DNA of 64,000 bases, taken from assembly GCA_031763025.1 (NCBI GenBank), contig JASSKH010000006.1:2081048-2145047 (forward strand), written 5' to 3'. Shown here piece by piece: positions 1 to 64,000 of the stretch (the first letter of the stretch is position 1; each line of letters starts with the position of its first letter). Under the pieces are notes generated by a model that saw only the letters and a list, made by a program, of their open reading frames with translations, searched no databases and was not told the origin of the DNA. The position numbers and the translations under genes were made by a program. Source of the stretch: Macrocystis pyrifera (Eukaryota > Sar > Phaeophyceae > Laminariales > Laminariaceae).

Positions 1-1022
1 CCTTGGACTTGCTGTCCTTGGCTAAAAAAGGCGCCGCTTTCGCCTTGGGGCTTGTCGGCGCGTTGCCCCCCTTTTGCGCCGCAGCCACATACACCTGCTG
101 ACCCACGAACGAAACGGTCGGAACACAGAAGTAGCTCGTCAAGGCGCGAGATCGATTGCACGCGGGTCGTGACGCACATCGGCCGGGGTCGCCGTCGTGG
201 ATCCCCGCCGCTGAGATATACACCCTGGCGTAAGCGTTCCACAACAGATGTGTCACTATTCCATGGATATGGCGGGTCGGGTTTTCCAGTCATCTTTCGA
301 TATGTGCAATGACGTGGCACGAGTCTGTCGCACGGACAGGATTCTGTTTCCTTCCGGTGATTTAAAACAGCGCGGTTTCTGGAAGCTCGCGTAAGGACCG
401 TATCTTGGAACGCGCACCAATCACACCGACGACCATATCGACGACGGTAAATGTCTTTTTCGAAGCGGCCGTCTTGCACGTAAAGCACCCTGTATTTTGT
501 CTCCGACCTACCGTTTCCACCGACCCAACCAACCCCCAAGCATAACTAATAGCCTCCCACATTATTTACTCGCCTGCTTCCTGTGCATCACGGTCCCTTT
601 GCCCAAGATACTCTCTGGCGTGACCCGCGGAGCCGTGGCCGCAACGTGCGGCGCTTGTGGCGGGGAGGTGCGCTTCGGCGGAACCTTCGTGGTTGGTCTG
701 CCGCTGCCACCGCCGCCACCCCCGCCACCTCCGTTGGCGGCCCCACCCCAGGTGCTGGAAAGAGCGGGTGCTTTCGCGGGCGGATCCGGAGGTATTAAGC
801 CCGGAATTCCCTCGTCGGATCTGCCGCGCCGGCGCTGCTGTCGCTGTGTCGCGCTCCCTCGCTTTATTCTCGAAAGCGGCGGCAAGGGCGGAGGCCTTCG
901 GGCCATGCGAAGCGCCAATCACAGCCGCTGCCGAGCCAGTCGCCGATCCAGTGCCAGCGGCGGCAATTCCAGCAGAAGTAGCGCCGGGGCGCTGGTAGCG
1001 CGAAACCGGAGCGGAAGACGAA
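1..1022 (-). other. possible further coding sequence of the ankyrin-repeat gene
   Basis: Downstream of the long last ankyrin-gene exon the minus strand keeps a coding look, but the frame changes. One option is an intron 992-1148: a GTAACC donor after 1149 and a CTACCAG acceptor before 991, both in phase 0. It leads into an Ala/Ser-rich frame open to 566 that contains the stretch ALAAAFENKARERD. A different frame, starting with KYRVLYVQDGRFEKD near 490, stays open through the left edge. A short piece ending VYVAAAQKGGNAP at about 94-50, behind a CAGCAG acceptor, also reads as exon-like. I cannot join these with confidence. GC-rich low-complexity DNA is often open in several frames, and the plus strand is open here too. 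Confidence 0.3.
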
Positions 1023-4000
1023 TCAACGGCGGGAGTCGAAGCAGGGGGCGGCGGCCGCGCGGGAGCCCGACGGCGACCTCAGGCGGTACGCAGGCTCCTT
1101 TGCCCCCGCCCCCCCAACCGGCGCCGGCGCGATGGTAGCGGAGGTTACCGCCGCGGCCGCAGCCGCAGTCACCGCAGCCGGGGACCCCGGCTGCGCCGAG
1201 CTAGCCGTTACCGGCAACCCACCGCCCGCGCGCGGGGTGTGCACCCCTCCCGCCCTCAGTTTCGTGGACCAGGGAGACTGCGAAGCTTCCGCCGAACGCG
1301 GAGAATTGGCCGACAACGTGGCCCTCTCGGCTGCTCTCTGGGGGGATGACGGCGACGACTGGGCGGGGGGCGGTGCGGCTCCTACGGTCACCGAGGAGAC
1401 CGGGGCTGAGGGGTCTAACGCCATCGCGGCCATGGCAGCCGACGGAGAGTTCGGCATCGGTGCTGCAACCGACAACGAGTTCGCGGTCGAGACGCCCCCC
1501 GTTTTCTCCGCCAAAGCGGCCGCGCGGGCAGCCACGCGCGAAGGAGACGACGGCCCTGGGGAGGAAGCCCCTCTGGGAGACTGCGGAGAGGTGGCCCTCG
1601 TAGGAACGGCGGCCTTGGGGGAGGGTGTCTTGGCTGGGGACGCGGTTTTGGCTGGAGAGAAGGCGTTTTTGACTAGGGATGGCACGCCAAACTGGGAACC
1701 CGTCTTCACCGAGGAGACGGCGGGAGAGCCGGCGTTTGGAGAGGACGTGGATTTGGCGGCGGCAGCAGCCCGTGCCGAGGCTAGGGTTGTGGTTGGACGG
1801 CCTAAGCGGGTAGCAGCCGGGGTCGGCGACGACGCGACCGCGGGGGGCGCGTTGGCGGTCGGGGTAGGTTTGGTGGGGGTGGCTACCTGCGATTTCCCCG
1901 TCCTAGCGTCAGTCAGAGCCCCGCTGATTTTGGCGGCTATTGCGGTGGGTTTCAAGGAAGACGCCTCTTTGGCAAGATCTGCCTCTCCTGGCTTGCGTCC
2001 TCCGAGATCGGTCGCCTCCGCGTTCGCCTTGGCCGACGTCAGCAACCACGCGATCAGGTCCATGGCTCCCGCCTGTGAAAATCGTTGAAACGGCAAGTCA
2101 GGGTAAGGCAGGGCAAGGCAAGGCAAGACAAGGCAAGGTGAGGCGCGATACATGAGCGGAATTTTGTCAACGACAGGCGGAAAAATGGTGAGCTGAAGCT
2201 CCCACACTTAAGTTGGAAGGGAAACATAGGGCTTGTTTCCGACTCCGCCGTCGGGCGAGCGGTTATACCACGCAAATTAAAGCAGAAAAAAAAACTGCCG
2301 CGCGAAAGGTCAAGGCCAAATTAACTCAAGTGCTATATGCAGAACAGAATCTAAGCTTTGAACAGGACGCTTACAGTTTGATAGGACATGACCAAAGTGA
2401 AACGTCCAACATCCCAACCCGTGCTCCACCGGCCTCCACGACTGCGTGTTCTGCTTTCTGACTTGCCGAACGAAGTCTAACGTCAATGATAACAGAAACA
2501 CCTGGGTCCAAGAAAGGGTGACATGGCAAGACTGCGGTTGTGCCCCTATGCCAATGTGAGGTAAACCGTACTTCGCTTCTAGCGACCAAAGCAAAGACAG
2601 GCACGCACGCGCGCAGTGTAACCGTCTCGAAGTGCGAAACGCCCAAACACAACGCTCGTAGTAGAAACACGATTGCGAACACGAAGCCATTGCCTTTGTC
2701 CCCCTCCCTCCTCTGAGAAATAAAGAAAAGGACGGGCCCTCTCATTCCCTGTGCAAAATCCAAGGCCCGCCATGCCGTTCATCGCTAACTCATTGTCGTC
2801 GCGCGTGTGTTTAGCCCCCCCCCCCCGAAAAATCTTTGAGAACTAGGGATCACAGGAAAGATTTGGAGAATGATGAAGAAAAGACGGAATGTGCGAGAAG
2901 TGCTGCGATGCTGGACGGGGAAATATCGATTAAAAGTATATCAACACTATACAGGAGTTGAATAAGGATGTGCGTTATCACCTAATCTATTCAAGATGCC
3001 AGGTACCGGTATATATTAACGATCTCATAGCAGTGGAAGCAGCAAAGCAGGGAGTGACGGTGGGGGGGGGAGATACGGTGTCTGGATTGATGTTTGCGAA
3101 TGGCTTCGTGGGGATATCAGAAACACCCGCAAGATTGCAGAAGTAAATAGACAAGGCCGTAGAATATATTAGGAAATGGAGGGTGACGGCCAACGACAAG
3201 AAGTGCGCAGTAATTGTACGTAACGAAGATAAGGTGAACACGGTAAATTTCAGTTGCAAACGGGTACAAGATTGATCGCCGATCGTAGATCGGTATACGG
3301 ACCTTGGCGTAGAGCTCTCAGGATACACGCTCAGCAAAAGTAATAGGACAGGGTAGCACACGTAGGCAAGATGGATGCGATCACAACAGACTCCCACCTT
3401 GACACCAGGATCAAGAGATGTATCCTGATGAATGTGATAGTACCAAAGCTAGAATATGCAGAAGAAGAATGGGAAGGGAACGCGAACTTCTTAAAACACT
3501 TGGGAGCAGCACAGATAACAGCAGCTAAAAAATACTACCAGGTATTTTACAGTAAAACGCTCTGGTACGACTAGTTATACAGTTAGTACTAAGAGCAGAA
3601 CTGGGAATGCACCCAATCAAGACAAATAGAGACGCGAGAAAGTTGAAATGGCAACATCAAGGAACTTGCCAAAACAGAAGTTACCAGTGATAGTTTATAG
3701 AGCTGTGTAGGAGAAAGTAACTAAATAGCCAGCTGGAATAAGGTGGGATAGCGTAGTAAAGAAAGTTTGGAAGGATATAGAAGGAAACCAACAGGAGATG
3801 GTGTTCGGGAGGCACAAGGTAGAAGTAGAATAAAGGATAGACAAAAGGGAAATGCTAGCGCCAAGAAACAAGGTGAAATCGGAGAAAAACACTTGCTATT
3901 AATAGGTGAGATATACACGGCGCTTCGCTCCGCGGGCGGCCTACGCCGCCTGCTATGCTCGCTCAGGAAGGAAAATTACATCAAATTATGCGAAGCGGGC

Positions 4001-7000
4001 AGAGGTCCATGATTGAATATTGTTTTTTTTAATTGTTGTAGTTGCAAACTGGCGACTTGATAATGCCAAGAGTCCCGCCGCCATGCTTCAGGAGAAAACA
4101 GCTCGGACGCCACATACGCTTCGCGTCGCGGGCGGTTTTCCGCTACGCTCTCGCTCACATGTCGTACGTACGTACATACCCCAGGTAGGGTACTTATTTG
4201 CTTCTTTCGATATGCTGTGTCTGTATTCGTATCTACGAAAGATAATAAACCACAGCACGGCACAGCAACACAACAAAAACAATGAAAATGAAACCGAAAT
4301 TTTCTGAAAGCAAAAAAATCCCCGTACCCTTTCGTGTAATAATTTACTACCTGATTGGAACACCTTACACCGGTCAAAACAAAAAACAAAAAAATCGAAT
4401 AGCAGAGCTTCTCTCGCAGCCTCGTACGCCGCCCGCCCCTCTCGCGACCATCTCGCTACCGATTCGGTCCAGCTAAAGCTTTCCCCCCCCTCTCTTCCAC
4501 AGTGAACCCCGTCGCCCGCCTCGCGTGAAGCCCGGTGCTCACCGTGGACCTTGTTCGCCAGCTCGACAATGTTGGTGCTCAGACTGGGTTTAATTTTCAG
4601 CCCGGTCGCAAAAATAAGCACCGCTTGAATATTATCTTACAATCCCGGACGACCCTTAAATACTCGTAGGTACTCTATAAAAAATCACAAATGGAGGCCA
4701 GACAGAGCCTGTTGATGCATCCCACGTGTCTCGAGGCACACGCGACGCCTGGGCACGAAAGCGGCGACCGCGCTCCGTGCAACTCCCCCTCTACCCGCCA
4801 GCACCCGCTGACACCCGCGATGGTGCCGGGTTCGCCCACGGCGCCGTGCTCGGAGTACACGCACGCACACGAAACGAAAGAAGAAAAAAGGAAAGACGGA
4901 CTGAAAGCACGAAGAGAAAAGGAGAAAACAAAGACCCGCTGGAAAGGTCCGGCAAGTAATAAAAAGAGGCGATTTCCAACTGGGAGCTCTGAGAGGCCAG
5001 GGATGTACCAACCGAGCACGCTCAGAGAGTGAGAGGTCTAAGTAAGTAGTTCTATACGGGGGAATAAGTGAAGGGGTAGGAGTGAAAACGTAGTTTGCAC
5101 GGCCCAATGGACTTCGTGAAAACGCTGAAACTGCGATTTCGTGTAGGTGAACTGGACCTGACAGAAATAGTAAAGAGGTATACCAGTAGCCGGGAGGAAG
5201 ACCTAGATGCATAGATGTGCCCGTGTGGCAATACAATAGAGAGTAAAACTCACATAGTAGGACAATGTGAAATATACAAGGGGGAACGGCATGTGTCAGA
5301 AGAGGAGACGAGGGAATTAGAGGAATACGACATGGAGGAGTTTGGTACACTAGATAGTAGGGAGAGAACTACAGTATCACCATCCTAGAAGATAGATGGT
5401 GGCCACAGGCGGCGAAACAGGAAGGAGATAAGACTAGCAAAAAGTTACTATGTAACGTATGGAAACAACGTAATGAGCGCCCGAAAGTTGGGAGTCTCTC
5501 TATTAGGAGTAGGAACGTTGCTCCGTCTCGAAAGGGATGCGTGGTCAATGGTCACATGAATAAGGCAAGCAACGGATGAGTACGCCCCCCCCCCTCCCCG
5601 CGCTCTCCGTACAAAACAAAAAACAGCGTCCACGCCCCTTTGCTCACCTTCTCCCTGGTCTGGCCCGCGATGCAAGCGCGGTGAAGCGGCGAGTGCCCCG
5701 AGGGTCCGTCCTTGGCGTTAACGTCGACGCCTGCCTGGCTCACTAGGAACTGCGCCACAGGCTTGTGGCAATGCTCGCACGCGAAGAAGAAAGCCGTACG
5801 TTCATCCTGGAGTGACAGTCGGAGGGGTCACAGGACGAGAAAGTCAAAATTACCCCGAGCGTCGATCCTTCCATGTTCCTGTTGAGGGTCGTTGTTTTTG
5901 GTGGCGCGGACTGAGACATTAACACTATCAATAGCGTGCGAACATGCTCCACCGGAGCGTCGATTATTTCGTGTTGTGTCTGCACAACGATCATTTCGCC
6001 CGTGACCTTCAAGAGAGTAACAGTCACGCCTTGGCAGCGGCAACGGCAATTTTGCCAGAGGGACCCTGACAGTCCCGTGGCCGAAGCGAAGGCATGAACG
6101 CAAGATCTTGAACTACTGTAAGCGTGACTGACTCGTCTCAACCTGCTTTGCGTTCGTCCTCCCCATCTCATGCTTTTCTTTGAAACGTCACAACACAAAA
6201 ACAACACTAATATAAATATAACCAGCACGTACTATTTATAGTTCACACCACGATCATTAATGCTAGTACGAGGGTTACCTTGCCGCGACGCGGTGTGCCA
6301 TCACAGCTAAAATCGACATATCGAGCCCTCGCGTCGACACCGAGACCAATAGCCGGAACGCCGTAGACCTCGAGGACACAAAGGCACAAAACGTCCACCG
6401 ACTACAACTTGTCCTCTTCAGAGTCAGACCAAAATCGTGGACGCCGAGCGTGCTTCACACGGCGATTTCAGCGGGCTAGCCGCTCTCTTGAGTGCTACCA
6501 CGAAACGATGAGCGTCATGCTCAAAAACATACATTGCCACGTCTTGGTGAGGAGAATCCCGCCAAAAACGCCCAGGGTGTTCTGCCACTGAGGCTAGGTT
6601 GCGTACGGGGGACTGGGTGGTCCCGGCGTACTGCTGTACCTCCACCTCAGATGCCAAATGGTTTCTTTTCGGACACCTTCCTACCGATCCAAACTGATAC
6701 GTGACTGGAAACGCCTCTATATCTCTATACTCCGTGCTGCGGAACAGCATTGGTCGCTATGAACGAACACCAAGGTTCCTCTCATGCAGCCGAAAATGAA
6801 ACGTGCTCAAAAGCTGTATGCTACGTGGCAGCTGGTGCGCTTGACCTATAGACCAAACCATTGCGTGGACATTCCGTCTTGTCTCCTGCACGATACACCT
6901 GCTCTATAATTCACAAAGATATGTCCTCCTTCCCGCTCTCTCTACCTTGCAGCACAAAGCCAGATCGTAAGTCTACATTGTCGCCGTCCAAAATATAGTG

Positions 7001-10000
7001 ATAATTTGTGGCCTTTTAACAGCAGAGAGAAGGCGGGCGGGGCGGCGGTGAACGTGAAGTTCAGTCCGGCCTAGCTCAGTCGCAACATCCATACGACAAC
7101 AAACGCGTTTGGTCCTCAGTGGCACACTGAGACCCAGCAGCAGAGCAACCGTCGGCAGTAGGGCAAACCACGTACCAGTACTCGGTTTTTGATTATGGAA
7201 AAATGACGTACAAGGGACTGAACAAGCACACCTCCTTGCTATATTTTGTCGTGTGTGCCTGTAGCACGCCTGGCGCTGTCGGCGCACACAACGGGAGCTG
7301 CGACAAATCCAATGCACCAGGGGGGCTCCGGGCGGGTGCCAGGCGCATTGATACGAATCCTCCAACGTGCAGAAGCGTGTACCGATTGTACCCCGGTCGA
7401 TATCTTGCTGGCCGGGGGACCATCATTTTCCTAAATGAGCTGAACCTCATGACACATGTTGTACACATACTACCGGTGCTGAAAAGACGGATCCACTGGT
7501 ACGCCGGAGCTCCAAATAGCATCATACTTAGTCCTAACAACAGCCCTAGGCCATCAAGCTCTGTATATATCGACCAACACATAACTGGCCTATCGACATT
7601 ACTTTCGAAGAACATCACGCGCCACGCCGGCTGAACAATGAGGAGCCCTCGAAGACCCTCGAAAAAAAACGCTGTATTTAGGCCCCGCCCCCCCTCGTCT
7701 TCAACAACTCCAATCGACCGCCAGGCCACTTTACCTAATGTACCGAAGTAGACTGGGTGTACGTATATCATACCAGCATGCTCCTAGAACGTACAGCAGT
7801 ACCGACGAAGGCGCCGAGAACTCCACAACTGCCCCTGACATATATAACCCTGTTGGGTCAAAATTCAGTCTACCGCCGTGCGACCTCCATTTTTCGTGGG
7901 CAGGGCGGACGAACGCGCTTGACTGGATCTCTATAACGGGGGACCCATAGTAAATAGGATCGAACATTGTTAGTAAAAATAGGCAAATATATAGTGTTTT
8001 ATGTATACCATAGGGCCTATTAACTTAATCATCACTTTTACTTTCCAGCCCACTCGTAGGAGGTTTTACCCTCGACGATCTTCTGGACAAGCCGTGGTCA
8101 CAGGTGTCGTCCCTTCTCCCCCCCGGTACGTGCCTTTAGTTTTTATCGCGCATAGGGTTCAGCATTCCCACTGCTCGTCGATTTTCATCGATTGTAGCCA
8201 ACTCACGCTTTCGCGCTTTCCGCTTATCAATTTTTTATGCAAGAAAAAGTCCCTATGAGCATGCACTCGGTGAGACTCGAACTCACGAAATTGATCTCGA
8301 CAGGCTCGCGGACCACCTACCAGGCCACCGGGGACGCCGGCTGGCTGCGGACCCCCGTAATCCGTCACTTTTATTTCAAGATAGGCCCCGTCTACGGTAG
8401 TCAGTGGGTCTATTCCGAGCATCAGTGAGAAGCAGGGAGCGTACATAGAGCGTGTCCTTAAAACCTCACGATTTACACGAGACAAACCCCCGACCACGTC
8501 ATGATGCATCGGCCGATGAGCAACGAAGAGGGAGTGTTTTTTTTTTTCCGAATATTGAACCCGGTTAAAATACTCGTCCCATAACATGATGCGACCGCTC
8601 CCTCGCACCAGGTCTGGACTGGGGCAAAAAAGAGGGGGGGGGGGGACTGCCCAATTCCCACGCGTTTAACGCCAAAATGCCGTTACGAACAAATAGGGGT
8701 TTCGCCGCCGCCCATTGCTCGAGAAGCCGCTACCTACGACCGCTACAGGGCTTGAGATGCTGCTCTCCCAGAATAGGCAGGCCAGCCACCGCACCCCACC
8801 GCACCTTCTGCCGGGCACACACCGTATATTGGGTACGCTAGTATCTCATGCCGGGAGTAAGAGAGGGTGGGCGTCACGAAACTGACTTTACACTAAGAAA
8901 TGTACCTGGTAGTGGATACTAGATGCGTCCCAAATGACAACCAGGTGCAAACAAAACCTACGATACTTGCAGGTCAGACCCTAGCTGCATACAAATACAA
9001 GGTGCTAATCAGGAGTCAATGCGGAACATAGACGGTACTACTCGTACTGCTGTCTGGTGTACATGTCATGGTAGGGATATGGTGTCGTGCTTGTGGGGCA
9101 ATTATCTGGAAATGCTCGAGAGATGTTCGGACGTACTTCGCTGCTTCGCTGGTACGTTCGTTCGCCGAACCTGACGTCGTACAAATGGTGATTTTTACAA
9201 CAGGAAGGACCTGCAGAAAACAGTCCCAGTCTCTCCTCGCAGCGGCATCCTTCCGACGAGCCTCATCTTACTACGGTAGCAGCTGGTGCGCGCAGTGAGA
9301 AGCCTTTATAATCAAAACAAACATAAGCAAGTGCAGCCGTAGATCAAACACTCTGCGGTGTAGACCAGAAACTCATATTATTACCAGGGTATGACATACG
9401 TGGACAATTTCCGAGAGCCGTTCATGGCTGAGGGTTGCGTCAGAAGAAGTCTGGCCTATATTCTGATTTTCATTTTTCTTCCACGTACCCGTACATGCTC
9501 GTATATTCTCGGGACTTCATGTCTCTTATCATATGATGATACAAACTCTAAAAGACGATACTCACATGGAGGTTACGAGGTATATTCGAAATATAGCGGT
9601 AACAGGGTATCAGGTAGACCACGTAACATCCGGGCAACCGTACATACCTGGTACATACTATTATTACTGTCCGTGTTACCGGTATACCAGGTACATGTGA
9701 ACGTACAGCAGCTAAAAATACAATAGATGCAAGTCAGATACTATTTATTACAGTCAATAGCTGCCCCAGGCTATGATATACTTCCACGAAGCTCGTATGC
9801 AACGATACCGTAGGTATAATACACGCCGGTGATCAGCGTATTACACAACAAATTATCTCTGGTAGAGTATCCGTACGGCCTGCTTAGTGTGACGTATGAA
9901 AAGAAGCATGCCTGTATGTTGTATGCTGGTACAACATGATTACAGGCAGATTATTAGTAGTAGTACTTGTACAAGGAGCAACCAGTAATTCTCATTGGGG

Positions 10001-12583
10001 TATATACGTCGATGACCGTTTAATGGTTGTCCGCGGGTGTGGTGCATTCGTGTGTTTACGTTTCACGTGTTCGGCGGAATAACTCCGCAAACTTGAGAAA
10101 GGCACCATCCCATAAGAGCACTACTCACTGCCAGATGCAGTCCTTCCTGTACATAAAGGACGGAGACAGCAGTTATTATTAATAATAGTACTATTAATAC
10201 TAGTAATAGCAACAGGAATTTACTAACCATGTCGAACTATAAACCGGTACCAGGTACGGTAGTACCAGGTGTTGCGCGATAGTACACATGCTGAACGGCT
10301 GCGGCCTGGATGATATTGGCGTACGAGCTGTCGATACGTTCCTACTGGTAGTTTAGAGTGTCGAGGGACATGAAAATGTGCCAGATATTCAATAGTAAGG
10401 ACAATAGGAAACAGGGAATGCCGGTACATAGAGGAGCGTCCGCATCAAACCCACCAAAGAAAAAAAGGCAAGAGACGCGGTGGAGCGCCGAGGTGTCGAT
10501 GACCCAGGCTCTACTAAAATCGTACAAATTTTATGCACGAATCAGTTTACGAACTTCGAAAAGACAACCATTCCGCATGACAACTTTTTTCGTGAAAACC
10601 GCCCCTAAGCAGTGAGAGGGTCGATAACACGACGATGGTATCCCTCTGTAAAATGCGAATATATGTGAGATACCAGACACCACAGACCAGGTACCAGGTC
10701 GTACAAGATATCAGATATGTCAGTTCGCGGCATGCGGCGTGTACAGAGAAATGTACCCGTTGACACATCAATCGTCAACCATCTATGATATCTCGGTGCT
10801 CTACCCTCTCTACATTCCACAGTCCAGAAACATATCAGACCAGGGTGCCACGTACTACCGTGGTAGGTACACACGCACAAAGCACTGCTGTACGCAACCT
10901 GCATGAGAATACAAAAGGCGGTCGCAATTCGGCGGTTCAAATCTGCATGATACCTGATACCACACACAGCAGCTTGCAAAGATGAGCTTCGACGCAATCC
11001 TCTCTTTTAAAATATTGTAAAACAAAAGGAGGCCACAATTCGGCACCAATCGCTGATTTTGGTTCCTCCATATTGCTGCTGTACGGGTACGTAAGCGGAG
11101 AAGCGCCTGATGCACCGAGCACGAGAGGTACTCCGACTTCCGAGCACAACACCTACCAGATACAACAGCGACACATCCTGGCATCAGCAGGGCATCACAT
11201 CATTGCTCGCAATCAATTAAACCCACGGCAGAAAACGACAATCCAAGCGGTCTAGCAAGAGAGGGCAAGGTGGCAGATCGACTCGGATCTCGCGATAGAA
11301 TCAGGCTGCGGAAGACACATGCGCATGCTGCATGTTGGGCTTCTAAAAATAGTCAGGAGGGGAACATACCAACTGCAACATAAAAAGAAATGTACAAGAG
11401 GTGCGTAAAATAAAAAACACAAAACGCAAAAGCGAACAGAAAACGGCAGCGATGTCGCACGCGAACACACGGGAAACGGGAACCACACCGGCTTCCATCA
11501 CGCTCGCTCGATTATTCGCTCGATCGTGACCGACGCCATGCGCTAGCAGTATGGTAGCCGTAAACTAGCGGCACCGACCTTGTTTCGGTGTCCCACTTTG
11601 GCTCCGCCTTCCTTTACCAGCCACTCCACCACTTCCAGGCTGCCCCCCGTGCAGGCCCATTGCAGGGCAGTAGACCCCTGCGCCAGAGGCGAGGAGGAGC
11701 GAAGTGCAGCATACAGGCGGTGTATTTTATTTACATTTTATCGTCGGGCTACTCTGGTGTTGTGGAAAAAAAGGCGAAAAAAAAAAAACGAAATCAAGAG
11801 CAATTTTATGTTCGTCCGTATGCTGCCCGAACTTCCGGACTATCTGATGATCTTTCCGCTCGGCCTCAGCCGCAGCCTGCTGTTTTGGTGGCGGGCGTTG
11901 CTCGACAGCCCGGCAGGATTGTGTCTCGCCGTATCCCAGGCCAGGGCAGGTGGTGACGCAACGCGTGCGAAAAAATGAACCAAGAGGAAAAACCAAAAAA
12001 CACGGCGTAAAAAAGAGGGCCGAACCCAGATTCGGCAGGGCCTTCTCCACGCCATAATCTGATACATGGTACAGAGAGCGCAGTGGCACGGAAGCAGGAT
12101 CGATCGTTTATTTTCCGCCCAGGGGCCAGCGGGGAAGAGACGAGGGCTTGCTGCCTCTTCCCTGCCCTCTTGGGGCGGCCCATGCGGAGACTCTACGCGG
12201 GACGAGGGGAAAGGCTTCCTGCCTCCGAACAGAGGGGTCGACGCAACGGCCAGCCATCCCAAACTTCTCGGGGGAAAAAAGCGCGGGAATGATTGCGAAG
12301 AAAGGAACGGAGTTGGAACTCGCGCTTCGAGGCACTCGGCACCGCCTTCCTCATTGCATTCAGTGCGGAACAGATTTATGGATCCCACATGGAAGTTGGT
12401 GGGGTACTAGCTGTACCGGCGACAAAACTAGTATACGAGGGTACATCGCACCTTGACTGGGTCCGAGACGTCCGCCGAGAGGGCGTTGGTCTTCAACAGA
12501 GACTTGACCTCGGCGATTTTTCCGTCGTAGGCAGCCAAAAAGAGTCCGGCAAGGACAGCCTCATTCGAGCAGGTGGAGGCCAT
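1023..12583 (-). CDS. ankyrin-repeat protein, four recognised exons
   Basis: Exons on the minus strand are 12452-12583, 11579-11677, 5648-5806 and 1023-2072, all phase 0 with GT-AG borders, giving about 479 residues. The start ATG at 12583 begins MASTCSNEAVLAGLFLAAYD. The joined exons read as ankyrin repeats: GSTALQWACTGGSLEVVEWL, then AKVGHRNKDERTAFFFACEH continuous across the 5.8-kb intron 2, then GVDVNAKDGPSGHSPLHRAC, then AGAMDLIAWLLTSAKANAEA. Ankyrin repeats bind other proteins, so a scaffold role is likely but the partner is unknown. After the repeats comes a roughly 300-residue tail rich in Ala, Ser, Pro and Lys, probably disordered. The in-frame stop is at 1023-1025. An alternative intron at 992-1148 would lengthen the tail, so the 3' end is uncertain. 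Intron 3 carries the LINE and a 1.1-kb element; intron 2 carries a MITE with a SINE inside. The gene is divergent from RPL3. Confidence 0.8.
2073..2842. other. intron 3 of the ankyrin gene, 5' part of the region
   Basis: This is non-coding. Positions 2098-2150 hold a short AGGCAAGGCA-type simple repeat, next to the polypyrimidine tract and TTTTCACAG acceptor of the last exon. A run of twelve or more C residues at 2813-2827 lies directly before the truncated head of the LINE. I see no other gene or RNA. Confidence 0.6.
2843..5590 (+). mobile_element. decayed LINE (non-LTR retrotransposon), 5'-truncated, interrupted
   Basis: The copy runs 2843 to about 3907 and resumes about 5057-5590 after an inserted 1.1-kb element. 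The first part encodes the end of a reverse transcriptase palm (PVYINDLIAVEAAKQGVTVG, then GLMFANGFVG, where the YxDD-equivalent LMFADD has become LMFANG). The thumb-like region follows (AVEYIRKWRVTANDKKC; DTRIKRCILMNVIVPKLEYA), with several stops and frame changes. The second part starts MDFVKTLKLRFRVGELDL and carries a C2HC knuckle (MCPCGNTIESKTHIV, then CEIY). It ends with RNVAPSRKGCVVNGHM and a stop at 5576. The 3' end is TGAGTACG followed by a C run, not poly(A). The 5' end lies beside another C run at 2813-2827. It is inactive. Confidence 0.8.
3908..5056 (+). mobile_element. 1.1-kb hairpin-ended element, copy 1, inserted in the LINE
   Basis: It begins at TATACACGGCGCTTCGCTCC. Near that end lies the inverted repeat GCGGGCGGC-CTAC-GCCGCC(C/T)GC. 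It ends around GAGCACGCTCAGAGAGTGAG and TAAGTAGTTCTATA. The same order of blocks recurs at 20516, 34950 and 44552, and reversed at 27318-28262. The minus strand gives the same peptide-like string in every copy (for example GLSELPVGNR), but no protein family is recognisable, so it looks non-autonomous. No clear terminal inverted repeat is visible. The class is unknown; a Helitron-like 3' hairpin was considered but no CTRR end was found. Confidence 0.65.
7934..8360. mobile_element. TTACGGGGG MITE split by a SINE
   Basis: The left part, 7934 to about 8027, begins TAACGGGGGACCCATAGTAA and matches the other MITEs in this window through CCATAGGGCCTATTAACT. The right terminal repeat, GGACCCCCGTAAT, reappears at 8349-8361 after the SINE. 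The family has terminal inverted repeats starting TTACGGGGG and TA duplications, as in Tc1/mariner-derived MITEs. That family assignment is inference from the TA duplication alone. Confidence 0.7.
8028..8348 (-). mobile_element. tRNA-derived SINE, family 1, copy 1
   Basis: It reads on the minus strand. The head at about 8348-8260 contains a canonical tRNA T-arm: stem GTGAG, seven-base loop TTCGAGT, stem CTCAC. This is a good Pol III B box. An A-box-like GGTGGCCTGGTAGGTGG lies upstream of it. A body of about 230 bp follows, matching the copy at 14556-14905. It sits inside a MITE, so it inserted later than the MITE. Confidence 0.7.
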
Positions 12584-13346
12584 CGCTAGAAGACACCTAA
12601 AAGCGCGCCCTTTCGTAGGTACTCAAGGCGCTCTGACCAACGACAATTATTTTTTCCCCTGGCTCAGCGTTCCCCGTGCTCTACTGATCCTCCTTCCTCG
12701 AATGCGGTGTGACCAAGGGGACGCTTTCGTTCCTTGGCGGCTGTAACAGCGAGGGCAGTACCAGCGGGCGCTCCGGCGCGTGCTTGCGTGACGTGGATTC
12801 GGCGAGTCTAGTAAAATGTTTGAAGGAAAAAGCTGAGAGCTATACGAAACCCAAGGCGTTTACACATAGGGAGAATAAAGTAATTTTCCCCGCACAGGTT
12901 TCGTCGCATCGATCACACTTGCACGAGCACGCACGCTCCACCCCCATCACCCCTAGGTGAGTGCCCGCTGCAGGCTTTTGTAGTAGCTTGGAATGATACT
13001 TAGAGGAAGCTTGTACACTCCGCCTTCAAACGCTGGAGCTTTGATGGATTGCATGTAGCTAATGTAGAGTCTGTGGTCTTCGTTCCTCCTTCGTCGAGGC
13101 CAACACACCCCTGGCAAGCTCTGAATGTCAAGGAAACAAACCTTCCTCAGACCCAAAGGCTATCATTCGCATGCCGTCGGGAGTACTCCAATGTTCATAT
13201 CTTAGGTGGCCACTTGAAAGGCTCGAGTCGTCCGGTGCCGACCTTGCGTGTGTTGCCTCTTTCCCCCCCTTTTTTGCACTTTTTCTCACTATTGCTCGTT
13301 GCTCTCTCCGCCACCACCCACTCGATTTCTGCCCAGACTTTGTAGC
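12584..13346. promoter_or_regulatory. divergent promoter region between the ankyrin gene and RPL3
   Basis: These 763 bp separate the two inferred start codons (12583 minus, 13347 plus). They must hold both 5' leaders and both promoters. The 80 bp before RPL3 are pyrimidine-rich (TTTCCCCCCCTTTTTTGC and similar), as often seen before ribosomal-protein starts. I can place no TATA box or transcription start with confidence. Confidence 0.5.
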
Positions 13347-16300
13347 ATGTCGCACCGTAAATTTGAGGCACCTCGCAACGGTTCGCTTGGGTTCTTGCCC
13401 AAGAAGCGGACGAAGAAGCACAGGGGGCACATCCGCTCCTTCCCGCGGGACGATGCCGCGAAGGAACCACACCTCACGGCCTTCCTTGCCTACAAGGTCA
13501 GCATGCCATTTCCGTACTCTGTGGGGGTATTCCTGCCCCTATTTTGCTGTTTCGTGCTTTTCGTTTCCCTCAGCAACTACAAATTCACTACTGCTGCACT
13601 TTCTTCGAAACCGGCCCCTCCGAACAAAAATGTGTGGCTTACGAGATGCAGTAGATCAGAGGACGTTTTAGATGAAGGGAACTAGAAGCTCAACATTTCG
13701 AGAAGACGACCCGTAACACAAGATCTACGCCCACTGCTATCGATATCTTGACGTACACGTGGTAACAAGTACCAAGTACATGCTGCATTTTTAACCTAAA
13801 AAGTGTTAATGTTGAATAAACTCTCAAGTACCAAGAACATTCTGCATTTTCAAGCTAAAAAAGTGTCAATTTGAAAATGAAGTGTAGAGTCTCGTGTACG
13901 AGTACCTGCTGGCAATGATGCACGTCGAGTTGTGTATTTGCGTCGTACAGGAGCAGTCGTACCCGTCGACTTCACGAAATCGCCAAATCATGGACATCTG
14001 TGCCGTTACGTTGCGGTTGTATTTTGTAGGATAATGCTGAACGTCGCGAACGGGAGGAAAAGGCTTGCACGCAACCTCTCCTCTGAAATGTCGGCGGCGG
14101 GCGACCTCCCTTTTTACCTGCAGCCTCACACCTCCCGCACAGCGAGAGTGATCGACCTCCATCGGCACTCTGTGTGCTCGCCTCCTTTCCGGCGTTCCCC
14201 CCCCACGAACATCCTACATCAATGTTTGACTCTACGAAACGCCTTTTTTTTCTGTTTTCGACCTGAAGGCCGGGATGACCCACATCGCGAGGGAGGTAGA
14301 CCGCCCCGGATCGAAGATCCACAAGAAGGAGGTGGTCGAGGCTGTCACCATCCTCGAGACGCCCCCCATCGTTGTCGTGGGAGTCGTGGGCTATGTCGAG
14401 ACCCCCACCGGTCTTCGCACCCTCACCACGGTGTTCGCTGGTCACCTGTCTGATGAGTGCAAGAGGAGGTGAGCTGGATGGAGTGAGCAGGGCGTGTCTG
14501 AAGGTCTTGCAGGCGCAATATACGATACTTGTTAAAGTGCAACATACACACATGCACTTTTTTTTTTTTTTTTTTTTTCATTATCACTTTTATTTTCCAG
14601 CCCACTCGTAGGAGGTTTCACCCTCGACGATCTTCTGGAGAAGCCGTGGTCACAGGTGTCGTCCCTTCTCCCCCCCGGAACGTGCCTTTATTTTTTGTGG
14701 CGCATAGGGTTCAGCATTTCCACTGCTCGTCGATTTTCATCGAATGTAGCTAACTTACGCTCTCGGGCTTTCCGCTTATCAATTTTTTATGAAAGAAAAA
14801 GTCCCTACGAGCATGCACTCGGTGAGATTTAAACCCACGAAATTGATCTTGATCGGCACGCGGACCACCTACCAAGCTTAAAGCCACCGGGGACGCCGGC
14901 ATGTAACTACTGCTGTTTGGTCAGTATCGGGTAGCTTGTACCAGCATGTGGTAAGTACTTGGTATCATCTCGGTAGGCGAGTGTCTGGCGTGCCCCGTGC
15001 CAGGCTCAGTGTGAAAAAGTAATTTGGATTTTCCCATCGAGTTTTTTACTGATTTTTTTTCACCTAGAAGGTGGTTTTTATCGTTTTATGGTGAAAACAT
15101 AAGAACCAGGCGAGGTAACGGGATGGTCAGCTAATAGATGGATTTTGGACAGGGCTGATAGTTCCGCATATATTGCATCTTTAGCCAGGCTCCGTGTGCG
15201 AAAGTTATTCCAAGCTTCCCATGTTGTTGCTGGTGTTGTTGTTTTCACATTAAATTGTCCTTCTACCCAGCTTCATCAGTACACCCAGTGTCCGTCCTGA
15301 GTCCTTATCCTGGAGAGATACTGATTCCGTGGTCACAGACTAACTAGTGCTGTGAGACAGAGGAATACCAAAAATAAATAAAAAAAGAATAATAATCGCA
15401 AATTCAAGTCAAGCAAGTGAAATGCCAGCGTACCGGGTACGAGAACACAACAACACAAGCAAGACCAAAAAATAAGAACGAAAAGACAATAGAACCAAAA
15501 CCAAAAAAATGAAATGAAACAGAATACAAACGACGCAAGGACTTCAGAAGGCTGCCAGACGGAAAGCATGCGTACTCAGGAAGGACAGCTATCTGCTGCG
15601 CTGACGAAGCAACACGAAAGAGAGGGCTACAGGCAAAAGTCTATAAGAGCTATAGTCGAACCGATACCTAGTCGACAGCTGTATCAGTACGGCTGCCCTT
15701 CCCCCCTCCCCCCCTCCCGTTGTCGCCGTTCGTGGCGTCCTCAGCTGCGTGGCGCAGCCGGCTCCTCTGTCCCTCGTTTATGTGCCACCTCGCCATGAAA
15801 CAGTCCGCCGCTTCGACGACCCCCCGGTACAACTTCCCGCTCTCCATTCAACGAGATTTTTTTTTATGTTTTATTTCAACCGAGAAGGTGGTTTTATCGT
15901 TTGGGAAAAGCATAAAAACCAGCCAAGGCAAGGGATGGTTGACATCTCGGTGGATTGGGACAGGGTTGATTGATAGTTCCGCGTGTATTACACCTTTAGC
16001 CAGGCTCCGTGTGCGAAAGTAATTCAACTTTTCCGTGTAAGTTCTTCCATGTTTTTTCTCTGCCGAAGGTGGGTTTTTATCGTTTTTGGAAGCGCATGGA
16101 AACCAGGCGAAGTAACGGGATGGTTGGTTGCTCGGTGGATTGAGACAACAGTAGTAGTCAAGGGTTGATAGTCCGCATATATTCCACACTGAACCAGTCA
16201 GAGTGCCCAAATACCTATTAATACGTCAAGATGCACTATCAATATCAACTATCAGCCCTTTCCTACCGTTTCGCTAACAGCAACATAGAGTTGCACCCCG

Positions 16301-19300
16301 CCTGACTGAGAACCGGATACCCGATGGCGGGTACCCGGCGGAACCGCAACCGTCCCGATCCAACTCACGGAATCGCGGGTATTCATACCCCCGGGTACCT
16401 GGATACCCGTTCTTCTGCGGGTACCCGGAACCGTCGGAACCCTAACCGTCCGGGTCCAACTCACGGAATCGCGGGTATTCGTACCCCAGGTGCCCGGGTA
16501 CCCGTCCATTCTTCTATACGGAGGCCCCAAGACTGGGATATACCTTGATTCATACATACACTGCAGCAGCAGCTGTGCCCCTAGACTCTCGCCTCCCACT
16601 CCTGCAGACTACAGACCGACAATAGAGAATACCCCTACCTGCCTTCGCACAACACGCTACACACGAGTACACGGACGCAAGCGATACCCCTACCACAGCG
16701 TAAGCAGCCCTACTATTGTACCATGAACCACAGAAGATTTTTTACCAATCACGAGAAGTCCCACCCTTTCAATGTTTCTGTTCGTAGAGAGACCGATGTG
16801 ATTGCTGCAATGAGATCGACCACCACATAAATAGTGCATGGTAACCCGGGTACCCGTGTCCGCCTTGCCACGCCACCGCTCAAACGTAAAAGGCGGAGCA
16901 AATAGTGTATGGTAAACCGGCTACCCGTGTCTCCTCTGGTACCCTGTTCCGGTTCCGGCTGGACCTCCCCCCACCCGGTCGGGTACCCGGTTCCCAATTT
17001 TGAGGCCGGGGTGCAACTCTACAGCAACACGGTGTTTTTGTATCACGTGACAGGCGGTCGATCAGGCGATTTTTTTTTTTTTCGGTTCGATATCTTATCG
17101 ACACGACCTCCACGTGTGTTTTATTGTGTGACTGCCGTTCCTGTAAAGAGGGTGTTCCGTTTTGTGGTCCGATGTTCGATTCAAGTATGATCACGTCCAA
17201 TAGGTGCAATACGCGGAAGGCGGTCGGTCGGTCGTTCACGCATTTTTGCATGTGGAAAGTGAAAATACGTCGATGCTGCCTCCACCTTTGACTGTCTGTG
17301 TGGCAGCTGCCCATTGTGTACATGAAAGATTATTTATGTTCCGACATGTGACCTGTTGGTCCAGTTTTAATACGAGTACGAAGTGTGTTGATACAAGTAC
17401 GCACGTTTCAGCGTGCATTTGCGTGGTGTCATTTAGGCTGGCGTCGCATACGATACCAAACGTAGTTTTTTCGATTGCACAGGGAATACCGGTACCAGGT
17501 GCTGCTGTACATCAAGCATACCTGGCAGCTTCACGAGGCGCGGCTACCCTTTCTGTGGAAGTTGCGCCTTTTGGGTTTCCTGAAAGCCTTCGGGTGGGAT
17601 CGGAACCCGCTGCCTAGATCAAACTCAAAACCAGCTTTCCACACTCACCGAGCCGGAGCTTCGGCGAGGATGTATTTGGCCTTACACTGCTGGACATGCT
17701 GCTTTGTTTGCAAGTAGGATAGTACCTGGTATAAAAAAGACACAAAACACGTACGTACTCCTTGTAGCGATTTTGTAACCTCTATTTTCGCTCATGTTCG
17801 TTTTTTTTTTTTTCGTGCAGACCTAAATTTAGATTAATATTATCATCAGTTTCGCAAGGGATTTGTGACTATCATTCACATACAACAGTCCTTCGAAGTA
17901 GACGAATCTTGGCATCAGTTTTCGTGCGGAATTCACGATTAACTCTCGTGTGTTGCTCCTCTTAGGTCGCGTTAGAATCTGCAGCATGTGAAGCTGATCC
18001 TACCAGAGATGCCGAAGCACACCCGCACATGTCGGGAGTGGTCAAAGTGACGCTTGCAGCGTGAACTTCATACTACCAGAAAAACCGAATCATACCCGCA
18101 CGTGTCGTACTGTAGGTGGTAAATCGAACGGCGCTATTAATCGTGGCTTTTTTTTTGTCACCAGCTTACGGTTTGAAGGTCGTTCGTTCGATGCCAAATC
18201 TTTGGATATTTCTGCAAGCCTTACGAGTTGCCGTCCGGGTTACTGATGATTTGGCATTAACATTCAAACGTCCATCGAAGTTTTCCATTTATTTGGTGGA
18301 CTTTCTGGTTGAGCGTTTAGACAACGCTTGTGTGCCCTCAGAACAATGTCGTTTTTCAGTGTTTTTTTTTTCCCGTACCCCGTTCACTGGTTTGTGTGCG
18401 GTTATCCCTTTCCCGCACCTGATTTCTATTTTCGTTTTTACACTGATACGGTTTTGTTTATATTTGTTCGTTCTTTTTGTACAGGTTCTACAAGCACTGG
18501 TACACGTCGAAGAAGAAGGCGTTCACCCGGTACGCCAAGAAGTTCGCTGAGGCACCGCAAGAAATCGACGCCGAGCTCGAGCGCATCAAGCAGTACGCCC
18601 AGGTCGTCCGCGTCATCGCGCACACCCAGGTGCGGTGCTGTCAAGGGCTCGACAAGTAGACATGCCGGTGTCAAAGATGCTGCTAAATGGACCGTGGTTC
18701 GACCCCTTGATTGACAGCCTCTGTACGCTACAACTAACGTCTTTAGGGCGAAAGAGGCCTAAACGCGCCGGAAAAAAACGGACTCCTCGAGTAGAATCTG
18801 TGCTTGTTGAACGAAGCTGTGCTTGGCCACGAAAGCGTTTGATATGGCCGATGTTGAAAGCTGTTTGTTTTTCAGCAGCAGGCTTCGCGCACACACACGC
18901 GTCTTGGCTTTGACCTGTGCGTAGCGTACAGCACTGAAGTACTTTCCTTTTCTATAATGGGACGCGAGTTCTGAGATTTTCCGCGTCGGCCTTGTTTTCG
19001 GCTGCGGCAGGTCGGGCTTGTTAAGCTGAGGCAGAAGAAGGCACACATCTGCGAGATCCAGGTTAACGGTGGTGACGTCGCGGCCAAGGTGGACTTCGCT
19101 CGCGGCCTCTTCGAGCAGAAGGTCCCCGTGGACGCCGTTTTCGCCAAGGTAAGGAGTGAGAGACAGAAACGATCACCCTACAGTTTTCAACGCATCACGC
19201 GCGGAAGCGTTGAGGAAAATGGGGCGGAGGTGGGTTAGGAATACCTGCGCGATAACACGATTGTCCTCCTTGTTGCCTAGTGGAAGCTTCGCCCCAAGGG

Positions 19301-22300
19301 CAGGAGTGGGTAGCAAGAAACGGTAACTCTACAGGGCGTAACGCACGTCGTGCGGATGGCGTTGTTTTAGAACGGCTCGTCTAGAACTTGGTTCTGTGCC
19401 AACCCCGACCAGCATGTTTGAAAGACCGCTCCAACGTACTACCGACGTTGATAAGTCCTCGCCAAGTCAGTTTGGTTGTCCCGGTATGGACGTAATTGAC
19501 ACGGAGCGTGTGAGCAAATGGGCAACAGGAGGAGGAGGAAGGAGGCGTGAGGTTGTACTGGTCGCTTAGGATCATAGCTACCAGTGTCTATGGTCTGATA
19601 GCCTTGTCTTGTTACCCTTTCTGTAGTCCTGTCTGTTTTTTAGCGGCATTGGGTCGAGGAGGTATCTCCTACAGCTGTTATAAACGGTGTGTAGGTTGTA
19701 AACCTCAGATACATCTCAGTCTACGTCGATACGTTTCCTAGTGTAATCGACTGGACTGCGATCTCCACCTCTTAATGTGCAATCTCAATTTTTCTAAACC
19801 TTGACTTCTCTCCCGTTTCTCTCATTTCCGTTTCATGGCGTTCTTAGGACGAGTGCATCGATGTGCTCGGCGCCTCCAAGGGACACGGTACCGAGGGCGT
19901 TATCACGCGTTGGGGCGTGACCCGTCTTCCCAGGAAGACCCACCGTGGTCTGCGCAAGGTTGCTTGCATCGGCGCGTGGCACCCTGCACGCGTGAGCTTC
20001 TCGGTCGCCCGCGCGGGTCAGCACGGATACCACCACCGTACCGAGGTGAGGGTGTGAGGTTGTTGGGTTGTTGGTAGTATTGGTGGCGTTCTACACCATC
20101 GTTAAACGTATCACTTTTTGTGTCAAACGTTGTGTGGACAAACGGAGTCGTTTTTCTCACCATTTTTTATTGTCGTTGTGAGGTCCGTTGACGTGTCTCT
20201 TCGAAAAGATTGCGGGTCGGAAGTCCATACCATGATGAATCCGATCCTTTGTGGGGGTGACACCAACCCTTTTCGCATGGCAGTCCCGTTTTGGGGTCTA
20301 ACCAGTCAAATTCTTTGCCGTTTGTCCCCGAAACGTGACTGCAGTCCTTGAAGGGTGAAACGAAGAGGTGTCGCTTTGTACAGCACAGCAATGTAAATAA
20401 GCCAATGGATGTGAGATGACTTAACAAGAACATGAAACTCAATTTTAAAGGCCACTAAGAAATTTGCATCAAGAAATTGCACTCAGCGGCCAGCGCGACA
20501 CGAATTCCTAAATGATAGGCTATACACGCCGCTTCGCTCAGCGGGCGGCCTACGCCGCCCGCTACGCCTGCTCAGGAAGGAAAACCACATCAAATTACGC
20601 GAAGCGGACAGAGGTCCATGATTGAATATAGTTTTTATATTATTATTGTAGTTGCAAACTGGCGACTTGATAAGGCCAAGTCCCGCCGCCATGCTTGAGG
20701 AGAAAACAGCTTGGACGCCACATACGCGTCGCGGGCGGTTCGCTCACATGCCGTAAGCACCGCTAAAACAATTAAAACATGAAACCGAAATTTCGGGGAA
20801 ATAAAAGATCACTGTCCCCTCTCGTGTAATAATTTCCTGCCTGATTGGAACACCTTACACGGGTCAAAAAGAAAAAAATCAAATAGCAGAGCTTTTTTCT
20901 CAACCTCGTACACCGCTCGTCCCTCTCGCGACCACCAAGCCACCGATTCGGTCCGGGTAAAGCTTTCCTCCCTTTCTGCCACGGTGAACCCCGTCGCCCT
21001 CGTCGCATGAAACCCGGTGCTCACCGTGGCTCTCGTTCGCCAGCTCGACAAAGTTGGTGCTCAGACTGTGTGTCGCTCTCTCTGTGATTTTCAGTGTCGT
21101 CGCAAAAATAAGCACCGCTTGATTTTATTTTGCATATCAAAAACGACCCTTGTATACCCGTACATGGTATAACCGGAACCACACCAAGAGGCCAGACAGA
21201 TCCCATTCATGCTTCCCTCGTGTCTCCAGGCACACGCGACGCCTAGGCACGAAAACGGGGATGGCACTCCTTTCAACCCCCCGTCTACCCGCCAGCACCC
21301 GCTGATACCCGCGACGGCGCCGGGATCCCTCGCGGTGCAGTGCTCCGAGTACACGCACGCACGCGAAGCGAAATAAGAAAAAATGAACAACGAACCGAAA
21401 GTGCCAAGAGAAAAAATGAAAACAAAGACCCGCTGGAAAGGTCCGGCAAGTAATAAAAGGAGACGATTCCCATGTGGGAGCTCTGAGAGGCCAGGGATGC
21501 ACCAACCGAGCACGCTCAGAGAGTGAGATATCTACAAGTAGTTCTATGCTGAAGGTTGTTCAAGAATTGAGTCGCAGTAATATTCTTGCTCATATTAGGT
21601 GTTGTTGATGGCGGGCCCATACTGTAGGTTCGCCAATGTCGTCATCTGAAATTCCACCGTTTCTAAGCACGCCCCTACCCCCGCTGCACTGCATGCCCTT
21701 TTGCACGCTCCTCTGTACTCCCTTGTGACGATCGATCTTCAGATGAATAAGAAGATCTACCGCATCGGTAAGAAGGGAGACGTCGGGTCTGCTTCCACGG
21801 AGGCCGATTTGACCGTGAAGCACATCACCCCCCTCGGAGGCTTCCCCCACTACGGCGAGGTACGACCTTAACCAGTCACGAACCTTGTTTGTTTTGTGAC
21901 TAACTAATTTTCACTTTTCGTAGTCATTCTACTGCTTGTCGAAGATTGGTATGACCTCTTTTTCATGTTTTGGATGGCGTGTAGTTTTGAGGAGGGATTG
22001 TTGGTCCCTTTTCTACAACCCTATATACACGTCCACACACCCCTCGCTATGGGTTTGTGTCTTGAACACCCCTTGCCGGTATTGTTTTCAGCACCACGTA
22101 ACTCTCTGGACGTTCCATCACGTCCATATCACTTTTCTGGGTGGAATTATATTTGGGTGGCAGCTTCACGAGGCGCGGCTCCCGTATACCGTGGGAGTTG
22201 CGCCTTTTGGGTTTCGTGAAAGCCTTCGGGTGGGATCGAAACCCGCTGCCTAGATCAAACGCAAAACCAGCTTTACACACTCACCGAGCCGGAGCTTCTG

Positions 22301-23196
22301 CGCGGATGTGCTTGGCCTTACACTGCTGGATATGTATTGTCTTACTATTCTGAACATACCTGGTGCGATTTGATGCAAAGTGACCGAAAACGCGTCTGTA
22401 ACAATATGGCGTAGACGCAGTAAATAAACTTCGGTCGCTTTGCGAAAAGTTGAGGAAATATTTTCCCTACAAAACGCGTCGGCTTGTGGATTTGATTCCC
22501 AAAGTGATCTTTTTTCTGTAAAGTGCATTTGATAATGCAAGGTTGTATTTTCTGTTTCGCTGGATGAAAACACAACCAACAATGTAGAACCATATGTATC
22601 CATGTCTTCTAACGATCGGCGCGCTTTCCACACAGATCAACGAGGACTGGCTCATGCTTAAGGGCTGCGTCATCGGCTGCAAGAAGCGTTGCATCACCCT
22701 CCGCAAGTCGCTCATGAGCCACTCTCGGCGCATCCACCTCGAGGTATGGAACGTAATAATGTGCTTTCTTGTATATGTTGCGTTGAACGGCATTCTAATA
22801 TACCCGAAAAGATTCGATTTTTTACTGTAGGTTTCGCAATATACCAGTTCGACATTGGCGGTGAAGCGTTAGCTTGGGACACTAGGTGTTGTTCAAGATT
22901 GTTCTCACCTTGCTTGGCAGTTATCAAACCGTTATACACGCTCCGAAAGATTCGGCTCGCTGGCGTTTTTACCAGGTATCGATAAAAAACTGTATTCCTA
23001 GCATACTTTGTACTGGTAGATCTTATTCAAATTTAATCGCATTCCCTCCCATCTTTGATCTCATTACCCGAAATTACAGCAAGTGGAGCTCAAGTTCATC
23101 GACACCTCGTCCAAGTACGGTCACGGCCGCTTCCAGACCAAGGAGGAAAAGGACAAGTTCCTCGGCCCCCTTGCGTCCAAGCAGGTCAAGGCTTAA
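13347..23196 (+). CDS. RPL3: 60S ribosomal protein L3 (uL3), eight exons, complete
   Basis: Exons are 13347-13496, 14269-14468, 18485-18629, 19011-19148, 19848-20045, 21743-21859, 22636-22743 and 23080-23196. All have GT-AG borders, phases agree, and they give 390 residues, the usual size for eukaryotic uL3. The protein starts [20 protein letters not shown]. It continues with the conserved [17 protein letters not shown], the core [20 protein letters not shown] next to [13 protein letters not shown] (basic loop near the peptidyl-transferase centre), and a C-terminus [16 protein letters not shown]. It is a structural protein of the large subunit. Exons are GC-rich and intact. Intron 2 is 4016 bp and intron 5 is 1697 bp, swollen by SINEs, a 1.1-kb element and tandem repeats. 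Its divergent neighbour is the ankyrin gene. Identification is near certain; splice positions are by eye. Confidence 0.97.
14556..14905 (-). mobile_element. tRNA-derived SINE, family 1, copy 2, poly(A)-tailed
   Basis: It lies in RPL3 intron 2, antisense to the gene. It matches 8028-8348 over about 320 bp. On the minus strand the tRNA-like head lies near 14905-14810 (B-box region GTGGGTTTAAATCTCACC, decayed), and the body ends in an unbroken run of more than 20 A at about 14577-14557. A 7-base insertion splits the A-box region relative to copy 1. Confidence 0.75.
15008..16210 (+). repeat. three dispersed copies of a ~180-bp intron repeat
   Basis: Related units lie at about 15008-15200, 15849-16015 and 16015-16210 in RPL3 intron 2. 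Shared words are AAGGTGG(T/G)TTTTATCGTTT, AACCAGGCGA(G/A)GTAACGGG, GATAGTTCCGC and TTAGCCAGGCTCCGTGTGCG. The last two units are head-to-tail. No coding potential or known family was recognised. Confidence 0.65.
16318..17000. repeat. GGGTACCCGG-rich tandem region
   Basis: Two head-to-tail units of about 92 bp (16326-16417 and 16418-16508) share CAACTCACGGAATCGCGGGT and GGGTACCCGG palindromes. More GGTACCCGG sites lie at 16840-16860 and 16980-16990. The region is inside RPL3 intron 2. Confidence 0.6.
17519..17713 (-). mobile_element. tRNA-derived SINE, family 2, copy 1
   Basis: This ~190-bp repeat lies in RPL3 intron 2 and recurs at 22161-22345. On the minus strand it reads an A-box-like GGCTCGGTGAGTG, a spacer, and a T-arm-like GCGGG-TTCCGAT-CCCAC with a seven-base loop (B box). 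The spacing suits a tRNA with a long variable arm. No A tail is visible. Confidence 0.6.
20268..20352. mobile_element. short hairpin MITE, copy 1
   Basis: In RPL3 intron 5, the arms GCAGTCCCGTTTTGGGG and CCCCGAAACGTGACTGC flank a short centre with AGTCAAATTC. The same arms and centre occur at 54550-54610. This is a near-palindromic, non-coding element. Confidence 0.5.
20516..21552 (+). mobile_element. 1.1-kb hairpin-ended element, copy 2, in RPL3 intron 5
   Basis: It starts at CTATACACGCCGCTTCGCTC. The intact hairpin GCGGGCGGC-CTAC-GCCGCCCGC follows. It ends near GAGATATCTACAAGTAGTTC. Compared with copies 1, 3 and 4 it has lost about 100 bp in the left third. It accounts for most of the length of RPL3 intron 5. 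Confidence 0.65.
22161..22345 (-). mobile_element. tRNA-derived SINE, family 2, copy 2, in RPL3 intron 6
   Basis: It matches 17519-17713 over its whole length: GCAGCTTCACGAGGCGCGGC at the plus-strand left end, then GCCTTCGGGTGGGATCG, then CACTCACCGAGCCGGAGCTT. On the minus strand the B-box-like GGTTTCGATCCCACC is intact. Both copies of this family in the window lie inside RPL3 introns. Confidence 0.6.
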
Positions 23197-26149
23197 GACT
23201 CGTAAGCTGTGGCGGACCCTGCCGTCCGTCCATTTGCTGGCGCGCACGCGGGTCACATCGCATCAAGGGCATTGTTTCTGCGGCCTGGTTATATCGGGCG
23301 GCTGTTTTGATGCTTGTTTTGTGGTTGGGTTGGCGTGTGTCAGGGGTTTGGCTTTTTGTTCCGCCACTGCGGTGGTTTGGGAGAGATCGCGTCGGCTCCT
23401 TGCTGGTGGATCACTCAGAGCGCGTGTTCAGCCCGGCGGGCATTTTGCTTCTCGTGCGTGCGGCAAAATTGTCCCGTCTTCTGTTTTTCATGGAGCCATC
23501 AATTCCGATGCGCTTTCTGTTCCTTCTGATTCGTTCTTGGGCTGCTTTCTCACCGTTGGTTGGTGTCTAGAATTCTAGGCGTTGACCTTGGGTTGTGGCG
23601 GAGAGAGTCGCTCAGGAAGGAGGAGGGGGTGCACGGGGCTCGTGCAAGTTCATCCGAATACTCGAAAAGCAAGCGGGGTTACACAACATCAGGACAAATG
23701 TCCGTTACTTATCTTTTACCATTTATCGCCGAACGGGGCATTATCTGCGGCAACGGTATGTACTATCTGTATCTTCCGTTCTGCTCAACTGCTACCGCAC
23801 CGTATCCGGCGTTCTGCTTACTACTTCTACTACGGCACTTTGTATCAACTACAGTACTGTTGCGTTAGACATATCTCGATCCCAACTGTGCCTAGCTTTT
23901 AACGAAAACTGTTTTTTTTTTGTCGACGTTCAAGTATCACGTTGTCTGTCGTTGGTTCGTTTATTAGGTAGAATCCTTAGTCAATCCTTATTAGCACAGG
24001 CGAGTCTCACGTTTAGAAATTGCTCTTGAGTCTTGGTCTTGATTCGTTTTGGTGATGAAGTGAACCTGGAACGATAAATTACGCCGTCTCGATTGGCGCT
24101 CCACTCCATTACCGTATCCACGTACCGTGTACTCGTACCAGTCAAACTAAAGCTTTGGTGTAACACGGCAGCATTTGTTTTGGTGGCGGACGAGGCATAC
24201 CCATGAGTAAGAGAACGTAATTTCATTCTGATGATAACCATAATTTTGATCGCCCCTTCTGCTTCTCGCAACATACCGTCTTGACGTGTTTCGTCGACCG
24301 TCACAACGAAACACCAACTCTCTCCTATTAATAGTGAAGTACCATGATGCATCGCAGTATAGGCCCGCCAAGAAAGTGCCCAATAACATACTGCTCACAT
24401 TTTTGGGAGAATGCCTATTATAGAAAATTTGGTTAAGAAAAACGGCTCAGTGGTGAACAACTACACACTAAATCCAGTATATAGTATTAATGCTCTACCT
24501 GGTAGGTTGTTTGAAGATGGCGCCCCAATAAGAATCCAAGGCTAAGGCTTGCCCAGATTGTTAGGTGTTTAGGGTTAGTTGGCGGGCCCATACTGTAATA
24601 CGTACAAGTAGCATGTTGACGAGGGGTGAACATGAGGGCAGTCAGTCGTGAATCCTGTACACAGGAGAAAAAAAGGCGGCAAGTAACCAGAGGTGGTTCC
24701 GTCGAAGGCCTCGGTCAGGTGTCAGTGCCACTGCAAGTGGAATTCGGAACTACGAACCTGTTTCCGACGGACATGGAGTACCACGTAAAACCTCAGCACT
24801 GCATCCATCAAAACATGAATCCAACCATCCAACCATTATTCTAATTCCAGTCGGTCAGATGGGTGTTTCCAAACATTTTTTCATCCGAGTATTCTCAACT
24901 CTTCGTTCTATTTCGCACGACAAACGGTTATGTACCATGCGGTACGTACGTACACCAGGTCTTACTATAATAGGTAACAAATTTACCAGTCGACATCCAG
25001 CACACCACGCACTGACTCTCTTACTCTAGCAGAGACGCCGCTGGTGGTGTCGCTTTGTGGCTTTTGCTTCGAACGACCCATTATCCGCTGCAAGCGTTGC
25101 AAGTATTTAATTATAAAGTTGCAACGGTTTGCAATGATAACGCGACGGCAAAAGAGAGCATGCACGCACACACCAAATCTGCTCCCCACGTTTGGGATTG
25201 ATATCTGTCGCATTCAAGTTAACTTGCGAGCACCGCACTCTACGCAGATAATTCCATCACTCCAGCACACAGAGTAATACCCCGCCCGCCCGCTCCGATG
25301 GACCGTTTATGGCAGTAGTATATAGGTGCCTTTCGGTGTCCCCCCCCTCTCTCTGTGTAAACGCCTCTTGCTCATTATAACCCACTACTCCAGTTTCTTG
25401 TTTCGATCGCGTTCTTCACCCTCCACCGGCTCTTCTCCTGGCCGAGACCAACGAAAGGTCAGTTTAATCAGAGCTTGATTCTAGCATTAGTGGCTGGGCA
25501 AGGACTTCGGCAGTTTAGCTTCTCGCTACTCTGTTTTAGCCTTTCGCAGTCGACTCCCTAGCTGCGGACAATGGTTTGGGCGTTGCCTTACATATAATCT
25601 CGCCGCGTTTTTGCGCCACCTGGGGGCAGTGTTGTTGCTGTGCTGTTGTAGGTTGTAGGTCGGGTCGTGGCTCGTGGATGGTTCCCGTTGCAAGCACGAG
25701 TGAGTGGGGGCGGTAGAGCAGTATGTATTTCTCGGTGTGTTGTCAGCCTTGCTAGGTGTGATCGGATTTATGGATGATATTTCCAGGTAACATACTTGGG
25801 ATTCCTCGAACGTACCTGGTACGTAATAAGAGTAGCTGTATCAGTTTTGTCACCGTTCCGTTCTGAAATGCGCGCGAAATCCAGCTTCACCACATACCCT
25901 GCAACACACGTGTGACAACCCCCCCCCCCCCCCCCGACAGTTTTCAAAGCTGATTTCTCTACAGTGGGCAAGGTGCAAATGCGAGAGCGATGTGTTTGTG
26001 GGAACATCCTGTCGAGATGTTTTCAACGCCACCATGATCGCTGTGTGTGTCCTGTCTACTTTGGAGAAACTCGGGTCGGAAATTCGACCCAGGGGTAGTG
26101 GTATGTTGTGACTGCTGAAATGGACATGGACTTCGGTATATATTGTTTT
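23197..26149. other. intergenic: RPL3 3' region and beyond
   Basis: Positions 23197-23600 are the likely RPL3 3' untranslated region and flank. No gene can be supported in the rest. A pyrimidine-rich stretch at 25330-25440, followed by GACCAACGAAAG|GTCAGT, resembles a promoter with a non-coding first exon and could belong to the unrecognised gene further right. This is weak. A run of about 18 C lies at 25921-25936. Confidence 0.4.
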
Positions 26150-26154
26150 TTCGT

Positions 26155-26300
26155 GAGTATTCTCGGTTGGTACACCCCTGGCCTCTCAGAGCTCCCACTT
26201 CGACATCGCCTCCTTCTGTTGCTTCTTTTGTCATTTCGTTTTGTGTGCGTGGGTGTACCCAGAGTTACCTTTGCCTTTTTCCTGAGGGCGTGTTAAAACG
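26155..26300 (-). mobile_element. fragment of the 1.1-kb hairpin-ended element
   Basis: The reverse complement of the element's right end is present: GGTTGGTACACCCCTGGCCT, then CTCAGAGCTCCCACTT and the TGTGTGCGTGGGTGTACCC block. It fades after about 26300. Confidence 0.5.
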
Positions 26301-27317
26301 GTATCGAAAATCGAAACGGAAAATCGAAAATGAAACTAAACAAGACGCTGATTGGTCCCATGGCCCAAACATGTTCCCCTTCGTTTTTTAGTTTGCAAGG
26401 AAATAAACAATTTGCAACCCATTGCCAAAATAAACAAATTGACGACCCGAAATCGAAAAGCAAATCGAAAACACGAACGGCAACAATTCAGCGTGTCCTA
26501 CTGGTTTGCGCAGCCACTTCAAAGTAAAATCAGCACCGCCGTACACAACAGTCAACGCTCAACCCACAACTACAGTAGCACGGGAACACCAGCCCACCCG
26601 TTTTCGGGCCTTTGTTTCCCGGCGTTCGAGCCAAAGCGAACATACTGTAGTTTGAGGAAAATTCAGGATGATGCCCTCGAGAACGAGGTGGGACGTTCGT
26701 TCAAGGTATATATAGTTGAAAGTTTGATCCCGGGGCGTCAACATTGGACGTGCCACCAACTCCATGGGAGGCCCAAAGACCTCCCGGGATCGAATTGTCG
26801 TCGCGTTTGCCTGCTTTGTGTGGTGGGTCTACGTTACCGAGCGCTAGGTTGTTTGCGGACCAACGCCCAGATGGGTAGGGTGACTCGTGTACTGAGTCAA
26901 GCTGGGGAGACTATTGAGAGGTTTCAGTGGGTTCAACTCCTACACTACCTGAGTCGGGAGAGATGAAATCTAGACTCCCTCAGGTGCCTACATCCTCGGA
27001 GTAAACCACACTTTGATGACGGCACGGTCAGAGACAGGCCCGACTAAGGTGGAAGAAACGAACCGGGTTCGAACCGGTACACGAAAACTTGAGAAACAAG
27101 TGTGGACAGGGGTTTCCTCTCGCTCTTCGGGGAGCTAAAAAAAAAAGTTGTCGGCATGTGTGAACAGTTTTTGAACGGCCCGTAGGTTGTACTCTCCGTT
27201 GTTTTTTACCTGGGTTTCTATTTTTGTATTTCGATTTTGTTTGTACACCTCGTCTAAAATACTCTCGAAAACGAAGGCAGATTTTCGACTTCGATTTTTT
27301 ATTGTGTTTGGACACGC

Positions 27318-28262
27318 CCTGAGCGGGCTCGGTCGGTACATTTCTGGCCTCTCAGAGCTCCCCACTTGAACACCGCCTCCTTCTATTCCTCCTTGTATTA
27401 CTTGCCGGCGGGAGCCCTATTTTGTTTTGTGTGCGTGCGTGTACCCAGAGCATGGTAGCGCGAGCGAGCGTAGCGCTATCGCGGGTGTCAGCGGGCGCTG
27501 GCGGGTAGTGGAGAGGGTGGACGGAGCGCGGTCGCCGTTTTCGTGGCTAGGCGTCGCGTCTCCATCGAAACACAAGGAAAGCATGAATGGGTTCTGTCTG
27601 GCCTCTTGATGTTGAGTTGAAAATAATATGTACGAGTCTATAAGGGCCGTTTCGATTTGCCAAAGAATATTCAAGCGGTGCTTATCTTTCCGAGCCAGCT
27701 GAAGTTCAGAGGGAGAGAACTGGACAGACTGAGCACCAACATGGTCGAGCTGGCGAACGAGGGCCACGGTGAGCACCGGGCTTCACGCGAGGCGGGCGAC
27801 GGGTCTCACTGGGGCAGAGAGGGAGTGAAGCTTTACCTGGACCGAATCGGTGGCAAGGTGGTCGCGAGAGGGCGGGCAGCGTGCAAGACTGAGAGAAGCT
27901 CTGTTGTTCGATTTTTTGTTTCGACCCGCGCAAAGTGCTCCAATCAGGCGGGATACAATTGCATCAGAGGGGACGGGGATTTGGTTTATTTTTCAGGTTT
28001 TCGTTTTCATTTTCGTTGTATTTGCGGTGCTGTGCCGTGTTGTGCTTTATCTTGCGTGTACACATCGACAATAAGTATGTACATACTCGTACATGCATGC
28101 GGCTTCCGGATTGTTTTGCCTGGATGGAGCATGGAGCTCTTGTCATTTGCAAGTCGCCTGTTGGCACCATTTTCTTACACCATCTGTTTTGTTCCATTCT
28201 TCCTGAGAGCGTGGCGGGCGGAACCACCCGCTTGCGCGAAGAGCCTTGTAAAGCCTGCACGT
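27318..28262 (-). mobile_element. 1.1-kb hairpin-ended element, copy 5, reversed and diverged
   Basis: This is an inverted copy. The right-end block GGCCTCTCAGAGCTCCC is at 27350 and internal blocks follow in reverse order. The hairpin end GCGGGCGG-AACC-ACCCGC, then GCGCGAAGAGCCTTGTA, is at 28215-28255. It is more diverged than copies 1, 3 and 4, so probably older. Confidence 0.6.
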
Positions 28263-28962
28263 AATAGTCCGACCTTCACCTGTCTCGCTCGGTACATCCT
28301 CCCACCTCACAGCCCTCCTCAGCCCGTGATTGCCGACGGGAATTTAATTTGTTGGGGATCGATTCTCGAGTTATTTCACGCCGATGTGGACCTCATCCTC
28401 CTATTACTTGCGGGCGAGCCTTGTCTCTTTTTCGTTCTGTTTTTGTTGTTGTTGTTGTTGTTATTGTTTTTTGTGCGTACATATGTACCAGCATGTTGTC
28501 GTCGAGCATCTACCGCAAGCACATCACAGCTAGAGGTGGAAACCTTGAAAACAAACGGTTAAGATCAGCTTCTGGAACGCAGCAGGCGTGTACGAGTAGA
28601 CGGTTTTCTTAAAAAATAAAACGCTTGTTTTTTCGCCGGTTCAAACCGGTTGACCGAAAAACGGATGAAACCGGTTTAAAAACCGGATAAAACCAGAAAA
28701 CCGGTTATAAGCGGCAGCGCCGGACACACTCTTCATTAATTTTCTACTGAATAAAACCATAATTGGTAAGGGTTTACATCAACCACACCAAGAGATATGT
28801 CCTAAAAAGTACCAAAAAACACACACACAAACATAACTGTACATATGCCTTCACGAGGATGGCTGTAGAACACGCGCGGCCGACGACCACACTTGTATAG
28901 CTGAGGGTCGCCTTACCAATGTATCGAGTTCACAGCTGACGTATTCTTGCAAGGTTACGTTA

Positions 28963-29074
28963 CTACGGGGAACGGGGAACCATGGTAAATGGGACCAAAT
29001 ATTGTTAGTAAAAATTGGTCAATATATAGGTATTTATGTATACCATAGGTCCTATTAACTATGGTCCCCCGTAA
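28963..29074. mobile_element. TTACGGGGG MITE
   Basis: The left arm is damaged (TACTACGGGGAACGGGGAAC). The middle, with TTGTTAGTAAAAATTGG, and the right arm ATGGTCCCCCGTAA followed by TA, are intact. It lies directly before a degenerate tandem repeat. Confidence 0.7.
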
Positions 29075-29084
29075 TAGGTAAGAT

Positions 29085-29575
29085 ATACCTATATCCAGGT
29101 ACGTTTTCGAGGTCGCACCAAACGTACATACATACCTAAAACTTGGATAGTTGTGAAAGCTTGTACCTAACGCTAGGTAGAACTTATGCAAGTACCGAAA
29201 GGTCGTACCTAAAGCCAGGTAAAAGTGATATAGGTAAGTACCGAAGTTCATACCTATAGTTGGGTAAAATTCAGGTTAAGTACCGCAGGTCGTACCTATT
29301 AATATACGTTAGTTAAGTATTGGAGGTCGTACCTAAAGTTAGGTATAAGTTAGGTGAGTATCGAAGGTCGTACTTAACGAACCTAAAACCTTAAGTGTCG
29401 GAGGTCGTACCCAAGGTACCTAAAACTTGGGGAAGCATCGGAGGTCGTACCCAAAATTAGGTAGAACTCAGGTGTGTATCGCAGGCCGTATCTAAAGTTA
29501 CAGCAGCAGTAGGTAAGAATCGGAGGCCGTACCTGTAGCCAGGTAAATATCGGAGGCCGTACCTACTGGTATAGT
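29085..29575. repeat. degenerate minisatellite built on AGGTCGTACCTA
   Basis: Units of roughly 38-45 bp repeat words such as GAGGTCGTACCTAAAGTTAG, AGGTA and AAGTACCGAAGG. About a dozen units are recognisable, all diverged, which suggests an old array. It shares the ACCTA/TAGGT vocabulary of the region. Confidence 0.65.
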
Positions 29576-29618
29576 TCGGTGGTGATTGTTCACGTGAATA
29601 CGGTATTTCCTTGCGCAG

Positions 29619-29686
29619 GGGACTATGTTCTTTGCAGAGCCGGCACTTGTTGAAAGGCGGTATTACACGGCGTTGATGTCGCTCTG
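29619..29686 (+). CDS. possible internal exon of an unrecognised gene
   Basis: It lies between a TTCCTTGCGCAG acceptor and a TG|GTGAGC donor, and the only open frame reads GTMFFAEPALVERRYYTALM then SL. The residue mix and clean splice sites are exon-like. It ends in phase 2, which does not join directly to the exon at 30818, so either another exon lies between or this is a chance frame. The family is not recognised. Confidence 0.35.
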
Positions 29687-30817
29687 GTGAGCCAGCACGC
29701 AGCGCAGCAGGACAGCAATTAACCCATCACAATTCCAACGATTGCGAGGTAATGCGTAGCGTCCCCCCCCCCCCCAATTTTTTTTTTTTGTGAATCTCAC
29801 GTAGCACTATGCACCCTCCGCGCGTGTGTGTTCTTCACATAAAATCGTTTTTTTCTACCCGTCGACATCCAGCAAACCCAGTGTCCGTGCCGGTTCTAAT
29901 CCCAGAGAGAGATACAAGCTCTGTGCCGGACTGCCGTGAACGAAGTTCTCTACCGTTTTGTTTATGTGGCCAACCAACCGCCGCTGTAGTCTATTTATAG
30001 GGATATAATATGTACCTGGTTTATCTCTACATTTTTTCTGCCAAGTCACTATTTAATCACTGATACTTGATCACAGCCACTCTGTATCTAATACAAGGAC
30101 CAGTTGTATATGAATATTGAACCAAAACGGTCCCTGTGTTTAGGAACATGACGCGTCCTGCGATAGGTATAGCATTTTTTGGTCAAAAATATTTCTGACG
30201 GAATTGGCTTCTTAGCCCAATATCGTTGGAACGTCATCACGAAAAGTTCTCAGCGCTGTTGTTCGTGTGATATGCTTATATAGGGTAAGTTCATGGGGTG
30301 CACTTTTTAGTTTTATCTCTTTTTTTTTTCTTTCTTTTTTATCCTCCGGCGGATTGGTAAAAATAAAGCTTAAGCTCACCACACTTCCACGTTCCCAATT
30401 TCGTGTCGTGTGTCAATTTAGCCGTTGACCCGACCTGACCCCCGAGAGGAGCAGGTGCGGTGGAGATAGCCACCCGGGAGAGTCATCTCCATCAGGATCA
30501 AGTTTTCGGGCGATGTGAAGGTCTCCTCACGTATGGAGCCTCAGAAAATAGTAGGCGCTTCTCTACCCTGAAAATTATTTGATTCGACGGAAATCAGTGG
30601 TGGCACTGAAACGACGATGAACCCAGAGCCCCCGGTGTGAGTGTCTGTTTAGGGCCCCGGCTAACGTTGCTGTTCTTGTTTTTGTTATTCAGTTGCATAT
30701 ACTCGTACCTGTATCACACTATTTTTGATGTTTTGATTTATTTATTTTTTTCCGTTTGGCTTATCTTTTTTTTGTTCCCTCCCCTCCCCCCCTCCTCTCT
30801 CTCTCTGCTCACGGCAG

Positions 30818-33800
30818 TCTCCCCCCAGCTCCCACCCCCTCCCTCTTCTCGCGACGCGGAAAAAACACGCCGGCAAGGCTTTCAACCAACTCCCGGATCG
30901 GCAGCGCCTCTTTTTTTCGCCGAAAATGATGACAGGACGTTTTGGGCGAAGGAAGGGGAAGGCTCCTTCGAGAGACAGGGGAGGCGACAGAAATTCGGTG
31001 AGTCTACAAACACACGTCAAAGTGTCACGCATCGGTTCATGTATCGTAGATATTCTAGATCCTACTGTATAAAGTATAAAGGTATATAGTACCTGGTACC
31101 GGACAGATCACGACGTAGATCATCTAGATCCTACTGCCGTATAACACGCACCCCCTGGGATGGATTTCCGAGCTGATTTCCCAAAATAAAAGTATGCCTT
31201 GAGGAGGGCACACACACACCAAAACGGTGGATTTGGGCAGATCTCGTCGAGAGTATCTCCATGGATGCACCAGTGGGTGTTTGCACTTCCCCCCGTTGGC
31301 GAGAAAGTCGGCTTCGGCATTCGTCCGAGGGGGTGTGTTATCTCACCACCCTATTAATAGTGTGATAGTGTCATACGGTGTATGAAGTATTTTTTGTACT
31401 TCCGTTTACGCCGCATACGTTGAAATGATCGCCGCGAGTCGTCTGTTCAGGATCAATATCCACTCACCGGTACCCTATTTTATGTTGTAGTAATGATCCC
31501 TCACTATTTCCACGAACAGCAGCGTAGTCTGTCCTAAAACAGTACGTGTGTGTGTTCTTCGCCTTCATGATGGGTGGATGCAGCCACTACGTCTACACAG
31601 GTGTGCAAGACTTGATACGAGTATTATTTCGCTCTTGCGCCACTCCCCTACGCACCTCCCGGGGGGGAACTTTGTACGAAGTGTAAACCAAACGTTCAAC
31701 GTATCGAACAGATCATGATCTACAGCAGATCAGGTTGTCGTGATCAATGGGAGGTGCGCCCAAATTTTACGAAGCTCCTCGTTTGAGCTCTACCAGGTAT
31801 ACTGTTACAGTGGAAATATTAGTAAGTACTATTAGTATTAGTAAGTCATTATTACGGGGGACCATACTAAATAGGACCAAATATTGTTAGTAAAAATAGG
31901 TAAATATACAGGTTTTCATGTATACCATAGGTCCTATTAACTATGGACCCCCGTAATAGTACTATTAGTAAGTTATTAGTACTATTAGTAATTCATGAGT
32001 AGTATTAGTAAGTTTTTGGTGCTGTGACTAAGTCATGAGTGCTATTAGTAAGTCATGAGTACTACTATTACGGGGGTCCATAGTTAATAGGACCTATGGT
32101 GTACATAAAACCCTATGTATTTACCTATTTTTACTAACAAAATTTGGTCCCGTTAACTATGGACCCCCGTAATAGTAAGTCACGGGTACTATTACGGGGG
32201 TCCATAGTTAACGGGACCAAAATTTGTTAGTAAAAATAGGCAAATATATAGGTTTTTATGTACGCCATAGGTCCTGTTAACTATGGACCCCCGTAATATT
32301 ATAAGTCATTGGTACTATTAGGAAGTCATTAGTACTATTGGTGAGTCAGTCCAAGCCTGCCTTTGAGAAAATAATACACGCTTCATCAGCGTACCATGCC
32401 CTCTCCTGCGTATAGCGAACCAACCTGGGAGTATCGTAAGTATTTTCGAGAGACAATACTTCAGGTACTTCGTGTACTCGCAGTACATCGGGTTCACGTA
32501 CGTACTGCGGATACTTCGAGTACTCACAGTATTTACGGGTTCACTACTCGGGCTACTTTTGAGCACTGCAAGCATTTCAGATGTTTGTACTGCGGGTACT
32601 ACTTGTACTCGGGGATAGGCACTGCTCATAGTCGCAGTACTCGCGGTATTTGGGGCCTTCAGTACTGCTCATACTTCCAGCACTGGCAGCATTTAGCCCG
32701 CCGGCACTGCAATACTCTCAGCACTCGGAGTGCGAAATGTACTCGATACTCCGTACACCAGGAATATGAAGTAGGCTGGGAGCATCTGTGTAAGACTGTC
32801 AAAGCACGAATCACTAGAATTCCAATGATAAATGGGTAGTTTAGCACTGATCATTGTGCGACTGATCTAGATCATGAAATTGGGGGATCTGATTTTGGTC
32901 CGAAAGATCTAGATAATGCAATGGAGGGTCTTATCATATCTAGTCTAGATCGGATCAGGAAACGGAGGATCTTATCTGTCCGAAACATCTAGATAATGAA
33001 ATGGACGATCTTATCTGTCCGAAAGATCTAGATAATGAAATGGACGGTCTTATCTGTTTGAGGTGTGAGATATCTGTTATATGATACTTTCGTAAAATTG
33101 AGGTCCTTAGCTGTTCGCCGCTCGTGGGTTGTTCATTAGCTTTGAAGGCTTTGCTGCAGTCTTTTCGAAAACGAATACCAGTCTGAACCGAAATATAGCG
33201 ACCGTTAGCATACAATTATTCAATCAAAAAGGTCTTTATATTTCGGGTCAGAGTGGTATGACCTTATCAATATGTATGTGTATTTCTGCAGTGTATATAC
33301 ACGCAGCGGTTACAAACCAGCCATTGATGTGGACCGCGAGTTGTCGTTCGATGCGTCCTCGAGAGGGTTTGGGGAGGAGGGCTTGGCCCTTGCGGAGGAT
33401 GGAGGGGATAGGGCTAAGAACAGGGAGGTACATCTACTTTTAGTAGTTTTTGGTTGTTGACCACACACATGGAGAGGTACATCTAGTTTGTGTACCTTTT
33501 GGTTTTTGGCAACATCGCTTCGTGCAGTTGCTTTGGGTGGTCTGGGGCTCTCTGTTATTTCAAAATGGTTTTGGTTGTGGACTCTCACGCTGCACCTTTA
33601 TCATCAGATGACAAACGAAGTCATAATATATCTGCACTTTGGTAACTGAGACTGTCAATAACTCTTTGCTGGCGCTTCGTCAGCTTTTATTATTTCTATT
33701 TTCAGTAACGAACAGCCCGCGAAAAGCAGCATGTATACCGGTTTATGCGAATATCATACGTGGTGGTGTGCTATACATGGTGGCATGGCGGCACTGACAG

Positions 33801-36747
33801 TAGTTTCGAGGCCTCCACGAGGAGCATTTCAGCCTGCCCCCCCCGCTTGGACAAAGTGGTTGATAGTGCACGCGAAATCCTCATCACGGGTGCATTCCGA
33901 GAACGTTCCGAGAACTTTCCTATGGCGGCCGGCGTTAGGGTGTTGAGTTATAGGGTTATTTTTCCATTTCAACCATGTAGAAGGGGACGCTATAATAGCA
34001 CCCTCAGGAGTACGTCAAGTACCCGCGCTTATGCGATTCGGCAACAACTACATACGACTTGGAGTTTGAGTGAGGGATTTGCAACCAGGATCCCTGTGTT
34101 GTAGGTTTAGAATAATAGTTGATGCAAATATACAAGAATCCTGAGCTTTTTAGCCCTTTTTCGCTCTTTTTTGGGCCCAATAACTTTCTAGCCATCGTGG
34201 GAACGTAGTTTTTCCTGCCGCAGCATCTTCACCGACTTCGCAAGAGATAGATCATCCGCCTGAGCGACAGCAATCTTTTTGTGAAGGCCACTTCTTCATC
34301 GGTGATTTAGCCGTTGTGCTATGCTCCTTTGCGTGAAATGAAGCATTTTAGCGTTTTTGCACGCTTTTCGTGCTACGTACTCACTCGCAATTTCGAATAC
34401 ACGAAAGCATCTCGTGAGTCGTTTCTCGCTGCCTACGACTGCCGTCTGGCGCATCCGACGCCCTCACACACCAAATCAGGAGCATCCCTCAATTTCGCGG
34501 GCTGTAGCTTTTCCTGCGAGGAGCTGTACGAAGCTGTCCGCAAGTGAAGTGCAAACGTTCAGTTGGGGGTTGTATTCCGTCTCGTTTTGTGCACCCCAAA
34601 TTTCGACCAATTTCGACCACTGCGGGTCCATGTGTAGGCCTCTGTTGAGAACCTGCGGGAGATCAATCTCGAGAGAAACATAAGCTGCCGTGATGAACCT
34701 CTTTCGAGTCACCGTCGCTCTCCGGTAAGCACGAACCAGCCGAACTTCTAAACGCGGTGTGTTAAACTAGCGATGTGCTTTTTCCGTTCCGATAAAACAT
34801 TTAAGAGATTCGAGAGATCGGAAACCCGGGGACCAGGAGACGCTTGGGTGCCAACGTGGCCTTAAGGGTTGGTCTACTGGTAGTAAAGTATGCGAGGAGG
34901 ACACGCACACCTCGCGCCTGCCTATTGTGTAGGCCGATGTTTTACGTATGATATACAAGGCGCTTCGCTCCGCGGGCGCTTCGCTCCGCGGGCGGCCTAC
35001 GCCGCCCGCTACGCTCACTCAGGAAGGAAAAGTACATCAAATTATGCGAAGGGGACAGAGGTCCATGATTGAATAAAGTTTTTTTTCATGATTGATTGTA
35101 GTTGCAAACTGGCGACTTGACAATGTCAAAGACTTCCGCCGCCATGCTTCAGGAGAACACAGCTCGGACGCCACATACGCTTCGCGTCGCGGGCGGTTTT
35201 CCGCTACGCTCGCTCACATGTCGTACGTACGTACATCCCCCAGGTAGGGTACTTATTTTCTTCCTTCGATATGCTCTATGTCTGTACTCGTATGTACGAA
35301 AGATAAAGCACAGCACGGCACAGCAGCACCGCAAAAACAATGAAAATGAAACCGAAAATTTCGGAAAGTAAAAAAATCCCCGTCCCCTCTCGTGTAATAA
35401 TTTCCTACCTGATTGGAACACCTTACACCGGTCAAAAAGAAAAAAAGAAAGAAATTAAACAGGAGAGCTTCTCTCGCAGCCTCGTACGCCGCCCGCCCCT
35501 CTCGCGGCGACCTCGCCACCGATTCGGTCCGGGCAAAGCTTCCCTCACTCTCTGCCACGGTGAGCACCGTCGCCCGCCTCGCGTGAAGCCCGGTGCTCAC
35601 CGTGGCCGTCGTTCGCCAGCTCGAAATTGTTGGTACTCAGACGGCGTACCTCTCTCTTTGAGCTTCAAGCCCGGTCGCAAAAATAAGCACCGCTTGAATC
35701 TTTTCTTGCAATCCCGAGCGACCCTTATAAACTCGTAGATACTCTATCAGAAACCTCAAATGGAGGCCAGACAGAGCCCATTCATGCTTCCCTCGTGTCT
35801 CGAGGCACACGCGACGCCTAGCCACGAAAACGGCGACCGCGCTCCCTGCAACCCCCTCTCTACCCGCCACCATCCGCCGACACCCGCGACGGCGCTGGGC
35901 TCGCCCGCGGTGCCGTGCTCCGAGTACACGCACGCACACGAGACGAAAGAAGAAAAAGCAAAGAAGGACTGAAAGGTACAAGAGAAATGGAGAAAACAAA
36001 GGACCGCTGGAAAGGTCCGGCAAGTAATAATAGGAGGCGATTCCAAGTGGCAGCTCTGAGAGGCCAGGGATGTACCAACCGAGCACGCTCAGAGAGTGAG
36101 ATATCTGTAAGTAGTTCTATATATTATGCTTGTGTTTCGGCCCCAACAGCAATACAGCAAATACAACAGTACAGCAATCCGGCAGTACATCGTTGGCGTG
36201 CTAGGCGACCGTGGAGCGATGAAGACCCGAACAACCGCCTCGATTTGGTACCAGTATCCGGCCGGTCGCCCTTAGATCTTGACATTTGATTGATTATTTG
36301 ATTGCTTGGTTGGTTGATTTATCGATTGGTTGGTTGATTGACTGATCAATTGGTTGGATGAATTATGTTGATTGGGTGATGGGTTGGTTGGTTGATTGAT
36401 TAATTGATTGATTGATTTGTTGATTAACTCTTGATTCATTGAGGGATTGATCGATCGCTTTGTTGATTAATTTGGTTGATTGATCCCTTGCCGCGACTAT
36501 TACACGCGTCCCCCCTCGACTACTGTATCACATGACATCATGATCCCGACCCCCGTTGCGTGTGATGCAACCGGTCTTTTAGCAGCGGCCGTCGGCGGCG
36601 CGGTCCTTGGACAACAGCATGGACCTTATGGACGGCGTTCTCATGGGGGGAGAGAAGGGGGGCATCGGGGGCGAGAAACACATGACACACCGGGAGTGGA
36701 CCAAGGAACCGTTCCCCGACGACTTCGACGATTCTGACCTCGAGTGA
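30818..36747 (+). CDS. unrecognised gene, three 3' exons, acidic C-terminus
   Basis: Proposed exons are 30818 (or 30829)-30997, 33321-33427 and 36586-36747. The first follows a long CT-rich tract ending CACGGCAG and includes GSAAPLFFAENDDRTFWAKE. It ends in phase 1 before GTGAGT. The second begins with two bases completing that codon (IDVDRELSFDASSRGFGEEG) and ends phase 0 before GTACAT. The last starts phase 0 after TTTTAGCAG, includes RSLDNSMDLMDGVLMGGEKG, and ends EWTKEPFPDDFDDSDLE and a stop at 36745-36747. The two phase matches support one gene. The 5' exons are not found. The product is basic then acidic and probably disordered; no domain was recognised. The last intron contains a 1.1-kb element. 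Confidence 0.45.
31852..31956. mobile_element. TTACGGGGG MITE
   Basis: The arms TTACGGGGGACCATA and TATGGACCCCCGTAA are intact and flanked by TA on both sides. The middle carries TTGTTAGTAAAAATAGG. Confidence 0.8.
32068..32172. mobile_element. TTACGGGGG MITE (opposite orientation)
   Basis: The arms are intact and TA-flanked. The middle is the reverse complement of the copies at 31852 and 32192 (CCTATTTTTACTAACAAAAT). Confidence 0.8.
32192..32296. mobile_element. TTACGGGGG MITE
   Basis: TTACGGGGGTCCATAGTTAA to the matching right arm, TA-flanked. Only 19 bp separate it from the copy ending at 32172. Confidence 0.8.
32885..33062. repeat. ~40-bp tandem repeat with AGATCTAGATAATG
   Basis: About four units share TCTTATCTGTCCGAAAGATC then TAGATAATGAAATGGACG. 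It lies in an intron, just before the exon at 33321. Confidence 0.7.
34950..36125 (+). mobile_element. 1.1-kb hairpin-ended element, copy 3
   Basis: It starts at ATACAAGGCGCTTCGCTCCG, with the 16-bp GCTTCGCTCCGCGGGC block duplicated here. Then come the intact hairpin, the TTGCAAACTGGCGACTTGA block and the end near GAGATATCTGTAAGTAGTTC. It is close to copies 1 and 4, so probably younger than copy 5. Confidence 0.7.
36287..36482. repeat. (TTGATTGATTGG)n simple repeat
   Basis: About 195 bp of TTGATTGA, TTGGTTGG variants lie 100 bp upstream of the last exon of the unrecognised gene. Confidence 0.85.
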
Positions 36748-39700
36748 CCGCCCCGTGTTGCCAGACTGGTGCTTTGGGTGCGCGTAGCACCCACTCCGTG
36801 TTTTGCCGGGGGCTGGCGCTCTGGGCGCGCGTAGGACTGCCTGTTTGCATGCACGATGCAGAGGCAGCAGAGGAAGTAGACGGTAGAAGCCGCGCGAATA
36901 ATAGTGACCGACCGATCGACCGCGTTTTGATCGACGGATTGTGACCGACGGCGTCGTCGGTGATGACGTATTCTCGTCCTCGTCCTCGTCGCGCGCTTCG
37001 CGTTGAGCGCGAGCTTCGAGTTCGCGTTCGCTGACTTGGACGACCCTGGCCTAGACTCTCTGGCCGACCAACCCACCGGTTTTGACGGACGACGCTTGAC
37101 CGACGGCCTAGACTGACCGACCGACCGACCGGTTGACGGACGACATTGGGCCGACGGCCTAGGCTGACCGACCGACCGACCGGTTTGGCGACCGGGTTTT
37201 TACGGACGGCGTTCGATCGACGGCGTGGTCGGCGGTTACATCTCTCCCTCGCGTGCTTCTCGCCGTCGCGTTCACGCCGCCGGGGCCTTGAGTCGACGTG
37301 ACTTGGTTTGGTGTGATGTACCTTGGTTTGACTTGACTTTGCTTGAGTTGGCTAGACATAGCTTGAGTTGACTTGACTTGATGTGACCTGGCTTGACTTG
37401 ACTATTTGACGTGACTTGACTTGACTTGACTTGGCTCGACTTGATGTCTTGATCTTTTTGTATATTTTTTGTGAGAGTTGGTTTGAAGAGGGAGACGCTT
37501 CCTTGGCGCGCTTAGCGAACGAGTTATTGACTATAACTTTAGACTTCGAGTTGACGAACTTGACTTGATATGACTGCTTGATTTGATTTCGTTTGTCGCG
37601 GGCGCTGGTTGGGAGACTTTCGTGTGTGGTTGGTAGTTTGTTGTTTATTCCCGAAGGAAAAATTCCACATATCTCAAGATCACGTTCTAGATCATCTACT
37701 GTGGATCCTAGCCTGCCGTTCGGATATGCTGTGCAGGATCTGCACAGTACAGATCCAACCCAAGAAACACGTGTTAGATAGATCATGCAAATTTTACGGC
37801 TCCCGCCCGGCAGCATGAGCTAGATCGTACAGATCAGGGGTGATCTATCTGCTCTGAAAAATCTGGATCACCAAGTGGGAATGATCTGTAGATGATCTGT
37901 CTAAGGTCTTATAATATTTATTGAAAGGGATCTTCGGGTGAAGCCTACAGCTGATTGATGCTGTGCTTTCTTGGGCGATGGACACGAAAGATGATTGGGA
38001 ATGACGATGGTATCGACTGACAAAAGGAACAAAAAACATGGGGGAGGGAGGTCCTGCCTGGAAACATTTTCACCACGATCTCGATGACTTTTGTGTTTGT
38101 TTTTCGTTTGTTTTTTTGTGTGCAACGTATACACAAACGTGCGCCTTGTAGAGCTACGAATACCGTAGCATGAGGCACAATAATGGGCAGGTGCCCCGAC
38201 TTGGAAGCGAGTGTCTCTCGTTACCTGATCTTCATTCTATGTTTCTTCTTTTCATGTTTTCTTTTTTACCCGGTATGTTCTATTGGACGAAATACGCTCG
38301 TTGCTCGTCTTGTTCTTGGTGGTGTCGGTGCTGGGTCGCTTTTGGCTCGGAAGAAAACACCACCCCAGAAGGCTCACGGGCTGTCAACACAACAACGTAC
38401 GGTAGACACAAGCGGCGTGTATGAAGCTGAAAAATCGGGAGGGCTAGTAAGGCGATGAAATATGGCCGATGGGGTCTGGGGGTATATATATGCACATGTT
38501 TGCGTCGGGGGGGTGTGTGCCAGGATCGAGGATGCCGAGAATCGCAAATTCGGGAGGGGGCCCGGCCCGTATTGTGAGCTAAAGCGGACGCGAGCAAACG
38601 AGCAAGAACGCCTTTTTGGAAATATTGGTCCGGTATTTTTGGTACTTTTTTTCCGTGTAGGAGTCATGGGATTGTGATGCTGAATCGCCGATAGTACCAC
38701 ACACTGCTTGTGTTGTGCTGCATGTAAAGGTCGGGCAGCAAAAGACTTACGAAAAATCGGACGAGAAGAAAAAAGTTGCGCCACAACGTAACGGAAAAGA
38801 CCCGATTTGATTGCCATTGCCTGAAATGCACACCAACTAGTAGTTAAGTCACCGTGCTTGCCCTTCATATAGAGTACCACAAGGTTAGGTTTTTTGTCGG
38901 AGTGGTCGACGACAGAGAAAGTGGTACACCTAATGCAACGAGCAGGAAGGACTACGAGACACAACGAGGGAAGGGTATACGTTTATGAGTGGTACAGGGT
39001 TCGATGCCAAAAGACTACTACGATTACTGGCGGGTGCATCACTCACGTCTCAGACTTTCCATCAAAACAAGGAGATCCCATTCGGCTGTCACAAGCAGTG
39101 GTGCAACATGTATACAGCATAGTTCCACGCGTCGGGGAGATCATCTGACTTCGACTTCATGACCTTCAGTAGATATCGTCCACAGCAGACATGTTCCTGA
39201 TCTTGCATTGTAGTAGATCATGTCGCTGGGTGGGTGGGAGGCGCATATGATCTTCCTTTATTTTTCTAGCACACGTACGTACGTATTCTGCGTTGGTCTG
39301 TACCTACACAAAAATCCTGTGCAACAAATCATTACGTACGGCAAGTGGTATGGGATCTAGGTGATCGAGGTCGTCATCTGTCCAACGTACGAGAATACTT
39401 CTTGCTATATATAATAACGAGCATTTAACATTGAGCAGGTGTAACACGGGGTTGGCCAGGTAAAGGGTTAGCTTTGGTATAATATTAGTATGTTAGAAAA
39501 TAGATGGGGCAGTATTTTGTCACTGGGCCCAGACGCATATTTGCCTCGAAAAAAAAAAGGCCCAACCACAAAAAAAGTTATAGTTTTTTTTTCTCACGCT
39601 GCCGGACGGTTCGAATGCCCGAAACTCTAAAAAAGGCATTTTACCGTAAGCGTTGTCGATTATTTTGTGTACGAGCCCTTGCGCGTGCCTGATCTGTTTT

Positions 39701-41155
39701 TCGATGTTTTTTTTTTTTTCGAATTCTTGGGTATTTGTTTAGTTAGAACCATATATATATTTGCAGCTCGTGCTCGAACCATGCGGCCGAACGGCCGCAA
39801 AGAAACCAGTCGGCCCCCAAATGGCCGTATTTCGCCCCTTTCCCAGGGGCAAAAAAAAAATGTCGGAGTAAAAAAAAAAAAAAAAAACTCGAAAATATTC
39901 ACAAAAAAGCCCAAATATTCTGGCCTGATTTTGGTACTGGAAACGAGCTCTTATTTTTCGCATCAGCGTCGCCTGCGCTTTATCTTTCTGTGGAACTCAA
40001 CGACAAGGTCATCGTCAACACCGTTGCAGCCAAAGAAAAAAAAAAAAAACGCCCATAACCGTCCAGACTATTAATAGTGGGACAGAGGAAGTATACTGGT
40101 AAGTTTTTTCCCATAAGCAAACCAAAATGGCTGACGCCCAAATTGCGATCGGTTGTTGTTGCTCGGCATTTTGGTTGTTGCCTGTTCAACGCCTCGATCT
40201 TGCTCCACGCATGACTCTCTTGATCTGGTGGTATGTTTTTTCCCGGGAGCGAACCAAAATGATTGACGTCCAAATCGCGATCGGCTGTTGCTATTCTCAC
40301 ACTCACTCATCGCCAAAATCTGGTTCGGTCACACAATACAACACGCTCCAATAACTCTGAACTGGAAGCATAATACATCAGGAAACTAAAAACGCGGTAT
40401 CGATACGTAGCCGAAACATGAACTGATCCGGCGGGAGCGACCTGCGCCAAACATCAGCTGCTCGGGTGCACTTCCGTGCGTTGAAATATATACCCGTGCC
40501 ACTGGATTTCAACATTTAACTGTGTTCGGCTGTGTCGTAATGTAGCGTACAGTCTCTTCGAGCGAGCGGGCAGTCGCTGTGCTGTTTCAACCACCACGCG
40601 CCGCCTCGCCTAGCATCGCGACTCGACCCTCCCATTACCGCAAAAACGTATTCCACACTGATTCCAAGTCATTTAAGTCCCCCAAAAAGTGGTTGCAGGA
40701 GTTAACATCGAAAACCTACCCTACTCCTTTGACTGAACAGCGCCTCATGTTCCCAACAAAGCTTTGCCGGGTAAAAAACCGTTCACGTAAAAAACTTTCC
40801 TCCGCCACTCAAAATCGCGTTCATCGCGGCTGCGCCGACACCTCCCCTCTCCCCCACTCTCTCCGCGCCCCCCCCCTTTTGCCCCACAACACACAACACA
40901 CAACACAGACAGGGTATTTAATTTCGAACGAAGCACGTTCCTAAACTCGATTGGATTATGACATACCAAGCATATATACTCGTAACGACCAACACAACAG
41001 AGCTAGCTCATATTGGTATGACAGCAGCGAAACATCAATCGCCGCCGTCTTTATTGCTCAGCAGTTGGGGGCCTACCTTACTGCCACTGCTGTGGCCACC
41101 ATTACTTCTGCCTCTCCCCGCCCCCCCACCCCTCTCAGCTCATCTCTCCTATTTC
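36748..41155. other. intergenic region between convergent genes
   Basis: Positions 37070-37190 hold GACCGACCGACCGG repeats and 37290-37440 hold CTTGACTTGACTTG repeats. Positions 37680-37910 and 39160-39250 are rich in GATCATG/AGATCTA words. A 54-bp block containing CCAAAATGG(C/A)TGACG is repeated at 40104-40158 and 40228-40282. An unrecognised minus-strand frame (38374-38964) and a plus-strand frame (38183-38458, with a hydrophobic N-terminus) are open, but I cannot support either as a gene. The right end probably includes the BDP1 3' untranslated region. Confidence 0.5.
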
Positions 41156-44100
41156 TCACGCACACGCTTCAACCCCGGCAGCCTTATCAGAGCCAGCCGT
41201 CGCCTCTTTCAGTCTCGGAATCGGCGACCCCACCGCCTCCAACCAGTCATTCGTTCTCGAAAACTGCTGCGGCATTTTTACACCGATTCTCGGGCCCAAG
41301 CTCTCCTCTTCCTCTTCCTCCCCTCTCCTGTCCCCCTGCTTCCCCGTCGCCTCCTCAGACGGCGCCAGTTTTTTTCGCGCATCGGCCTTCTTCTCTTTCG
41401 AATGCGGTCCCCGTGATCCCAAGGTCGACTCAACCTCCTCCTCCGCCTTCTTCTCCTCCTCGTCCTCCTGCACATCCTCCGTCTGTCGTTTGCCCCTACC
41501 CCGTCCCCTGCTTCCACCCTTACCTCTGCGGTCGTTGTTAGAGCCGCCGCCGCCGCCGCCGCCTCCGCCCCTCTCCCCCCCTTCCTCCACTCCCTCCCCC
41601 CCTCCCTCGTCGCTACCATTGCTTACGGCAGCTGCAGCAGCACAAATCTTAGCACGCGCATTCTCTCGCGCAGCGCGATGCGGCCTGGGTGGCCTTAGCT
41701 TCACAGCCTCCTCCTCCTCCTCCTCCTCCTCCTCCCTACAACCACTTTCGACCGAGGCCTCAGATGCTTGGCCCGTCGCCCGCTTCCCCGGCGCCGGCGA
41801 CGCCCGCGCGCGCTTACGTTTACTGGGCGCGGGCACGCTCCCAGTCCCAGGCGTGGTAGCGGCGACAGCGGCATCGGCGGCGGCGGTAGTAGTACCGGGA
41901 GGGGGGGGTGTCCGCCGCCTCCCCGTCACTTCGCTTGGGGTTTCCTTTAGAGTTGGCGGCTTGTTTTTCTGCTGATGTTGCGGCGGGGGCAGGGGTGGCG
42001 GGTTCGGTGTTGGTGGCGTCGCCTGCCGCCGCGGGATTTTTAGGTTTTTTTTCGTGGTGTGCCGGGTTTTGTTGTCGACTTTTTTTCGTGGGGGTCGGTG
42101 TCTGGCCGCCTTCGCTTCTTCGTCTTGCCGTTTTTTTTCTTGACGGCCTCGACTTCGAAGGTGGGCAGCACCGGCGGGTCCTTGGAGAAATACGGGTGGT
42201 CTGGCCAGACGAGGAAAAACAAGGAAAGCGTGCAAGGGAAACAACAAGGAGGCAAGGGAGTAACGAGGGGGTAAGGAACCAATACAACAAAAAAATAAAT
42301 CAAAAAGGAAGCAACAAAATAAAGAAAAATCAGCAAGGAAAAACACAAAACAAGGAAAGCACGCAACGGAACAAAAAAAAACAAGCAGGCCAGGAGGGAG
42401 TAACGGAAAAACTAAAACCACAAAACGATTAAAAAACAGCATGCGACGAGATAAGGAAAGGCCCTGAAGCGTGGGAAAACAAAACAAAGACGCAAGAGGA
42501 CATATCGAAGCGAGGGAGAGTTGTGACAGGCACGGCTAACGCTGACGCCCACCGGAAGGGGGGGGGGCACCACTGCCCAAAAACGTGTTCCTCGTCCAAC
42601 TGGCGTCCAACTGGCACACGAACCACAAGATCACAGGGTTTTTGCTTAAAAACGCATGGGGCAGGGCGGGGCGGGGGGGGGGGGCGGGTACTCGTGCCAT
42701 GCATGGCCGTCCCCGTATGACCACTGACCCTCGCATCCCTACAACGCCGGAACGGAGCACGTCGGGTTTTCACCGACCAGGCAGACATTTCTTGAGCCAA
42801 GCAGGGGGGCCGACCGGGGTAGCTGCACCTCACTCCAGCTCACCCCAACCCCTGCAAGAGCACACCCAACCCCACCCCTCCCCCATGAATCCTGCAAAAA
42901 ATGACGAAAGCACATCCCTCTCCCATGTCACCACGGACCTTTGGTGATCTGCGTGCTCAGCGCTCGGTGCACCATATCCGGGTGGTCCCTCATCTCCTTC
43001 TCGAACTTGTTCTTGAGTTGCTTCTGCGTCCGTTCCCCCTCGAACATCTTCACCATGCGGTCGAAGGACAGGTTGTACATCTGGATACCCTGCACCACGA
43101 CAAAAAAACAAAAACAAAAAACAAAAAATGTGTGGGGTCGGGGAGTTGGGAACGCGGGTGTTCGTTTGCTGCTGCACACTGCTGCGCATTGCCGTCAGGA
43201 TTTCTAGAACCCTATCCTTACTCACAGCTACAGTATGTAGGTATCAAACGTCAACACATATCAAGAAAGCGCGACGGGCTTGGCAGCGGACGAAAACATA
43301 CGCGCACCGCACCCTGTAAAATTTGATGACGTCGTGGGGTTTCCAGCGCATGGGCGTTTCTCGGGTGGTGAAAGAGCTGGCGGATGCCGCCGTCGTTTCG
43401 TCCTCGTCCACCTCCTCTCGATTCTCGTCATCGATGCTGCTTGCTCCTTGCACGATCTGCACATTAGACGCACGGAGAATTACAGATCAGAGGCAGCAGT
43501 AAACAGCGCTCTGCATCTAGGGATCCAAGACCAAGACAAAAAAAACATTAAAAAAAACAAATAAATACTTCTACTGCACCCGCAACGAAGCCTAAATGCA
43601 GGACGGTCCAGCTGCCGGTTGTCGTCAGCAGTGGCACGGTCGATAGGCAGCGGTGTGGCCGTCGACCACCGGCTGTCTGTGGTCAGCAGAGTGGCTGTCT
43701 ATATATCTCAGCAGTGCGAGTGGCGGTAGTCCACAGCAGGTGTGGCTAGCAACAGCAAGCACTCGTGTCTGTCTGTATCTCTCAGCAGTGCGACTGTCGT
43801 AGTCGGCACCCACTGGCTACCGACAGTAACACCGTCAACTACCGACAGCCACACCGCTGACTACCGACGAAAGCCCCTCTTCCCTAGACCCACTACCCAC
43901 CACCGCTGACTACCGACCGCTACCCTTACCACAACCCCCTCTACATACCCAAGCAAGCGCTCTACTAATGAATAACTCGTTGGGGCATATACTCTGGATG
44001 TACCCGAGTATATACCCGGGAACGACAGGAGGGTATATGCTTCGGATATACCCGGGTATGATAATAAAGGTGTTTACCCGGGTATGGCAGTAGGTTATAT

Positions 44101-46557
44101 ACTCTGGATGTACCCAAGTATATACCCGGGAATGACAGTACGGTACATGCTTCGGATATACCTGGGTATGACAATAATGGTATGGTATCCGGGTACCCCA
44201 GAGTATCTACTCAGTATATAGCCCACTAAACAAACCCTTGGAGTACCGAATACTCACCAGATCGGCGTCATTAACGACGAGCTTTCCGTCCTTGAAGACG
44301 ACCTTCATCGACTGCGTCGGCGGGGGAGGAGCACCGCCTGCCAAGGTGAGAGCGCGCTTCCTGTTCCTTGCGGCGTCGGCGGCCTTGGCGGCCTTCTCCT
44401 TAACGCCGGGGGGGAACAACAACAAAAACAGGCGAAACAAAAAAACAACAAAGCAGGCAGACAAAAAAAAAAACAATAACTATGGTGAGCAACGAACAAA
44501 TGACAGCAGTATAATACGTGAACAAGACGTGGACAAATATCATATTGTACGGGTGTACAAGGCGCTTCGCTCCGCGGGCGGCCTACGCCGCCCGCTACGC
44601 TCGCTCAGGAAGGAAACATCGAATTATGCGAAGCGGACAGAGGTCCATGATTGAATATTGTTTTTCTTATGGCCCCTGTAGTTAGCTGCAAACTGGCGAC
44701 TTGATAATGCCAAGAGTCCCGCCGCCACATGTTTCAGGAGAATACAGCTCGGACGCCACATATGCTTCGTGTCGCGGGCTTTTTTTCCGCTACGCTCGCT
44801 CGCACGTCGTACATACGTACATACAACAGGTAGGGTACTTATTTTCTTCTTTCGATATGCTCTGTGTCTGTGTACTCGTCGTATGTATTGAAAGATAAAG
44901 CACAGAACGGCACAGCAACACAGCAAAAACAACGAAAATGAAACCGAAAAATTCTAAAAGAAATAAAATCCCCGTCCCCTTTCGTGTAATAATTTACTAC
45001 CTGAGTGGAACACCTTACACCAGTCAAAAAAAGAAAACAATGAAAAAAAGGAAAAAATCTTACAGCAGAGCTTCTCTCTCAGCCTCGTACGCCGCCCGCC
45101 CCTCTCGCGACCATCTCGCCACCGATTCAGTCCGGGTAAAGCTTCCCTCCCTCTCTTCCACAGTGAGCCCCGTCGCCCGCCTCGCGTGAAGCCCGGTGCT
45201 CACCGTGGACCTCGACGCAAGCTCGACAATGTTGGTGCTCATTCGGGGTACCTCCCTCTTGTGACTCTCAGCCCGGTCGCAAAAATAAGCACCGCTTGAA
45301 TATTATCTCTCAATCCCGAACGACCCTTAAATACTCGTACGTACTCTATCCAAAATCACAAATGGAGGCCAGACAGAGCCTATTGATGCATCCCTCGTGT
45401 CTCGAGGCACACGCGACGCCTAGGCACGAAAGCGGCGACCGCGCTCCTTGCAACTCCCCCTCTACTCGCCAGCATCCGCTGACACCCGCGACGGTGCCGG
45501 GTTCGCCCGCGCAACCGTGCTCGGAGTACACGCACGCACACGAAACGAAAGAAGAAAAAAGGAAAGAAGGACTGAACGTACGACGAGAAATAAATGGAGA
45601 AAACAAAGACTCGCTGGAACGGTCCGGCAAGTAATAAACGGAGGCGATTCCCAAGTGGGAGCTCTGAGAGGCCAGGGATGTACCAACCGAGCACGCTCAG
45701 AGATCGAGATCTAAGTAAGTATATCTATATACACGTATACACGTGAACAAAAAAAGAAACACAACAAATTTATTTAAATTTATATTTGAGAACCACAACC
45801 AGAACGGAGAATCGAGACCGAATTCACGCATTATACGTAGAAATCTTCACCGGAACTATAATCCGAACATGAATACATACATACGTACTTGTAGTATGTA
45901 TTTTTATATACAATATATATACCTGGTATGTGGAAATGTTTCGCAGGAGAAAAGTTGTAAACTATGAGGAAGGATACGGTTCGGGTTTTACAGCAGTGAC
46001 GTCAACGGCTGCGGTGGATTCACCGCCGACACCCACATACATACTTGGTACACATCTCCGCAGTCGATCGGCCTCTACGAAAAAGTCTTCGGATTTTTCC
46101 AAGTACTTTGAAAACATCCTTAACAGGTGTTCTCTGAAATGTTTCTTGAAATGTTCTTAAAAGTGTCCTTGAAAATTGAAAATGTTCTCTGAAGAAAATG
46201 TCTGCGAAAGAAAAATCCTCGAAACTTCCTCCGTTTACCTTGGCGCCTTTTTCTCGGGGCTTGGGGGGAAGCCTGCTCTTATAGGACGTGCAAAAGTCCG
46301 CGATTTTCATCGTCGATACCTCCTCGGCGGTCAGCTCTTTCTGCAACACAAATATCGTCGAGTCAAAAGGGGGGGAGGGGGGGGGGGGGGGGGGGTGCTC
46401 ACTTGTTGCTTGCCTTAGTCAGTTGACCATTGACCACGCATCCCTTTCCAGGCGGAGCAAGGGGGGGCGGGGGGGGGGGGGGGGGGTGGGTGCTCATTTG
46501 TTGCTTGCTCTAGTCTTAAGACTATTGACCACGCATCCCTTTCGAGACGGAGCAAAG

Positions 46558-46590
<33 letters not shown>

Positions 46591-49474
46591 ATAGGTCATG
46601 GGAGTCGCTATTGTTGCTGTTGCTGTTGCTGTTGTTGACGCAGTTGCCGTTGCTAGGGTTGTCATATTTGCATATCAGCTCGTCGCCAAACCTTATGATG
46701 CACCCGGCACGTCACGGACAGGATTAAGACGCATCTATCGTAGACCTCGGAACACGCATGCGAGGAAGGATACATCTCCAAGTCACGCACGAAAGCTCCC
46801 ACCGGGCTAGACCTCCGGTTTCCTAGAGGTCCTCAGCATGGACCGCGTTGACCCGTCCCCTCAAGACGACTGCGGGTACCTCCAGAATCGACCCGATCAG
46901 GCCCGGTCCTTGCGACCACCTGCGGTGTCTCTCTGAGGGCCTTGACCCTCCTGAGTCTGACAGTTCCTTGCTAAATACACGAAACCACGCTGCTGGGCTC
47001 GCGTCGGCCGCACCGACGGCTGAAAGGGGCCCTCGCTTCGCGACCTCTCGACGGCGACGTCTCCGCGACTTCATCGGCTCTGACGGCGAGCATAGGCACA
47101 ACACTGCTGTACTCGTACCGTTTTCAATCCGTTCTTGCGTCACTCCCCTAGAACGCAATTCGGAGGGGAACCTTGTATACTCCTATTAAAAAATAGGAAT
47201 ATATTGTCACAAGACAGGCGGCCCTAATAATTCTGGAGGGCAAGGCAAAAAAAAAAAAACAGAAAAAAAAAAAATGCGTACCCTCTGGTAGAATTGAATA
47301 AAAAAAAGAAAAAAAAAACATACACACAACTATTACATAGGCACAACACTGCTGTACTCGTACCGTTTTCAATCCGTTCTTGCGTCACTCCCCTAGAACG
47401 CAATTCGGAGGGGAACCTTGTATACTCCTATTAAAAAATAGGAATATATTGTCACAAGACAGGCGGCCCTAATAATTCTGGAGGGCAAGGCAAAAAAAAA
47501 AAAAACAGAAAAAAAAAAAATGCGTACCCTCTGGTAGAATTGAATAAAAAAAAGAAAAAAAAAACATACACACAACTATTACGGGGGACCATAGTAAACG
47601 GGACCAAATTTTGTTGGTAAAAATAGGGAAATATATAGGTTTTTGTGTGTACCGTAGGTCCTGTTTACTATGGCCCTCCGTCATATTAACAAAGAGAAGA
47701 ATATAAGATACCAGGTACAGCAGTACCGTACGTATGCACAACTGAAACAAGTATTCTCAATACGTACCAGGCATGTACACATTGTACACACAGCCAAACA
47801 CACGCAATACAACTACGTTACGAAGCCGACCGCGAAAAAAAAGAACGAAGAGAAAGTACAGCAGTCGTAGTCAGCCACCCTGCCCGGCGTATTTCCAGAC
47901 GCTTTGGGGAGGTGGGTCAAACAATGCAGCTTGTACGGGTAACAAATCACCAAAGAGGTACAACGTAATTTTCCGATCTCACAGTTCTCGTTTTTTTTTT
48001 TTGTTTTCGTAATATGCAAGCGAGCGAGCGAGCGAGCCACGTCAATGCAACCGACCACCGGCACTACAACCAACTTAAAACCACACCAGTTTCTCCTTGC
48101 CCTTCCCCTTCTTCTTTCCGCCCACAGCGCCGCCCCCCGCCGCCGCCGCCGCCGCCCCCCCCCCCGCCGCCGTCGCCACCGCTCCCAGGTTCCACCTTGC
48201 CTCCTTGCGAGCCGTCGCCATCCTTGCCCCCCGATCCGGAGCCTTCCGAAAGCTTCTGGTCGATGATGCGGAAAAGCGTCACATGTGCGATATGATGAAC
48301 ATCATCAACATCACCAACAAGCGTGCTACGGCTTTGATGGAGCAACGGTAGACGGCCTCTCCAAGTCAACCACCGCGAAAAAAAAAAAAAAAACTTCTGC
48401 TGCTAATACTACCACTATGTATAATACTGTGATAATAACAATGCTACTTGAAGTACTAATACCGGCACTACTACTCCTGCTCCTCGTACTACCACCACTA
48501 CTACTACTACTACTACTACCACTAAAAAGCTGCCCAGAAAGTAATACCCCAAGGGTTGCAAAAATAACGGTTTTATGATCATACCACCTGACTCCACCCC
48601 CTCCCCCCTCCTCCTCCCTCCCATCCGCTCCCTCCCCCCCCCCCCCCCCCCCGCTCCCCTTCTCTCACCCGCCTTCCACCTCCGCGCTCCTCCTCAACCC
48701 TCTCCCCACCCCCCACCCCCCCCCTCAGGGTTTCCACTATTGTCATACAACCCCCCCCGCCCCCCGCACCCCGTTTATCACCTCTAGCCTAGCATTCACG
48801 CTCGCGGTCCTCAGCGAGCTCCCAGGGGCCGCGAGAAAGCTTGACCCCGGCCGAGGCAAGCTCATCCCTCCTCCACCCACCCCAACCCTCGCCCCGCCCC
48901 CCACCACGGCCCCCAACTTGTGCACGCCCCCTATCCCTGTCGAAAACCCGGGCATCCGGCCAGCAGACGATGATGCCCTGGCAGCCCCGCCCCCTGGCGC
49001 CGCCGCCGCCGCCCCCACCCCTGCTCCGACCATGATCCCTTGCCCCCCCCCCCTTCCTCCTGCGCCTGCTCCTCTTCGAGAGGGGGCAGGCATGGCCGCG
49101 ATCAGGGGACGGGCCGAGGTCCCTCGGCTCGAAGCAGCAGCAGTAGTAGCATTTGCAGTAGCATTAACAGTAGCAATAGCAGCAGCAGCAGAGGAAAAAG
49201 AAGGGGCCGGGGGAACAACCGCGGCTGCGGGACGACCACCGGTGGAAGGACGGGCGGGGGTGGGGAGCGGCGGACCGTCCGTCGGTCTCCGGATGCCGGT
49301 CGGTATTGATCCTCTCGCTAACGCTGTAGCTCCTACTGTTGATGATGTCGGTACTGCTGGTGCTGTGTTTCCGCGAGGTTTCGGGATCGCCTGTCGGGGG
49401 CAGGGGGGAGGGCGAGGAAAGGTGGTGGGGGTGAGGGTGGGCGGGGGGGGGGGGGGCGTGGGGATGGGGGGGAT

Positions 49475-49508
<34 letters not shown>

Positions 49509-52500
49509 CATTTTTGTCATGCATGGCTGTAGTCGTACGACCATAGACCCTCGCGTCCCTAGAATGCCGGGGCGGAGCATGTCGGGTTGTCACCGACCAG
49601 GTAGACATTGCTTGCACCCAAGCGCGAAGCGCCGTGAGGTGTTGGATGAGTGGCACGAAGGGTGAGCTACATCCTCTATTAAAACAGCAAGAGCCGCTTG
49701 TGAGCCAGACTTCCCATGGATGACAGCTTCGAATGAGGTGTACTCAATGTCGTGCATGGTCGTAATCGTACGACCATAGACCCTCGCTCGCATCCCTACA
49801 ATGCCGGGACGGATCACGTCGTGTCAAGGATCAGGCCGACATTGCTTGCGACAGGCGCGAGATAGGTGGGGGGTGCAGCGGGGGGGTACTCATGTGTTGC
49901 TTGCCTTGGCCACTTTACCATTGACCACGCACCCACTTCGAGACGGAACACCGTTTCTACTCCTCAGGAGAGAGGGTCATCGACTGTCGGATAAGGGCAT
50001 ACCAGGTACAGGTCTACCTGGTATCGTACGATGAGTCCTACTTGCACACCGAGTATACGAACAAGACTTGCACACCTCCCACCCCGCTCCCGCTAGACAC
50101 CCTGATCCCACCCCGACCTGATCACCAAACGGCCACAGCAAAGAGCAAAACACGCTTGAGACCAGCATATCAGTGCACCGAGGGTGTGAAGAGCTTAAAA
50201 TGCAGACCTGGTGTGCAAATAGGGTTCCCCGTATTGTACGAGGGGGGGGGGGGGGGGGGGGGGGCAGGGGGGGGGGATGTACTCATGTCATGCATGGCCG
50301 GAGTCGGATGACCATAGACCCTCGCAGTATCCCCGGGGGTAGGGGCTCTCGAGTGCTGTTGTTCTCGAGGCATTGAATGAGAGACGGAACGCTGTGGACA
50401 GCAGTAGGCTGTAGTTCTAATTCTTGAACTCGCTCTCCGAGATAGTGGGGCTGCCGAGACGGAACGCGAAGGAAAGCGCGACGCAGATCGAAAATGTGGA
50501 CAAAACCTCAGACACGAGAGAAACAGAGAACCAGCAGCACAGCAACAGCGTCAACCTCTGCCACTACTGCTGCTGCTGTACGCATGACATGAAGACCACT
50601 ACGACTATTACGGGGGTCCATAGTTAATAGGACCTATGTTATACATTAAAAACTATATATTTGCCTATTTTTTTACTCACACTGCTGTTTGGTCCTATAT
50701 ACTATGGTCCCCCGTAATAATACAATAATACATGACAAACAAAGAAGAATCATAAGCTGGGAGAGCTGCAGTACTCCTCATATGTTAGCACAGGTACCGT
50801 ACCCACAGACTGCTGCTGCTGACAGCAGTGTGCTGGCTGCTGCTGACAGCATTGTGCTCTGTGCTGGCTGCTGGCTGCTGTGCTCTGAGCCCTAGGTTGT
50901 TACGTGAGACACCTCGCACAGATTATCCATGCATGACCTACAAAGTATTACGGGGGACCATAGTAAATGGGACCAGATTTTGTTAGCATAAATAGGTAAA
51001 TATATACCTGGTAGGTTTTTATGTGTATCATAGGTGCTACTTACTATGGTCCTCCGTAATAGTACGTTCGTACCAGGTACATACCCAGGTATCAGGTACT
51101 GCTATACCAGGTACCTGGGAGGCAAATATGTCAGGGGACAGAATTTTCACTTCTTTTCACTCCTTGACAAGACAGCAATGTTGCCTTGACACGTCTTGAG
51201 TGACACCAGGCTACTGAGTTTTAGTGCGGAACACTCGGCCCTACACCATTGACAGCGCACGTTTTGCCTTGGTTGACATGTCTCCTGACATCTTTACTGG
51301 TAGGTGGTTCATCAGAGCGGATGTATTCCTGATCTGTGCCAGGTATGATCTACGATCTACAGCTGTATACCTGGTGGAAAGCTCATGCTGCCGGATGGTA
51401 GCTGTATAACCTGCGTGATCGAGGAACATGTTTCCTGGCTGGTATATGAATTACTGCTGTACGTACACAAATCCTGCTCAACGTGCGCATGACAAATGGC
51501 AGGTTAGGATCTGCAGGTAGATCGTCAATCTGTTTCGTATAGCACACGTGGCCAGGAAAAAAAGCTTTCTCGTACGAATACAGGAGTAGTCGTAATTTGT
51601 CGCTCTTTCGAGCGGAGGCAGGCACGAAATTCCTGTTGTATACCAGGTAGTCTGCGAGTTCAGACAGGGACGATACCCATAACATCAAAGATACAAATCG
51701 TGTGGTTGAAGGTGATACCGGAGAAGCAGCAGCATTGCAGACAGCAGTATATATCGCCAGCTAAACAGCGCAAAAGCTGTGTATGTACCAGGTATGTGCT
51801 AAACACGATTGATCGAGGCGAGGTAAGGCAATACAGCTACTCCAAGCGAAGCAAATCAAGCCGAGAACGAACAACGGCGACGACAACTTCAACCCCAAAC
51901 ACCAACAGCTTGACTAAAGGCTTACCGCACCACCTCCGTCCCCAGGCCTTCCCACACCGCCAGCCCGAGGTGCATCTTGAGCGCCTCCCGGGCCGGATCG
52001 AGCGGCGCCCGGCAGCACCTGGGTCGCCACATGCTGTCCGAAGCCTCGCCCCGGTGCCACCGGTGCCGGTTTGCGTTGCTTTGGGCGAAAGCCGCGGCCG
52101 CGCGGTGGCTTATTGGACGAGCTGGCTCCCCCGCCTCTGCCCACCCCTACGAGGCATACGAGAGGAGGGGAGGATAGAGGGAGAAAGGCAGGGCAAAGAG
52201 AGGGACAGGCCACAGGAAGAACGTTGAGGTACGAGCATGAAGTCCTGGAGTGTCGCCGCAGTTTACTAAAGACGTCATCCAGTGAATGGCATGGAGTGAG
52301 TGAATGTCAGCAGGGAGGGTGGGGCGAGATAAAGACTTGGCAGAGTTGGCGACGTGGACGCTAGGTCCAGGCCGGCGTCAGCGCTGAAGGCTGGGTACGT
52401 GCGTGAGAGACAGGGGGGGAACTTCTCCGCGCTACCGTGTCACCTTCGTCTCCAGCGTGCCTTGGGAAAGCGTCTACAGCCGTCGAATATTCAAACCAAT

Positions 52501-52692
52501 AACGCTGCCTGCACCTGCACCTGCTACGTACCAGTACGCACACAACAGGAGAGATGCCTACGCGACATTTCGAGCTCATTTCGACTGCGATACCTACGGC
52601 TCGGCATACAAGCATGCACATCAACAAGAAAGGGGCAACAGCTCACGGGGGCACTCACGCTCGGCATCCGTGATGGGCACGTGGTTGAGCAT
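41156..52692 (-). CDS. BDP1: TFIIIB subunit B'' (BDP1), nine exons
   Basis: Minus-strand exons are 52659-52692 (MLNHVPITDAE, least certain), 51926-52146, 48782-49390, 48196-48255, 46239-46340, 44258-44398, 43313-43456, 42939-43089 and a terminal exon. All phases agree. BDP1 helps load RNA polymerase III at tRNA and 5S genes. Key parts are a basic RGRGFRPKQRKPAPVAPGRG near the N-terminus, STMKIADFCTSYKS (the TM-x-DF motif), MKVVFKDGKLVVNDADL, and a split SANT domain (PMRWKPHDVIKFYR, then FDRMVKMFEGERTQKQLKNK and FEKEMRDHPDMVHRAL). Two phase-compatible acceptors start the last exon. One at 42200 gives a basic tail to the stop at 42040 (about 540 residues). One at 42180 gives a 341-residue Lys/Glu-rich tail to 41156 (about 828 residues). 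Homology in the SANT region is clear; the N-terminal exons are low-complexity and less certain. Confidence 0.82.
42666..42815 (-). mobile_element. C-tailed short retroposon, 3' fragment
   Basis: On the minus strand it reads CCGACGTGCTCCGTTCCGGC, then TGCATGGCACGAGTAC, then a C run (42666-42688 as G on plus). It matches 53920-54057. It lies in the last BDP1 intron. Confidence 0.65.
43975..44215. repeat. two ~110-bp tandem units rich in ATACCCGGGTAT
   Basis: The units repeat TATACTCTGGATGTACCC, AGTATATACCCGGGAA and TGCTTCGGATATACC. The region ends about 40 bp from a BDP1 exon donor at 44257. Confidence 0.7.
44552..45735 (+). mobile_element. 1.1-kb hairpin-ended element, copy 4, in a BDP1 intron
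   Basis: It starts at GTACAAGGCGCTTCGCTCCG, has the intact hairpin at 44575-44597 and ends near AGATCTAAGTAAGTA. Inserted antisense to BDP1 between the exons at 46239 and 44398, it makes up over half of that intron. Confidence 0.7.
46367..46590 (-). mobile_element. array of tiny C-tailed LINE 3' ends
   Basis: Two units of about 66 bp (46396-46461 and 46488-46557) are LINE 3' ends. On the minus strand they read GCTCCG(T/C)CTCGAAAGGG, then GACTAAGGCAAGCAAC, then TGAGCAC and a C tract. The C tracts are 46369-46395, 46462-46487 and 46558-46589 (G on the plus strand). The head of one unit joins the tail of the next. The array lies in the BDP1 intron, 28 bp upstream of the acceptor at 46341. Confidence 0.7.
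47091..47580. repeat. 245-bp perfect-looking tandem duplication
   Basis: Positions 47091-47335 and 47336-47580 are identical apart from one base in an A run. The unit begins CATAGGCACAACACTGCTGT and ends AAAAAACATACACACAACTA. It lies in a BDP1 intron and abuts a MITE at 47579. The near identity points to a recent event or an assembly duplication. Confidence 0.9.
47579..47683. mobile_element. TTACGGGGG MITE
   Basis: TTACGGGGGACCATAGTAAA to GGCCCTCCGTCA, flanked by TA. It adjoins the second copy of the 245-bp duplication. Confidence 0.75.
49440..49855 (-). mobile_element. C-tailed short retroposon, two adjacent copies
   Basis: The first copy, 49507-49735, reads on the minus strand CATTCGAAGCTGTCATCC, then GCGCTTCGCGCTTGGGTGC, then GGTCTATGGTCGTACGAC, then a long C-rich tail (49440-49506). 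A second 3' part, 49738-49855, follows upstream with no long C tract between them. The tail ends 50 bp upstream of the BDP1 acceptor at 49391. Confidence 0.65.
49886..49960 (-). mobile_element. C-tailed LINE 3' end, severely truncated
   Basis: Minus-strand reading: TGTTCCGTCTCGAAGTGGG, then CAATGGTAAAGTGGCC, then AAGCAACACATGAGTAC and a short C run. It corresponds to the last ~65 bp of the LINE at 5510-5580. Confidence 0.65.
50240..50330 (-). mobile_element. C-tailed short retroposon, 3' fragment
   Basis: Minus-strand reading: GGGTCTATGGTCATCCGAC, then CATGCATGACATGAGTACAT, followed by two C tracts (50246-50276 as G on plus). Confidence 0.6.
50608..50717. mobile_element. TTACGGGGG MITE
   Basis: Both arms are intact and TA-flanked; the middle is slightly expanded. 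It lies in BDP1 intron 2. Confidence 0.75.
50948..51057. mobile_element. TTACGGGGG MITE containing a TACCTGGTA word
   Basis: Both arms are present and TA-flanked. Relative to its relatives it has extra bases at 51006-51015 that create ATACCTGGTAGG. Confidence 0.75.
51058..51120. repeat. cluster of TACCAGGTA words
   Basis: Within 60 bp there are GTACCAGGTACATACC, CAGGTATCAGGTAC and TATACCAGGTACCTGG. This is the densest group of a word that recurs through the whole window. Confidence 0.6.
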
Positions 52693-53514
52693 CGAGCCTG
52701 GCCACAGGTAGATGGGACGCTGGAGGTTGAATCAGATGGAATGTGTGTCTTGCTGGTTGTGGCTGCCACATGCCACATCGTTCTCATAGAAAAAGCCTTC
52801 CAAGCCTTGGTTTTTACGTTACATCCATTTTTGCTGATATAGGCAAGGAGGCTGTGCGCCCGTTTTTTATTGCGCGTTTGGCGGGTTCGAGGCCCAGGTA
52901 TGCAGCCACAACAGCACAAGCTCTCCAATTTTTTTCTTTGTGGCTGAAATCGTCCTGCGTTGTTGTTGTTGTTGTTGTGTTGTCGTTGCGGTTGACATAG
53001 TATATCATAGCTAGGTCTACTACGGAACCCCCCCCCACAGCCCATGCACAAATTGGGTTCGCGTAAAAAATCCTTGTTGTGGAGACATCGAACGATGTAG
53101 CCCACGATCACGAGTATAAAAATAAGGCGTACCGAATTAAAATAACACGGTGCCTTGTTCAGCAAGGGGGGGGAGCTACGTATACGGCTGACAGGTGGTC
53201 GGGACCCTCCCCCCTGCACAATGTCGGGGGTCTAAAAAGGTCCTTGCTGTGGAGAACCAAAGTACACACACCATTAGGCGTACCGAATCGAGAGGTTTTG
53301 TCCTACACCTTTTTTGTGGGGTTTACTGCAGCATATATATATACGCACATTGCTGCAATGTCTCTACAAAAAGTCTTCCCTTATTTTATATTATGGAACA
53401 AAACCAACAACTCTACGTACGTATACGAGTATGACGATCAGAAAATGATATCGACCGCACACGCTGGGGCGCCTCACAAACCAAACAAACGCATTTTTAT
53501 TGTGCTACACCCCC

Positions 53515-54060
53515 CCCCCCATTATATATGGGTTGGGTTGGCGTCGGTTGGCAACGACACTGTAAAACATGCCGCTCACTACTACGTGAGCTAGACATCC
53601 AGGGTACCGTTTTTTTTTTTTTTTTGGCGGTAGCCCACAGCTGGTCGTCGAGTTAGATCATTTGTGCGGGGTAAAGAACCTTTATTCTGCACAAGGGAAT
53701 TGATCGTATCACGTAGTGTTCAAGGTAAGGCACCCAAGAGGCAGTTACATAGTACTCCCCATTGCTGTCTCTGGAAGTGGCTACACCGGAAATTAAACTA
53801 ACTCATTGAAGCTGTCATCCATATGCAAGTCCGCCTCACAAGCGGTTCTTAGTATTAATGGGATGCAGCTCACCCTTCGTGCGACTCGCCGGACACCTCA
53901 CGGCGCTTCGCGCTTGGTGCAAGCAATGTCTGCCTGGTCGGTGAAAACCCGACGTGCTCCGTCCCGGCATTGCAGGGATGTGAGGGTCTATGGTCATAAG
54001 ACTACGGCCATGCATGAGATTGAGTACATCTCTCCTATCGAGTACACCCCCCCCCCCTCG
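53515..54060 (+). mobile_element. C-tailed short retroposon, long reference copy
   Basis: It starts after a C run (53508-53519) at ATTATATATGGGTTGGG. It includes a 17-T run, TTGTGCGGGGTAAAG, and GCGCTTCGCGCTTGGTGC. It ends GGCCATGCATGAGATTGAGT, then GAGTACACCCCCCCCCC (tail from 54046). The same order is seen reversed at 57040-57560. No protein is convincingly encoded, so it may be a SINE-like passenger of the LINE with the shared GAGTAC-C(n) end. Confidence 0.65.
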
Positions 54061-54302
54061 GAAAGTCTTGTTCTCCTATTAATGTCACCGGTTGCTATTA
54101 ATAAGCAATTTCTCCACCCACCACAGCTGGTCATACAAACCGCGCATCAACCGGCCTGTGGGACCCTCGATAGCGACAATAACGCTGCTATCAATAGATC
54201 TTTGTTTGGTGTTAGCAACCGTTTACGTACCACGAGTGAGCGCCCGGCAGCAACGATGGTAAGATCGTGCCGCGCCCGTGACGTGCAACTCCTTGCATTG
54301 TG

Positions 54303-54535
54303 AGACTCGGACACTGAATTCGTGTCCTCCCCCAATCGCGTTGCTGCTCTGTTGTAGTCGTCACTTTTAGGCGTCAATTATCCCGTCTCAAGTCGCGAGG
54401 GGAGGGGGCTTAATGCGGAGTTCCGAGGTACACTAATTTCGCGTCTTCCCCCAATCGCGTTACTGCTCTGTAGTCGTCACTTTTTGCCGTCAATTATCCC
54501 GTCTGAAGCCGCGAGGGGAGGGGGCTGAACCCCTT
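54303..54535. repeat. ~118-bp tandem duplication
   Basis: The units at 54318-54425 and 54436-54530 share TCCCCCAATCGCGTT, GTCGTCACTTTT, GTCAATTATCCCGTCT and GCGAGGGGAGGGGGCT. Confidence 0.75.
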
Positions 54536-54549
54536 TAGAACCGCAGTCC

Positions 54550-54610
54550 CGGTTTGGGGACAAACTAGTCAAATTCCAAGTAGTTTGTCCCCAAAACGGG
54601 ACTGCAGTAC
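54550..54610. mobile_element. short hairpin MITE, copy 2
   Basis: The arms GCAGTCCCGGTTTGGGGAC and GTCCCCAAAACGGGACTGC, extended by AAACTA/TAGTTT, flank CAAATTCCA. It matches the hairpin in RPL3 intron 5. Confidence 0.55.
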
Positions 54611-55224
54611 TAAAAGAGTTAACGCGGAGTTCCGAGGTAAAAGACAAGGGCAACGTGGCAAACGGACATGCATGCCTCCAGCACAAACCAGTGACTGTGT
54701 TATAGATGTAGTTATGTATATATAGGGGTGGGGGGTACAACGAGTAATACTGGTAGCGACAGCTGCTGCTGCTGTTGTTGTCATTGATGTAAACCATATT
54801 GAATACACCACGTCTAACAGTGGCAAAATTAGAACAATCTTACTGCCGGAGACCAGAGCGCAATGCCGCAAATGCATTGGCCATGCTGCCTGCATCCACC
54901 ACGCGTAGCCGACGAGCCGCCCCGCGAACCCATCCCATCATCGATCACCGGCCGCGCCCACCAACCAATAGAACAAAAAAACACACACAAAAAAAAAAAA
55001 AAAATGTCCATCCCTACCGCCGACAACACAACAAAAACAACTACATGTGATTTCACCGTTTTACCGCTTGCTGCAAAAGCAACCCCATACTTGACCAAAT
55101 TAAACTACTTTTGTCTGTAAAGAGTTAAAATCCTTTTACTGCCGCAAAAACGATTCAACTCTCAAATCCAAGAAATTGTTTCCCCCCGAAAATGTGGGTG
55201 CAGGTGAGAACTTCGAGAGGGAGT

Positions 55225-55645
55225 TAAGCTACAGTACGTGCTAATAGATTGCCTCAGACAAGCAAGGCCGGAGAATTGTCCGGTTGCACCCTATATAGCG
55301 TGCTCCGTGGTGTCCCCCCACTCCTAAGCGTGTACCAAAGCCGTCGCCCTCTAACGTTGTCGAAGTCAACGGTCACGCACAAGCGTGGACACAGGTGCCG
55401 TTCCAAATATATTAATTAACTGACTTGATTAACTGAGCAGGTGATCAGCAACCGTCGTCGGCCTTGGATAAGAAGGCCGGAAAATCATCCCGGCGCTCCT
55501 ATTAATAGTCTGCTGCGAGATGTTCTCGTCCCCAGGGGTAAAAAACCCGTCGCTCTCCAACGCGTCGAAAGTCAACGGTCACGCCCAAACAGACGTGGAC
55601 GCAGGTGCGGCTCCAAAGGAGCTGATTAACTAACTACTGCTGTGA
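55225..55645 (-). pseudogene. two decayed tandem copies of the last GlyRS exon
   Basis: Downstream of the GlyRS stop, about 200-bp units at 55440-55645 and about 55225-55439 repeat the terminal exon and its flank. On the plus strand the live exon contains CTTGGACAAGAAGGCCGGCA, GTGTCGAAGTCAACGGTCAC and the flank GTGATCAGTAACCG. The nearer copy has CTTGGATAAGAAGGCCGGAA, GTCGAAAGTCAACGGTCACG and GTGATCAGCAACCG. The farther one has AAGCAAGGCCGGAGAATTG and GTCGAAGTCAACGGTCACG. Both copies have lost the reading frame. Shared GACGTGGACGCAGGTGCGG-like flanks show that the whole unit was duplicated in tandem. Confidence 0.8.
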
Positions 55646-55649
55646 GTGA

Positions 55650-63926
<8,277 letters not shown>

Positions 63927-64000
63927 CTGCGGACAGAAGCGAACAGATGCCAGGACATAAAAGGACACCAACCAATGAGAAGGAGGGCAAGAAAAAAAAA

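Follow-up and report, generated by a model that had tools for sequence, protein, structure and literature searches.

Several described systems share features with the locus reported here. In Ectocarpus, the non-autonomous element RTEX-N1_Ec32 is ~600 bp long and present in more than 6000 copies, and its 3' end is common to the autonomous LINEs RTEX-1_Ec32 and RTEX-2_Ec32, the origin of its 5' region being given as undetermined (PMC12477816). The present pair is like this set in having a LINE and a non-autonomous element with a shared 3' end, a likeness of description, and the main-text passages on the Ectocarpus set make no mention of C tracts, targeting, arrays or minimal copies (PMC12477816). 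In known LINE-SINE pairs the SINE carries the 3' end of the LINE, as it does here (PMC3747384); the present pair differs from them in that the shared end is ~70 nt long and lies almost wholly in the LINE reading frame, and in that both elements adjoin a homopolymer. Insertion into pre-existing simple repeats is known for Dong, which targets (TAA)n, and for TRAS, which targets telomere repeats (PMC2887409). The present pair would likewise use a pre-existing simple-repeat target, but in the form of a dispersed mononucleotide C tract, and one that is shared by a SINE. Lepidopteran RTE elements have an extremely short 3' UTR composed of simple repeats (PMC2887409). A very short 3' UTR and many 3'-end copies beside simple repeats are common to these elements and the present LINE, whereas in the lepidopteran elements the repeat is said to lie between the duplications, and so to be a tail (PMC2887409), and here, where readable, it lies within and before them. 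Target-specific lineages have also been described (PMC4640811). Shared LINE-SINE ends, simple-repeat targets, simple-repeat tails and target-specific lineages are therefore known separately in these sources, and a search of a limited literature collection, in which signs such as 'poly(C)' are unsearchable, gave no title or abstract opening that described a LINE-SINE pair with poly(C) as its target.

The window, the whole stretch of DNA that was analysed, comprises 64,000 nucleotides of Macrocystis pyrifera (positions 2,081,048-2,145,047 of its contig) in a genome of 537,376,219 bases and 223 contigs. Its relevant features are as follows.

2815-2826, plus strand: C12 tract directly before the LINE 5' truncation point.
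2827-5584, plus strand: LINE copy, decayed and 5'-truncated, with reverse transcriptase (RT) pieces in several frames.
2827-3913, plus strand: LINE fragment whose decayed reverse transcriptase matches RVT_1 from about model position 103.
3914-5056, plus strand: another dispersed repeat of ~1.14 kb, which interrupts the LINE and does not belong to the system.
5057-5579, plus strand: C-terminal coding part of the LINE, to the stop TGA 5577-5579.
5578-5584, plus strand: LINE 3' terminus GAGTACG, overlapping the stop codon.
5585-5594, plus strand: C10 tract at the LINE 3' junction.
42688-42802, minus strand: SINE 3'-end copy.
46391-46460, minus strand: short LINE 3'-end copy with C runs on both sides, in an array with 46490-46557.
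46490-46557, minus strand: short LINE 3'-end copy with C31 (46559-46589) before it.
49475-49737, minus strand: SINE in a LINE-SINE-SINE array, followed by C31, its own end degenerate (AAAATGAC).
49735-49880, minus strand: SINE in the LINE-SINE-SINE array.
49882-49990, minus strand: LINE 3'-end copy, first of the LINE-SINE-SINE array, with no 5' C run.
50252-50326, minus strand: SINE 3'-end copy.
53521-54046, plus strand: full-length SINE with C runs at 53510-53520 and 54047-54057 and an extra ATCTCTCCTATCGAGTACA end.
55979-56279, minus strand: SINE copy in C-rich surroundings.
56960-57032, minus strand: SINE 3'-end copy, in an array with 57041-57551.
57041-57551, minus strand: near full-length SINE.
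59667-59849, plus strand: C117, GCCCC, a 9-nt LINE end ATGAGTACG (59789-59797) and C52, a minimal copy inside a C tract.
60441-60465, plus strand: C17 AAATGGGT, 5' copy of a target duplication.
60466-60563, plus strand: LINE-end/SINE-end chimera with terminal GAGTACA.
60564-60578, plus strand: CCCCCCCAAATGGGT, 3' copy of the target duplication.
62991-63065, minus strand: LINE 3'-end copy, last of a LINE-SINE-LINE array.
63068-63293, minus strand: SINE, middle of the LINE-SINE-LINE array.
63308-63382, minus strand: LINE 3'-end copy, first of the LINE-SINE-LINE array.

The window was analysed together with 48 loci (263 kb; ~327 kb with the window), which were fetched around the seed word TGAGTACGCCCCC, so that only non-seed copies test the 3' side. 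Chaining gave 148 stretches of both families, of which 130 reach to within 12 nt of a constant 3' end; most LINE stretches among the 18 without a 3' end are pieces of interrupted copies. Removal of 11 stretches too near a locus edge and of 2 duplicates left 117 copies, window included (61 LINE and 56 SINE). Some 5' junctions in this set are alignment breaks in interrupted LINEs (window 5053, L006, L044), which were retained and weigh against the target reading. Two LINE copies are each present five times in near-identical form (L050, L058, L063, L066 and L067; L051, L057, L059, L064 and L065) on contigs of 35-131 kb, as haplotigs or recent duplications.

The LINE coding end followed by GAGTACG and a C run, as set out in the preliminary description of this DNA, was confirmed at 5577-5594; the coding-end stop placed there at 5576 is present as well, at 5577-5579. 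The joined read-through of the window LINE matches RVT_1 at E=2e-4, which is below the curated cut-off. Its fragment 2827-3913 aligns to a better kept relative (L011), which has a frame of 427-428 aa with RVT_1 at 1.4e-14; against PDB sequences, this RT frame matches 8c8j at 2.1e-7 and R2 proteins at about 0.002. Directly upstream of the L011 RT frame, the decayed copy L049 shows PF14529 at 3.7e-5 (24 bits versus a cut-off of 27.4) and PF03372 at 0.02-0.03, also below the curated cut-off. The reverse transcriptase in L011 and the apurinic-endonuclease-like pieces in L049 thus indicate that the window LINE is a non-LTR retrotransposon, probably of the APE type, with a probable APE-type endonuclease in its relative. 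The C-terminal part of the LINE contains CPCG...H...C, which we take to be a CCHC-like motif; a Pfam search returned no match for it. No A-rich 3' tail was found, and the listed 3' junctions carry C, not A. Four scans of viral contigs revealed no relatives. The ~1.14-kb repeat that lies inside the LINE has a GC-rich start resembling a hairpin, and its ends, close to TATA, are almost constant; copies lie at 3914-5056, 20521-21547, 34975-36121, 44556-45729 and 27313-28166 (minus strand).

The 61 LINE copies are 5'-truncated to different extents, starting at -2403 to -33, and their 5' ends cluster, 28 of them at -58 to -70, close to the limit of the module shared with the SINE. This cluster may reflect a strong stop or the part of the RNA that the enzyme binds; a protected RNA fragment and microhomology with the C tract are also possible origins. 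A separate 63-nt gene as the source of the short copies was considered and rejected; their divergence from the common tail is greater than that of the long copies (median 7 versus 3, n=25 and 23).

The second element, a repeat of ~510 nt (507-nt reference), is 526 nt long at 53521-54046, and 8 of its 56 copies start at -503 to -506 on this reference. We call it a SINE in the wide sense only, without an identified Pol III-type head: a tRNA, 5S or 7SL head was found neither by Rfam, with nothing at gathering scores in the window and nothing at E<=1 for the SINE (53500-54070), nor by ARAGORN, with no tRNA in the window. The preliminary description held this short repeat to be unrelated to the LINE, which does not apply to its tail. 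The last ~70 nt of the SINE align with the last ~70 nt of the LINE with a local score of 69, a value reached by 0 of 1000 dinucleotide shuffles (mean 20.9, maximum 45). The SINE body compared with 3 kb of LINE showed no excess similarity, 5 of 60 shuffles scoring as high. The base after GAGTAC is mostly G in the LINE (48/56) and mostly A in the SINE (30/40). On the LINE side the shared module is almost wholly coding, and one stretch would therefore serve both as protein end and as RNA signal. The LINE used by the SINE is presumably this one, not a close relative of it. One SINE subfamily has GAGTACATCTCYCCYATNGAGTACA as an additional end, which looks like a second addition of the terminus (53521-54046, 55979-56279 on the minus strand, and 60499-60563). 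A shared RNA fold was set aside as evidence: a similar hairpin is formed by most of eight folded LINE and SINE tails, with weak z-scores (0.47 to -1.88); covariation on the named hairpin structure was no greater than in shuffles, and in RNAalifold's own structure one of eight pairs had changes on both sides.

Further LINE ends had been listed in the window as identical to that at 5578. LINE ends do occur at these sites, with exact GAGTAC in three of the seven window LINE 3' ends (5578-5583; 49886-49891, minus strand; 60491-60496) and GAGCAC (two), GAGTAA or GAGTGC in the other four. The one assigned to 60468 lies in fact at 60491-60497 and joins a SINE copy directly (GAGTACGC followed by GAGGGTC), with no C run between. 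The word GAGTACNCCC occurs 9 times in the window versus 0.39 expected, not all nine belonging to the two families. In the whole genome, where the counts cover the LINE end, TGAGTACGCCCCC was found 4,819 times (2368+2451) and its reversed control 6 times (3+3); a LINE-tail pattern free of any C requirement gave 1394+1375 matches, with 0 for the control. From the LINE-tail sites absent from the C-run list, 20 were fetched, and all 20 have a run of C4 or longer no more than 38 nt beyond the fixed CAAC (C5 or longer in 15/20), several ending in GAATAC, GAGAAC or GTGTAC; five of the sites represent one duplicated C4 locus and five another duplicated locus, 8 of the 20 thus being repeats. The proposal that a LINE and a non-autonomous partner have a 3' end in common, beside C runs, is supported by these data, for the LINE end throughout the genome.

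C runs flank most copies on both sides. At the 3' side, a run of at least C5 within 25 nt after GAGTAC was present in 51 of 58 non-seed locus copies (background 4.5%) and a run of at least G5 in 0/58, so that the C run said to follow GAGTAC(R) directly is usual, with some ends and junctions differing. The 5' side, which the preliminary description did not treat, was analysed in the 83 copies with no other copy within 70 nt upstream. In 56 of these a run of at least C5 lies within 25 nt upstream on the same strand (background 4.5%), in 40 it is at least C8, and runs of at least G5 upstream of the 5' junction number 0/83. In the window, where the LINE is preceded by C12 at 2815-2826, 9 of 10 independent insertions have a 5' C run (background 4.0%), the exception being 49990. 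Against the target reading, 27/83 copies have no C run within 25 nt upstream and 23/83 none within 40 nt. Taken as the sign of simple-repeat targeting, a target repeat on both sides with a fixed orientation was found in most copies, not all. Conversely counted, 16 of the 31 window C runs of at least 10 nt have a same-strand copy no more than 25 nt away, two copies having been added by hand. C runs of 171 and 89 nt at 58546-58807 (minus strand) have no detected element copy beside them.

The copies also form head-to-tail mixed arrays, a second feature beyond the preliminary description. Of the 117 copies, 34 lie within 70 nt after another same-strand copy, and an opposite-strand neighbour within this distance was found for 0/117. 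The array junctions comprise 11 LINE to SINE, 10 SINE to LINE, 7 SINE to SINE and 6 LINE to LINE cases, two of the last six (L002, L044) being interrupted single LINEs. At least C4 is present in 28 of the 34 array gaps, and two internal junctions have 1-2 C at most, reading GC in 60498 and AC then C in 49737. Very short copies were revealed by the pattern C10-N(0-15)-GAGTACG-C6, which gave 62 rows from 21 sites, with 4 rows for the reversed form. In the 20 of these 21 sites that were fetched, an exact LINE terminus of 7 to 22 nt stands between C tracts, C28-GAGTACG-C28 (L073) among them; some of the 7-10-nt matches run on into ends of SINE type. The loci and window together (327 kb) yielded 4 minimal copies with GAGTAC, compared with none for eight altered cores.

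Target duplications, where readable, bear on where the C run belongs. Exact duplications of at least 8 nt were found in 7 of the 117 copies versus 1.35% in mismatched pairs, and are unreadable in most copies. The check proposed earlier was whether such duplications (X) enclose the C run; in four of the seven it stands directly before the 5' X (window 60441, L007, L039 and L044), and in two (L026 and L022) it lies 3-7 nt before it. In the seventh, L032, the target has only CCC, and the 3' side exceeds this by one C at most. The clearest case, at 60441-60578, reads C17, AAATGGGT, LINE end and SINE end, C7 and again AAATGGGT. L041 and the shorter L037, recognised by eye and then checked, also have the order C(n)-X-element-C(m)-X. 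Since the C run precedes the 5' X in most readable duplications, the tract was part of the target in those cases and largely pre-existing, which speaks against the earlier view of the C run as a carried 3' tail. A looser duplication score exceeded control by a factor of about two to three, and one of its five highest-scoring cases is almost all C; this score is weak and was not relied on. An apparent triple duplication at L027 was discounted, CTCCG being part of the element itself, and candidate duplications at L082 and L083 were set aside for being too short or too rich in C.

The reading that we favour, with a probability of about 0.68, is that the LINE-SINE pair is primed at C tracts and that the C run is mainly a landing site, not a carried tail. 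One enzyme would insert both the LINE and the ~510-nt SINE into C runs, with the C strand as sense strand, after binding the shared 3' module of their RNAs. It would nick the G strand inside the C tract or at its edge, and cDNA synthesis would start at the RNA terminus GAGTAC(G/A) from a G-ended primer, presumably held by G:C pairing, in target-primed reverse transcription. The other strand would be cut some 5-11 nt past the tract, so that part of the tract and those bases would be duplicated. Premature stops would leave ends as short as 7 nt. Because an insertion would keep a C tract at its 3' side, a new LINE or SINE could land in the same tract, producing the head-to-tail mixed arrays.

An alternative that we regard as unlikely is a hybrid, in which C tracts are the preferred target and slippage of the reverse transcriptase adds further C, lengthening the tract and renewing the target. 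The 3' C runs tend to be longer than the 5' runs (median 14 versus 11.5, p=0.056), a 3' run is present in 12 of 14 solo copies that have no 5' run, which also counts against a pure target reading, and tract length differs among the duplicates of one locus (L050, L058, L063, L066, L067). These longer 3' runs and 3' runs without 5' runs suggest C addition during insertion or later slippage, and later replication slippage would give the same picture as the hybrid; moreover, the 3' side has fewer C than the 5' side in the window duplication (7 versus 17) and in L044 (10 versus 14). Some C addition by the reverse transcriptase beside targeting is possible under priming at C tracts as well.

Less probable again is a poly(C) tail, with which the element RNA ends or which the reverse transcriptase adds at a target of no special kind. 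Such a tail would agree with the C run after GAGTAC(R) in 51/58 copies, with the 3' runs of copies that have none upstream and with the tendency of 3' runs to be longer, and there are precedents in RTE-type LINEs that combine a very short 3' UTR with a tail of simple repeats (PMC2887409). A tail does not account for the 56/83 copies that have a C run before the 5' junction, on the C strand only, for duplications with C(n) before the 5' X, for the CCC target of L032 with at most one more C at its 3' side, or for the two internal array junctions with only 1-2 C. That the C runs at both ends were made by the enzyme, as untemplated bases at both cDNA ends, or arose by twin priming is very improbable: 5' homopolymers are known for human L1, where twin priming gives the complementary 5' base, poly(T) against poly(A) (PMC2837659), but here C stands at both ends, G runs are absent (0/83), and readable duplications place C before X, not between X and the element.

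If priming at C tracts is correct, this LINE and SINE, with a compact 3' module and a homopolymer target in common, would offer a clean natural system in which to study how the RNA end and the choice of target are connected in target-primed reverse transcription, and the copies of 7-22 nt would show where the cDNA starts. The C tract may renew itself with each insertion, and the 16 of 31 window C runs that lie near a copy point to a source of long C tracts other than replication slippage alone. A bolder and doubtful extension is that the pair makes its own target: insertions would leave and lengthen a poly(dC)/poly(dG) tract, the enzyme would recognise the homopolymer, possibly through a G-quadruplex or i-motif form and not its sequence, and LINE, SINE and fragments down to 7 nt would share one renewable landing pad. 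If true, this would help to explain the abundance of long C tracts in the genome.

The window also contains sequences of other kinds. A MITE-like short repeat with inverted ends (ATTACGGGGGACCATAGTAAA...) is present at 7931, 28966, 31848, 32064, 32188, 47575, 50944, 60014 and 60688, and 47091-47582 is a near-perfect tandem duplication of 245 bp in two copies. Near 56.9 kb there is a GlyRS-like exon (best PDB match 2.7e-9), with an intron after it apparent by eye.
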